A DNA stretch of 50,560 nt from Gammaproteobacteria bacterium (GTDB lineage Bacteria; Pseudomonadota; Gammaproteobacteria; CAIRSR01), in contig CAUYTW010000352.1 of the NCBI GenBank assembly GCA_963575715.1, forward strand, positions 1 through 50,560, in the 5' to 3' direction. Below the pieces are notes generated by a model that saw only the letters and a program-made list of their open reading frames with translations, was not told the DNA's origin and made no database searches. The position numbers and the translations under genes were made by a program. Of the stretch, positions 1-50,560 are shown one piece after another (positions within the stretch are counted from its first letter, which is position 1; every line of letters starts with the position of its first letter).

Positions 1-16
1 AAACGATGTTCCGTTG

Positions 17-47
17 AAGAACTTTTTATTTCCATTTTATAGTTCTT
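17..47 (-). terminator. weak hairpin downstream of the MlaA-like gene
   Basis: A 7-bp inverted repeat (AAGAACT at 17-23, AGTTCTT at 41-47) with an AT-rich 17-nt loop lies 26-56 nt past the stop of the MlaA-like gene. There is no clear T-tract after it on the minus strand, so a terminator role is only a guess. The rest of bases 1-72 shows nothing else. Confidence 0.2.
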
Positions 48-72
48 TAGCTATAATATGGCATAAATTGAA

Positions 73-873
73 TTATGGCGAACGTGGAATTTTATCCACT
101 TCTAAATTATTACCTGGTAGAAAAATTTTTTCGTCAAAATACACAGAGCAGCGTGGCCAAAGATAGTTTTGGTAATTTGCGCGTTGAATTGCGTAGGGAT
201 CCTTGATGGTACTCTCAGGGACATCCCGGGCATAACGCAGGCTCGCCGCCGATGCACTAATATCAATGAATAGATCAGCGGTAGCGATGATTGGAGAAAT
301 AAAAGAAAGGAGATACCATTCCATGGCGAAAAAACTTGTTATCAACATGGCACTATTGCTACTGGTTGGTCCTATTACTGGCAAGACAATAAAATTTCCT
401 GGAAAAAGTCCAGCAACACACAGGGATTCAGTAAACTCCATTTCAGTGCGTTGATAGCCCATGTTTTTTGCTGGATCCCAAAGACCCGCCAAACCAATTG
501 TCGAGTTGATTAAAAAACGTTTGGTTGAAATCTTGGCTGCCTCATAATTTCCCACCAGACTGTTCGTGAGAATGAATTCAGGTTCTACTAAATTGTCATA
601 AATATTATGCCCCGCCTGCTGTATAATCCCTGGTAACGTATCTCCCAACCAATGCGCGGTTGGGTTCACGACATTTTGAATCAACCACTCGTTGAATTGA
701 AACATTTTGCGATTGATTGGTTCATTAGGATCAATAGGGTTTGGAGAAGGATTGATTTGATCCAACGACTGTCTCAATTCGGTGTAAAATTGAGATGAAC
801 TGGAAGAATCCGCCGCTGCGGTGATTCCGTTAACCGCGAATATCCATAACAGCAGCGTCATTGTTTGTTTCAT
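73..873 (-). CDS. mlaA: MlaA/VacJ-family phospholipid transport protein, no lipobox
   Basis: The 266-aa product matches the MlaA (VacJ) family, an outer-membrane component that, with MlaC and the MlaFEDB ABC complex, moves mislocalised phospholipids from the outer leaflet back to the inner membrane. Visible are the family hallmark DPNEPINRKMFQFN near the N-terminus, the run GLAGLWDPAKNMG in the middle, and a hydrophobic C-terminal half. I start it at ATG 873 (MKQTMTLLLW), which gives a clean Sec signal peptide ending near ITAAADS; a longer frame to 936 exists but runs back through a repeat. E. coli MlaA is a lipoprotein, yet no cysteine is present at the signal-peptide end here. A hairpin repeat lies just upstream of the start. 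No other mla genes are nearby, so it is probably transcribed alone or after sdhB. Confidence 0.85.
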   Translation of the reverse strand: MKQTMTLLLWIFAVNGITAAADSSSSSQFYTELRQSLDQINPSPNPIDPNEPINRKMFQFNEWLIQNVVNPTAHWLGDTLPGIIQQAGHNIYDNLVEPEFILTNSLVGNYEAAKISTKRFLINSTIGLAGLWDPAKNMGYQRTEMEFTESLCVAGLFPGNFIVLPVIGPTSSNSAMLITSFFAMEWYLLSFISPIIATADLFIDISASAASLRYARDVPESTIKDPYAIQRANYQNYLWPRCSVYFDEKIFLPGNNLEVDKIPRSP

Positions 874-880
874 CAATATT

Positions 881-919
881 CCCGAGAAACCTACGCCCTG
901 TAGGGCAGAGTAGTTGACT
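881..919 (+). repeat. hairpin repeat, copy 1 (upstream of mlaA start)
   Basis: The plus strand reads CCCGAGAAACC, then a short stem GCCC-TGTA-GGGC, then TAGTTGAC. The left part matches the copies at 33948, 41259 and 48031, and the right part matches the TGATTGAC tails at 26945 and 48379. It ends 8 nt before the mlaA start codon on the minus strand. Confidence 0.5.
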
Positions 920-968
920 GGTCTTAATTCGATCAATATTGAATAGTGGACTTCATTGGAATAATTTT

Positions 969-1724
969 TTATTTATGGCAATTCATAAATTTCGACAGAA
1001 AGAGTTGACGACGTAAACCCGTAATGCCGTCGGTGGGTCGAATTTCTTTTGGGCAGGAATCCACGCAACGAAAAACTGTATCGCAGCCCCACACTCCCTG
1101 GCTGTTATTAACACGTTCAAGCGCAACTCGTGCGTCCCGATGATCACGGGGATCTTGCAAAAAACGATAGAGTTTGAGTAATGCTGCTGGCCCTAGGTAT
1201 TTATCATCACGCGCCACGACTGGGCAAGATCCATGGCAACATGCGCAGAGAACGCAATTGGCGTATTGCTCGAACTTTGCCATGGTTGTCTTATCGACAA
1301 AATATTCGTCTTTCTTTTTACCTTCATCGACTTGCAACCAAGGCTCAATGGAACGATAAGCCGCCCAAAATGGCTCCATGTCTACAATAAGATCTTTAAT
1401 AATTGGAAGATTTGGCAGCGGCTCCAGCACAATTTCGCGCGTGGGTAGATGGCATAATTGCACTCGACAGGCGAGGTTGGGTTGGCCATTAATCACCATG
1501 CCACAGGAACCGCACACCGCACCCCGGCAGGAATAACGAAAAACCAAGGTTGCATCCTGCTCTTCCTGGATTTTCAATAACGCATCCAGGACCGTCATCC
1601 CCCGCTTGGCAATTATTCGATAATGGGCAAAATGTGGACTTTGCTCGTTGCGACTATCGAAACGCAGAATTTTAACTACAAATAGCAAGTCATCAATATC
1701 AATATTTTCTTTCTTGCGGAACAT
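969..1724 (-). CDS. sdhB: succinate dehydrogenase iron-sulfur subunit
   Basis: The 251-aa SdhB carries the electron-transfer clusters of complex II between the flavin and quinone. The N-terminal 2Fe-2S plant-ferredoxin region shows CRGAVCGSCG followed by the fourth cysteine in NLACRVQL. The C-terminal region has CVLCACCHGSCP and then GCDTVFRCVDSCPKEIRP, which provide the 4Fe-4S and 3Fe-4S ligands. The CVLCACC spacing and the following GPAALLKLYRFLQDPRD closely resemble E. coli SdhB. The start ATG at 1724 overlaps the 3' end of sdhA by 26 nt, which indicates translational coupling. Length is normal for the family (about 240-260 aa). It acts at the cytoplasmic face of the inner membrane in the TCA cycle and respiratory chain. 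Confidence 0.95.
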   Translation of the reverse strand: MFRKKENIDIDDLLFVVKILRFDSRNEQSPHFAHYRIIAKRGMTVLDALLKIQEEQDATLVFRYSCRGAVCGSCGMVINGQPNLACRVQLCHLPTREIVLEPLPNLPIIKDLIVDMEPFWAAYRSIEPWLQVDEGKKKDEYFVDKTTMAKFEQYANCVLCACCHGSCPVVARDDKYLGPAALLKLYRFLQDPRDHRDARVALERVNNSQGVWGCDTVFRCVDSCPKEIRPTDGITGLRRQLFLSKFMNCHK

Positions 1725-3396
1725 GACGGTTAATATTTACCTCTTTATACTGTAAGCGTGGGCCGTTCGGAGTGTAATATGCCATCGTATGGCGAAGCCA
1801 ATTGATATCATCACGAGTTGGAAAATCTGTACGTGAATGTGAACCTCTGCTCTCCCGACGAGCCAGCGCACCATGGGTAATGATTTCACCTAAATCTAGC
1901 ATCCCTTCCAATTCCAGAAAACTTGTTAATTCAAAATTATAAAAAATATCTTTATTTTTTAACACTACACGCTGATAATCTTGTTTTAATTCACGAATGA
2001 CTTCAACTGCTTCACGCAAAGATTTTTCTTCCCGAAAAATTCCAACATGCGTGGTCATTATCTGGCGTAATCGGTCACGAACTTCTATATAATTCAAATT
2101 TCCTGTATGTGATAGTAAGTGTTGAATGCGAAGTTTTTCATTTTCTAAGGCTAGCTCAAGAGCGGATACATCCAGCATTTTCTCGCGCGCGGCAAGAAAT
2201 TCTGGAATACGACTAGCGACAATTTTACCGAAGACTACCGTTTCCAGCAGTGAATTACCACCCATGCGGTTGGCACCATGAACCGAAACACACGCGCATT
2301 CTCCGGCTGCATAAAACCCAGATAGACAAGTTTCGCCCCAGGTATTCGTATCAATACCGCCCATAGAATAATGTTGTCCAGGCTGAATCGGAATGGAATC
2401 CTTGATGGGATCAACTCCCGCGAAATCCATACAGATCTGACGAATACCCGGCAACCGTTCAATAATTTTTTCGCGGCCAAGATGGCGTAAATCAAGATGT
2501 ACACAAGCATTATCAAAGCCGCGACCAGCAGCAATTTCGGTGCTAATCGCGCGCGCCACGATGTCGCGCGGTGCCAGTTCCATGGCTTTTTCAGAATAGC
2601 GTTTCATGAAACGCTCGCCCTGATTATTGATTAAAAATCCTCCCTCGCCGCGCGCACCCTCCGTCATTAGAATATTGGTGCCAATCAGCGTGGTAGGATG
2701 AAATTGAACAAATTCTAGATCCTTGATGGGAATACCCGCACGATAGGCCAGTGCGATGCCACTACCAGTATTGATGAGGGCGTTGGTAGTATTTTGATAT
2801 ACCCGACCATAACCTCCGGTAGCGAATACCACCGCGCGTGCGCCAAAAACTTCCATTTCGCCCTTGGCATAATTCAACGCCAAAATCCCTTGTATCATAT
2901 TGTCCTTAACCACCAGCCCGGTGACTAGACATTCGGAAAAAATTTTGACCCGCCGTTCGACGCAACGTTCAAAAAGCGTATGCAACAAGATATGCCCTGT
3001 ACGGTCGGCAGCGTAACAGGCTCTCGGAAAACCAGCGCCACCAAATGACCGTTGCGCAATCTTGCCATCACGAGTACGACTAAAGGGAGCACCCCAATGA
3101 TCTAGCTGGTAAATGACTTCTTGACCCAGTTTGCACATCAATTCCACAGCGTCCTGATCAGCTAAATAATCGCTGCTTTTAATCGTATCGAACGCATGTT
3201 TTTCCCAATGATCATCATCCTCACCTTCTCGATGATTGGCGAGCGCGGCGTTGATTCCTCCTTGCGCAGCCAGCGAATGAGACCTGAGGGGATGAACCTT
3301 GGAAAATACCGCCACCCTGTATTGGCCTGTCGTACCCAATGCGCTCATTAAGCCCGCCAGACCGCCACCAACCACAATAACATCGTAGGTAAGCAT
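1699..3396 (-). CDS. sdhA: succinate dehydrogenase flavoprotein subunit
   Basis: The 565-aa SdhA oxidises succinate to fumarate with covalently bound FAD. The N-terminal dinucleotide-binding motif is VIVVGGGLAGLMSA. The FAD-attachment histidine region reads SKVHPLRSHSLAAQGG, the substrate-binding segment is EFVQFHPTTL, and MTEGARGEGGFL and GEGGFLIN-type contacts follow. The capping and helical C-terminal domains are complete. I start at ATG 3396 (MLTYDVIVVGG), 11 nt after the stop of the membrane-anchor gene; the frame remains open 30 codons upstream but that part overlaps the anchor gene and lacks family similarity. Gene order anchor-sdhA-sdhB is that of an sdh operon. Distinguishing it from a fumarate reductase rests on the SdhB similarity and is not certain. 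Confidence 0.95.
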   Translation of the reverse strand: MLTYDVIVVGGGLAGLMSALGTTGQYRVAVFSKVHPLRSHSLAAQGGINAALANHREGEDDDHWEKHAFDTIKSSDYLADQDAVELMCKLGQEVIYQLDHWGAPFSRTRDGKIAQRSFGGAGFPRACYAADRTGHILLHTLFERCVERRVKIFSECLVTGLVVKDNMIQGILALNYAKGEMEVFGARAVVFATGGYGRVYQNTTNALINTGSGIALAYRAGIPIKDLEFVQFHPTTLIGTNILMTEGARGEGGFLINNQGERFMKRYSEKAMELAPRDIVARAISTEIAAGRGFDNACVHLDLRHLGREKIIERLPGIRQICMDFAGVDPIKDSIPIQPGQHYSMGGIDTNTWGETCLSGFYAAGECACVSVHGANRMGGNSLLETVVFGKIVASRIPEFLAAREKMLDVSALELALENEKLRIQHLLSHTGNLNYIEVRDRLRQIMTTHVGIFREEKSLREAVEVIRELKQDYQRVVLKNKDIFYNFELTSFLELEGMLDLGEIITHGALARRESRGSHSRTDFPTRDDINWLRHTMAYYTPNGPRLQYKEVNINRHVPQERKY

Positions 3397-3407
3397 AATG
3401 TAACCGT

Positions 3408-3728
3408 TTATCCCGCCGGCCCTAAAATCAACAGCCAATAGGTAAATCCCATGAATAAAAGTGTCCCTGACAGGGTAAAAATCCAAAATAGCAATTTTTC
3501 TTTGCGCAGACCAAGATCAATTAGACAGGTACGTACCCCGTAAAGGGAATGGTAGATAAATAATCCTACGGTCAAAAGATCGATAGATACGGCACGGTGA
3601 AAATCACGCATCGCCGCGATTGAACTATTGCCAAAATATCCCAGGATGCCATAACCCGTAATTATCTTAAAACCGATGAGTAAAATTAAAATCAATCCAC
3701 TCACTCGATGAAATATCCAGACGAACAT
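3408..3728 (-). CDS. short cytochrome b / membrane-anchor subunit of succinate dehydrogenase
   Basis: The 106-aa protein has three predicted membrane helices (about residues 10-28, 48-66 and 82-103). FHRVSG at residues 6-11 corresponds to the HRxSG signature that starts helix 1 of SdhC, and YHSLYGVRTCLIDLG matches the haem-binding helix 2 region with its conserved histidine. An in-frame TAA lies just 6 nt before the ATG, so the short N-terminus is real. E. coli complex II has two anchors (SdhC and SdhD), but no second one is found between this gene and aspS. It could therefore be a single-anchor enzyme, or the partner is encoded elsewhere. I leave the symbol open because features of SdhC and SdhD are mixed. 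Confidence 0.8.
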   Translation of the reverse strand: MFVWIFHRVSGLILILLIGFKIITGYGILGYFGNSSIAAMRDFHRAVSIDLLTVGLFIYHSLYGVRTCLIDLGLRKEKLLFWIFTLSGTLLFMGFTYWLLILGPAG

Positions 3729-3812
3729 AAATATTTAGCCTGTATCGATTTTTTTGTTAATGAGGTGATATATTAAAAATTTTACAGCATGCTCGCTTGG
3801 TCAATATTTTCG

Positions 3813-5591
3813 CTAAATCACACTATGCCGTAGACGGATCCCTAGATCACGTAATTGTTCATCGGTCGCCACCGAGGGAGCGCCCGTCAAGAGGCAAGCC
3901 GCAGTCTGTGTTTTGGGAAAAGCGATGACATCCCGAATCGAGGCCGACCCGGTCATAAGCATCACCAGCCGATCCAGCCCAAAGGCAATGCCACCATGGG
4001 GAGGAGCACCATGAGCCAAGGCCGTGAGCAAGAAACCAAATTTCTCCGCAGCATCTTCTGGGGTAATGCCAAGAAGCTCGAATACCGCCTGTTGTAGCTC
4101 GGGACGATGGATACGAATCGATCCACCACCGATTTCGGTACCGTTGAGCACCATGTCATAGGCGCGAGATAGCGCTGCTCCCGGACGCGCGCGTAACTCA
4201 TCAAGATCATCAACGCGAGGAGCAGTAAAGGGATGATGCAGCGCCATCCAGCGTTGCGCCTGCGCGTCGCGTTCAAACATCGGAAAATCGACCACCCATA
4301 GCGGACGCCAACCTCGCTCCACCAATCCATAATCCTCGCCTAACCGCAAACGTAACGCGCCCAGCGATTCATTGACTACTTTAGCGCGGTCAGCACCGAA
4401 AAAAATCACATCTCCGGTTTGAGCGCCAGTGCGATCAAGAATTTCTACCAGCACTTCGTCGGAAAGAAATTTAACGATGGGCGATTGTAACCCCACGCGT
4501 CCTCGGGTGATGTCATTGATTTTAATATAAGCCAACCCCTTCGCGCCGTGGAGAGCTACAAATTCCTGGTAAGCGTCAATGGCAGAACGCGCGAGTAGTT
4601 CATTGCCCCTCGGCAGGCGGAGTGCAGCCACTCGTCCTTGTGGATCGCGTGCCGGTGCTGAGAAAACTTTGAAGTCAACTGTGCGCATCAAATCGCTGAG
4701 TTCGGTTAATTCCAGAGGATTACGCAGATCTGGACGGTCAGAACCAAAACGATGAATGGCCTCAGCGTAGGTCATGCGTGGCAAAGGATTAGGCAACGCC
4801 ACTTCGAGCACATGCGCGAACAATTCACGTACCATGGCTTCCATGATCGCCATAATCCCGTTTTCATCGAGAAAGGAGGTCTCGATATCAAGCTGGGTAA
4901 ACTCGGGTTGACGGTCGGCGCGCAGATCCTCGTCGCGAAAGCAGCGCACAATCTGATAATAACGATCCATGCCCGAGATCATCAGTAACTGCTTGAAAAG
5001 TTGCGGCGATTGCGGTAGCGCGAAACAATGGCCAGGATGGGTGCGACTCGGCACCAGATAATCGCGCGCGCCTTCTGGTGTGGTCTTGGTCAGGAACGGG
5101 GTCTCAATGTCCAGAAAACCGTGACTATCCAGAAAATGACGCAAGGTGCGTGCAACCTCCGCCCGCAGCCGAATCCGACGCAGCATTTCTGGCCGACGTA
5201 GATCCAGGTAGCGATAACGCAGGCGCACCTCCTCGCTGGCGTCGGTCTCGTCCTCAAGAAGGAACGGCGGAGGTTCAGCGCGGTTAAGCACTTCGACGGT
5301 AGTTCCCACTATCTCCACCAGCCCCGTGGTTAAATGTTCGTTTTCAGTGCCGGGCGGGCGGCGGCGGACGGTACCAAGAATACGCAACACGTACTCGGAG
5401 CGTACCCGCTCGGCAGATTGAAACGCCTGTGAGATATCGGGGTTTACCACTACCTGTATTACTCCTTCCCGGTCACGCAAATCAATGAAAACGATACCTC
5501 CGTGGTCACGGCGGCGATTTACCCAGCCGCAGATTTCTACTGATTGACCTACCAGGGACTCGTTAATTTGTCCGCAATAATGGCTGCGCAT
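3813..5591 (-). CDS. aspS: aspartyl-tRNA synthetase
   Basis: The 592-aa class IIb synthetase charges tRNA-Asp (and possibly tRNA-Asn). The N-terminal OB-fold anticodon-binding domain begins [16 protein letters not shown] and includes [18 protein letters not shown]. The catalytic core follows, with motif 2 in [19 protein letters not shown] and motif 3 in [15 protein letters not shown]. The bacterial GAD insertion lies between about residues 285 and 420. Length matches E. coli AspRS (590 aa). Whether it is discriminating cannot be decided from sequence alone; gatCAB is not in the window. It stands alone, 84 nt from the start of the sdh anchor gene, with a 250-nt upstream region. Confidence 0.97.
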
Positions 5592-5675
5592 AGCGTATAG
5601 TCCGATTAATAAAGTGAATAAAGCATGTAAGATTTTTTGATTTCCACTCGGCCGATTACAGAAAATGGCGAGAGA

Positions 5676-5705
5676 GCCGCTGGGTTTAGCCGTGGAATGA
5701 ATCGC
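5676..5705 (+). repeat. possible degenerate hairpin repeat upstream of aspS
   Basis: The segment GGGTTTAGCCGTGGAATGAA resembles the copy near 33965 (GGCTTTAGCCATGGTGATGAA). It lies about 85-115 nt upstream of aspS in the 252-nt gap between aspS and rlmKL. The stem is poorly preserved. I see no gene in that gap. Confidence 0.2.
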
Positions 5706-5843
5706 CTCAAATAGTTTTTTTATTTTTCGTGATGCACTGTATTCATGCTAATATTTGGGTGCTCTTTGAGAAGTTAAGATATGCGGTTGCCCGGGGAAGT
5801 CTCGGGAATAAAATTTTATGCGTGCTTAAAAAGCTATGGCAGT

Positions 5844-8009
5844 TTATTTTTTGCTGATTAACCAACAATTATGGATTCGCGGATTGCGCGCGAAGTCGTG
5901 CGGTAAAGTATTGACGGTGATTTCTGCGATGATAACCTCGGTCAACGCTGATTTATCCAACTGAAAGTGGCGAAAAGCATTTGAAAAAATTAATACACCA
6001 TTTGGTTGTAACAAAGTAACAGCGTGATTCAGTAATTCTACATGGTCACGCTGCGCGTCGAAAGTCCGCTGCATACGTTTTGAAGTGGAGAAAGTGGGCG
6101 GATCAAGAAAAATCAGGCCATAACGTCTGCTCCACGATATGCTTGCCTGCTCGGCCAACCATTGCAAACAATCAGCCTGAATGAAACTGTGTTCGCGTCC
6201 GCTGAAACCATTGAGCGCTAGATTACGCCTGGCCCAGTTGATATAGGTATGCGACATATCAACAGTAGTCGTGCTTTTGGCACCACCTGCCGCTGCGTAA
6301 ACGCTGCCCGCGCCGGTGTAGGCAAACAGATTGAGGAAATCACGTCCCGAAGCCAGATCACGGAGGCGCTGGCGGGTGAGACGCTGATCGAGAAAAAGTC
6401 CGGTGTCGAGATAATCGGTAAAATTCACCAAAAACTTCAGGCCACCCTCGCGCACCTCATGAAACTGCTTGCTATCGTTTAATTTTTCATACTGCGCCGT
6501 TCCCTTCTGGCGTTGTCGCGTCTTGAGAAACATCTGTTCCCGTGGAATTTCCAGTATCAGCGGGATCACCGCCAACGCTTCCTGCAAGCGCGTGGCTGCT
6601 TTACGCGCGTCGATGGTTTTGGGTGCCTGGTATTCCTGAACATGGACCCAAAGCTGCTCGCCACGATAAAGATCAATAGCGAGGTTGTATTCGGGCATGT
6701 CTGCATCGTACAGACGGTAGCAATCGACGTGATGATGTTCCGCCCAACGGATTAATTCTTTGAGATTTTTTCGCAGGCGGTTGGCGAACATTTCTGCTCC
6801 CGGCCCCAGATTTTCCAGGCGCGGTGCCGGCATTGGCGTGATGAACCAGGACGGATCGATGTCGAAACGCAGCAACCTACACGCTATCGCGCCGTTGAAC
6901 ATATTATGATGATGACGAGCACGAATCCCCATCTGTTTGGCTAAATCGGGGTTGCCAGTGAAAATCGTTGCCTGCCAGCCGCTGAAATGTTCCTTCAATT
7001 GCGTGCCGAGTTGAGCGTAGAGCCGCCGTAGATCATTTTCCGCGCCCAGGCGTTCACCGTAAGGCGGATTGGCCACGACCAGTCCGTGCCGCACTCCCTG
7101 CGGGGCGATGAGTTCCTCCACACTGCGTCGGCTGACGCGCAGGTAATCCTCCAGTCCGGCAGCGGTGATGTTGGCTTGCGCGGCGGTAACCGCCTTGAGG
7201 CTGAGGTCATACCCATAAATGGGAGGGAGCTTGGTGATCCCATGCGCACGACGTGCCCGCGCCTCGTCGAGCAGTTGTTGCCACAACGGCGCATCGTGCT
7301 GACGCCAGGCCAAAAAGCCATGATGGTGACGCATCAATCCTGGTGCGATGTCAGCGGCAATCAACGCCGCTTCCACAATTAGGGTTCCAGAGCCGCACAT
7401 CGGATCGATCAATGCGCCCCCAGCGGCGGCCACCGCTGGCCAGCCGGAACGTAGCAGGATGGCGGCGGCGAGATGTTCCTTGAGCGGCGCTGCGTCACCA
7501 TCGATACGATAACCGCGCCGGTGTAGGCTTTCACCAGAGAGATCGAGACTCAAGGTTACTTGGTCGTGATGCAGGTAGGCGTTGACGCGAATGTCGGGCT
7601 TTTCAGGATCCACCGAGGGACGTTCACCGGTAGCGCGGCGAAATTGATCAACAATCGCATCCTTAATTTTAAGCGCGCCAAATTGAGTATGACGGATTAC
7701 TGATGAATAACCATTAAAGTCAACAGCAAAGGTATTTTTTAGCAAAAAATGTTCTTGCCAAGCGATAGTTTGGGCACCAGCATACAGACTCGCTTCGGAG
7801 TCAATCGCAAAGCAGGCCAACGGCAGCAAAACATGTCCTGCGGTACGAGACCAGAGACAGACTCGATAGGCGGTTGCCAACGTTCCAGTAAATTCAACAC
7901 CGGCGGGTTGTTCACGTACTGTTTCGGCACCGAGTTCCATCAATTCCGATAACAAGGAGGCCACCATGCCCTTGGGTACGGTGGCAAAAAATCGAAGCTG
8001 TTTAGACAT
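5844..8009 (-). CDS. rlmL: 23S rRNA m2G2445 / m7G2069 methyltransferase RlmKL
   Basis: The 721-aa fused enzyme makes two modifications of 23S rRNA helix 74 during 50S assembly. An N-terminal THUMP domain spans roughly residues 50-160. The RlmL half has the SAM motif IDPMCGSGT at 201-209 and the catalytic NPPYGER at 314-320. The RlmK half has FLDPPTFSTSKR near 634-645 for m7G formation. The fusion is typical of Gammaproteobacteria, and the length is close to the 702 aa of E. coli. Its first 8 nt overlap the end of the upstream glycosyltransferase gene, which implies coupled translation. Nothing looks truncated. Confidence 0.95.
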   Translation of the reverse strand: MSKQLRFFATVPKGMVASLLSELMELGAETVREQPAGVEFTGTLATAYRVCLWSRTAGHVLLPLACFAIDSEASLYAGAQTIAWQEHFLLKNTFAVDFNGYSSVIRHTQFGALKIKDAIVDQFRRATGERPSVDPEKPDIRVNAYLHHDQVTLSLDLSGESLHRRGYRIDGDAAPLKEHLAAAILLRSGWPAVAAAGGALIDPMCGSGTLIVEAALIAADIAPGLMRHHHGFLAWRQHDAPLWQQLLDEARARRAHGITKLPPIYGYDLSLKAVTAAQANITAAGLEDYLRVSRRSVEELIAPQGVRHGLVVANPPYGERLGAENDLRRLYAQLGTQLKEHFSGWQATIFTGNPDLAKQMGIRARHHHNMFNGAIACRLLRFDIDPSWFITPMPAPRLENLGPGAEMFANRLRKNLKELIRWAEHHHVDCYRLYDADMPEYNLAIDLYRGEQLWVHVQEYQAPKTIDARKAATRLQEALAVIPLILEIPREQMFLKTRQRQKGTAQYEKLNDSKQFHEVREGGLKFLVNFTDYLDTGLFLDQRLTRQRLRDLASGRDFLNLFAYTGAGSVYAAAGGAKSTTTVDMSHTYINWARRNLALNGFSGREHSFIQADCLQWLAEQASISWSRRYGLIFLDPPTFSTSKRMQRTFDAQRDHVELLNHAVTLLQPNGVLIFSNAFRHFQLDKSALTEVIIAEITVNTLPHDFARNPRIHNCWLISKK

Positions 8010-9039
8010 TTTTCTGCTCTAAAACAAAACGAAGCCAGCGATCCGCCACGGCATGAATATCCGCCCGATCAAGTACCTGTTGCGATAGGTTGGCGGTTTG
8101 CGCATTGTAATGGTCATCGTTGAGCAGCAGGCGTTCCAGCCGATCACCCCACGCACCATCTGCGGTAATCATGGCACCGGCATCCACGAAGCGTTCTGCA
8201 TCCGGCAGCGGTGAACAAAGCGTGGGTATCCCCCAGAAACCCGCTTCCAAGATCTTGATCGCAGACTTGCAGCGATTGAATGGCGTATCTTCCAATGGTG
8301 CGAGATTCACTCGCGCCGACCACAGTGCATGATGGTATTCCATAAACGGTAGTTTATCCTGAACCCGGAGTTGTTCAGGGCGCGCGCGCGGGATGAAACT
8401 CAATGGCCCGGTTACCGCCAGCGTAGTCTGGGGATAAGCATGGAGAAATTCCTCAATCTGACGAGTTATCAAGGAAAAATCGCGATCATGACTACGTGTG
8501 CCCGGGCAGTAGGCTATCCGCCATGTCTTGTCCATAACAGGCGGACGTTTTAATTTTAGCCAGTCATGATGCACCGCGTTAGGCACAACGCATGCCCTTG
8601 GCACATCAGCGGCCCGTAACGTCTCGGCCAGGGGAGAAGTGGAAACCGTAACTGCATCCATCGCCCGCAAAGTGTCACGGTGCGCCGCGAATTGCCCACG
8701 AGTTGTCTCCAGGCCCACCAGTCCGTTGAGGACTCCGGGACTAAAAGCAGCCAACGCTGGATCAAATACTAAATCGTCGAAATCCGCGATGATTCGTGAA
8801 CCCCGGCGACGCAGCCATGCTAGTGCGAAAGTCAAACGCCAACCGGCGCGTGGCCGGTGCAGCACTACGATATCGAAAAAATGCCGCAAATACGGAAAAT
8901 GGGACAGGTGCCACAAATGAACGCGATTTCCTCGCGCCCGTAACGCGGCAGCCAAATTTTCACAACGATAAATAAAGGAAGGATCTTGTCGAAAACGCGA
9001 AGCATTTTTGTTACAAGCAACAAAAGCAATATTCAGCAC
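8002..9039 (-). CDS. glycosyltransferase (GT-B fold, group 1-like)
   Basis: The protein of about 345 aa looks like a GT-B glycosyltransferase. The N-terminal Rossmann half starts LNIAFVACNKNASRFR and includes IADFDDLVFDPAL. The C-terminal half contains KILEAGFWGIPTLCSP, which resembles the nucleotide-sugar-binding EX7E region of family 4 enzymes. Substrate and acceptor are unknown. I choose GTG 9039, with a GGA about 8 nt upstream and an N-terminus at the first beta strand; another GTG at 9072 would add 11 residues. The 8-nt overlap with rlmL suggests co-transcription, but no polysaccharide cluster surrounds it. Confidence 0.7.
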   Translation of the reverse strand: MLNIAFVACNKNASRFRQDPSFIYRCENLAAALRARGNRVHLWHLSHFPYLRHFFDIVVLHRPRAGWRLTFALAWLRRRGSRIIADFDDLVFDPALAAFSPGVLNGLVGLETTRGQFAAHRDTLRAMDAVTVSTSPLAETLRAADVPRACVVPNAVHHDWLKLKRPPVMDKTWRIAYCPGTRSHDRDFSLITRQIEEFLHAYPQTTLAVTGPLSFIPRARPEQLRVQDKLPFMEYHHALWSARVNLAPLEDTPFNRCKSAIKILEAGFWGIPTLCSPLPDAERFVDAGAMITADGAWGDRLERLLLNDDHYNAQTANLSQQVLDRADIHAVADRWLRFVLEQKNV

Positions 9040-9110
9040 GGAACCATTCCATGACCCGAAAAATATAAGCACCGACGGGTTTGGCGTATTGTTACAATTC
9101 GGTCATCTAT

Positions 9111-9488
9111 TTATTTAGATGACGGTGAATTACTTTTAGTTTGGAGCAGGTCACGAAGCTGACTAAAGGGATTGTGCGTTGCAGCGACGGCCTGGGTTAC
9201 GGGTAATTCTACAATAGTGGCTTCGGCTTCGATCTGGCGTTGGTGTTCATTGTCGTGACAGTAAAGACAAAGTAATTCCCAGTTGCCGCCATCGGAAGGA
9301 TTATGGTCGTGGTTGTGATCGCGATGATGAACCGTTAGCTCTCGCAGATTTCCACGGGTAAAATCACGGCCACAACGGCCACACACCCACGGATAAAGTT
9401 TGAGAGCCTGGCCGCGATAATCTTGCTCACGGGTCTGTCGAGCCTTGTGAGCCTCGGCTACTACTTGATCTAATTTTTTGTTGCCCAT
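9111..9488 (-). CDS. yajD: YajD-type HNH nuclease family protein
   Basis: The 125-aa protein is close to E. coli YajD, a small HNH-domain protein of unknown biological role. Visible are YPWVCGRCGRDF (first zinc CxxC), LRELTVHHRDHNHD (the HNH catalytic His pair), GGNWELLCLYCHDNEH (the Asn and second CxxC) and the conserved C-terminal NPFSQL. The start is the ATG at 9488, inside one arm of a 25-bp tandem duplication. It lies between the glycosyltransferase and an acid phosphatase without overlap. A nuclease activity is inferred from the fold only. Confidence 0.88.
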   Translation of the reverse strand: MGNKKLDQVVAEAHKARQTREQDYRGQALKLYPWVCGRCGRDFTRGNLRELTVHHRDHNHDHNPSDGGNWELLCLYCHDNEHQRQIEAEATIVELPVTQAVAATHNPFSQLRDLLQTKSNSPSSK

Positions 9489-9515
9489 TTTGATCTAATC
9501 GTTTGTTGCCCAATT
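9466..9515. repeat. 25-bp tandem duplication spanning the yajD start
   Basis: Bases 9466-9490 and 9491-9515 are adjacent copies (TGATCTAAT then TTTGTTGCCCA) with 22 of 25 identical positions. The downstream copy on the minus strand encodes the first codons of yajD (MGNKKLDQ); the other lies directly before the start and lacks an in-phase ATG. Confidence 0.8.
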
Positions 9516-9530
9516 GGATAATTTGGATTG

Positions 9531-10376
9531 TTATTCAGTGACGCTGGCAGAATTAAATGACAACGCCGCTGCTTCCTGTTGACAATCACGCGTGGGTTTA
9601 AGCCCCTTGGCGCGAACCTCAGCAAGCTCAGTCTTGGCAATCTCAAGATCACCACGAAAGACGGGATCTGCGTGCAAGCGTGCAGCAACCATGCTGGCAA
9701 TGAAAAATCCGGCATTCACATCACTCCACCAATGCACTCCGCAGATTACGCGACTATAGCCAAAGGCATAACCACGAGCGAGGATGGGATTGGCACGCTC
9801 AGGTGCAATCTCGGTGAGGATCAGTGCCCATGTCCAACTAGTGGCAGTATGGCCGGAAGGATACGAGCCATTACCTATAAGCCTAGCTTCGTCATAAGGT
9901 GTGCAGCTCATTTCCTTTTTCACACTAAACGGGCGAGCGCGTTTATAATGGTCCTTCACCTTGTTGATTGAATTTTTGATATCAATTCGAGTACTTTGCA
10001 TTAATTTATAAATACGTGGCGTCAGCTGTTCGGTAATTGGCGCGTTCAACGCGCATGAAAATGATCCTACTACTTCTGGAAATGTCAGATTCGCATCTTG
10101 GATTGCCAGAGTCCAACGGGGCGTGTCGCGTAATTTGCGTGTTACACGGTATTCTTCCTCATCGACACGAAAGGCAATTGAATCCCAAGATGGCGGAGGC
10201 GGGAGCAAAGAAATTCCATCCGGTAGATTGCTTTCTGAAAGATAACCCAGTATGGATTCGGAGTCATGCTTAGGTATGACTACAGAAGAATCCGCGAATG
10301 TCAAATTCATCCAGCCTTGAACAGCTAGAATGAATAATATTACGACCACGCAATTTACTTTATTTGATATCAGCAT
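9531..10376 (-). CDS. class A bacterial acid phosphatase (PAP2 superfamily), secreted
   Basis: The 281-aa protein has a signal peptide (hydrophobic residues about 8-28, cleavage near TFADSS) and the full three-part phosphatase signature: KX6RP as K141..R148-P149, PSGH at 173-176 inside GSYPSGHTATSW, and SRX5HX3D as S208-R209, H215 and D219. The GSYPSGHT form is that of PhoN-type class A non-specific acid phosphatases, which release inorganic phosphate from organic phosphomonoesters in the periplasm. The enzyme should use a phospho-histidine intermediate on H215. Substrate preference is unknown. It is separated from the downstream yajD by about 40 nt and from the upstream gene by an AT-rich 72-nt gap. 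Confidence 0.9.
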   Translation of the reverse strand: MLISNKVNCVVVILFILAVQGWMNLTFADSSVVIPKHDSESILGYLSESNLPDGISLLPPPPSWDSIAFRVDEEEYRVTRKLRDTPRWTLAIQDANLTFPEVVGSFSCALNAPITEQLTPRIYKLMQSTRIDIKNSINKVKDHYKRARPFSVKKEMSCTPYDEARLIGNGSYPSGHTATSWTWALILTEIAPERANPILARGYAFGYSRVICGVHWWSDVNAGFFIASMVAARLHADPVFRGDLEIAKTELAEVRAKGLKPTRDCQQEAAALSFNSASVTE

Positions 10377-10448
10377 AAAAAATCCTCAATTATATAATAA
10401 TTTTTAATCTTTAATTTAAATAAATAAATAAAAAAATTTCGATGACGA

Positions 10449-11483
10449 TTATTCATAATAGTTGTTAGTAGCCCTGGCAAAAGCTTCATAGATGATTGGC
10501 AGTTTCAAAGTTGTCATGCGTTTTTTGATTTCCGAATCACGCATGTAAATCACGAATAAATAACTTGTATAAACAGGAATATCTTTTGGACTTTTTTGAA
10601 GTTCAATGATGTCTTGCGCCATTTTGGCGGCGATTTCACCCTGCTCGTAAGGCGATAGTGCTACTGCCATCATGCCTCCGTCTTCCACGTAAAATCCCCA
10701 AAAACTCACTCCGGGGAGTTTGGTATTCTCTATCGTCCAGCTCATTACTTGCTTGGGTGGTACCACTTTACCTCCCGGGGTTTCCAAAATAGTATGATAG
10801 TGGGTATACAGGATAAAATTAGCATTGCCATTTTCTGCGTTTTTAATTGCTAATTTCCATTGATCCATGGTTTCGCATTGAATGGATCCAACAAATTTCA
10901 ATGGTGCCCAATCGAAGGATTGTATTTCATTATGAATCCCATGAGAAGTATCGGACGAATCCGAAATATGAATAATTTTACGTTTATCACGAGGCATGAC
11001 CTGTAACAAAATATCTTTTACCGCGTTATAATTTAGGCGCTCCAAAACTCCCGTGGTATTTTCCGCGTTTTGGTATCCGTAGTCTTCAATGGTTTTATTG
11101 ACACCCGCGAAAACAATTTTTGTATTTGGTTTGTTAATATAATATTTTGCTACATACTGTTGTGCATTATCATCTAGCGCGATTATTATATCTGGATTCC
11201 ATGAATCAATTGCTTTTCTGGCGGTTGCTCCAATTCTTTCCATGTAAAGCTTGTCAGGGTGTTTCTTGGTATCCATAAAAAATTTTCTTATTTTATATGG
11301 CTTTCCATTAAAAATGCGATTAATTCCAACAGTAATATCAGCATCCCATGAAAAATCCATACTGTAACTATGTACAACAAATACTCTCGGTCTTTTCATA
11401 TTGATATAAATAGAAAACGACATCAATATGATTAAATAAAAAATAATGATCCCGCGAATATAAACCTGTTTAGTCATTTCCAT
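10449..11483 (-). CDS. periplasmic substrate-binding-like protein (ABC_sub_bind type)
   Basis: The 344-aa protein has one N-terminal membrane segment (about residues 10-27) followed by a periplasmic binding-protein fold. Features are VFVVHSYSMDFSWDADI, PDIIIALDDNAQQYV, IVFAGVNKTIEDYG and LPGVSFWGFYVEDGGMMAV, which resemble the uncharacterised ABC-type substrate-binding family (PF04392-like). The N-terminal segment has no lipobox, so it may stay membrane anchored facing the periplasm. No ABC permease or ATPase is adjacent. It starts 18 nt after the stop of the sensor-transporter fusion, so the two are almost certainly one operon. I infer it presents a ligand to that protein. The ligand is unknown. 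Confidence 0.7.
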   Translation of the reverse strand: MEMTKQVYIRGIIIFYLIILMSFSIYINMKRPRVFVVHSYSMDFSWDADITVGINRIFNGKPYKIRKFFMDTKKHPDKLYMERIGATARKAIDSWNPDIIIALDDNAQQYVAKYYINKPNTKIVFAGVNKTIEDYGYQNAENTTGVLERLNYNAVKDILLQVMPRDKRKIIHISDSSDTSHGIHNEIQSFDWAPLKFVGSIQCETMDQWKLAIKNAENGNANFILYTHYHTILETPGGKVVPPKQVMSWTIENTKLPGVSFWGFYVEDGGMMAVALSPYEQGEIAAKMAQDIIELQKSPKDIPVYTSYLFVIYMRDSEIKKRMTTLKLPIIYEAFARATNNYYE

Positions 11484-11501
11484 TGTATCCCGATTAACAA
11501 G

Positions 11502-14030
11502 TCATAATAAACCAATTGCACGCCAAAATGGTATTGAAGCATAAATGGCAATAATACGAAAAATCGTTGTTAATAGATTAAATAACATGAATTTCTTTTT
11601 ATTATAAATGTGCTTCTTTTCCGTCAAATCATTAAATGCCTGATAATAAGTGCATTGATAAGACATGAACCAGGTGTCGCTTAATAATAGAATAATAAAT
11701 GCAATTATCCATGGATTAATTCCATTCCTCAAACTGATTGGAATGTATATTGAAGATAACAAAATAATCGATGCATTGTTTGGTAAAATAAATCTTAATG
11801 CAAACGTAACTCCCGACAACACCATAACAAACAGAAAAAAATTATCTCCCATCAAAACGCCGACCCATACTAAATATTTGGTAATCCATTTTTCAATACC
11901 CAGCACTGACATGACTTGCACCATGCCAATCAGACCAGCAAGCATAAATAAAAATGGCCAATCCACTTGCAAGCGAAAATCCTTGGTGGTAAAACTACCC
12001 AAGCTCAATAATCCAAATAAAATTCCCATGCCAATCCATGATGGTTGAATCTTATGAATAGGCGCAGTCATCAATCCTATAATGAAAATTGTGATAAAGG
12101 TGATGGCAACCCATTCGCTAAAGGTCAATCTTCCTAAAATATTAAGCTGTAGACCGATATTTTTTTTTATATCAACATCCTTATTTTGTGGCGCTTCCTC
12201 GCCTTGATAAAATATCAATGAAAAAATAAAATTACATATTAACAAGATTAGAAAAGAGACGATAGAAGCAGTGAACCAAAAAGATAAAGTAAATTGTTCG
12301 GCGACCTGTGTAGGTAATAACTCAAATACCGCAAAATTGACAGATTTAGAAGTAAGAAACGAAGCAGAGAATAAACTCAATCCAGAAAATACTGCAGTAG
12401 ATAACCGCGTAGCGGCACATCCACCTTTTTTATAACCCATAGTTTCGATAATATCTATTAATAGCGGAGTGAGCAAACTAACGCGACCATTCGCGGAGGG
12501 TAACAATGGAGTCAATACAATGCCGAGAACCACTAACGCTATTTCATAAAAAATGGTACGCGATGGTAGATAATATAATAGCAGCATTGAAATTCGATAA
12601 ATCAGTCCGGATTGAACGATTACCGCGCCCAGAGCGAATACGCTTAACGCCATAAAAAAACTGCTGGAGGAATATCCCGCCAATATTACATCGACGGGAG
12701 CCAAACCTAATATCAAGCTGCCAACAACGATAAAAATTGCACCCATGTATTCTGGCAGTAAATTAAATATCCAGATACACAATGTGGATGAAAAAATCAT
12801 TAGAAAATATGTTTGAGATTCATTAAAATCTTCTTTGCCAAATAAGAATATCAGCATGGGAATAACCATAGAGCACAACCAACCGATTACTACAGGCAGT
12901 GTTTTTATTTTTCCTATTTTAGTCGATGGTGCTTTTTGTTCGAGTAATAAATTACTTAAATTATTTTTGACTTGAGAATTGTTCTCCGCGATATCCTTAA
13001 GATTCATTTTATCCAATAATAAAACTTTGACTTGAGTTTCTGCAACTGCTGAATGTAAATAACATCCATCATCAATGATGACTTCTTTAGCGAATAAAGT
13101 ATTTTCGGAAATAATTTTTTGAGTTTCTGGTAAAATAACGCGACCTTCTTGAAGGAAATAAGCAGCAACCGCCTGATCCCCAGCCTTGAATAAAGTTTCT
13201 CCAGCCTGAAAAATTAATTCATGACAATTGTCAACATGGGCACTTAATCGCGCTCGTGAATGTTTCTCCTCACCAATGAACAAGGGAAACCTCTGAATTA
13301 AGGCAATACGTTTTAGCAATGCATTTCTGGTGGCATTAGTTTCATCTCCTATTTGACGCATCACGCTTCTGATCACTGAAGCCCCAAGAAAAATAATCAC
13401 GAAAATACCCAAACCACTCGCCAGGAGTACCAAAAAATTTCCACTGGCCTGAATGTCGTTATTATGCGTATAAGAAGTTTCCGATATTTTTCGATAAACA
13501 TAACTTGTGTTATCAAGTTCATCAGCTAAGATGATTCCATCATCCTTGATCTTGTTGATAAGATCAAAATAACTTTTAAAAAGGGATTTTTGCTGTTCTG
13601 CATTATGGATTCGTGCCAATTGTTTCAATATATCGAACATTTGATCTATATATTGCATGAAGGTGCTCCAATGAACCTTCACTTTTTCCCAAATGACGAC
13701 CTCTTCCGGTTGATGCGCTAGAATTTCATAATGACTCCGGGCAATTTCCATATCCTGGCGTTCTTTTTTTGTTTTTTCCAAAATTTTATTAAAATGTTCC
13801 TGTGCTTGATAATTATTTTCCCAGATGGAGGCTTCCATGAGATTAAACTTAAGCTCTCCTAATGAAGATTTCATATCCATTAACGATAAAAGCGTTGGAA
13901 TTTGAATGGTTCCATAATTTTTAATTACCTGACCCGCCATCCATAAACTATTCAGATCTATCCAAGATATGGTGATGGCCAAAATAATCATGGCCGCAAT
14001 GATCGAAATTAGTTTATTTTTTATCAGCAT
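11502..14030 (-). CDS. sensor / cNMP-binding-like / DASS (SLC13-type) transporter fusion
   Basis: This 842-aa protein joins three modules. Residues about 6-25 and 198-219 are membrane helices flanking a ~170-residue periplasmic helical region like the four-helix-bundle sensors of chemoreceptors. Residues about 247-357 resemble a cyclic-nucleotide-binding fold (LFKAGDQAVAAYFLQEGRV, then VAETQVKVLLLDKMNL), but the phosphate-binding cassette is poorly conserved. Residues about 375-842 form a many-helix transporter of the divalent-anion:sodium symporter type, with hairpin-like elements LLPSANGRVSLL and ILPNNASIILLSSIYIPI where SNT motifs usually sit. I start at ATG 14030; a TTG lies 9 nt upstream. 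Transport substrate and regulator are unknown. A binding-protein gene follows in the same operon, which suggests that a bound ligand gates or reports on transport. Confidence 0.75.
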   Translation of the reverse strand: MLIKNKLISIIAAMIILAITISWIDLNSLWMAGQVIKNYGTIQIPTLLSLMDMKSSLGELKFNLMEASIWENNYQAQEHFNKILEKTKKERQDMEIARSHYEILAHQPEEVVIWEKVKVHWSTFMQYIDQMFDILKQLARIHNAEQQKSLFKSYFDLINKIKDDGIILADELDNTSYVYRKISETSYTHNNDIQASGNFLVLLASGLGIFVIIFLGASVIRSVMRQIGDETNATRNALLKRIALIQRFPLFIGEEKHSRARLSAHVDNCHELIFQAGETLFKAGDQAVAAYFLQEGRVILPETQKIISENTLFAKEVIIDDGCYLHSAVAETQVKVLLLDKMNLKDIAENNSQVKNNLSNLLLEQKAPSTKIGKIKTLPVVIGWLCSMVIPMLIFLFGKEDFNESQTYFLMIFSSTLCIWIFNLLPEYMGAIFIVVGSLILGLAPVDVILAGYSSSSFFMALSVFALGAVIVQSGLIYRISMLLLYYLPSRTIFYEIALVVLGIVLTPLLPSANGRVSLLTPLLIDIIETMGYKKGGCAATRLSTAVFSGLSLFSASFLTSKSVNFAVFELLPTQVAEQFTLSFWFTASIVSFLILLICNFIFSLIFYQGEEAPQNKDVDIKKNIGLQLNILGRLTFSEWVAITFITIFIIGLMTAPIHKIQPSWIGMGILFGLLSLGSFTTKDFRLQVDWPFLFMLAGLIGMVQVMSVLGIEKWITKYLVWVGVLMGDNFFLFVMVLSGVTFALRFILPNNASIILLSSIYIPISLRNGINPWIIAFIILLLSDTWFMSYQCTYYQAFNDLTEKKHIYNKKKFMLFNLLTTIFRIIAIYASIPFWRAIGLL

Positions 14031-14082
14031 GACGTTCAAAATTAAATATTTTTGATTAGACGAAAAAACGTAACAATATCTG

Positions 14083-14102
14083 CAATCGCTTTGTAGCGAT
14101 TG
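14083..14102. other. hairpin between bamB and the sensor-transporter gene
   Basis: CAATCGC at 14083-14089 and GCGATTG at 14096-14102 form a perfect 7-bp stem with a 6-nt loop. It lies just past the bamB stop and before the start of the next minus-strand unit. A T-run occurs only about 15 nt further on, so a terminator for the bamB operon is possible but weak. Confidence 0.35.
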
Positions 14103-14125
14103 AAAATAGAATTGCGTTGATATGG

Positions 14126-15283
14126 TTAATTTTTTAGCGCGGCGATGGTTCCATCACCGTCAACAACGTAGAGCATCGCACCCTGATTAAGTGGTGCGGT
14201 CAGGATGGAATTACCTTCAAGGTAAAAACGACCAAGTATTTTGCCATCCTCTCGACTCAAGGCATGGAGATAGCCATCAAGGTCACCCACCACCACGCTG
14301 TTGCCGTGAGGCGTTGGTGCCGTCAAGGCGCGATTGCGCAAAGCGTCCTGGCGCCATAAAGCTGCTCCCGTAGCTCGATCCAAGCCCCAGATCACACTTT
14401 CTTCGTCGGTTAGGTACACATGCTCGCGATCCACCCCAAGCCCAGCGATGCTGGAAATTTCCCGTGACCAACGTAATTGACCATTTGTCGTATCTATTGC
14501 CACTACTCGTCCTTGAGACGCAGATACATACAGAGTGTCATCCAATAGCACTGGATCAGCGTCGATATCCACCATGCGCTCCAGCTCGGAACGACCCTTG
14601 GGTACGGCGACTACGGCCTCCCAAATACTGCGTCCATCCTGCAAGTTCAAGGCCACGAGTTGTCCGCTGTCCAGACCAACAAAGACCACTCCGCGGGCAA
14701 TCAATGGGGCACTGGTACCACGGAGGCTGAGAATAGGGACGGTACGGCTGAAAACCCATAGACGGCTGCCGTCAACGGCGGAAAGCGCAGTAACGCGCCC
14801 GTCGATGGCACGCACTACTACAATCCCGTCGGCGATAGCCGGAGGAGCGAGAATCTCGCTAGAAAGCGAGGCGCGCCAACGCTCTTTACCATCCTTGAAA
14901 TTCAGAGCAACAACTTCACCTTCACTTCCACCCACCACAATCAAATCATCCCCCCCTCCACAACCACCGGAAAGGGCAATGCTGGTCTCGGTTCGCCACA
15001 GTTGTTCCCCACTAGATTTATTGTAGGCAGCCACAACTCCGTCAGCGTTAGACACCACGACGCGATCCTCGATCACGATTGGACGCAAGCGCAGGAACTG
15101 CTGCGCAGCACCACTCCCACCCGAAGTAGTCCAAATCGCACGCAAAATTTCTTTTGCAGTGGACAATTCAGGGAGCGGGGCCGGGGGTTCCACCGTATCG
15201 GCGGCAAACCAGTCACCAATGGTGGAACAACCCATCAGCCATGCCGTGACCATTACAATCGTGGTCAGTCGGATCATCCTCAT
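14126..15283 (-). CDS. bamB: outer membrane protein assembly factor BamB
   Basis: The 385-aa lipoprotein is the beta-propeller component of the BAM complex that inserts beta-barrel proteins into the outer membrane. It begins with a signal peptide ending in a lipobox (VTAWLMGCS, lipidated Cys about residue 19). Repeated PQQ/YWTD-like blades are visible as GEVVALNFKDGKERW, GRVTALSAVDGSRLW, GQLVALNLQDGRSIW, GRVVAIDTTNGQLRW, SVIWGLDRATGAALW and GYLHALSREDGKILG. Length matches E. coli BamB (392 aa). The start overlaps the yfgM stop as ATGA. The usual next gene, der, is absent. Confidence 0.95.
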   Translation of the reverse strand: MRMIRLTTIVMVTAWLMGCSTIGDWFAADTVEPPAPLPELSTAKEILRAIWTTSGGSGAAQQFLRLRPIVIEDRVVVSNADGVVAAYNKSSGEQLWRTETSIALSGGCGGGDDLIVVGGSEGEVVALNFKDGKERWRASLSSEILAPPAIADGIVVVRAIDGRVTALSAVDGSRLWVFSRTVPILSLRGTSAPLIARGVVFVGLDSGQLVALNLQDGRSIWEAVVAVPKGRSELERMVDIDADPVLLDDTLYVSASQGRVVAIDTTNGQLRWSREISSIAGLGVDREHVYLTDEESVIWGLDRATGAALWRQDALRNRALTAPTPHGNSVVVGDLDGYLHALSREDGKILGRFYLEGNSILTAPLNQGAMLYVVDGDGTIAALKN

Positions 15284-15915
15284 GGCTCTTCACCCAAGTC
15301 AGCGAGTTTAAGCTGTAGGGCTGTTACTACACCCGAATTAGCTGGCAATTTAGCAAGCGCGGATTGGTATGCACTACGCGCGCCTTTTTGGTCACCTTGC
15401 AGACGTAGCGCGTCGCCACGTAACTCATCTGCTTCTGCCTGAAATCCAGCGAGCGCAGCAGCGGCACTCAAGGTCAACGCCCGAGCGTGATCCCCTTGGT
15501 CAAGAAACAGATGGCCCAGGCGTAATTGCGCAATCGCCTTGATACGTGGATCCAATCCCTGAGTAATTACCCATTCCAGACTGCCACGGGCACTCGCAGG
15601 ATCACTTTTTTTCATGAATATCCCTGCTTGGGCCAATGCACCCAGGGTGGCATAAATGGAGGTCGGATATTCGTCCATGAGACGTTTACCAACTTGTTCG
15701 ACAATGGATGAGTTATCTGCCTTGAGTCCAATTTCGACCCGCTGATAAAGTTCCGAAGCAGATTCCGTCTTGCCGGCTCGCCAATCGTTCCACGCGCGAA
15801 CGCCAAAGACAATCGCCAAACCCAGGGCCGCGCCAGTTATCACGCTTACCCCGTTTTCCTTCCACCACTTTTTAATCGCTTCGACCTGCTGCTCTTCGGT
15901 AACGTAAGCATCCAC
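15280..15915 (-). CDS. yfgM: YfgM-family periplasmic TPR protein (SecYEG/PpiD-associated)
   Basis: From the GTG at 15915 the product has 211 aa (E. coli YfgM has 206). It starts with a short cytoplasmic segment EEQQVEAIKKWWKENG, followed by one membrane helix (about residues 23-40, VITGAALGLAIVFGVRAW) and a periplasmic TPR-like domain ending SGVVTALQLKLADLGEEP. In E. coli YfgM works with PpiD at the SecYEG translocon as an ancillary chaperone. The GTG lies 22 nt past the hisS stop; the frame stays open further upstream, but that part overlaps hisS. The TGA overlaps the bamB ATG by 4 nt, so translation is coupled. Confidence 0.9.
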   Translation of the reverse strand: MDAYVTEEQQVEAIKKWWKENGVSVITGAALGLAIVFGVRAWNDWRAGKTESASELYQRVEIGLKADNSSIVEQVGKRLMDEYPTSIYATLGALAQAGIFMKKSDPASARGSLEWVITQGLDPRIKAIAQLRLGHLFLDQGDHARALTLSAAAALAGFQAEADELRGDALRLQGDQKGARSAYQSALAKLPANSGVVTALQLKLADLGEEP

Positions 15916-15937
15916 GAAATTTATCCTCAAAATTGTG

Positions 15938-17224
15938 TTAAGAACGCCGCACGAACAGCTGCGCCAGGAATTCAGGTAGATCAGTTCGAGATAGGGTCTG
16001 TTGGGGCAAGTCGCCACGTAAATCTTTGACCGTGACCATCCCTGCGTCAAGCTCGGCCTCTCCGATTACTACAACCAAACGGGCACCACTTTTATCCGCG
16101 TGACGAAATTGTGCCTTGAGTCCTCCTCCCCCACAATGAACTTCGATCCGTACTGCTGGCAACGCATCACGTAGTTTTTCCGCCAACACGATGACGGATC
16201 GCGCGGCTTGTTCGCCAACATGAACCATATAAATCGATGGGATTGAACCGGAGGTGGAGGCGATGGTCCCATGCTCCCTCAGCAAAACAACCAGACGCTC
16301 CAGACCCATGGCAAAACCAGCCGCAGGTGTCGCCGGGCCACCGAGGTGCTCGACCAATTGGTCGAAGCGGCCACCGGCGCAAACCGTTCCCTGGGCGCCC
16401 AAGTTTGTCGTTACCCATTCAAAAACGGTGCGGGTGTAATAATCCAGTCCCCGCACCAAGCACGGATTGATGACATAAGACAAATTAACGCCATCAAGGG
16501 CGGCACACAATCCATCAAAATGTGCTCGTGATTCGCTATCCAGATGATCAAGCAAACGTGGCGCTTCGGCTACGATGGCCTGAACCTCGGGATTTTTACT
16601 GTCTAGAATGCGCAAGGGATTGGTAGTTAAACGCCGCTGACTATCTTCGTCCAACGCATCCTTCCGGGCAGAAAGATATGCGATCAATTCTGTACGATAG
16701 CGCGCGCGGACCTCAGCCATGCCTAACGAATTAATCTCCAGTCGGATACCGGAAAGTCCAAGAGCGCGCAACATTCTGGCGCTCATCAGGATTAATTCGA
16801 TATCGATATCCGGCCCCGGAAAACCAAAAGTCTCAACTCCTATCTGATGAAATTGTCGATAACGTCCCTTTTGTGGCCGCTCATGACGAAACATCGCTCC
16901 CATATACCACAGACGTAGCGAAGTGTTACGTAATAATCCATTTTCAATAGCCGCCCGCACACACCCTGCCGTTCCTTCAGGGCGTAAAGCAAGACGGTCG
17001 CCATTACGATCTACGAAAGCATACATTTCCTTTTCAACGATATCGGTAACTTCGCCAATCGAACGCTCGAAGAGGTCGGTCTTTTCAAGAAGTGGGGTGC
17101 GAATCTCGCGGTAACCATGACTTTCAAGAACACCGATCAAGGTTTTTTCCACGAATTGCCAATAATGGGAATCCGTTGGCAAGATATCATTCATTCCTCG
17201 AATGGCCTGGATGTATTTTGACAA
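15938..17224 (-). CDS. hisS: histidyl-tRNA synthetase
   Basis: The 428-aa class IIa synthetase charges tRNA-His. The N-terminus [18 protein letters not shown] is diagnostic. Motif 2 lies in [20 protein letters not shown], the histidine-specific [15 protein letters not shown] and [15 protein letters not shown] (motif 3) follow, and the C-terminal anticodon-binding domain contains [18 protein letters not shown]. Length equals the E. coli enzyme (424 aa). It lies only 5 nt after ispG and 22 nt before yfgM in the conserved ispG-hisS-yfgM-bamB order. Confidence 0.97.
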
Positions 17225-17229
17225 AATGA

Positions 17230-18315
17230 TTACCTCGCGGTTAAATCATGAATCCGCTTACGAATAACGCGTTCCAATTCATCCACCACCGCAGCATTTT
17301 CCACTTTATGATGTGGAACACCACCAATATAAAGCAAATTAGGCGTACCACCGACAAGCCCGACATGAGCTTCGCGCGCCTCACCCGGACCATTGACCAC
17401 GCAGCCAAGCACTGATACATCCAATGGTTCCAGGATATCCGCCAGTCGCTCCTCCAGGGCATTGACCGTCGAGATTACATCGAATTCCTGACGCGAGCAG
17501 GAGGGACAGGCAATCAAATTGATACCTTTATTACGCAGATGAAGGCTTTTGAGAATATCAAAACCGACCTTTACTTCTTCCACCGGATCGGCAGCCAAGG
17601 ATACGCGCAGGGTATCGCCAATGCCCTCGGCAAGCAGCATTCCCATGGCAATAGCGGACTTTACCGCTCCGGCCCGGGCACCGCCGGCCTCGGTGACACC
17701 CAAATGCAAGGGTTGATCGATACGCTGCGCCAAATCACGATAAGCAGCAATCATCATAAAAACATCTGAAGATTTAAGACTTACCTTGAAATCTGAAAAA
17801 TCCAGACGCTCCAGGATATCAATATGACGCATAGCGGATTCAACCAAGGCAACCGAAGTCGGCTCACCATATTTTTTTTGAAGATCCTTTTCCAGCGAAC
17901 CGGCATTAACGCCAATTCGGATCGGAATACCACACTCACGAGCCATATCCACTACTGCACGAACTCGCTCCTCGCGGCCAATGTTACCCGGATTAATTCG
18001 CAGACAATCAGCGCCGAGTTCCGCAACACGCAATGCAATTCGGTGATCAAAATGAATATCGGCAATGAGAGGAATATCTACTTCTTTTTTGATTTGACCA
18101 AAAGATTCCGCCGCTGCGAGGCTTGGCACGGAAATTCGCGCAATATCCACACCCGCACGAATCAGTGCATTGACTTGGGAAATTGTGGCAACAACATCCG
18201 TGGTTTCAGTGTTGGTCATGCTTTGGACACTGATCGGCGCGTTTCCTCCAACAAGAATTTTTCCAACCCGAATTTGACGGGAAACACGACGCTTGATTGA
18301 AGAATGAGTACGCAT
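17230..18315 (-). CDS. ispG: 4-hydroxy-3-methylbut-2-enyl diphosphate synthase
   Basis: The 361-aa IspG (GcpE) catalyses the penultimate step of the non-mevalonate isoprenoid pathway, converting MEcPP to HMBPP with a 4Fe-4S cluster. The N-terminal TIM-barrel domain shows [19 protein letters not shown] and [12 protein letters not shown]. The cluster ligands lie in [13 protein letters not shown] (two Cys) and [12 protein letters not shown] (third Cys). The C-terminal part ends in a basic helix. The start codon is 6 nt past the rodZ stop, so both are one transcript. Length is typical (E. coli 372 aa). Confidence 0.97.
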
Positions 18316-18321
18316 GTGTTT

Positions 18322-19410
18322 TTAAGGTTTTTTATCCAAGAGAAAATCTGCCGATTTGTCTTTAATGTAAGAATGAAAATCAAATGGTTGCCCATTGTAA
18401 TCGATAGTTACCCCCTTAGTACGTTTCAAATGAACCTTGAAAGGAGGTTTTCCCTGAATAGTTTTTGACTGGCCGGCCTTAATAAAATCATTAAATAGTT
18501 TTTTATCCTTATGATCTTGAATTTTAATCCAGGTCTTCACCGTTGCTCGCACGGTCACTGTGGATTGCGCATCAGAAGATGGTGTTGTGCTTGCCGCCAA
18601 AGATTGGGTATTGGCTTCAACAGGAGCCGCAGGAGTTGACGGGACAATCGCAGCGCCGGTAGATGACACCGATGTATCAGTAGACACAGGAGCAGCATCC
18701 GATGCTGGGGTTGGAGTAGTAGCGGCAACTTCCGTTGTTGGGGTGTGCGTCGGCGAGGTGGACGCATCCTCGGGAGGGGGACCCGCGCCGACAATTTCCG
18801 CCAACTCACGGGACAACTGCGCCGCAAGCGATTTATCCTGCGGCGTGGAGCCATGCTTAACCTCCGGTGTCTGAGGAGATACTGTCTGTTCCACAACCGT
18901 ATTTTTTACATTAGCAGGAGGATCGCTCCGCCACCATATCGCCACCAGCGCAATCAATCCGGCAATTACAACATAACTAAAAAAATGCCAAATGCGATCA
19001 TTAGAGGATTGATTTCGAATAAACAGAGTCACAGGAGGCTGAGTGATCACGCCTTGGCGTTCATAAGCGGCAATAATTGGTTCTGGTGCCATATCAAGGA
19101 GTTTGGCGTAGCTGCGCAAATAACCCCGAACAAAGGTAGGAAGCGGAAGATGGGCATAATTATTTTCCTCAAGCGCAGTAATTACATTGACATTTAAGCG
19201 CAACATGGCAGCGATCTCTGCCTGGGTCTGGCGACGTTCTTCCCGTGCCCGTCGCAGCAGGCTTCCTGGATCAGCGTTTTCCATCTTTTTTCCTTCTTTT
19301 CCTTCCAATGGTGCGTTCATTAGTAGAGCAGAAGCAGTATCCAGCGTTGTTGAATTCGATTTTTCTACAGTATTTTCGAAAGAATTATCTAACAGTTGCG
19401 TATTCATCAT
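18322..19410 (-). CDS. rodZ: cytoskeletal protein RodZ
   Basis: The 362-aa bitopic protein links MreB to the cell-wall elongation machinery and sets rod shape. A Cro/C1-type helix-turn-helix domain occupies about residues 46-115 (LLRRAREERRQTQAEIAAML and LPTFVRGYLRSYAKLLDM). One membrane helix follows near residues 140-160 (IWHFFSYVVIAGLIALVAIWW). The periplasmic part has a long Pro/Thr/Ala/Ser-rich linker (about 200-285) and a C-terminal beta-domain (SKTIQGKPPFKVHLKRTKG). A GGAG precedes the two ATG codons at 19410 and 19407. Usually rlmN and pilW stand upstream; here they are missing and metZ takes the place. Confidence 0.93.
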   Translation of the reverse strand: MMNTQLLDNSFENTVEKSNSTTLDTASALLMNAPLEGKEGKKMENADPGSLLRRAREERRQTQAEIAAMLRLNVNVITALEENNYAHLPLPTFVRGYLRSYAKLLDMAPEPIIAAYERQGVITQPPVTLFIRNQSSNDRIWHFFSYVVIAGLIALVAIWWRSDPPANVKNTVVEQTVSPQTPEVKHGSTPQDKSLAAQLSRELAEIVGAGPPPEDASTSPTHTPTTEVAATTPTPASDAAPVSTDTSVSSTGAAIVPSTPAAPVEANTQSLAASTTPSSDAQSTVTVRATVKTWIKIQDHKDKKLFNDFIKAGQSKTIQGKPPFKVHLKRTKGVTIDYNGQPFDFHSYIKDKSADFLLDKKP

Positions 19411-19503
19411 TTCTCCGTCCGCGCATCACCAATAGACGGCACGAGTTGGAAAGGTTTGGGGTGATTTTGATTGGGTTAAGGATAACCGCTAAGGGAGAGC
19501 CAC

Positions 19504-19523
19504 ATTGAGATCGATGTCTCAAT
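19504..19523. other. inverted repeat between metZ and rodZ
   Basis: ATTGAGA (19504-19510) and TCTCAAT (19517-19523) form a 7-bp stem around TCGATG in the 154-nt gap between metZ and rodZ. No T-run follows on the minus strand. It could be an operator or part of a leader. No other structure stands out in the gap. Confidence 0.3.
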
Positions 19524-19564
19524 CTACGGCACATCAGGTTCATTGCCAACGCGTGATTCAACAC

Positions 19565-20770
19565 TCATCCGCAACCAGCAGCGGCGAGTCCGCGTTGTAG
19601 ATCCAGTTGAAGATCGCGGACATCTTCCAATCCTACCGAGACCCGGATCAGCCCCTCCGTAATCCCCGCCGTGGCCCGTGCCTCCGGGGTAATTCGTCCA
19701 TGGGTTGTACTCGCGGGGTGGGTAATCGTGCTTTTGGTGTCGCCTAAGTTGGCGGTGATGGAAAGTAGACGCACGGCATCGATAAAACGCCAGGCCGCCG
19801 CGCGCCCACCTTCCAGCTCGAAAGAGAGAATACCGCCAAAAGCACCTTGCTGACGCGCGGCAAGGGCATGTTGGGGATGGCTAGGCAGACCCGGATAATG
19901 AACACACGCGACTCCCGGCTGTTCCACCAACCACGAAGCCAAATGCATCGCTGCGGTGCAGTGTGCCGTCATGCGCAGCGCCAACGTTTCCAGTCCCTTG
20001 AGGAAAATCCAGGCATTGAAAGGACTCATACTGGGACCCGCAGTGCGAATAAAACTGTAAACTCCTTCACCCACCAAGGTACGATTACCTACCACAGCTC
20101 CCCCCAAGCAACGCCCCTGTCCATCAAGGTATTTAGTCGCTGAATGAATAACTAAATCTGCGCCTAATTCCAATGGACGTTGTAGGGCAGGGGTACAAAA
20201 AGCATTGTCCACCGCCAGCCACGCTCCATGAGCATGGGCCAACTCCGCTACCGCCATGATATCGGCCAATTCACACAGTGGATTGGATGGCGTCTCTAAA
20301 AATAATAAACGGGTAGTAGAACGCAATGCCGTTTTCCAAGCAGCGAGCTCAATTAGTGGAACGAAACTCGTTTCCACTCCAAAACGCGACAAGATATTGG
20401 AGAAGAGCAAGATCGTTGAACCAAAAATGCTCCGCGAGGCAATAACATGATCGCCAGCGCGGAGCAGTGCCATGCACACAGCAAGAATTGCCGCCATCCC
20501 CGAAGCAGTAGCCACGCACGCCTCGCCTCCCTCTAGGCTCGCCAGACGTTTTTCAAAAGTACGAATCGTAGGATTGGTGAATCGCGAGTAGATATTACCC
20601 GGAATTTCTCCTGAAAAACGCGCTGCCGCCTCGGCGGCATTAGCAAAAACATAGCTTGAGGTTGTAAAAATAGGTTCAGATTGTTCTCCTTCCGTGGTGC
20701 GTACTTGACCGGCTCGCACTGCGCGAGTGGCGAAATTATTACTAAATTCAATTTCAATGGGATCGATCAC
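19565..20770 (-). CDS. metZ: O-succinylhomoserine sulfhydrylase
   Basis: The 401-aa PLP enzyme of the Cys/Met gamma family makes homocysteine directly from an acylhomoserine and sulfide. Signatures are FATRAVRAGQVRT at the N-terminus, the N-terminal active-site YSRFTNPT, ASGMAAI, the cofactor pocket DNAFCTPALQ and the Schiff-base lysine in HSATKYLDGQGRCLGG. The DGQGR form and the C-terminal LGDTKSTITHPASTTHGR are those of MetZ rather than MetB or MGL, although substrate choice (succinyl or acetyl) cannot be read for certain. The start codon is a GTG at 20770. It lies 40 nt downstream of the ferredoxin gene. Confidence 0.9.
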   Translation of the reverse strand: MIDPIEIEFSNNFATRAVRAGQVRTTEGEQSEPIFTTSSYVFANAAEAAARFSGEIPGNIYSRFTNPTIRTFEKRLASLEGGEACVATASGMAAILAVCMALLRAGDHVIASRSIFGSTILLFSNILSRFGVETSFVPLIELAAWKTALRSTTRLLFLETPSNPLCELADIMAVAELAHAHGAWLAVDNAFCTPALQRPLELGADLVIHSATKYLDGQGRCLGGAVVGNRTLVGEGVYSFIRTAGPSMSPFNAWIFLKGLETLALRMTAHCTAAMHLASWLVEQPGVACVHYPGLPSHPQHALAARQQGAFGGILSFELEGGRAAAWRFIDAVRLLSITANLGDTKSTITHPASTTHGRITPEARATAGITEGLIRVSVGLEDVRDLQLDLQRGLAAAGCG

Positions 20771-20810
20771 TGTAGGTATCCGCGATGAATACGTGTTAAA
20801 AATGGATGCA

Positions 20811-21131
20811 TCAAATTTTTAGCCGTTCCAGTACTCGTCCATGAATGAGATGTTCATCAATGATTTCGTCAATATCATCCTGGTTTTTGTAAGTATACCA
20901 GGTACCCTCAGGATAAATGACGACGACTGGTCCACTCCCGCAACGGTCAAGGCAACCGGCGTTATTGACACGAATTCTACCTGAAAGAATTGATTTGAGG
21001 GACTCAATCCGTTTTTTAGCGTGGTCACGTGCTTGCTGGGCATGGTACTCGCCACAGCAAGGAGCGCCATTCACACGAAGATTGGTACAAAAGAAAAGAT
21101 GATATTGATAATGGGGATCAGAAGCGGCCAT
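20811..21131 (-). CDS. thioredoxin-fold 2Fe-2S ferredoxin
   Basis: The protein, 106 aa from ATG 21131 (MAASDPHYQYHLFFCTN), resembles the thioredoxin-like 2Fe-2S ferredoxins such as the Shethna protein FeSII of Azotobacter. Candidate cluster ligands are the Cys in FFCTN, the pair in GAPCCGEY, and Cys in NAGCLDRCGSGP. GSGPVVVIYPEGTWY is a well conserved segment of the family. An in-frame ATG 13 codons upstream has no family similarity. Its role may be electron transfer or protection of oxygen-sensitive enzymes; no partner is evident. It is divergently transcribed from the CoaD-CoaE fusion across an AT-rich 160-nt region. Confidence 0.88.
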   Translation of the reverse strand: MAASDPHYQYHLFFCTNLRVNGAPCCGEYHAQQARDHAKKRIESLKSILSGRIRVNNAGCLDRCGSGPVVVIYPEGTWYTYKNQDDIDEIIDEHLIHGRVLERLKI

Positions 21132-21228
21132 ATTGTTATCCTGAAAGGCAGTAAAAAATAACTTTTTCAATGCTGGAAGCTTGAGATGATATTATATTTT
21201 TATATAAACTGGCATCTAGATATTATTT

Positions 21229-21257
21229 TTTACATATAAAATGCGTGATGATACACT
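21229..21257 (+). promoter_or_regulatory. candidate sigma-70 promoter for the CoaD-CoaE-HD gene
   Basis: TTTACA at 21229-21234 and TACACT at 21252-21257 are separated by exactly 17 nt. The first matches the -35 consensus at 5 of 6 positions and the second the -10 at 4 of 6. The ATG follows at 21292, preceded by an AGGA ribosome binding site at 21282-21285. Confidence 0.5.
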
Positions 21258-21291
21258 TTATAAGTATAGACCAACTACTACAGGAAAATAA

Positions 21292-23178
21292 ATGCGACAA
21301 AGCAAGATTATTAATTCATCTCAATGGCGACCAATTTATGGATATCCCGGTACCTTCGATCCTTTTACCTATGGACATCTATCGGTAGTAACCCAGATGT
21401 TACGTGGTGATCGAAATTTACAGCTTGAAATACTCGTGGCACGCAATCCTGAAAAAAAAATAACCTATACCATTGAAGAACGCGCGTGGATGATTGAACA
21501 AATGCTCGATCGGCTTCCGCAATCAATGCGCAGGCGCGTTCGCGTTGCCATCGTTTCTGGGGCCACGGTCGATTATGCTTATGAACAGGGCATTGGATTT
21601 TTAATCAAAGGATTGCGTAACGCAGTCGATTATCAATATGAGCACGACCTGGCGACACTGAATGCCGATGTACAGGCGCGTCGACGACAACATTCGGTCA
21701 CCACGCTCTATATTGATCAAGTTGATGATTCCCTAAGCAACGTAAGCTCAAGCAACCTCAAACTGCTTGGTCAACTCGGCATGACGCTGCAAAATTACGC
21801 ACCTGCGTTTGATCGTGAAATATTGAAAATGCGTCAAAGCGGACTTTTATTTATTGGGGCTGCTGGCGGCATCGCTTCTGGAAAGACAACCTTCTGCGAA
21901 CAAATTGCCATTTATGCTAAAAAAAAACAACTCCCCGTTTATCATATCAGTCTCGATATGATCGGACGTAGAATCCATGAAGAAATTGGTAACGTTTCTC
22001 CACGTATTCAAATCACGCGAGACTTGATTGCTGATATGTTTGGAACCGTAGTTATAAACCCTGACGGTACGATTCATCGTAAAAATCTTGCTGCTATTGT
22101 ATTCAATGATCCGAACCGACTCAAACAATTAACTGCTGTGATGATGGAACCTATTTTGTTTTACATGGGGCAGGCAATTCAACAGCTCAATGCTGGTATT
22201 GTACTTATTGAAAGCGCTACTTTCTTGGAATATAACCTCACTGAATTAGTGGACGAAAATATGTTAATTGTTTCAGTCCCTGCCGAAGTTCAACGTGAAC
22301 GCATCGCTGCTAAGTTCACAGGCGAACAAGTAGAGCATCGACTTAAACATCAAATGAGCTACGACCAATTGCTAACGGGCATCACCACCCGTCAATCAAA
22401 GGAAACACTGCGATTGCTGCTCAATTTTCCTGGCAACAGCAACTTTACCCCAGATGATCTTGAATTTTTTTATCAAGCCTTATTGCAAGAATATCAACTT
22501 CGCCAACATGTTCAACGTACTAAATATTTATTTATTCCAAAATTTCTGGTCATTTTGGATCCTAAAAAATTTTTCATGGAAATAGAAACCAATTATAATC
22601 AGCACAAACTTGGGTATCACAATCAGCTTCACATCAAGGAAATGCTAACGAATTTTGAAACCATCAAGCCGCAACTCGGGCTAGACATTGCGACCGAGCT
22701 TGCATTTTATTTAGCGATTTTGCTTCATGACATCATTTACGATCCCGCAAAAAAAGATAATGAAGCCCAAAGCGCAGTGTATGCAGATAACTTCATTTGT
22801 CGGCATGTGATTAGCCCTGAAATTGATATTGCGTTGGTAAAACGTCTTATCTTCGCAACCGCAGGTCATTTTGAATTACAAGGCAGCCTTACTTTTCTTG
22901 AACAACTAATACTTGATCTGGATAAATTAATTCTCGCCTCGCCCTGGCCACGCCTCCTTGATTATGAAACTCGTATTTACACAGAATATGCTCCGATTTA
23001 TCCACGCAAAATTTATATAGAAAAACGTAGTGTCATTCTTAAACGTTGGCTGGATCAACAAACGGAAGGGAATCCAATATTTGTCAGTGAATTAATAAGG
23101 GAAGGTTATGAAAAAACTGCTACGGTTCAACTTCAACGGCTAATTAATTACCTAAAGTTAGAATCAGAATCTTTATAA
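21292..23178 (+). CDS. CoaD-CoaE-HD fusion: pantetheine-phosphate adenylyltransferase, dephospho-CoA kinase and HD domain
   Basis: This 628-aa protein combines the last two steps of CoA synthesis with a hydrolase-like domain. Residues 14-170 are CoaD-like: the nucleotidyltransferase signature GTFDPFTYGH (20-29), KGLRNAVDYQYEHDLA (106-121), and SNVSSSNLK in place of the usual ISSTxVR. Residues about 185-370 are CoaE-like: P-loop GGIASGKT (192-199), HISLDMIGRRIHEE as the dephospho-CoA-binding region, and VSVPAEVQRERI. Residues about 430-600 resemble the HD superfamily COG4339: YHNQLHIKEM (H443, H447), LLHDIIYDP (H479-D480), then DNEAQSA. The ATG has an AGGA site 6 nt upstream. Coding is continuous over all three parts. 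Animals fuse CoaD and CoaE activities, but bacteria generally do not. Whether this replaces or supplements separate coaD and coaE genes is unknown. Confidence 0.85.
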   Translation: MRQSKIINSSQWRPIYGYPGTFDPFTYGHLSVVTQMLRGDRNLQLEILVARNPEKKITYTIEERAWMIEQMLDRLPQSMRRRVRVAIVSGATVDYAYEQGIGFLIKGLRNAVDYQYEHDLATLNADVQARRRQHSVTTLYIDQVDDSLSNVSSSNLKLLGQLGMTLQNYAPAFDREILKMRQSGLLFIGAAGGIASGKTTFCEQIAIYAKKKQLPVYHISLDMIGRRIHEEIGNVSPRIQITRDLIADMFGTVVINPDGTIHRKNLAAIVFNDPNRLKQLTAVMMEPILFYMGQAIQQLNAGIVLIESATFLEYNLTELVDENMLIVSVPAEVQRERIAAKFTGEQVEHRLKHQMSYDQLLTGITTRQSKETLRLLLNFPGNSNFTPDDLEFFYQALLQEYQLRQHVQRTKYLFIPKFLVILDPKKFFMEIETNYNQHKLGYHNQLHIKEMLTNFETIKPQLGLDIATELAFYLAILLHDIIYDPAKKDNEAQSAVYADNFICRHVISPEIDIALVKRLIFATAGHFELQGSLTFLEQLILDLDKLILASPWPRLLDYETRIYTEYAPIYPRKIYIEKRSVILKRWLDQQTEGNPIFVSELIREGYEKTATVQLQRLINYLKLESESL

Positions 23179-23207
23179 TAATTCAAAAGATGCGTGATAT
23201 TATCTCA

Positions 23208-23245
23208 CAAGCCCCTCAATCCCGTAGGCTCATGGGATTCTTGAC
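23208..23245 (+). repeat. hairpin with TTCTTGAC tail at convergent gene ends
   Basis: AATCCC and GGGATT form a 6-bp stem in CAATCCCGTAGG...CATGGGATT, preceded by AAGCCCC and followed by CTTGAC. The layout resembles the repeats at 26945 and 48379. It covers the last codons of the lytic transglycosylase gene and may also serve as the terminator between the converging genes. Confidence 0.4.
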
Positions 23246-24018
23246 TGTTCATCACGCAGCGTGATCCGCTTTAACCTGGCCTCACTTTGCCAACGTAGAC
23301 GCCTAGTAATCAATTGTTGTTTGTCATTTTCTGAAAATTTGCAGACACGACCTATTCGGCAAGAATCAAATTTTGGAAAAACAGCATCACTACGCATCAA
23401 TGAAGAATACTGATTAAACTTCTGGATAAGACTTGACGCTGACCGAGTTTTTGAAGGAACCCCGAGGATGCGCCAATTCTTTCGATGAGCATTCCCTTCT
23501 ATTCCTTTTGGTGGAATAGATTCATAATCATGCAAAATATCTAATACTCGTTCTACGTATTCCTTGGTTTCTGGATATGGTGGAAGACCTCCATAGCGAA
23601 TCACGGAATTTTCTCCGGCATTATATCCGGCGAGTGCTAAGGACAGGTCGCCTGCAAAGCTATCAAGCAAAAATCGTAAATAACGTACACCACCAGTAAT
23701 ATTTTGTAATGGATCCATGGGATTCTCCACGCCAAATCGACGCGCGGTGTCCGGCATTAATTGCATCAATCCCATAGCGCCCTTAGATGAACGAGCATCG
23801 GAATAAAAACCAGATTCCACCATGATAACGGCCTTGACCAAGGCCGCGTTTACTCCCCACGCGTTAGTCTCGCGTTCAATGAATGCGTGAAAGGCAGGAG
23901 TAACCGTCTCGGCTGATGGTGTCACGCTGATGGCCAACAAAAATAGCGCCAGAATATCTCTGGCGAGAGTACTTTTTGATTTTAGTGTTTGTTTCAATCC
24001 TGCGTCTGACTTCATCAT
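23230..24018 (-). CDS. lytic transglycosylase (SLT domain), periplasmic
   Basis: The 262-aa protein has an N-terminal hydrophobic segment (about residues 20-36) acting as signal peptide and then an SLT lytic transglycosylase domain. The catalytic Glu lies in AVIMVESGFYSDARSS, followed by KGAMGLMQLMPDTARRFG and ALAGYNAGENSV, the three typical family blocks. It cleaves the MurNAc-GlcNAc bond of peptidoglycan with 1,6-anhydro product formation. The C-terminal ~90 residues are basic and of no recognised family. It lies only 12 nt downstream of the PilO-PilP fusion, so a role in opening the cell wall for the pilus-like machine is likely. The last codons coincide with a hairpin repeat. Confidence 0.88.
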   Translation of the reverse strand: MMKSDAGLKQTLKSKSTLARDILALFLLAISVTPSAETVTPAFHAFIERETNAWGVNAALVKAVIMVESGFYSDARSSKGAMGLMQLMPDTARRFGVENPMDPLQNITGGVRYLRFLLDSFAGDLSLALAGYNAGENSVIRYGGLPPYPETKEYVERVLDILHDYESIPPKGIEGNAHRKNWRILGVPSKTRSASSLIQKFNQYSSLMRSDAVFPKFDSCRIGRVCKFSENDKQQLITRRLRWQSEARLKRITLRDEQSRIP

Positions 24019-24030
24019 TTGATGAATAAA

Positions 24031-24876
24031 CTACGGTTTACTAATGGGAACAGAGCGGAATTTCATCACGTAGCTTTGCTTACCGTTGGGCGTTTCTTCG
24101 ACCAAATTCACACGATCCGCAAGAACTTTATCGATTTTTTTATTACCATCAAGCATATCACCAACGTAATAATCACTACGATCAATAGTCGCGTAAGGTC
24201 CTTTCTGATCCTTGCCAATACCAGTAAGACGATAAATCCAGGTAAGATCCACGCTAGGATTGACAATTCGTTGCTTGGCGTCAAAGGCGAAACGTTGAAA
24301 AGGATTACGTTTATCTTTGAGTTCTACCATTTTTTTCAATGCAACAAGGCGCTCACTAGCCAGCGGCTTACCGTCATTCCGTGGTGTTATGGTAAAGGAA
24401 ATAACATGTTGCGGCAGTGATTTATATTTATTGTCTTTATCCAATTCACCCATTGAATATGGATGCACCTGAAGGTTGGTGATTGTTACATCTAACGATT
24501 CCATATCAGATGAGAAATGTAAAAATTTATAGTAATCAACCAAAATTTCGATGGAAAATTTAATACGATCTTGTGGATCCGGTGTGAGCTTTCTAATAAT
24601 AATATCATTTTTTTTAGCGATATCGTTAAAATGCCTCAAGAAATCTGAAATAGAATGAATAACAAAACCAGAGGAATTATCATCCTTAGTCAATACAGCA
24701 TATTGTTCTTCAAGATCATTATATTCATTGCGCAGATAGCTATTAATCTTCTGGAGATCCGCAATGATTAATTGACGATCTAGATACAAGGCTCGATAGC
24801 CAAAAAATAACATGGAAATCAAAAAATAAACAGATGAGATAATCAAGATTTTATGGGCTTTTATAAATTCATTCAT
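24031..24876 (-). CDS. PilO-PilP-like fusion, pilus/secretion alignment complex
   Basis: The 281-aa protein has one N-terminal membrane helix (about residues 10-27), a coiled-coil stretch, and a PilO/GspM-like ferredoxin-fold region to about residue 165. After NPFQRF near residue 192 comes a PilP/GspC homology-region-like beta domain: DLTWIYRLTGIGKDQKG, AIDRSDYYVGD-type strand (written IDRSDYYVGDMLDGNKKI), and VLADRVNLVEE. In canonical type IV pili PilO and PilP are separate, with PilP a lipoprotein that contacts the secretin PilQ. Here both parts form one chain in the periplasm. It follows the PilM-PilN fusion by 12 nt. The assignment rests on domain order and neighbours more than on strong motifs. 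Confidence 0.65.
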   Translation of the reverse strand: MNEFIKAHKILIISSVYFLISMLFFGYRALYLDRQLIIADLQKINSYLRNEYNDLEEQYAVLTKDDNSSGFVIHSISDFLRHFNDIAKKNDIIIRKLTPDPQDRIKFSIEILVDYYKFLHFSSDMESLDVTITNLQVHPYSMGELDKDNKYKSLPQHVISFTITPRNDGKPLASERLVALKKMVELKDKRNPFQRFAFDAKQRIVNPSVDLTWIYRLTGIGKDQKGPYATIDRSDYYVGDMLDGNKKIDKVLADRVNLVEETPNGKQSYVMKFRSVPISKP

Positions 24877-24888
24877 GGCTGTTCCTTT

Positions 24889-26841
24889 TTAATGTGCCTT
24901 AATACCAGTAGTTTTCTCTATCATTAAATTACGTTTTTCTATTGTTTGTTGCATATTGGAGATAGGATTTCCATTAGATGATTCAGTAATTATTTGACGC
25001 TTACTTGGATCGTAATATGCCTCTAGCGAAAAATTCACAACGGGTTCTGCATCGGCAGTATCAATGGAAAAACCAGTAAAAGCAATTTCCTTGAAATCCA
25101 TCATAAACATTGACTCTTCTTTCGTAAGCGCATCCAAAAAATCCGCAATAACTCCAACGTGGCCTTCTGTTCTTGGCAGGGCCGCGCCTTTCATGACCAA
25201 TTTAGCGGAAGAGAGTATGACTTTACCGGCGTTTTGCGTGGCACCTTCCAGATAGACATCAGTCAACCATAAATGATCGGTGATATGTTTACTAATGGCT
25301 AAAAATTTCTCGGTCCAGAGCACTTTATTTTCTTGATCGCTGGTTACCGAGACCGGTTTGGTACGATAAATTTTTTGGCGTAATGCGTCGCTCTTAGTTA
25401 TATTGGCAGAATAACTATTCATTTGAGATCGAAAAGATCGATCAAGGCTTACATATTGTTCATACGCGCCATATAACAAACCAAAAACAAATACACCCAA
25501 CAAGATGAAATAAGTTTGTTCGTTGTCAATATCCTCGCCCGTCGTGTCACCCTCTGCGCCACGACGAGAGAACTTTTCCATGATCCTAGAAAAGAAGCCA
25601 CTTTTTAGTTGTTGTTGTCTAGTAGAACGTCGTGATGACCGCCTTCCTGTTCCTGAAGTTTCCTTACTCATCTCCCGAGCCATTTTATGATAAGGAGTCA
25701 TTCCTTCTTTTTCACTAAAAACCAATTTAATCTTGCCAACTGAGATTAATGGTCCCTCGGTACCCTTGAGCAAATTAAGAGTGATGGGAAATGGACGCTT
25801 AATAAAGGTATCGAATAATCTATCAGTACCTTCCAAAATTTCGGTTTGAATATCCGATGGTAATCCGGCACGCAACCAGGTATCCAGTCCACGAATACGC
25901 CTGGTTTCTCCAAGAATGGACATTCGTCTGGGAAGCCCGCACGCGCGCTGGGATCGGAAATATTCCAAAGTCGCAAAAATTTCTTCATTTAGCTTGCGCA
26001 ATAATGGTATTAGCGCCTGATCCTGTGGACTAAGTGAATGCCCATCGACTCCGGAATGAAATAAGTCCGAAAGATAATCTCGTTCCCTGAGCGCAGTGAA
26101 TATTTCCTTGATGGGTACTCCAGTTTTCTCGGCCACGGTGGCAGCCAGCATGGTAATACCCACCGGCACATGACGAACCATCACTGCCCCGATTCCAACA
26201 TGCGCCAACATAATTTCGGTGTATTCGGCACCAACGAGGATGGCACCATAAGATTCATTTGGATAAAGTTCTGCCTCCTTCAATAGAATTGCTTCCGCAG
26301 GGACGATCTCCCAAACCTTTGAGGCAATATCGCCTAATCCCACCAGAATTCCACGCAGCAACGCCGTATTCACGAAAGCATAAATGCCATTAGCGCGCGT
26401 TCCTTGTTTTGTGACTCCAAAGTCGGTGTAGCCAAAGGAAATATTATCGCAGTTGAGCAGCTCTTGACCGAATTCCCGAACTCGCGCAGGACTTGCCGCC
26501 CGCAATGTCTCTATTTTGGCATCAGAAAAGGCCACGTCCCTTGAATCCCACAATAGATAGCAGTGGGTCAATCGTTTCCGCAGCCGCGATGGAATCCCTA
26601 CTAGGGCTGTTCGTAATATTTGTTCTGAATTCAATCCTTTACCATCAGTCGGAATCGCTTCAGCGGCATCCGATAACTGTACAGGATTGCCCGCCGGATC
26701 GAATGCCCGAACAGAACAGCTCGTGGACCCGAGATGAAGAAATAAGCTGGCCCCTTGTTCATGGACCGAATCTTGATTAATCGTTTTATCTTCAGCGGTA
26801 GACTTTGATTTTGAAAACCACATGGCATTTCCCATCGCCAC
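24889..26841 (-). CDS. PilM-PilN-like fusion (GspL-like), pilus/secretion platform
   Basis: The 650-aa protein begins with an actin-like PilM/GspL-type domain (about residues 30-375; LFLHLGSTSCSVRAFD, then SYGAILVGAEYTEIMLAHVG). A basic Ser/Arg-rich cytoplasmic linker follows (GTGRRSSRRSTRQQQ near 405). One membrane helix at about 452-472 (YFILLGVFVFGLLYGAYEQYV) leads to a periplasmic PilN-like region. In type IV pili PilM and PilN are separate and bind each other; in type II secretion GspL unites both. The start is uncertain: GTG 26841, ATG 26835 or ATG 26823. It is separated by 172 nt from the pilC-like gene, a gap that holds a hairpin repeat. Confidence 0.7.
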   Translation of the reverse strand: MAMGNAMWFSKSKSTAEDKTINQDSVHEQGASLFLHLGSTSCSVRAFDPAGNPVQLSDAAEAIPTDGKGLNSEQILRTALVGIPSRLRKRLTHCYLLWDSRDVAFSDAKIETLRAASPARVREFGQELLNCDNISFGYTDFGVTKQGTRANGIYAFVNTALLRGILVGLGDIASKVWEIVPAEAILLKEAELYPNESYGAILVGAEYTEIMLAHVGIGAVMVRHVPVGITMLAATVAEKTGVPIKEIFTALRERDYLSDLFHSGVDGHSLSPQDQALIPLLRKLNEEIFATLEYFRSQRACGLPRRMSILGETRRIRGLDTWLRAGLPSDIQTEILEGTDRLFDTFIKRPFPITLNLLKGTEGPLISVGKIKLVFSEKEGMTPYHKMAREMSKETSGTGRRSSRRSTRQQQLKSGFFSRIMEKFSRRGAEGDTTGEDIDNEQTYFILLGVFVFGLLYGAYEQYVSLDRSFRSQMNSYSANITKSDALRQKIYRTKPVSVTSDQENKVLWTEKFLAISKHITDHLWLTDVYLEGATQNAGKVILSSAKLVMKGAALPRTEGHVGVIADFLDALTKEESMFMMDFKEIAFTGFSIDTADAEPVVNFSLEAYYDPSKRQIITESSNGNPISNMQQTIEKRNLMIEKTTGIKAH

Positions 26842-26944
26842 CGACGGTGTTGACCGTTTAGAACGGCGGCATCGTTATAAAAATTAATAATAGCTATTAT
26901 TGAAAATTACCATCTAGAAGACTGTTCATCCAAATTCGACGCCG

Positions 26945-26976
26945 AAACCCTTGACTTTAGCTGTGGGGTGATTGAC
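26945..26976 (+). repeat. hairpin repeat with TGATTGAC tail
   Basis: AACCCTTGACTTTAGCTGTG followed by GGGTGATTGAC matches the repeats at 40811-40843 and 48379-48411 in tail and orientation. The stem is degraded on its left arm. It lies in the 172-nt gap between the PilC-like and PilM-PilN-like genes, where no gene is seen. Confidence 0.55.
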
Positions 26977-27013
26977 GAAAAAACAGCGTGAAGATGAAAT
27001 TTCCGGCAATAAT

Positions 27014-28063
27014 CTAACGTCCATGTCCAACCGCCTTACCCATATCAAATATCGGCAAGAACACTGCCACCATCATTCCCGCTACGGCAAGCCCAACAAT
27101 AATGGTGAGAATTGGATTAATCAGGGCTGTCCATCGTTCTAGTTCATTATCCAGCAATCGTTCAAAATAATCTGCTGCTGATAATAATAAAATATCTAGA
27201 GTACCTGCTTCCTCGCCAGCGGCAATCATCTGTAAAACAATTCCCGAAAAGACCTCGTATTCACGGAAAGAATCAGCAATTCCCTTGCCGCGTTCGATGT
27301 CGAAAATAATCGAATAAATCAAATCTTCAATATATACATTAGATACCGTTCCTGCCGCCAGCTTTAGGGATGGCAATAATTCTACTTCGTTTTGTAGTTG
27401 GACGGAGAAGGTACGCAAAAAACGACTGAGTGCTGCCAGGCGTATCAAATTGCCAAACACTAAAATTCGCAATTTATACTTATCCCATAAATAGCGTCCT
27501 TCACTGGTGGCTATCCAAAAGATAAAGGAAAATACCATCACGCCAATGGTTAGCATTACCAAATGCCAATTTTGCCGCCACCAATCGGCAAAAGTCATCA
27601 GCCATTGGGTGATTATGGGCAATTTGCTGCCAAAAGATGCGAACATTTCCTTGAATCGCGGCAAGATAAAAAAAATCATGCCGTTGAGCACGAAAATGAA
27701 CGAAGCAAACATAAAAATAGGGTACGTCAATGCAGAACGTATTTTATCCCGAGACTCATTGATCTTTTTTAGATAAATTGCAATATGTTCAATTGAGTCG
27801 CCCAATCTCCCCGACATCATCCCGGCGCGAATGATGTTTACATAAATTTGATCAAATACATCGGGAAATTCGGCAAGCGCATCGCCAAAATCCACGCCGT
27901 GGCGGACATCTTCCACCACCGCATCCATGGTGTTGCGCAAAACCCCGTGAGGGGTTTCCTGGGTCAGGCTTTCGAGCACATCCACGAGCGGCAACTGGCT
28001 CCTAATCATCGACGACAACTGGCTGGTAAAAATCAATAAACTGGAAAGCGGTACCGCAGCCAT
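27014..28063 (-). CDS. PilC/GspF-family inner-membrane platform protein
   Basis: The 349-aa protein belongs to the T2SF family, which forms the inner-membrane platform rotated by the assembly ATPase. Two repeated cytoplasmic helical domains are seen: LLIFTSQLSSMIRSQLPLVD at the N-terminus and LSRFLRTFSVQLQNEVELL in the second half. The family GE-motif is in MIAAGEEAGTLDILL. Membrane helices lie near residues 110-135, 170-190 and 315-340. It is about 50 residues shorter than E. coli or Pseudomonas PilC, lacking the usual N-terminal extension. Its ATG overlaps the stop of the ATPase gene in TAATG, so translation is coupled. Confidence 0.9.
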   Translation of the reverse strand: MAAVPLSSLLIFTSQLSSMIRSQLPLVDVLESLTQETPHGVLRNTMDAVVEDVRHGVDFGDALAEFPDVFDQIYVNIIRAGMMSGRLGDSIEHIAIYLKKINESRDKIRSALTYPIFMFASFIFVLNGMIFFILPRFKEMFASFGSKLPIITQWLMTFADWWRQNWHLVMLTIGVMVFSFIFWIATSEGRYLWDKYKLRILVFGNLIRLAALSRFLRTFSVQLQNEVELLPSLKLAAGTVSNVYIEDLIYSIIFDIERGKGIADSFREYEVFSGIVLQMIAAGEEAGTLDILLLSAADYFERLLDNELERWTALINPILTIIVGLAVAGMMVAVFLPIFDMGKAVGHGR

Positions 28064-31000
28064 TACATCATCTCCCCAAGCACACGGATGACCTCCTGGA
28101 AGGTCGTCACTTCATCCTCCACCAAGGTAAGCCCGTGCCGGATGAGCGTAGTCATTCCTCTTTCCAGGACATGTTTACGCAGATCGTCGGCGCTAAAAAT
28201 TGGAGACATGATGATTCTGCGCGCCTCATTCGTCATCTCGAAGACTTCAAAAACTGCCTGACGACCTAAATAGCCGGTCTCACGACAATATTCACAATTA
28301 ATTCCCCGCCCCTGGGCGTATTCCATTTCTGGATCAATTTTAATTCCTAATTGCTGCAATCGCTCGTCGGAGATACCTTCTTCATTTAATTCTTTCAGGA
28401 TGTGATTTCCCATAACTGCCGTTTTGCAATGCGGGCAGATCTTTCTAACTAGGCGTTGAGCAATGGCTAGGGTTAAAGCCGTGGCCACTAAAAAATTTTC
28501 GATTTTCATATCCAGCAAGCGTGGAACCACACCCACGGCGTCATTGGTATGAATGGTGGAAAAGACTACATGGCCTGTTAACGATGCCTGAATGGCCATA
28601 TTGGCGGTTTCCGCGTCGCGGCACTCGCCAACCATGATGACATCAGGGTCCTGGCGCAACATGGTGCGCAAACCACTGGCGAAGGTCAAATTAATCCGGT
28701 GATTGACTTGCATTTGATGCACCCCGCCGAGCCGATACTCAACCGGATCTTCAACGGTCAGAACATTCTTGCGCGTCTTGTCAATGGCGCTTAAACAGGA
28801 ATAGAGCGTGGTAGTTTTACCCGATCCAGTTGGGCCACTGATCATGATTAGACCATAGGGCGCCATTAGCTTATCTCTCAATAGCCGCAGGTCGCGGGCC
28901 AGCAAGCCGAGAGATTCCGGTGAAGGACGCAAGGCGTTCTTGTCCAACAATCGAAACACAATTTTCTCACCGTAAACCGTGGGAAAAGTAGAGACGCGAA
29001 CATCAATTGGATTTTCTTTGATAATCCGCCCGAAACGACCATCCTGTGGCCGACGTTTTTCGGCAACATCCATTCCAGATATAATTTTGATACGAGAAAC
29101 TACCTCGGAGTGGAGATTTTTAGGCAAGTTAATTTCATCGTGTAAAATACCATCGATACGATTTCTCACTCCCAGAAAATCTTCCGCTGGTTCTATATGA
29201 ATATCTGAGGCACCTTGGCTCGAAGCTCGATGAAGAAAATAATCAACCATCTTTGGTACATCGACTCCAGCAATGTTATCCCGAATTTCGTTTTCCTCAG
29301 TCGCCGCTATATCGATGATGCTGACATTTTCATCGCTCTCGCCAAATGCTTCTTGGCTATTTTTTAAACGTCGCGTGACCTGAAAAAAAGCGTCAGGATG
29401 CACTAGAATCCATTGCAACGGATAACCGGCGAGGCGTTCGACTCGATCACGCGTAATTAAGTCAAAAGGATCGATAGTAGCAACCCGTTCTCCGCCATCA
29501 TCGCTATCAAGCAGTGCCAGTGCGCCGAAACGGTGCGCACGCATGGCGGACAGCCAGGATGGTTCCGGTCGTTTAAGCTGGTTCACCAATTCTTTTTCAG
29601 TTTCGATCAAGGGAACACTGAATTTTTTGGCAACCATTTTGAAAATATCCATCCGAAATTTTAGCGAGGCATCTTGGGCCAATACTCGAAAAAAGGTCTG
29701 TCCGCTGATCTGTGCTCGAACTGCTAGAGAGATTGCCTGTTCTCGGCTAATAAAATTGGCATCAATCAATTCTTTGGCGAAACCCGAAAGAAATTGAAAA
29801 ATGGCATGATGATTTATTATATCATTTTCTATTCGTTTGGATTGCGCCCGTGATTCAAGAAATGAATTAATGGTATTAATCGTGTCATTAATGGCGTGTG
29901 CATCTTCGGTATTCTCGTCAACCGCTACTACGACCGTTGCTTCATCCGAACCAGAATTTTTATTATCAACGACTAGGGTATCTCCGGCGGGAGCCGTAAA
30001 ATTATTCTTTTCATTCATTACAACCGTAGCGGCGTTGGTGTCGGTCACCAGGGTAAGCTCAACATTATTTTCATTCGTTGTTTTTTTAATTGTTCCCTTG
30101 TCGTGATCCAATAAAAGGAAAGGATGGAAAGAAGTTTGTGTATCATCTATTGTGGCGATTGTAGGAGTGATAAATTTTAGCTGCAAGCGCGTTCGTCCAA
30201 TTAACAACTCACTGCCAGTACGCACTGGCATGGAATGGATTAAATCCTCGCCATTTAATTGAGTACCATTGGCACTCCCCAGGTCTTCCACCATCCAGCC
30301 GGTATTTTCCCGCCAATAAATCAAACAATGTCGACGCGAGGCGTGTTCGTCAGCCACTAGGAAATCCGATTGACTCCCCTTGGTTTTGAAATCACGTCCA
30401 ATTAAATATTCTCGCTTGCCCGGCTCCCCCGACAACACTTCTGCCGTTCCCGTAGAATAAATGAGTGTTACCTGGAGTTCTGCGTCAGCTCCAGCCTTAA
30501 CAACGGAAGTTTCCTTTACCTCATTACGACGCGGATTAGCAACCATGGTTGCGTCATTTTTTTCAGGTAAGGAGATGAGGGTTTCATCATTCAAACTTCC
30601 CCGATGAATATTGGCTTGTACTAATTGAGTTGCATCCAACGCAACATCAGCCAAAGCTGATTTGAACACTGGTGCTTGTGTGAACAATAGGGTCTCATCG
30701 GCACTATCTATTTTCTTTTCCGCTTCACCACGCAGGACATGAGTTTGATAGGCGTTGATTAGTTGTGTCTTATCTAGTTCACAATCGATTCCTTGTGAAT
30801 AGGATGGTTGGGGCGCACGATTGAATACCATGGTTTTATTCGCTGGGTCATCGTCCTGGAAACCATCCCCAATCTGCACCGCGATTAAAGTTCGACCTAA
30901 CAGAAGCGTATCCCCAGAAGACAAGGGCGATACTTCTTTTAGCAATACGCCATTGAGCCGCGTGCCGTTGGTGGATTTCAAATCTTTTATCCACCAACCG

Positions 31001-31212
31001 TCAGACGAAGTATTCCAGAATAATTCGCAGTGTCGAATTGATACCAGTTTATCTTCAATGGTCAAATCGACCACTTGTTCTCCCGGCAGGCGACGCCCTA
31101 CCACAGCTTGTGTACATTCCGGTCCAATTCGTTCATCACGAGTTTTACCTTGAGCATCCCGCAATCGTAACCATAATTGCACTGATTTATTATTATCGCT
31201 ATCGCCAACCAT
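28063..31212 (-). CDS. double-FHA PilB/GspE-family assembly ATPase
   Basis: The 1049-aa protein fuses two forkhead-associated domains to a type IV pilus / type II secretion ATPase. FHA1 (about 35-112) shows VVGRRLPG, VSIRHCEL and LKSTNGTRLNG. FHA2 (about 268-345) shows LIGRDF, ASRRHCLIYW and DLGSANGTQLNG. Thr-rich linkers lie between and after them. A MshEN/T2SSE N-terminal region covers about 465-620. The ATPase domain has Walker A GPTGSGKTT (K799), Walker B with E863 in DVIMVGECRD, STIHTNDA, and the zinc tetracysteine C926/C929/C973/C976. It should power pilin or pseudopilin polymerisation. FHA domains bind phosphothreonine, so Ser/Thr kinase control is plausible; no such kinase is in the window. 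GAGGTGA (31219-31225) is a strong ribosome binding site 6 nt from the ATG. Confidence 0.9.
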   Translation of the reverse strand: MVGDSDNNKSVQLWLRLRDAQGKTRDERIGPECTQAVVGRRLPGEQVVDLTIEDKLVSIRHCELFWNTSSDGWWIKDLKSTNGTRLNGVLLKEVSPLSSGDTLLLGRTLIAVQIGDGFQDDDPANKTMVFNRAPQPSYSQGIDCELDKTQLINAYQTHVLRGEAEKKIDSADETLLFTQAPVFKSALADVALDATQLVQANIHRGSLNDETLISLPEKNDATMVANPRRNEVKETSVVKAGADAELQVTLIYSTGTAEVLSGEPGKREYLIGRDFKTKGSQSDFLVADEHASRRHCLIYWRENTGWMVEDLGSANGTQLNGEDLIHSMPVRTGSELLIGRTRLQLKFITPTIATIDDTQTSFHPFLLLDHDKGTIKKTTNENNVELTLVTDTNAATVVMNEKNNFTAPAGDTLVVDNKNSGSDEATVVVAVDENTEDAHAINDTINTINSFLESRAQSKRIENDIINHHAIFQFLSGFAKELIDANFISREQAISLAVRAQISGQTFFRVLAQDASLKFRMDIFKMVAKKFSVPLIETEKELVNQLKRPEPSWLSAMRAHRFGALALLDSDDGGERVATIDPFDLITRDRVERLAGYPLQWILVHPDAFFQVTRRLKNSQEAFGESDENVSIIDIAATEENEIRDNIAGVDVPKMVDYFLHRASSQGASDIHIEPAEDFLGVRNRIDGILHDEINLPKNLHSEVVSRIKIISGMDVAEKRRPQDGRFGRIIKENPIDVRVSTFPTVYGEKIVFRLLDKNALRPSPESLGLLARDLRLLRDKLMAPYGLIMISGPTGSGKTTTLYSCLSAIDKTRKNVLTVEDPVEYRLGGVHQMQVNHRINLTFASGLRTMLRQDPDVIMVGECRDAETANMAIQASLTGHVVFSTIHTNDAVGVVPRLLDMKIENFLVATALTLAIAQRLVRKICPHCKTAVMGNHILKELNEEGISDERLQQLGIKIDPEMEYAQGRGINCEYCRETGYLGRQAVFEVFEMTNEARRIIMSPIFSADDLRKHVLERGMTTLIRHGLTLVEDEVTTFQEVIRVLGEMM

Positions 31213-31306
31213 AACGGTTCACCTCATTAACAATCCGGCGTGAATACCAAAGATTAAACAGTATGAAGGAAACGCCATCCTTCTATTTTTAATATGCAAT
31301 AAAAAT

Positions 31307-32830
31307 TCAATTTTTTACTGCGTTACATAAAGCGCGTAAATAGGGCATTAAATCACCGGCGAGCATTCCGCGTTCGCCATCCATCGCGCATCGTAAACCT
31401 GCCTCGGCATGGAGACACACGCCAAGACGTGCTGCGTCATGCGGAGGAATTTTTTGAGCGAGTAGTCCACCTAGTAATCCTGCAAGTACGTCACCCATGC
31501 CACCACTTGCCATGCCTGGATTGGCAACCGGACATAACCCCGGTATTGCACCAACGCTACCCACCAGCGTACCTGCTCCTTTAAGCACCCAAACTCCGCC
31601 ATGACGCCGCGCCAAAGTCTCCACAGCATTGAGACGATCCGCTTGAACTTTCGCTGTAGTGCAACCGAGAAGGCGTCCCGCCTCGCCAGGGTGGGGAGTA
31701 AATAGCCAATCGTCGCGCAACTGGAGAGACTGCTGAATCGAGAGTCGTTCGGCCAACAAGTTCAAGGCATCAGCATCTAAGACCATCGGGAGATTCGTCG
31801 CCAAGGCAGCCTCCCATAAAGGAACTGCCCACGAATTCCTGGAGAGTCCCGGCCCCAGGACTACCACCGTTGCCTTGGCAAGCAGTGGAGCAAGATCAGC
31901 GCTGCTGCCCACTGCGTGGGCCATGATTTCGGGGCGAGTTGCGGCGATTTGTGCGGCATGATTAGGATGAGTCGCCAGGCTTACCAGGCCCGCGCCGATC
32001 CGCGCCGCAGCCTCAGCGGCCAAACGTCCAGCTCCCGCGTAGCCTGGAGCGCCGCCAATCACCAAAACATGACCAAAATCGCCCTTGTGCGCGGTTCGAC
32101 ACCGTGGCAGCAGTCGGCGTGACCACTCATGAAAATTAATAAGTTGCGCGATTGGAATGATCGGCGCATAGACCGCATGTGGGACTTCTAAATCAGAAAA
32201 TACCACTTGACCGGAATAGGCTGGCCCTTCGCCGATAAACAGTCCCAGCTTGACACCAATAAAGGTCACCGTGACCGTCGCGTGTACCGCCATGCCCAAG
32301 GGTTGACCGGTGTCGGAACACAGGCCAGAGGGAATATCCAGCGCCAATACTGGCGCACCATGCTGATTAATCTCCGTGATCGCATCCCTGAAAGGACTAC
32401 GCACCTCTCCAGCAAGCCCAGTACCCAACAGGGCATCCACCACCAATTTTTCTTTTTCCAGGCAGCCAGAAACAAAAGGTATTGGTTTGATTCCCGCTCG
32501 CAACATTGCCTGGTGCGCTTCCATGGCATCTCCCTGGAGTTTCGCGGTATCGCCCACCTGAAAAACATGCACCTTAAATCCCGCTTTCCATGCCAAGCGC
32601 GCCACCACGTACCCATCGCCAGCGTTATTGCCACTGCCGCACACCACGGCAAGACGCCGTATTTTTGGCCAATGTTGACCTAGCACATAAAACGCCGCCC
32701 TACCGGCTCGTGCCATGAGCACACCACCAGGGATCGAAAATTCTTGAATGGCGCGGCGGTCGAGTTCTCTTACCTGATCGGCGTGATATAGCGAAGAACC
32801 TGGGGGGGAAAGGCAGTCACGAATGGTCAA
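31307..32830 (-). CDS. nnr: bifunctional NAD(P)H-hydrate epimerase / ADP-dependent dehydratase
   Basis: The 507-aa protein repairs hydrated NADH and NADPH. The N-terminal YjeF_N epimerase (to about residue 220) shows ARAGRAAFYVL and VVCGSGNNAGDGYVVARLA. The C-terminal ribokinase-like dehydratase shows KGDFGHVLVIGGAPGYAGAG, the acceptor region DADALNLLAE, FTPHPGEAGRLLG and the catalytic loop NPGMASGGMGDVLAG. Length and domain order match E. coli Nnr (515 aa). The start is a TTG whose bases overlap the TGA of the upstream receiver-kinase. The usual neighbours tsaE and amiB are absent. Confidence 0.95.
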   Translation of the reverse strand: MTIRDCLSPPGSSLYHADQVRELDRRAIQEFSIPGGVLMARAGRAAFYVLGQHWPKIRRLAVVCGSGNNAGDGYVVARLAWKAGFKVHVFQVGDTAKLQGDAMEAHQAMLRAGIKPIPFVSGCLEKEKLVVDALLGTGLAGEVRSPFRDAITEINQHGAPVLALDIPSGLCSDTGQPLGMAVHATVTVTFIGVKLGLFIGEGPAYSGQVVFSDLEVPHAVYAPIIPIAQLINFHEWSRRLLPRCRTAHKGDFGHVLVIGGAPGYAGAGRLAAEAAARIGAGLVSLATHPNHAAQIAATRPEIMAHAVGSSADLAPLLAKATVVVLGPGLSRNSWAVPLWEAALATNLPMVLDADALNLLAERLSIQQSLQLRDDWLFTPHPGEAGRLLGCTTAKVQADRLNAVETLARRHGGVWVLKGAGTLVGSVGAIPGLCPVANPGMASGGMGDVLAGLLGGLLAQKIPPHDAARLGVCLHAEAGLRCAMDGERGMLAGDLMPYLRALCNAVKN

Positions 32831-33945
32831 TGCGTAATTCCTGTTGAGGAAGGTGGAAACTTCAATAAAAAAGTAGTTCCCGCGCCTGGAGTTGAACTGG
32901 CCGTAATACTTCCGCCATGCTCCTGAATCAATTTTTGCGTTACGGTCAATCCGAGTCCAGTCCCACGATTGCCTTTCGTCGAGAAAAATGGCGTGAATAA
33001 TTGAGCAAGAACCTCCTTACTCATACCACCGCCGTTATCAGCAATCCGCAGGAAAAATCCACCAGCACCCAGCGAAGGCTCTCCACCAACAGTGAGAACA
33101 ACCCGTGCGCCTTTTTTCTCGGCACAGGCATCAAGTGCGTTTCCAATTAGATTGATCAAGCAACGACGAATCGCGGAATCATCTATTAAAACTATTTTTG
33201 GTGCTTGGACTTCACTTTCAAAAATCAATTCAATTTGGCGCAGTGTTGCCTGTTCTTCCATCATAGCTACGACATCGGAACATAGATCCTTTATATTATA
33301 TGGAACTAAGGCCGGTTCCCGATCCTTAGAATAGGCGAGCATGTTTAGCACGACATCATTCAGCAGGCGCAGATTCTTTTTCATCGTCCGCCAGCCGCTG
33401 TCGATTTTCTCGAACATATCGGCGGACATCTGGTTTTCTAAGAGATAACTTCCGGCGTTAATTCCATTGAGAATATTCTTGACGCAGTGTGCCATGCCGG
33501 AAATAGCCTGACCAATGTTCACCAAGCGTTCCGTGCGTCGTTTAAGGGTAAGATGGGTACGCACCCTAGCAAGGAGGATCGATTGTCTGATTGGCTTGCT
33601 GATGTAATCGACGGCACCAAGATCAAGTCCGCGTTGTTCATCTTCCTCGGTGTCGAGGGCGGTGACAAAAATAACCAAAATATCCCGCGTCGCCGGATTT
33701 TCTTGAAGGCGGGTCAGCACGGTATAACCATCCATTTCCGGCATCATGATGTCCAACAGTATCAGATCGGGTTTAGGTTCCTTGATGGCGGCTTGCAACG
33801 CCTGTTCCCCCGAGCGTGTAGCACAAACCCGATAGTGTGGTTGCAACATTTCGCTCAGAACCATTAAATTTTCTGGTTGGTCATCAACAATGAGTACCGT
33901 CATTCGCGGTATGTTCGCATCGTAGTCAATATCTGCATTCATCAT
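32827..33945 (-). CDS. receiver-histidine kinase (REC-HK)
   Basis: The protein of about 372 aa has an N-terminal receiver (VLIVDDQPENLMVL, phospho-acceptor Asp in LILLDIMMPEMDG, Thr in VIFVTALD, Lys in YISKPI), then a dimerisation region with the likely histidine in ISGMAHCVKNILNGI, and a HATPase domain (LIGNALDACAEKKG, IADNGGGMSK, GTGLGLTVTQKLI). Such REC-HK proteins pass phosphate on from another kinase or are tuned by phosphorylation. I start at ATG 33945 (or 33942), since a hairpin repeat with a GGAG-type ribosome binding site lies directly upstream; the open frame to 33975 runs into that repeat. The stop overlaps the nnr start by 4 nt. Confidence 0.88.
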   Translation of the reverse strand: MMNADIDYDANIPRMTVLIVDDQPENLMVLSEMLQPHYRVCATRSGEQALQAAIKEPKPDLILLDIMMPEMDGYTVLTRLQENPATRDILVIFVTALDTEEDEQRGLDLGAVDYISKPIRQSILLARVRTHLTLKRRTERLVNIGQAISGMAHCVKNILNGINAGSYLLENQMSADMFEKIDSGWRTMKKNLRLLNDVVLNMLAYSKDREPALVPYNIKDLCSDVVAMMEEQATLRQIELIFESEVQAPKIVLIDDSAIRRCLINLIGNALDACAEKKGARVVLTVGGEPSLGAGGFFLRIADNGGGMSKEVLAQLFTPFFSTKGNRGTGLGLTVTQKLIQEHGGSITASSTPGAGTTFLLKFPPSSTGITH

Positions 33946-33947
33946 TG

Positions 33948-34015
33948 TCTCCGAGATACCCCTGGCTTTAGCCATGGTGATGAAAGGGGACGGTTTTCGT
34001 AGACATAACCGTCAT
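33948..34015 (+). repeat. hairpin repeat, copy at the REC-HK start
   Basis: The plus strand has TCTCCGAGA, then a bulged stem CCTGGC-TTTA-GCCATGG, then GATGAAAGGGGACGGTT and a second hairpin GACGGTT/AACCGTC. It aligns with the copies at 41259 and 48031, with different bases but preserved pairing in both stems. On the minus strand it ends 2 nt before ATG 33945. Confidence 0.55.
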
Positions 34016-34098
34016 CCCTCTGGATAAGTTTGCAATACTTGTGGCCAATACCCTGATTACCCCCTGACAAGAATCCCACGAATTTATTCGCGGAAGTG

Positions 34099-37000
34099 TC
34101 AAGCAGCTATCCGCGCTTGAAAGGCATGCACGGTCTCCAATGCGGTTTGATAATCGAAGGAATCGATCTGTCGCGCGAGCTGTTCCGTTTTTTGACCAAA
34201 TGCTTGGAATAGCATCTGTTGGTTTGCCGAGAATAGTTTGCGCACCGTGGTATCGTTAGCGACAAGCAGGTTTTCCAGCCGATCCAGTAAACTCAACACA
34301 TCGGATCGCGCGGGAGGAATGAATTCCGCTTGGCTGGGTGTCTCGGTCGGAAGATTGGCGACAGACCGACCCAGAGTATCCAGTGCTTGAGCGAGATCTT
34401 CCAGAAGGAGTTGCAAGGTCTGGGCATCATTCCGATTTTGGCGTAAAGCCGCTTCGAGATTGGTCGCGGCTTTTTGTAAATCGGTCAGGCCCAGGCTATC
34501 TGCTCCTCCTTTGAGACCATGCGCCAATTTGAGAACCTGAGCGGCATCTTCCTGTCGACGACCTTCCAGCAGATTCCTAATTTCCGTCAGGTCATCGCTG
34601 TGACGTTCAAAAAATTGATGAAGCATACGGATATAACGTTCAACATCTCCTCCCATAAGTTGAATCGCCTTGCGTAAGGCTGGCTCATCAAGATCACGTA
34701 ATTGCATCGGTAAATTTTGAAGAAAGATTGACCCATCATCCGTGGGCGTGGCGACAGCAGATACTCCGGCGACGTGCGGTGGCAGCCAATGGAGAATTTT
34801 GGAAAAAAGGACATCTGGGTCTATCGGTTTGATAATGAAATCACTCATGCCGGCGACCAAGCAGCGTTCCCGATCCTCGACAAAGGCATTAGCCATCATC
34901 GCCAGGATGGGTAGGGTCTGAGTGCTCCCAAGCATTCGCAGCCAGCGCGTTGCTTCCGGGCCATCCATGATCGGCATATCCATATTCATCAGGATCACAT
35001 CGAAGGATTCGCCGCTTTCCACGCGCCGTACCGCCTCGACGCCGTTTTCAGCCAGTTCTACCACAAGACCCACGCTGCGCAGTAACCCCATGGCGATTTC
35101 TTGGTTGATGGGATCATTCTCCACCAGCAATATTCGAGCGCCACGATAATCACGAGCCAAAATAGATTCTGCTTCCTCTTGCCACGCAATTTTTCGCTCC
35201 ATGAAAACCGGAGTCATTCCTTTGACCAAGCGCGCGGTAAACCAAAACGTGCTGCCCTTTTTCAATTGACTTTCAGCCCCAATCTCGCCACCCATCAACC
35301 GAACCAACTGTCGAGCAACCGCAAGGCCAAGGCCAGTGCCACCGTAACGCCGAGTCATCGAACTATCGCCCTGCTCGAAAGCGTTAAAAATTTTAGACAG
35401 CATCTCGGGAGCAATGCCGATACCCGTATCTCGCACCTCGAAACGCAGCAGGATGCTGGTATCGTCTTCTTCTAGTTTCCACGCACCAAGAGTGACAGTA
35501 CCCTGATGCGTGAATTTGATCGCGTTGCTGGTCAGATTGATCAAAACCTGAACGAGCCGCGCTGGATCGCCACGGAGGTTGATGGACGGATGCCCAGATT
35601 TAACCACTAATTCAAGGCCCTTACTTCGCGCCTGATCGGAAAGCATGGTGGCGACGTTATTCAAAATATCATCAAGGAAGAATTCTGTTTTTTCCAACAT
35701 GAGTTTGCCGGCCTCGATCCGCGAAAGATCGAGAATATCGTTGAGTAATCCGAGCAAATGACGACCGGCATTGTTGATGTTGTTGAGCTGATCCGTTTGT
35801 TCTGGGGTAATCTTGCTCCGTTTCAAAAGTTGAGTCATGCCCAAGATAGCATTCATCGGCGTGCGAATTTCATGACTCATGTTAGCGAGGAAATCAGATT
35901 TCATCCGCGTTGCGGATTCCGCCATTTCCTTAGCACGCCGTAGCGATTCCACCGCCTCGCGCTCCCGAGTTACATCGGCGAATGTCCATACCGACCCACT
36001 GGACAAATCCCCAGCGATAATGATTCTGCCACTCATGTGACACCAAAAATATGATCCATCCTTGCGTCGCAACTTTTCCAATCGTTGGTGGATCTCGCCG
36101 CGTTTTAGGTCAGAGTATGCCTGACCAACCTCGATATAGCTCTTTTCGTCAGGATATAAGCAGCGTGTTGACTGGCCGATCAATTCATCATTGTCATAGC
36201 CAAATAATTCATTTAATTTGCAATTGCATTTCTGAAAGATACGATCTTTAATGAGGGTGATGCCAATCGTGGCCGAATCAAAAATTGCATACAATTCTTC
36301 ATTGGCCTTGCGAATTACCTCCTCAGATTGCTTGCGTGCGGTAATGTCACGGAACACCATAACCGCGCCAATCAATTCTTCGGCCTTGTACATGGGGGTT
36401 GTTGTATATTCAACGGGAATTGGCGTACCGTCCTTGCGCCATAAAATGTCATCGTCGATTTTTCGCGGGATACCATCCTGGATTGTCTGAAATACTGGGC
36501 ATTGCTCAATCGGATGATTGCCACCATTAAGATGCGCGTAATGCACCAGGTTATGCAGCGGCTGGGCAAATAATTCTTCAGTTGTATAACCCAACAAAGC
36601 AGTTACTGTAGGATTAACAAGGATTGTCAGATTTTCTTTAGATATACCGATGATGCCCTCACTAACTGACGATAAAATTAATCGACCACGTTCTTCCAAG
36701 GCGGCTATACGCGCAATTAAGTCACGCAAATTTTCCACCATGACATTTACCGCCACGGAAATTTTACGTATTTCGCCATGGCTTTTAATGTCCGCCCGCT
36801 GATTGAGGTTTCCGCACGCAACCATTTCGATTACCTTCCCCAGCTTGCGTAAGGGATCGGTTACCAACCATCTGACCACAACTGCGGTACCCAAGGTCAG
36901 TAATACCGCCGTGATTGCAATTGCGCCCATGATGGTGAACAGATCACGGCGAAAGCTGTCAATCAGGATGGTCTGTCGATATCCAACCTTGAGCGTCCCG

Positions 37001-37416
37001 ATCACCTCCCTGGATTTATTAACAATTTTATGTTCATAACGCAATAATGCCGGATCGTTGATCTGTTCTGGGTGCAGCTTGGTAATGGGATGGTCATGCG
37101 TGTCATAAAACACCACGAAGGCAATATCCCGATCCTTGCTCATTTCCTCGGCGAAGGATTCTAGATCTGAAAATTCAAAGTTTTCGATATAATAGGCGCT
37201 AATTTTGGTCAAAAAGCCCGACATGCCCTCTACTTTGGAAACCAATAAGTCGCGGTGAATCGCTTGGCTTTTTATTGCCATCGTCATGCCCAATCCAGAA
37301 AGGATGAACACAATCAGCGCGAGCATGGGAAATAATATTCGGTTTCCGATGGAGCTATCGTAATTAACGTGCGGCACCATGTTGGTCACTACCAGGATTT
37401 TGATCGGAAACTTCAA
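34099..37416 (-). CDS. PAS-containing hybrid histidine kinase with degenerate receiver and Hpt domain
   Basis: The 1105-aa protein has membrane helices at about 28-47 and 160-182 around a periplasmic sensor region, a HAMP domain (183-237), two PAS domains (about 243-365 and 370-488), HisKA with H515 in [14 protein letters not shown], HATPase ([23 protein letters not shown]), a receiver (760-880) and an Hpt domain with H966 in AHGLKGGADSLG. In the receiver the phospho-acceptor position is Asn (N811 in LMNMDMP), the second acidic residue is Asn (N767 in VENDP) and the Thr is Met (M841); only E766 and K863 remain. The related kinases nearby keep all of these. The first codon is a TTG; ATG 37380 is an alternative. 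The gene stands 39 nt downstream of a PhnD-like binding-protein gene. Confidence 0.92.
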   Translation of the reverse strand: MKFPIKILVVTNMVPHVNYDSSIGNRILFPMLALIVFILSGLGMTMAIKSQAIHRDLLVSKVEGMSGFLTKISAYYIENFEFSDLESFAEEMSKDRDIAFVVFYDTHDHPITKLHPEQINDPALLRYEHKIVNKSREVIGTLKVGYRQTILIDSFRRDLFTIMGAIAITAVLLTLGTAVVVRWLVTDPLRKLGKVIEMVACGNLNQRADIKSHGEIRKISVAVNVMVENLRDLIARIAALEERGRLILSSVSEGIIGISKENLTILVNPTVTALLGYTTEELFAQPLHNLVHYAHLNGGNHPIEQCPVFQTIQDGIPRKIDDDILWRKDGTPIPVEYTTTPMYKAEELIGAVMVFRDITARKQSEEVIRKANEELYAIFDSATIGITLIKDRIFQKCNCKLNELFGYDNDELIGQSTRCLYPDEKSYIEVGQAYSDLKRGEIHQRLEKLRRKDGSYFWCHMSGRIIIAGDLSSGSVWTFADVTREREAVESLRRAKEMAESATRMKSDFLANMSHEIRTPMNAILGMTQLLKRSKITPEQTDQLNNINNAGRHLLGLLNDILDLSRIEAGKLMLEKTEFFLDDILNNVATMLSDQARSKGLELVVKSGHPSINLRGDPARLVQVLINLTSNAIKFTHQGTVTLGAWKLEEDDTSILLRFEVRDTGIGIAPEMLSKIFNAFEQGDSSMTRRYGGTGLGLAVARQLVRLMGGEIGAESQLKKGSTFWFTARLVKGMTPVFMERKIAWQEEAESILARDYRGARILLVENDPINQEIAMGLLRSVGLVVELAENGVEAVRRVESGESFDVILMNMDMPIMDGPEATRWLRMLGSTQTLPILAMMANAFVEDRERCLVAGMSDFIIKPIDPDVLFSKILHWLPPHVAGVSAVATPTDDGSIFLQNLPMQLRDLDEPALRKAIQLMGGDVERYIRMLHQFFERHSDDLTEIRNLLEGRRQEDAAQVLKLAHGLKGGADSLGLTDLQKAATNLEAALRQNRNDAQTLQLLLEDLAQALDTLGRSVANLPTETPSQAEFIPPARSDVLSLLDRLENLLVANDTTVRKLFSANQQMLFQAFGQKTEQLARQIDSFDYQTALETVHAFQARIAA

Positions 37417-37455
37417 ATGCGGGGAAACTAAAGCATATTGTCACGAAAATATCCA

Positions 37456-38316
37456 TCAGGGCAACGTGAAATCAAACGCGCTATTCATGCCCGCTCGTTT
37501 CAATAATAAAAAACTATGCTTGAAATCTTTTTCCGTGGTGCGAATGAAACCCTGAATTTCTAAACTAGCACGTACTTGCTTGGCAAGTTCAGATTGATCA
37601 TTATGCACTCCCAATAAAATATTAGTAAGTTGATCCAGCGTCCATTTATCCATTTTGACCGAAACGAGTAGTGTATTATCTGGGTTCTCTCCGTGATCCT
37701 CACCGACTTTCTCCAGGGTCGAAAATTGAAAACGATCCTTGTCCCATACGCGATTCTTGATAATAGCTACGTCTGCCATGCCACGATTCAAGCTATCAAG
37801 CGCGGCACTGTGAGAAGCGGCTTTCATTACCGTCACACTGTCCCGATCCACGCGCCCCGGCAAGGAGTAATAAAAAATTTCTCCAGCAGAAGCAAGAGGA
37901 GTGAATATAAGACGCTTGTCACTAAAATAGTTGACACTGCCGGTAAATGGCGGCGCACCCTTTGCCGCTATTACCACCGCCCAGTACGTGCTCTGACCAT
38001 CGCTGGAAACCGGACGAACCACGGGCCTAGTAAGACCTTTAGCAATCAGGATGGCGGCAATGGCAGAGCCGCTAAACATCGCATCGATTTCTCCGTTGGC
38101 GAACATTCGGGCGGCGTTTGGATAATTAGGTGCTGCGATCAATGAATTCCTGAATCCTTTATCATTGAGATAATCCATTAACGGTTTAAATTTTTGGGCA
38201 TCCCCCCGACGCGATTGCATGATGCCGATTTTGCAATCGGCCACCGCCGGTAATCCATAAAAAATAACAATCAAGGCCATTAAAAGAAAAAAAGAAGATC
38301 GTAAAACCCGTAACAT
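37456..38316 (-). CDS. PhnD-like periplasmic substrate-binding protein
   Basis: The protein of about 286 aa begins with a signal peptide (LRSSFFLLMALIVIFYGLPAVAD) and has a type II binding-protein fold like the phosphonate/phosphite binding protein PhnD. Visible are KIGIMQSRRGDAQKFKPLMDYL, FANGEIDAMFSGSAIAAIL, RLIFTPLASAGEIFYY and ALDSLNRGMADVAIIKN. No ABC permease or ATPase gene is adjacent. It sits between two hybrid kinases in the same orientation, so I infer that it is a ligand-presenting partner of one of them, most likely the membrane-bound 1105-aa kinase. I start at ATG 38316; the ATG at 38352 would add 12 residues before the signal peptide. Confidence 0.8.
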   Translation of the reverse strand: MLRVLRSSFFLLMALIVIFYGLPAVADCKIGIMQSRRGDAQKFKPLMDYLNDKGFRNSLIAAPNYPNAARMFANGEIDAMFSGSAIAAILIAKGLTRPVVRPVSSDGQSTYWAVVIAAKGAPPFTGSVNYFSDKRLIFTPLASAGEIFYYSLPGRVDRDSVTVMKAASHSAALDSLNRGMADVAIIKNRVWDKDRFQFSTLEKVGEDHGENPDNTLLVSVKMDKWTLDQLTNILLGVHNDQSELAKQVRASLEIQGFIRTTEKDFKHSFLLLKRAGMNSAFDFTLP

Positions 38317-38385
38317 AATCGATGATCCGTTTTTGGTGGGAAAAAATAGCATTATCGGAAACCCACCAACCCCGAGGGGGACGCA

Positions 38386-40788
38386 TTATTCAGTTTGTTT
38401 TATTTTGAATGTACGGATAATCTCCAATGCAGCTTGATAATCGAATGAATCGATCTGCCGTATGAGTTGTTCCGTTTGTTGACCAAATACCTGGAGAAGC
38501 AATTGACGGTTTGCAGAAAAAACTTTGCGCACAGTAGTATCATTCGCGATCAGCAAATTTTCTAGCCGATCCAGCAAATTCCGAACATCAGGGCTGGATG
38601 ATCGAATGGTTTCCGACGATCTTATCGCCTCAATGGAAAAATTGACGACTGGCAATGATTGGCGTAAAGCATCTAGTGCCTGACCCAGTGTTTCCAGCAG
38701 AGGTTCCAGGATTGCGGCATCATTTCGATTTTGACGCAGGGCCGCTTCGAGTTGCGCTGCGGATTTTTGCAAATGGCTCAGACCCAGACTACCCGCCGCA
38801 CCCTTGATACTATGCGCCAATCTAATTACTTGATTGATATTATCCTGTCCTGGTCGATGACTCTCCAATAAATTCTTGATTTGCGTCATATCATCGCCGT
38901 GACGTTCGATAAATTGGCGTACCATTCGCGCATGGCGTTCAACATCGCCTCCCAGAACCTGAATAGCTTTTTGCAATGCGGGGTCGTCAATAGTACTTAA
39001 TTGTTGAAGATGGAGGTTTTTAATAGTGGCAATATTATCTACGGGCACGGCAACCGCTGGAGAAATCGATGCGGTACGTTGTGGTAGCCATTTAATCAAT
39101 TTGGAAAAAAGAACATCGGGGTCAACCGGCTTGGCGATGAAATCACACATGCCGGCTGCCAAGCAGCGTTCTTGATCTTCGGCGAAAACATTGGCCGTCA
39201 TCGCTAGAATTGGCAAGGCTCGACCTTTTTCTAGCAAACGAAGCCGTCGGGTTGCTTCGGGACCATCCATAATTGGCATTTCCATATCCATTAAGATCAC
39301 GTCAAAGGATTCGCCGCTCTCCACGCGCTGCACCGCCTCCGCTCCATTTTCCGCTAGTTCCACAATAAATCCCGGATTTTTTAATAACCCGATAGCGATT
39401 TCCTGATTAGTGGGATCGTCTTCCACAAGTAATATCCGCGAACCACGATAATTACGAGTCAAAATAGCCTCAGGGTTATCCTGCCACGCAATTCGATTCG
39501 TTACTACGGCGGTCGTTCCCTTGACCAGTCGTGCGGTAAACCAAAAGGTGCTACCCTTGCCTAATTGACTTTCTGCATCGATATTACCGCCCATCAACCT
39601 GGCTATTTGTCGAGAAACTGCCAGACCCAGCCCAGTGCCACCATAACGCCGAGTTGTGGAAGTATCCGCCTGCTCGAAGGCACCAAAAATTCTCGGCAAT
39701 ATTTCAGGCGCGATACCAATACCAGTATCTTGGACTTCGAAACGCAGCAATATGCTAGTGTCGTTTTCGGCTAATTTGCGAGTAAGCAGAGTGACGCTAC
39801 CGCGATGCGTGAACTTGATAGCATTGCTGGTCAGATTAATCAAAACTTGACTGATTCGCGTCGGATCGCCACGTAAATTCATCGGCAGCGGTTCGGCCTT
39901 CACCAGCAATTCAAGTCCCTTAACCCGAGCCTGTTCGGCAAGTATTGATGCTACGTTATTCAACAAGTCATCAACAAGAAATTCGGTTTTCTCCAGCACC
40001 AACTTGCCCGCTTCAATTTTGGAAAGATCGAGAATATCGTTGAGCAGTCCGAGCAAATGACGACCGGCGCTGTTGATGTTGTTCAGTTGATTTGCTTGTT
40101 CTGAGGTAACATTGCTTCGTTTCAATAGCTGGGTCATGCCCAGGATGGCATTCATCGGTGTGCGAATTTCATGGCTCATGTTGGCGAGGAAATCCGATTT
40201 CATCCGTGTCGCAGATTCGGAACGCATCCGCGCCTCGTGTTCCTTAGCATTAAACAAAGCCACTGCCACTAAGCGGCTAACCGCTTCAGCCAGAGGAAGA
40301 TCATTAAAAGAAAAATGTAGTTTATATTGTGGATTGAATAATTGAAGAACACCGAACAGACAATCTTTAGCAATCAGCGGCACCGATAATATGGAACGAG
40401 TCCGAAAACCCGTTATTTGATCAAAGGCGGGGTTGAATCTGGGATCGGCGTAGGCATCATAAACCAACAAGGAGCGTCGATGTAAGGCTGTCCAGCCTCC
40501 AATTGTGGTTTCGTCTTTTGCCAATCGGGTGTTCTGTAAGCCACTCGTTTTGTAACCCTTGACAATATAAAAAACAAGATCTCCCCGTTCAGTATCGTTT
40601 AACAGAATCGAGGATGCCTCCGTTTTTAGCGCACGGGAAGTAATCTGGAGTGCTGCATCCAGCACGGTTGCAGTATCCAGATTACCCGCGATGAATTCGC
40701 TAACCTGGATGAGAACATCCACAAAATTAGATGACTCAGTGCCCGCCACCAGGGATGTAGGCATATTTTCCAAGCATTTTCTGTTCAT
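38386..40788 (-). CDS. GAF-domain hybrid histidine kinase with receiver and Hpt
   Basis: The 800-aa protein has no membrane helix. An N-terminal GAF domain (about 25-180; [41 protein letters not shown]) precedes HisKA with H205 in [14 protein letters not shown], HATPase ([33 protein letters not shown]), a receiver with [12 protein letters not shown]501 in [11 protein letters not shown] and T531, and an Hpt domain with H659 in [12 protein letters not shown]. All phosphotransfer residues are intact. From the HisKA domain on it is very similar to the 1451-aa and 1105-aa kinases, so the three are paralogues with exchanged sensor parts. It is cytoplasmic, so the signal is likely internal. Confidence 0.93.
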
Positions 40789-40810
40789 TGACTAAAATTG
40801 CGGCATGGAT

Positions 40811-40843
40811 ACCCACGGCGATTAGCTGTGGGGTGATTGGCAC
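40811..40843 (+). repeat. hairpin repeat with TGATTGGC tail
   Basis: CCCACGGC and GCTGTGGG form an 8-bp stem (one G-T pair) with loop GATTA, followed by GTGATTGGC. It matches the repeats at 26945 and 48379 in orientation and tail. It fills much of the 77-nt gap between the response-regulator stop and the GAF-kinase start. Confidence 0.55.
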
Positions 40844-40865
40844 TGGTTTAGAGATTACTACTCGT

Positions 40866-41255
40866 TTACTTATTTATGCCGAGTACCGTGCGCGCCACTC
40901 GCAGTAATACAACTGGCTCTACGGGTTTTTCCACGAAATGAGCCGGTTGCTCCTGAATAGGTCTGCCTTCCATATGGACGCGGACTTCGGTGAGCGTTGA
41001 CAGCATGATGACGGGAATTGCCGAGGTTTGCGGGTCTTCATGCAATTCAAGAAAAGTATCATAGCCATCCTTGACCGGCATCATAACGTCCAGAACAATA
41101 AGATCCGGCTGTTCCTTTCGCGCCAGACGCAGCCCCTCCTCGCCATTTTTTCCTATTATTACCTGAGCCGGCAATTTTGATTCAAGAACGGATTTAGCGA
41201 AATTTCTACAATCCGCCTCATCATCCACGACTAAGACCTTCCACATCTTGCTCAT
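40866..41255 (-). CDS. single-domain response regulator (CheY-like)
   Basis: The 129-aa protein consists only of a receiver domain. Acidic residues are in VLVVDDEADC, the phospho-acceptor is D56 in LIVLDVMMPVKDG, the Ser/Thr position is S86 in VIMLSTLTE, and the Lys is K110 in FVEKPVEP. There is no output domain, so it must act by protein binding or as a shuttle between the phosphorelay kinases around it. It lies 77 nt upstream of the GAF hybrid kinase gene and 132 nt downstream of the 1451-aa kinase gene. Both of these gaps hold hairpin repeats, and its GGAG ribosome binding site lies within the upstream one. Confidence 0.92.
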   Translation of the reverse strand: MSKMWKVLVVDDEADCRNFAKSVLESKLPAQVIIGKNGEEGLRLARKEQPDLIVLDVMMPVKDGYDTFLELHEDPQTSAIPVIMLSTLTEVRVHMEGRPIQEQPAHFVEKPVEPVVLLRVARTVLGINK

Positions 41256-41258
41256 CAG

Positions 41259-41375
41259 AGTCTCCGAGAAACCCCGCCCTTATAGGGCGGGAAGGAAAGG
41301 AAACGGTTTTGCAACCGTCCAGTAACAATGCCGGTCTTTCCCGACTGCCAGCCCTTACGCGGCCCAAGTCATGGG
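41259..41375 (+). repeat. hairpin repeat, long copy at the response-regulator start
   Basis: The plus strand has TCTCCGAGAAAC, a stem CCCGCCCT-TAT-AGGGCGGG, a second stem ACGGTT-TTGC-AACCGT, and then GCCGGTCTTTCCCGACTG and CAGCCCTTACG. It follows the element at 48031 over about 115 nt, with changes that preserve pairing. On the minus strand it ends 3 nt before the response-regulator ATG at 41255 and provides CGGAGAC as ribosome binding site. Confidence 0.65.
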
Positions 41376-41387
41376 TTTGCGTACCCA

Positions 41388-44300
41388 CTACTGGGTAGCG
41401 TTGGCTTCGAGCGTTTTTTCGGTTGAAGTTTGTTGTTCTTGAAGCCCATGTACGGTTTCCAGTGCTGCTTGATAATCAAAAGAATCAATTTGCCGCGTGA
41501 GCTGTTCGATTTTTTGACCAAACGCCTGGATAAGCGGTTGGCGATTTTCCAGGAGTATCTTGCGTACCGTGGTATCGTTGGCGGCAAGTAATTTTTTCAA
41601 CCGAGCCAGTAAATCCTGGAGATCGCTTCTGGATGAAGGAATCATTTCCCGTGGTGCGTTCGTTGCGGTGGAAAGAGTAACGACGGCAGGCACTTGACGC
41701 AGGATATCTAATGCTTGACCAAGGGATTCCAGGATCGGTGCCAGAGAGATGATATCGCCCAAGCCCTGACGCCGCGATGCCTCAAGTCGAGCGGCGGCTT
41801 TTTGCACATCAGCTAACCCCAGGCTACCCGCCGCACCCTTGAGACTATGGGCCAATCTAATCACCTGAGCTTCGTCTTCCTTGCGACGGCCTTTCAATAG
41901 ATTCTTGATTTCCACCAAGTCATCACCGTGACGTTCGATAAACTGATGAAGCATCCGGGTATAGCGCTCAACATCGCCGCCCATTACCTGAATAGCTTTT
42001 TGCACGGCAGGGTCATTGAGGATGCTCAATGATGGTTGCGAGTTTGAGTGTTGAATCGTTAAAGGATTCTCCACAGGCGTCGCGACCGGGAGAGCGGACA
42101 CAGACGCACGCGCGGGCAGCCATTTCAGCAATTTGGAAAACAAGACATCAGGATCCACCGGCTTGGCGATGAAATCGCTCATGCCCGCCGCCAGGCAATG
42201 TTCCTGATCTTCGGCGAAGACATTCGCGGTCATCGACAGGATGGGCAGAGTTGGGCTATTTCTGAGCATCCGGATCCGCCGGGTTGCTTCTGGACCACCC
42301 ATAATTGGCATTTCCATATCCATTAGAATCACGTCAAAGGATTCACCGTTTTCGATGCGATACACCGCATCAGCACCGTTTTCCGCTAATTCGACCACTA
42401 ACCCCAAATTTTTTAATAAACCGATGGCGATTTCCTGATTGGTGGGATCATCCTCCACCAGCAAAATTCGGGCACCACGATAGTCACGCGCCAATATGGC
42501 TTCGGCATTCTCGTGCCGCGTAATTTGTTTGACGATACCGGAAGTTGTTCCCTTGATCAGTCGCGCTGTAAACCAAAACGTGCTTCCCTTACCCAACTGA
42601 CTTTCAGCGCCAATATCACCACCCATCAAGCGCGCTAACTGTCGAGACACCGCCAGACCCAGTCCGGTGCCACCGTAACGCCGATTCGTCGAGGTTTCGG
42701 CCTGTTCAAAAGCGCCGAAAATTTTAGGCAACATTTCGGGGGCAATGCCGATGCCCGTGTCCTCCACCTCAAAACGTAGCAATAGGCTGGTACCGTCTTC
42801 TTCCAGTTGCCATGCACGCAGGGTAACGCTACCCCGATGCGTGAATTTGATCGCATTACTGGCCAGGTTAATTAAAATTTGACTCAGCCGGGTCGGATCA
42901 CCACGGAGATTCATAGACGGAAACTCGGATTTCACCAGCAATTTAAGATCCTTGATCTGCGCCTGGTTGGAAAGCATCGATGCCACGTTATTCAAAATTC
43001 CATCAATCGGGAAGTCAGTTTTTTCCAACACCAACTTGCCCGCTTCGATTTTGGAAAGATCGAGAATATCATTGAGTAATCCAAGCAAATGACGACCGGC
43101 ATTATTGATATTGTTCAGCTGATTCGCCTGTTCCAGGGTCACTTTGCTCCGTTTCAATAATTGCGTCATACCCAAGATAGCATTCATCGGCGTGCGAATT
43201 TCGTGACTCATGTTGGCGAGGAAATCCGATTTCATCCGTGTTGCGGATTCCGCCATTTCCTTAGCGCGCTGTAATGATTCCACCGCCTCGCGTTCACGGG
43301 TTACGTCCGCGAATGTCCAGACAAATCCCGCCGCAAGATCTTCCCTGGCAATTGCCCTACCGCTCATGTGGCACCAAAAATATGACCCATCCTTATGTCG
43401 CACCTGTTGTATGCGCTCGTTGGATTCGCCTTTTTTCAGGTCGGTGTAAGCCCGGCCAACCTCGATATAACTTTCCTCGTCAATATATATACACCGTGTT
43501 GACTGCCCAATCAATTCATCGGGATTATATCCGAACAGTTCGTTAAACCTGGGATTACATTTCTGGAAAACGCGATCCTTAATTAGGGTAATCCCTATGG
43601 TGGCTGATTCAAAAATAGCAAACAATTCTTCATTGGCCTTGCGAATCACCTCCTCAGCGTGTTTTCGCTCGGTGATGTTATGGAACACCATGACTGCGCC
43701 GATCAACTCATCGTCCTTGCGCATGGGCGTAGTCGTGTATTCAACGGGTATGGGCGTGCCATCCTTTCTCCAGAGAACGTCATCCTCGACTTTGCGGGGA
43801 ATTCCATCTTGTGTTGTTTGAAATACCGGGCATTTTTCAATTAGATGTTCCCGGCCATCGATATGCGCATAATGCACCAAGTTATGTATCGGCTGGCCAA
43901 GTAATTCCTCGGACGCATAACCGAGCAGCGCGGTCGCTGTGGGATTGACAAAAATCGTCCGATTTTCGCTGGACATGCCGATGATTCCGTCGCTAACCGA
44001 CGACAGAATCAACCGGCTGCGTTCTTCCAGAGTAGCCAGGATGTCCGCAGCCTGCTGACGCTCGGTGATGTCACGGGCGCTGGCGATCACGTATTCCACT
44101 GCGGAATCAACAACCAGGGCAGCTTTCACCTCGGCCGGAAACTGGCTGCCATCCTTGCGTGCGAATCGGCACTGGGTGGTAAGTTCGCCGCCTTGCCGCA
44201 GGGCGTCTACATGTCGCCGCCACTCTTGGAGGGAGGTCAGACTGGTGTCCATATCCCACATGTGCATCTGAAGCAATTCGTCTTGACTGCATCCGAGGGA

Positions 44301-45743
44301 TGACCAACCCTGGGGAGTAGCATCGACAATCGATCCAGTTTCTGCATCCGCTACATAGATCGCATCCTGTCCCTGGTAAATGAGACGACGAAACCATGCC
44401 AGTTCACTGGCTTGTGCCTGGGTCTTTTTCAGCAGCCGTTGAGTCCGTTGGCTGTGTTCAATAATTTCCAGACTCATGGCGACCATTGGCGTTACAGCGT
44501 CGAGCAACGCCTGCTGGGTATCATCAAACGCCTGAAATGTTGCCAATTCAAGGACGGCGATTACCTCGTCCGCCATTATGACTGGATGAATCTGTACCGT
44601 TCTCGGATGCGATTCTCCCAGACCAGAACCAATGCGGAAATAATCTTCGGAAAGCGGCAGATGGATAATGATCGGTTTTTTATCTAGGATGCACTGTCCA
44701 ACCAATCCGGCGTCAACGATTTGGTTATTGGAAGAAGAAGATCGCTGTTCGGCACCACCATAATTAGCGACTCTTTTCAGACTTTGCGAATCCTTGTCCA
44801 CAATAAAAAATAGTCCCTGACCGGCACCTAACAACGGGGCAATATTCGACAGCAGTTTTTGACCCAGTTCAGAAGACGTTTGGGCGCGCTGACACTCGGT
44901 CGAAAGTATGGCGAGATTCGATTTAATCCAGCGTTGTGCTTCCAAGCTACGATAAACTCCCTGTAATATGGACACGCCTCGTGCAATTTGACCGATTGCA
45001 TTATATTGATCTTGATGAGGAATTATTCCATTAAGTCGGTTTTCGGATAGAGCTACGATGCTGTCGCGCAAATCCAGCAAAGGCTTGGTGATTGAATAGC
45101 TAAGAATCTTGGCTGCCACTATCAGCACGAATAAAATGATTGCGGAAATGCCAAGTAATATAAATTTTTCATTGTGATAAATTTCCCTTGATTCCCTATC
45201 CAGCATAAGTGAATGTTCGGAAATGAGTATAATGATCTGATCCAGGGCGTTTCTCAGTAATGTGGCGGGATTGCCCGAGTAACTATCCATGGTAATTTCC
45301 CATACTTTGTCCTGATGGCCAGCACGGATCTGATCGATTACTGCGGCGCGGTAAAAAATGAGCTTGCGATACAAGATATCCACGTCCATTAAAAATTGTG
45401 AATCACCAATGAAAGAATTTTTCAGATTTTTTATCCCCTCGAAAAATACACTGTCCTGGATGGCTAATTGCTGAATGATTATTTCTCTGAGGGTTTCATT
45501 TGGCTCCTGATTGGCATCACGCAAAAGACGGCGAACGTAAATTACTATTAATTTCATTTCATGGACGGTATTGGCCGGGATGTATACATGTTGATGAAAA
45601 TTATCAATCACCTTCAATAGTTTATTTAATTGAGAATATATTGAAAAATTAATGAATAAAATAAAAAAAATAGAGATTGTTGAAAAGGCGAGCATACGCT
45701 TAAAAACGGTGAGATTTCTAAAATAGAAAAGGATTGATTTCAT
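41388..45743 (-). CDS. large GAF/PAS hybrid histidine kinase with receiver and Hpt
   Basis: The 1451-aa protein has membrane helices near 18-37 and 196-216 flanking a helical periplasmic sensor. Then come a HAMP-like linker (217-270), a GAF domain (about 280-430), three PAS domains (about 445-560, 570-692, 705-815), HisKA with H847 in [14 protein letters not shown], HATPase, a receiver with VEDDPTNQ and D1142 in [11 protein letters not shown], and an Hpt domain with H1299 in [12 protein letters not shown]. All phosphotransfer residues are present. PAS2, PAS3 and the kinase core are nearly the same as in the 1105-aa kinase, which points to recent duplication. It is the first gene of the long minus-strand run and has a 530-nt upstream region. 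Confidence 0.93.
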
Positions 45744-46276
45744 TTTTCGGCCTGAATTGTAGCGATTTTTATTTAATTTTTACCACCTTCACAGAGAAGG
45801 CTTTTTGTATTCAAACTGTATTGACTACTTCAATACGAAACGGCGTAGATGTTCAACCAGCAATACTAATTTGCGTATTGGTGAGGGGGAACACTTTGAA
45901 AAATGCGGATCTCGACGCGACGCGAAGTACCGTTTGGCACCTGTTGCTTAATCAACTCACAGATTAGCATATCAAAATCACTTTTTTTGAGCAGCGTTAT
46001 GGAATTTTTTACGATTATCGTCAACTCCAAAACTAAATTCATATATTTATATCGCACTTAGGGCATAGTGGAAGGCGACGTAGTGCCCGTTAGTTCAGCT
46101 ACCTAACTATCCAGGTATGTACCATTATCTTGAATTACTTACAGCATAAATACTAACGTGTCTTTTCGTTGATTCAATTAGAATTTTTCAATATTGCTAA
46201 CATGCTTGATGCAAACATGACTGTCGGTTAGACTATCTTGGTTTTTTTAGCAAAATCACATTTTTGAGAGGATACT
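45744..46276. other. 533-nt intergenic region, mostly without identifiable features
   Basis: This gap separates the divergent 1451-aa kinase gene and the SCP2-like gene. Open frames in it are short and look random. GGGCA...TGCCC (46061-46088) forms a weak 5-bp hairpin. No tRNA or repeat copy was found. Apart from the candidate promoter listed next I see nothing in it. Confidence 0.5.
46206..46234 (+). promoter_or_regulatory. candidate sigma-70 promoter for the SCP2-like gene
   Basis: TTGATG at 46206-46211 and TAGACT at 46229-46234 are 17 nt apart, each with 4 of 6 consensus positions. The gene starts at 46277, preceded by a good ribosome binding site (GAGAGGA). Confidence 0.4.
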
Positions 46277-46672
46277 ATGGCTGAGTTGTTTTCCGCAGAG
46301 TGGATGAACCGTTTCGCTGAAGAATGGAATAAAGAAGGAAAATTGGCGGGAGAGTTGGCGAAGATTAGTTTCAACTCCATCATTGCTTATGGATTTGACG
46401 GTGAGGACAAGGCACGCGGCGTCATCAAGGTTGAAAATGGTCGCGTTGTCGCCAGCGGTACCTACAACGGCGAGCATTTGAACTGGGATCTGCGTGCAAG
46501 TCCCGAAAATTGGAAAAAATGGCTCAAGGATGGCATGGGAATGATGGGTCTTGGGATGGCTTACACCACGCGCAAGCTCAAATTCCAGGTAGGTGATTAC
46601 ATGGCGATGATCAAGGATCCAAGAATGGCAACCCCGTTCATCGAAAGTTTTACCGTAATGGGGCGAGTCTGA
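46277..46672 (+). CDS. SCP2-like (sterol carrier protein-2 fold) lipid-binding protein
   Basis: The 131-aa protein resembles small SCP2-domain proteins of Proteobacteria. It has the pattern of N-terminal helices (FSAEWMNRFAEEWNKEG), a beta sheet with GVIKVENGRVVASGTY and a C-terminal part KLKFQVGDYMAMIKDPRMATPF, which fits the hydrophobic tunnel-forming end of SCP2 folds. There is no signal peptide, so it is cytoplasmic. A role in binding lipids or acyl-CoA-like ligands is inferred from the fold only. It has its own candidate promoter and is followed by a perfect hairpin, so it is probably monocistronic. The family assignment is moderate. Confidence 0.65.
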   Translation: MAELFSAEWMNRFAEEWNKEGKLAGELAKISFNSIIAYGFDGEDKARGVIKVENGRVVASGTYNGEHLNWDLRASPENWKKWLKDGMGMMGLGMAYTTRKLKFQVGDYMAMIKDPRMATPFIESFTVMGRV

Positions 46673-46708
46673 TACAGACTACGCTTAAACTTAAATTTGT
46701 TTATCGCT

Positions 46709-46740
46709 CGGACTCTCGTAGTTTATCCTGCGAGAGTCCG
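46709..46740 (+). terminator. perfect 10-bp hairpin after the SCP2-like gene
   Basis: CGGACTCTCG (46709-46718) and CGAGAGTCCG (46731-46740) pair perfectly around a 12-nt loop, 37 nt past the stop. No T-run follows, so it is not a textbook intrinsic terminator, but it may still end or stabilise the transcript. Confidence 0.45.
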
Positions 46741-46803
46741 TCGTTATGGTCGGTTGATTTCCTAAGCTCCGGCTTCCTGTGATATATCGACGGGTCCTAA
46801 CCC

Positions 46804-47979
46804 ATGTCAAAAAAGTTCGTTGTCTTGTTGTTGAGCGGTTTGGCGGGAGTGGCAACTGGCTCCCCTGAGCAAAGCTTTACCCCTTCGACTCAGAATTTTG
46901 CTCCTTCGTCTCCGAGTATCATCACTGTGGAATCACGTCCTGTGGGCATGGTTACGGGACTAGGAGGAACCGTTGTTCCATTGCGAGAGGTCACGCTTTC
47001 CGCGCAACTTCCTGGTCGAGTAGTATTTCTTAAGGGGGGAGAGGGGGATTGGTTCGAGGATAAGCAGGTTCTTGCTGTTTTAGACGACGAGGATCTCCTC
47101 GCCCAACGTCGAGCAGCTATCGCTGACGCAGCCAACGCTGAATTCGCAGTGCGTAATGCGCGTGTTCAATTTTCGCGTGAATTGTACTCAGGACGGAGTA
47201 ATCGACCCAATACTGATATGGGCATGGGTATGCCCTCAATGTTTGACCAATTTTTTACCCGTCCATTGTCCAGCATGAGTGGGTTGAGCAATCCCTACCT
47301 AGAACGTCGCGCTGAGGTCTACGGAGCGGGGACTAACGTAGAACAGGCGCAAGCCGCATTTGCTGCAGCTCAGGCACGCATTGAAGGAATTAACGCCAAG
47401 CTCCGTGATACTCGCTCCATCGCGCCGTTCGCAGGGGTCATCGTGCAAAAATTCGCTGAAGTGGGTGATACCGTGCAGCCCGGTCAGCCAATTTTCAAGG
47501 TAGCAGATACCCGCAACCTGCAAATTCGGGTTGAAGTTCCAGCACGTCTTATGCCGGGATTACGCAAGGGGATGATGGTGCCCGCCAAACTAGATGTTGG
47601 CAATATGCGCATTGATGTCCGTGTTGCTCAAATCTATCCGATGGCGGATACCCAGCGACATACGGTGACGGTGAAGTTCGACCTACCTCCGGGAAGCCCG
47701 GCAGGACCGGGAATGTATGCTGAAATCCAGGTCCCTGACATGACTGCGTCTACCAATGTCCTTCCGGTGGTTCCACTTTCGTCGGTTGTTTGGCGTGGTA
47801 ACCTGCCTGCGGTATTCATCGTGACCGCCGATAATAAAAGCGAACTGCGAATGGTGCGCGTGGGGGAACGTGTCGGTAACACCTACAGCATTCTTTCCGG
47901 CCTCAATATTGGCGAACGCATTCTCGCTACCCCGACCCCCGGAGTCGCGGCGGGCTGGGGAAACGGCGGTGCTGAGTAG
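46804..47979 (+). CDS. RND-type efflux periplasmic adaptor (membrane fusion protein)
   Basis: The 391-aa protein has an N-terminal signal-like segment (KKFVVLLLSGLAGVATG) without lipobox. The barrel-sandwich (lipoyl-like) halves are visible as VTLSAQLPGRVVFLKGGEGD and RSIAPFAGVIVQKFAEVGDTV, separated by a helical hairpin that contains an unusual Met/Gly-rich stretch MGMGMPSMFDQ. Beta-barrel and membrane-proximal domains follow (LQIRVEVPARLMPGLRKG, VPLSSVVWRGNLPAVFIV). Such adaptors link an inner-membrane RND pump to an outer-membrane channel. No pump or channel gene follows; instead a repeat element lies directly downstream. The substrate is unknown, though Met-rich loops occur in some metal-handling proteins. 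Confidence 0.85.
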   Translation: MSKKFVVLLLSGLAGVATGSPEQSFTPSTQNFAPSSPSIITVESRPVGMVTGLGGTVVPLREVTLSAQLPGRVVFLKGGEGDWFEDKQVLAVLDDEDLLAQRRAAIADAANAEFAVRNARVQFSRELYSGRSNRPNTDMGMGMPSMFDQFFTRPLSSMSGLSNPYLERRAEVYGAGTNVEQAQAAFAAAQARIEGINAKLRDTRSIAPFAGVIVQKFAEVGDTVQPGQPIFKVADTRNLQIRVEVPARLMPGLRKGMMVPAKLDVGNMRIDVRVAQIYPMADTQRHTVTVKFDLPPGSPAGPGMYAEIQVPDMTASTNVLPVVPLSSVVWRGNLPAVFIVTADNKSELRMVRVGERVGNTYSILSGLNIGERILATPTPGVAAGWGNGGAE

Positions 47980-48030
47980 TTTTTTTTGGCTAATAGGCCG
48001 CCACGCAGAGTGGTCAAAATCTTCATCAAT

Positions 48031-48411
48031 GTCCCCGAGAAACCCCGCCCTTTAGGGCGGGGATGAAAGGGGACGGTTTTTTCCGTCCCTTTAGATAGCA
48101 AAATTTTTAAGTTGCCGGTCTTTCCCGGCTGTCAGCCCTTACGGGCCTAGTAACGCACACCTTACGGTGTGGCTCCCCTCGCCAATGTTGCAACGCAGCT
48201 TCAGTTCTTACGAACTTTGCAGCAGACCGTTTCGTAGTTACCCGAACTTTGTCTGCATCCGCCGCTTTCAGTGCTTGGAGTTGAGGAAGCGCCCCAAGGT
48301 GAGTCTTTTTACTTCGTTGCAACGTAGCCCGATTGCTCGGACTTAGGCTGGTCAATCTCGGGCTTGTCGATTGGCTCTACAAGCCCCGTCCTTTAGGGCG
48401 GGGTGATTGAC
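48031..48411 (+). mobile_element. ~380-bp structured element with IS200/IS605-like hairpin ends
   Basis: The element opens with CCCCGAGAAA and a stem CCCCGCCC-TTTA-GGGCGGGG, then GGGACGG/CCGTCCC. A series of short hairpins follows: GCCGG/CCGGC, GCCC-TTAC-GGGC, CACACC-TTAC-GGTGTG and AGTTC-TTAC-GAACT. It ends with AAGCCCCGTCC-TTTAGGGCGGGG and TGATTGAC. There is no transposase or tnpB/iscB frame. End hairpins with such tails resemble IS200/IS605-type elements, and the densely folded interior recalls their guide RNAs, but this is inference. Partial copies lie at 33948 and 41259 (left part) and 26945 and 40811 (right part). The rest of the 47980-48476 gap holds no gene. Confidence 0.5.
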
Positions 48412-48425
48412 AAGGAACGCTTCCT

Positions 48426-48458
48426 CCCCTCGAACCTTCGACCTTCGGGATCGAGGGG
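48426..48458 (+). other. leader hairpin before the P-loop protein gene
   Basis: CCCCTCGA (48426-48433) and TCGAGGGG (48451-48458) form a perfect 8-bp stem, 18 nt before the ATG at 48477. GAGG at 48469-48472 is the ribosome binding site. It may be a terminator of the upstream transcript or a leader structure; the T-run is only three bases long. Confidence 0.4.
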
Positions 48459-48476
48459 TTTCCACGCTGAGGATCT

Positions 48477-49316
48477 ATGAAATTTACCGTTCCTGAATTT
48501 CGTGCTTGGAAAAATAAAAAAGTTACCTTGCTTGGCATGTCAGGAGTAGGTAAGACACGTCTTTCCGCTACCTTGCGTCGTCATGACTGGTTTCATTACT
48601 CAGGAGATTATCGAATTGGTTCTCGTTATTTAGACGAGGACATCCTGGATCTCGTTAAGCAGCAAGCCATGCAGGTTCCTTTTCTGCGCGACTTGCTCCG
48701 TAAAGACTGGATTTCCATTCGCAACAACATTCAAGTCGATGACCTGGGACCGGTCCTATCCTTCGTGGGTAAGCTCGGCAATCCAGAGCGTGGCGGATTG
48801 GGTCTCACTGAATTCACGCGCCGCCAAGCAATGTATCGTAATGCCGAAATCGCGGCCATGCGCGATGTCCCGACCTTCGTGCGCAAGGCTCAGGAGGTCT
48901 ATGGCTATCAGCATTTTGTTAATGACGTGGGTGGATCGCTATGCGAGCTGGAAGAACCCGAGATTATTGAATTGCTGGCGCGACATACCCTGATTCTTTA
49001 TATTAAAGTGACCACCAGCGACGATGAACAGACCCTCATCCGCCGCGCTCAATCCGATCCCAAGCCACTCTATTATCGTCCAGCGTTTCTCAATGAAAAT
49101 CTGCCGCTATATTTTTTGGAACAAGGATTGGAATATGTAGCGGAAATCGATCCTGATGAATTTACTCGCTGGATTTTTCCGCGGCTGTTCCGTTCCCGCC
49201 TGCCGCGCTATGAGACCATCGCAGAACTCGGTTATACCGTAACTTCTCATGAAGTAGGCGCGATTCGTACCGAAACTGATTTCCTGGCACTCGTGGAAAA
49301 CGCAATAGCCCGCTAA
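48477..49316 (+). CDS. uncharacterised P-loop NTPase/kinase-like protein
   Basis: The 279-aa protein opens with a P-loop: beta strand KKVTLLGMS and the Walker A GMSGVGKTRLS (residues 20-30). Further conserved-looking segments are FHYSGDYRIGSRYLDE, QHFVNDVGGSLCELEEPEI and LILYIKVTTSDDEQTLIRRA, which could carry the Walker B Asp and a sugar- or nucleotide-kinase-like lid. It has no signal peptide or membrane helix. I do not recognise a characterised family. ATG 48477 has GAGG 5 nt upstream. It is preceded by the structured repeat element and followed by a 597-nt gap, so it is likely monocistronic. Confidence 0.7.
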   Translation: MKFTVPEFRAWKNKKVTLLGMSGVGKTRLSATLRRHDWFHYSGDYRIGSRYLDEDILDLVKQQAMQVPFLRDLLRKDWISIRNNIQVDDLGPVLSFVGKLGNPERGGLGLTEFTRRQAMYRNAEIAAMRDVPTFVRKAQEVYGYQHFVNDVGGSLCELEEPEIIELLARHTLILYIKVTTSDDEQTLIRRAQSDPKPLYYRPAFLNENLPLYFLEQGLEYVAEIDPDEFTRWIFPRLFRSRLPRYETIAELGYTVTSHEVGAIRTETDFLALVENAIAR

Positions 49317-49913
49317 ACCAAAAATGGCATGGGAATATTACACTATTGCGACGTATTGCATCGTAGACTGCGTTGACTTCTTTTTTGCACCGTGTCAGTT
49401 GTTGCTGATAGCGTGGTAGTCTCCGTAGTTTGTTATTCAGATGACGCGGATTATCTGATTTATTCCCATTCGAATCCGTCAAAATTCCTTAATTCCCAAA
49501 TTAATTCCAATTCCGTGCTCAGTTGCCGGCAGCTTGGTAATTTCTTCCACACGCCTATTCAAAGACACGAAATAGCGCCTGCTGAATCACAGCCAATTGT
49601 GATCATTTTGGGAATATCGCCTGAAATCGGCGAATAACGCATTTAATGACACCCAATTCTGGCAACCGGAGCACTTTCTCCCGCACGAAAGTGAGTGTAA
49701 TGCGGAAAAATTAATGCGCACCGCGCATGTACCAACAGGCGGTGTTCGCAAAAAAATTAATCGCTCAAAATGCAACTGCTGCGTCATGCCATCCGCACTA
49801 GGACCACGCAACGCCGCAATAGAATCAATTTATTACAAATTTTTTAGAGATTTGTGTATAAACATCGCACTATGGAGCATCAAAAATAAAATAAATGTAC
49901 TAGGTAAAATACC
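49317..49913. other. 597-nt gap without recognisable gene
   Basis: The region is AT-rich with only short, unconvincing open frames on both strands. A 5-bp inverted repeat (TCGCC/GGCGA, about 49617-49633) is the only structure noted. TATAAA at 49857-49862 may be a -10 element for the following gene, without a convincing -35. No repeat-family copy was found. Confidence 0.4.
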
Positions 49914-50474
49914 ATGATCTCACAATTCGTCGCCTGGGCGACACGGATCAGCGCTACATGGCCTGGCTCGCGGACTGAAGCGTCCAACGAAGCAATCGAA
50001 GCAATGACTGGGTTAGGCGCGCGAGTGGCGGCCCTAGAGTTGGATCTGCGTGACCGGGATAAAGAAATCCGCCAGCTGCGCCAGGAATACGAACTACAAC
50101 GGGAACAGACGTTGCGGCAACGGAACGAGGCTGCCGCTGTGGGGTTTGAATCCCTAGCGCGACAATTAGCACCCACGCTTTCTCAGTTAGCCACGATGCA
50201 GGCTTTAGCCGACATGGATCGTGCTGTGCAGGTCGAGGATATCCTCAAATTATTTGAAAAAGTCGAACAGGTTTTGACCCGAGCCGGGCTGACACGCATC
50301 GGCACGGTTAGCGCCATGACAACCTTCGATCCCCGAGCGCATCAACGGATGAGCGGCGTGGATCTTGATGACGGCGATCCAGTAATCATCCGCTTCGTTG
50401 GTTATCGATTGGGTGAAATCGTCTTGCTGAAGGCAATGGTCATGAACCCCACTGCTCAAACAAGGGTCTTGTAA
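49914..50474 (+). CDS. GrpE-like protein
   Basis: The 186-aa protein has a long predicted coiled coil (about residues 25-75; ALELDLRDRDKEIRQLRQEY) followed by a compact domain whose layout matches GrpE: IGTVSAMTTFDPRAHQRMSG corresponds to the FDPxxHEA region, and IIRFVGYRLGEIVLLKAMV to the GYxxxxRVLRPAxV region. GrpE is the nucleotide-exchange factor of DnaK. This copy is divergent and has no dnaK or dnaJ beside it within the window, so it may serve a specialised Hsp70 encoded just downstream. An AGGT lies about 9 nt before the ATG. The 86 nt after the stop show nothing. Confidence 0.65.
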   Translation: MISQFVAWATRISATWPGSRTEASNEAIEAMTGLGARVAALELDLRDRDKEIRQLRQEYELQREQTLRQRNEAAAVGFESLARQLAPTLSQLATMQALADMDRAVQVEDILKLFEKVEQVLTRAGLTRIGTVSAMTTFDPRAHQRMSGVDLDDGDPVIIRFVGYRLGEIVLLKAMVMNPTAQTRVL

Positions 50475-50560
50475 AGTCCAGCGTACGGATATTTCAAATC
50501 AATACAGGAGTTACGCAGTTGAATTTGTAACTCTATACAGGATTGAGTTTTTTTCTGTCA

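Follow-up and report, generated by a model that had tools for sequence, protein, structure and literature searches.

Two FHA domains on a PilB/GspE-class motor ATPase: a candidate phosphorylation-controlled type IV pilus motor

Why does a pilus motor carry FHA domains at its N-terminus, and what do they bind there? The question is raised by a gene in the window, the 50,560-nucleotide stretch of gammaproteobacterial DNA analysed here. PilB-class motors are known to be controlled mainly via c-di-GMP, PilZ/FimX-type partners and inhibitor proteins.

The motor gene and its neighbourhood

The gene lies at 28063..31212 on the minus strand and encodes 1049 residues, with an ATG start and without an internal stop; a plus-strand reading of the same interval was rejected, since stops occur throughout. 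An earlier note on this DNA gave no strand, and it missed both the linker arrays and the kinase neighbour in relatives that are described below. Its description of an intact PilB/GspE ATPase fused to two FHA signatures is borne out, and the Pfam domain matches to the motor are far above chance. The T2SSE model scores 393 bits over residues 652-1043 (28084..29259, minus strand), a core that contains a Walker A motif (GPTGSGKT, 793), a Walker-B-type motif (IMVGECRD, 859), Asp/His boxes and a C-terminal zinc tetracysteine (CPHC at 926 and CEYC at 973), whose residues C926, C929, C973 and C976 are invariant among the first six orthologues. The closest solved ATPases are PilB and GspE, and the core is an ordinary one for this class, falling below the NCBIfam equivalog cut-offs for PilB (TIGR02538, 474 versus 675.65 bits) and GspE (TIGR02533, 480 versus 630.25 bits) and outside the CpaF/TadA class, as the TadA-family model reaches 55 bits versus 480 for GspE. 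In the ATPase tree, the motor and its relatives form a supported clade of their own.

The start and stop of the motor gene and of a PilC/GspF platform gene (27014..28063, minus strand) overlap. Further along the same strand follow a 650-residue protein (24889..26841), which stays beside the motor, and a 281-residue protein (24031..24876); neither has a Pfam or NCBIfam match, and their positions suggest a PilM/PilN-like fusion and a PilO-like protein, respectively. The block ends with an SLT lytic transglycosylase (23230..24018, minus strand), and the order is the same in two relatives (G001 and G002). At two other loci, L109 and L110, PilC is followed by an additional acidic, threonine-containing protein (DDYTRT, DDTTRA, DDTTRV), and the L109 operon also has an AAA protein that resembles ExeA/MshM by eye.

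Between the FHA domains and the core lies a helical MshEN-like region (residues 438-622; 29347..29901, minus strand), whose match of 22.4 bits is slightly below the Pfam cut-off of 23.1. The c-di-GMP-type motif RLGxx[LIV][LIV] is unmatched in this region in all 11 FHA-bearing members, and is present in the window genome's own motor paralogue on contig C316. Control by c-di-GMP via the MshEN-like region was rejected on account of the missing motif.

FHA domains, threonine arrays and the kinase

The Pfam FHA model matches the motor with 109 bits across two stretches (cut-off 20.7), and each domain alone scores 58-61 bits in a six-frame search of the genome. FHA domain 1 covers residues 11-117 (30862..31182, minus strand; GRR, SIRH, STNGT) and FHA domain 2 residues 241-350 (30163..30492, minus strand; GRD, SRRH, SANGT), the latter being the copy to which the lone FHA of more distant orthologues aligns. 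Structure prediction of this region, which the earlier note had proposed, yields two confident beta-sandwiches separated by disordered linkers, with a pLDDT of 91 for the second; the ATPase part of the full-length AlphaFold model is weak (mean pLDDT 61), and the model was used for the FHA domains and disorder only. The predicted FHA2 fold resembles phosphopeptide-binding FHAs, namely FhaA (3po8/3poa, Z 15), GarA, OdhI, and DgcB with its own phospho-tail, and its closest solved sequences are GarA and OdhI. Among 14 FHA domains, the phosphothreonine-pocket Arg (R273) and Ser (S292) are each conserved in all 14, versus a mean column conservation of 0.48 in the alignment, the Asn (N315) in 13 and the His in 12; the domain at L112 has His in place of the pocket Asn, and no kinase lies near that locus.

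Both linkers carry copies of a short motif, acidic-Ala-Thr-hydrophobic, in segments predicted to be disordered (pLDDT 22-36). Linker 1 (residues 118-238; 30499..30861, minus strand) has motif threonines at 149, 174, 195, 211 and 222, and linker 2 (residues 351-437; 29902..30162, minus strand) at 387, 412 and 426, giving eight copies in the window motor, with up to ten in orthologues. Over the repeats, an acidic residue stands at position -2 in 53 of 62 and Ala at -1 in 43 of 62. The motif was first drawn up by eye on the window protein, where its eight copies compare with a shuffle mean of 1.0; the corresponding values are 8 and 1.25 in G001, 9 and 0.36 in L059, 5 and 0.35 in L058, and 4 and 0.29 in L060. 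For sequences fetched after the motif had been defined, they are 10 and 0.85 (L110), 8 and 0.94 (L113), 5 and 0.37 (L109), and 3 and 0.41 (L112). The arrays are well above shuffles in most orthologues, though not in all: G002 and the diverged L114 have one strict motif each and do not exceed shuffles, which counts against a phospho-switch. Across the fetched loci, to which the motif counts are limited, a density of at least four motifs per 200 residues was found, among 571 distinct ORFs, in FHA-PilBs, in one secretin-like protein and in a non-motor FHA protein (L110:2132-3493) that adjoins another kinase. Clade members without FHA are nearly devoid of arrays.

In most orthologous loci, the next pilus gene upstream of the motor, usually coming after the major pilin, encodes a Ser/Thr kinase of the Hanks type that has an FGE-sulfatase domain at its C-terminus. 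This kinase retains the G-loop, the VAIK Lys, HRDxKPxN, DFG/DLG and APE (or SPE), and it adjoins the motor in nine orthologous loci (L058, L059, L060, G001, G002, G109, G145, G240 and G224) as well as in the diverged G172. A kinase-profile search of a class of 48 genomes returned eight kinases in seven genomes, all eight directly adjoining a motor of the clade, and six of these motors bear FHA. Within the family to which the window belongs, three genomes (G000, G001 and G002) contain the kinase as well as the FHA-motor, and G003 lacks orthologues of both. The FGE-sulfatase domain is not accounted for by a phospho-switch and was counted against it.

The earlier note had also proposed searching the same genome for a kinase and a PP2C phosphatase, and both are there. 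The kinase orthologue shares 77% identity with its G001 counterpart and sits on contig C11 rather than beside the motor, because the pilus cluster of this genome is split into three pieces. A kinase and a PilB on contig C233 were rejected as the partner pair, being about 15 kb apart and not orthologous. The phosphatase, of the Stp1 type, lies away from the pilus cluster, beside another kinase and an FHA protein; within the pilus clusters examined, no PP2C phosphatase was recognised. At L111 and L117, a kinase of the same family adjoins a motor without FHA or array (one motif and none, respectively), and the kinase must therefore act on other targets there.

A candidate phospho-switch and its alternatives

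From these data, the gene probably encodes a type IV pilus extension motor that is switched by its own kinase, its FHA domains reading the phosphorylated linkers. The dedicated kinase would phosphorylate the motif threonines, and the FHA domains would then bind the resulting phosphothreonines in the same subunit, in another subunit of the hexamer or in another hexamer. Phosphorylation may thereby rearrange the N-terminal region over the ATPase and platform and turn pilus assembly on or off, although whether it activates or inhibits cannot be predicted, and resetting the switch could fall to a PP2C phosphatase. Besides the points named above, the L112 locus, the motors without FHA at L111 and L117, the separation of kinase and motor in the window's own genome and the by-eye origin of the motif also count against this reading. 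Ser/Thr-kinase control, as first suggested in the earlier note, gains from the kinase that adjoins the motor in relatives and is kept on C11, from the PP2C-type phosphatase of the same genome, and from the conserved pocket and predicted FHA fold, phosphorylation and binding both being putative. More tentatively, and with somewhat less than an even chance, one kinase per operon, a multi-site threonine array and the motor's own FHA readers may together provide graded or cooperative control of extension, replacing control by c-di-GMP through MshEN.

A rather unlikely alternative is that the FHA domains read phosphothreonine on other proteins, such as the platform, PilM/N/O-like proteins, the kinase or an adaptor, and so bring the motor into an activated complex, in which case the linker arrays would be minor or bind other FHA proteins. 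Fha is recruited in such a way to phosphorylated TssL in some type VI secretion systems (PMC10482370), the acidic protein after PilC at L109 and L110 may be such a target, and the window genome does encode further FHA proteins. However, this leaves the concentration of arrays in FHA-motors, and their near-absence without FHA, unaccounted for. Less probable still, the domains may be structural or phospho-independent docking modules and the repeats low-complexity spacers. Such a role has been proposed for EssC, whose FHA pair is without phosphothreonine-binding motifs and adds to protein stability (PMC4925161), and members of the motor clade differ in having no, one or two FHA domains; yet here, unlike in EssC, the pocket Arg and Ser are invariant, the kinase adjoins most FHA-bearing loci and the repeats hold a specific consensus. 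Finally, the normal PilB/GspE-class core would also fit an ordinary T2SS/T4P ATPase with an accidental, functionless FHA fusion in one lineage, but this is highly improbable, being contradicted by the conserved pocket, the kinase linkage and the spread of the architecture over several families, from at least two classes, within a supported clade (relatives being drawn from one phylum, and the clade members L115 and L116, with a long N-terminus lacking recognisable FHA or array, being excluded from the support).

Comparison with known systems

The earlier note knew of no described case of such an arrangement, which needs correcting. FHA-fused pilus motors are already known, in the CpaF/Tad class: class III CpaF has an N-terminal FHA joined via a disordered region (PMC12019362), and KilF, likewise a Tad-type motor ATPase, carries an N-terminal FHA (PMC8460266). 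For PilB/GspE-class motors, literature searches for FHA with PilB/GspE, FHA with T2SSE, and Magnetococcus pili with kinases found no paper on an FHA-PilB arrangement. MshE, the motor of the MSHA pilus, is likewise a PilB-class motor with a regulatory N-terminus, and the ExeA/MshM-like AAA protein of the L109 operon is a further likeness. Its MshEN is regulated by c-di-GMP, whereas the RLG motif is missing from the MshEN-like region of all FHA-motors checked.

Self-binding of the kind proposed for the window motor has precedents in GarA, whose FHA binds a phosphothreonine of its own N-terminal tail (PMC5448819), and in Bdellovibrio DgcB, with FHA bound to its own phosphorylated N-terminal peptide (6hc1). 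In GarA, OdhI and DgcB, the acceptor tail is short and the output is metabolic or that of a cyclase, in contrast to the up to ten sites and hexameric motor of the FHA-PilBs. In type VI secretion, the assembly of an envelope machine is under post-translational control by the kinase PpkA, the FHA protein Fha and the phosphatase PppA (PMC10482370), but Fha is a separate accessory protein rather than the motor, and the machine is unrelated to pili.

CpaF and KilF share with the window motor the combination of a pilus motor ATPase and an N-terminal FHA. They belong to the CpaF/TadA class, whereas the window motor is of the PilB/GspE class, with a tetracysteine and an MshEN-like region, and differs further in its two FHA domains and in the kinase gene adjoining it in relatives; its threonine-motif arrays may be another difference. 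If the proposed mechanism is true, type IV pili would have a directly testable Ser/Thr-phosphorylation switch, multi-site and acting on a rotary hexamer, and the window motor would lend itself to comparison with the CpaF and KilF motors, whose FHA domains are unexplained.

An FHA-bearing motor of the PilB/GspE class

The gene at 28063-31212 is an uninterrupted minus-strand ORF of 1049 residues, which the earlier note described as a PilB/GspE-type ATPase with two FHA domains. This description is correct: Pfam matches both FHA domains (109 bits combined) and a T2SSE ATPase (393 bits) that contains GPTGSGKT, IMVGECRD and two CxxC pairs, while an MshEN-like stretch scores slightly under the cut-off. 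PilB and GspE are the closest solved structures to the ATPase; the motor reaches the NCBIfam cut-off for neither, and its ATPase domain belongs to a separate, well-supported tree group (support 100/99, midpoint-rooted). FHA domains are absent from all four further PilB/GspE-type motors of this genome.

From a structural point of view, the AlphaFold model comprises beta-sandwiches at residues 11-117 and 241-350 (pLDDT about 80-90) and long disordered linkers at 118-238 and 351-437 (pLDDT 22-36); over the ATPase the full-length model is poor and was not used. The second FHA domain, predicted separately (pLDDT 91), resembles the phosphothreonine-binding FHA domains of FhaA, GarA/OdhI, MDC1, Rad53 and DgcB. 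Within the FHA family, a pocket Arg and Ser contact the phosphothreonine, and both are invariant when 14 FHA domains from 11 motors are aligned, with the Asn kept in 13 of the 14, the His in 12 and a mean column conservation of 0.48.

The kinase neighbour and the split pilus cluster

Going upstream from the motor, the first gene of the pilus cluster in three fetched loci (L058, L059 and L060) and in two genomes of the window's family (G001 and G002) is that of a Ser/Thr kinase with an FGE-sulfatase tail. This kinase gene comes after that of a type IV pilin, either immediately or with a TPR protein in between. Kinase and motor are likewise paired in G109, G145 and G240, together with the pilin in the first two, and G172 has a diverged form of the arrangement; in G224 the kinase lies beside a motor gene within which the contig ends. 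Among 48 genomes of the class of G109, all eight kinases of this subfamily adjoin a motor of the same clade, six with FHA and two without (G083 and the second copy of G169). In the window's family, both genes occur in G000 (the window's own genome), G001 and G002, and neither in G003. None of these tallies is independent, because the genomes are related and because L058 and L059 are simply the loci of G169 and G105. Since some members have the kinase without FHA, and one has FHA without a kinase nearby, the parts can be lost separately. The G002 kinase (L062:10103-12598) has tandem kinase domains ahead of the FGE-sulfatase domain. Two clade motors (L115:8577-11102 and L116:8034-10628), with no kinase neighbour, have a long N-terminus without recognisable FHA, possibly decayed FHA.

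Upstream of the window's motor lies an unrelated gene, NnrD-type by eye. The genome's orthologous kinase is found on contig C11 (928 bits, 77% identical to that of G001), preceded by a 650-aa protein resembling the pre-kinase protein of G001 and G002, and contig C334 carries the secretin, a small protein, a lipoprotein and the major pilin, ordered as in G002. In the window, the motor is followed by PilC (27014-28063), a 650-aa protein (24889-26841), a 281-aa protein (24031-24876) and SLT (23230-24018), all on the minus strand and in the order of G001 and G002; by position, the 650-aa and 281-aa proteins would be PilM/N-like and PilO-like, respectively. With three separate contig locations, the pilus cluster is therefore split into three pieces, each retained. 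The split may be an assembly error, yet all three pieces are internal to contigs. The genome also encodes an Stp1-type PP2C phosphatase adjoining another kinase and an FHA protein.

Elsewhere in the window, a single plus-strand ORF (21292-23178) joins a CoaD-like nucleotidyltransferase to a CoaE dephospho-CoA kinase, an arrangement of eukaryotes that is uncommon among bacteria; its C-terminal stretch looks HD-like by eye (LLHDIIYDP). Three consecutive large hybrid histidine kinases with receiver and Hpt domains occupy 34099-45743 (minus strand), two of them being 69% identical across 614 residues, which suggests local duplication. A low-GC island (36%; 10449-14039, minus strand) encodes an 845-aa protein combining a chemoreceptor-like four-helix bundle, a cNMP-binding domain and a Na/sulfate symporter.

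Threonine motifs in the linkers

The motor linkers contain repeated threonines with an acidic residue before and two hydrophobic residues after, a motif originally spotted by eye in the window protein. Eight are present there, whereas shuffled versions average 1.0 and none of 5000 reaches eight; G001 has 8, L059 9, L058 5 and L060 4, each equalled in at most 2 in 10,000 shuffles, and G002 has a single, non-significant one. Motors fetched after the motif had been defined gave 10 (L110), 8 (L113), 5 (L109) and 3 (L112; p 0.005), and one, non-significant, in L114; five clade members without recognised FHA gave 1, 0, 0, 0 and 1. Over 62 instances, D/E stands at -2 in 53 and A at -1 in 43, with V/L/M/I then V/L/M after Thr; the definition partly imposes the acidic and hydrophobic positions and leaves the Ala free.

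Across 571 distinct ORFs from all fetched loci, at least four motifs within 200 residues are reached by FHA-motors, one secretin-like protein and L110:2132-3493, another FHA protein, adjoining a different Ser/Thr kinase. In this last protein the motif is independently associated with FHA and kinase. At L110:315-3493 the kinase is a cNMP-binding/Pkinase protein, and EDATVMMG and DDATLMVG lie in the FHA protein's N-terminus. Directly after PilC, L109 (13177-13848, without a Pfam match) and L110 (13237-13827) encode acidic proteins with DDYTRT, DDTTRA or DDTTRV, which from these sequences are possible further phospho-acceptors.

A putative phospho-switch among known systems

The simplest interpretation is a motor that carries its own phospho-switch. 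The kinase would phosphorylate linker threonines, FHA domains within the subunit or on adjacent ones would bind them, and this binding may alter the motor in either direction. GarA binds its own phosphothreonine (PMC5448819), and PpkA switches on T6SS assembly via Fha (PMC10482370).

The comparative sampling covers a single phylum. By computed genome grouping, the window's genome has its phylum, and not its class, in common with the orthologue-carrying Magnetococcales MAGs. The literature searched, largely outside subscription journals, describes neither FHA on a PilB/GspE-class motor nor its kinase neighbour or linker arrays. EssC of the T7SS has two FHA domains lacking the pThr residues (PMC4925161). 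FHA-fused pilus motors are known in class III CpaF (PMC12019362) and Myxococcus KilF (PMC8460266); both, however, are of the CpaF class, whereas the window's motor is of the PilB/GspE class.
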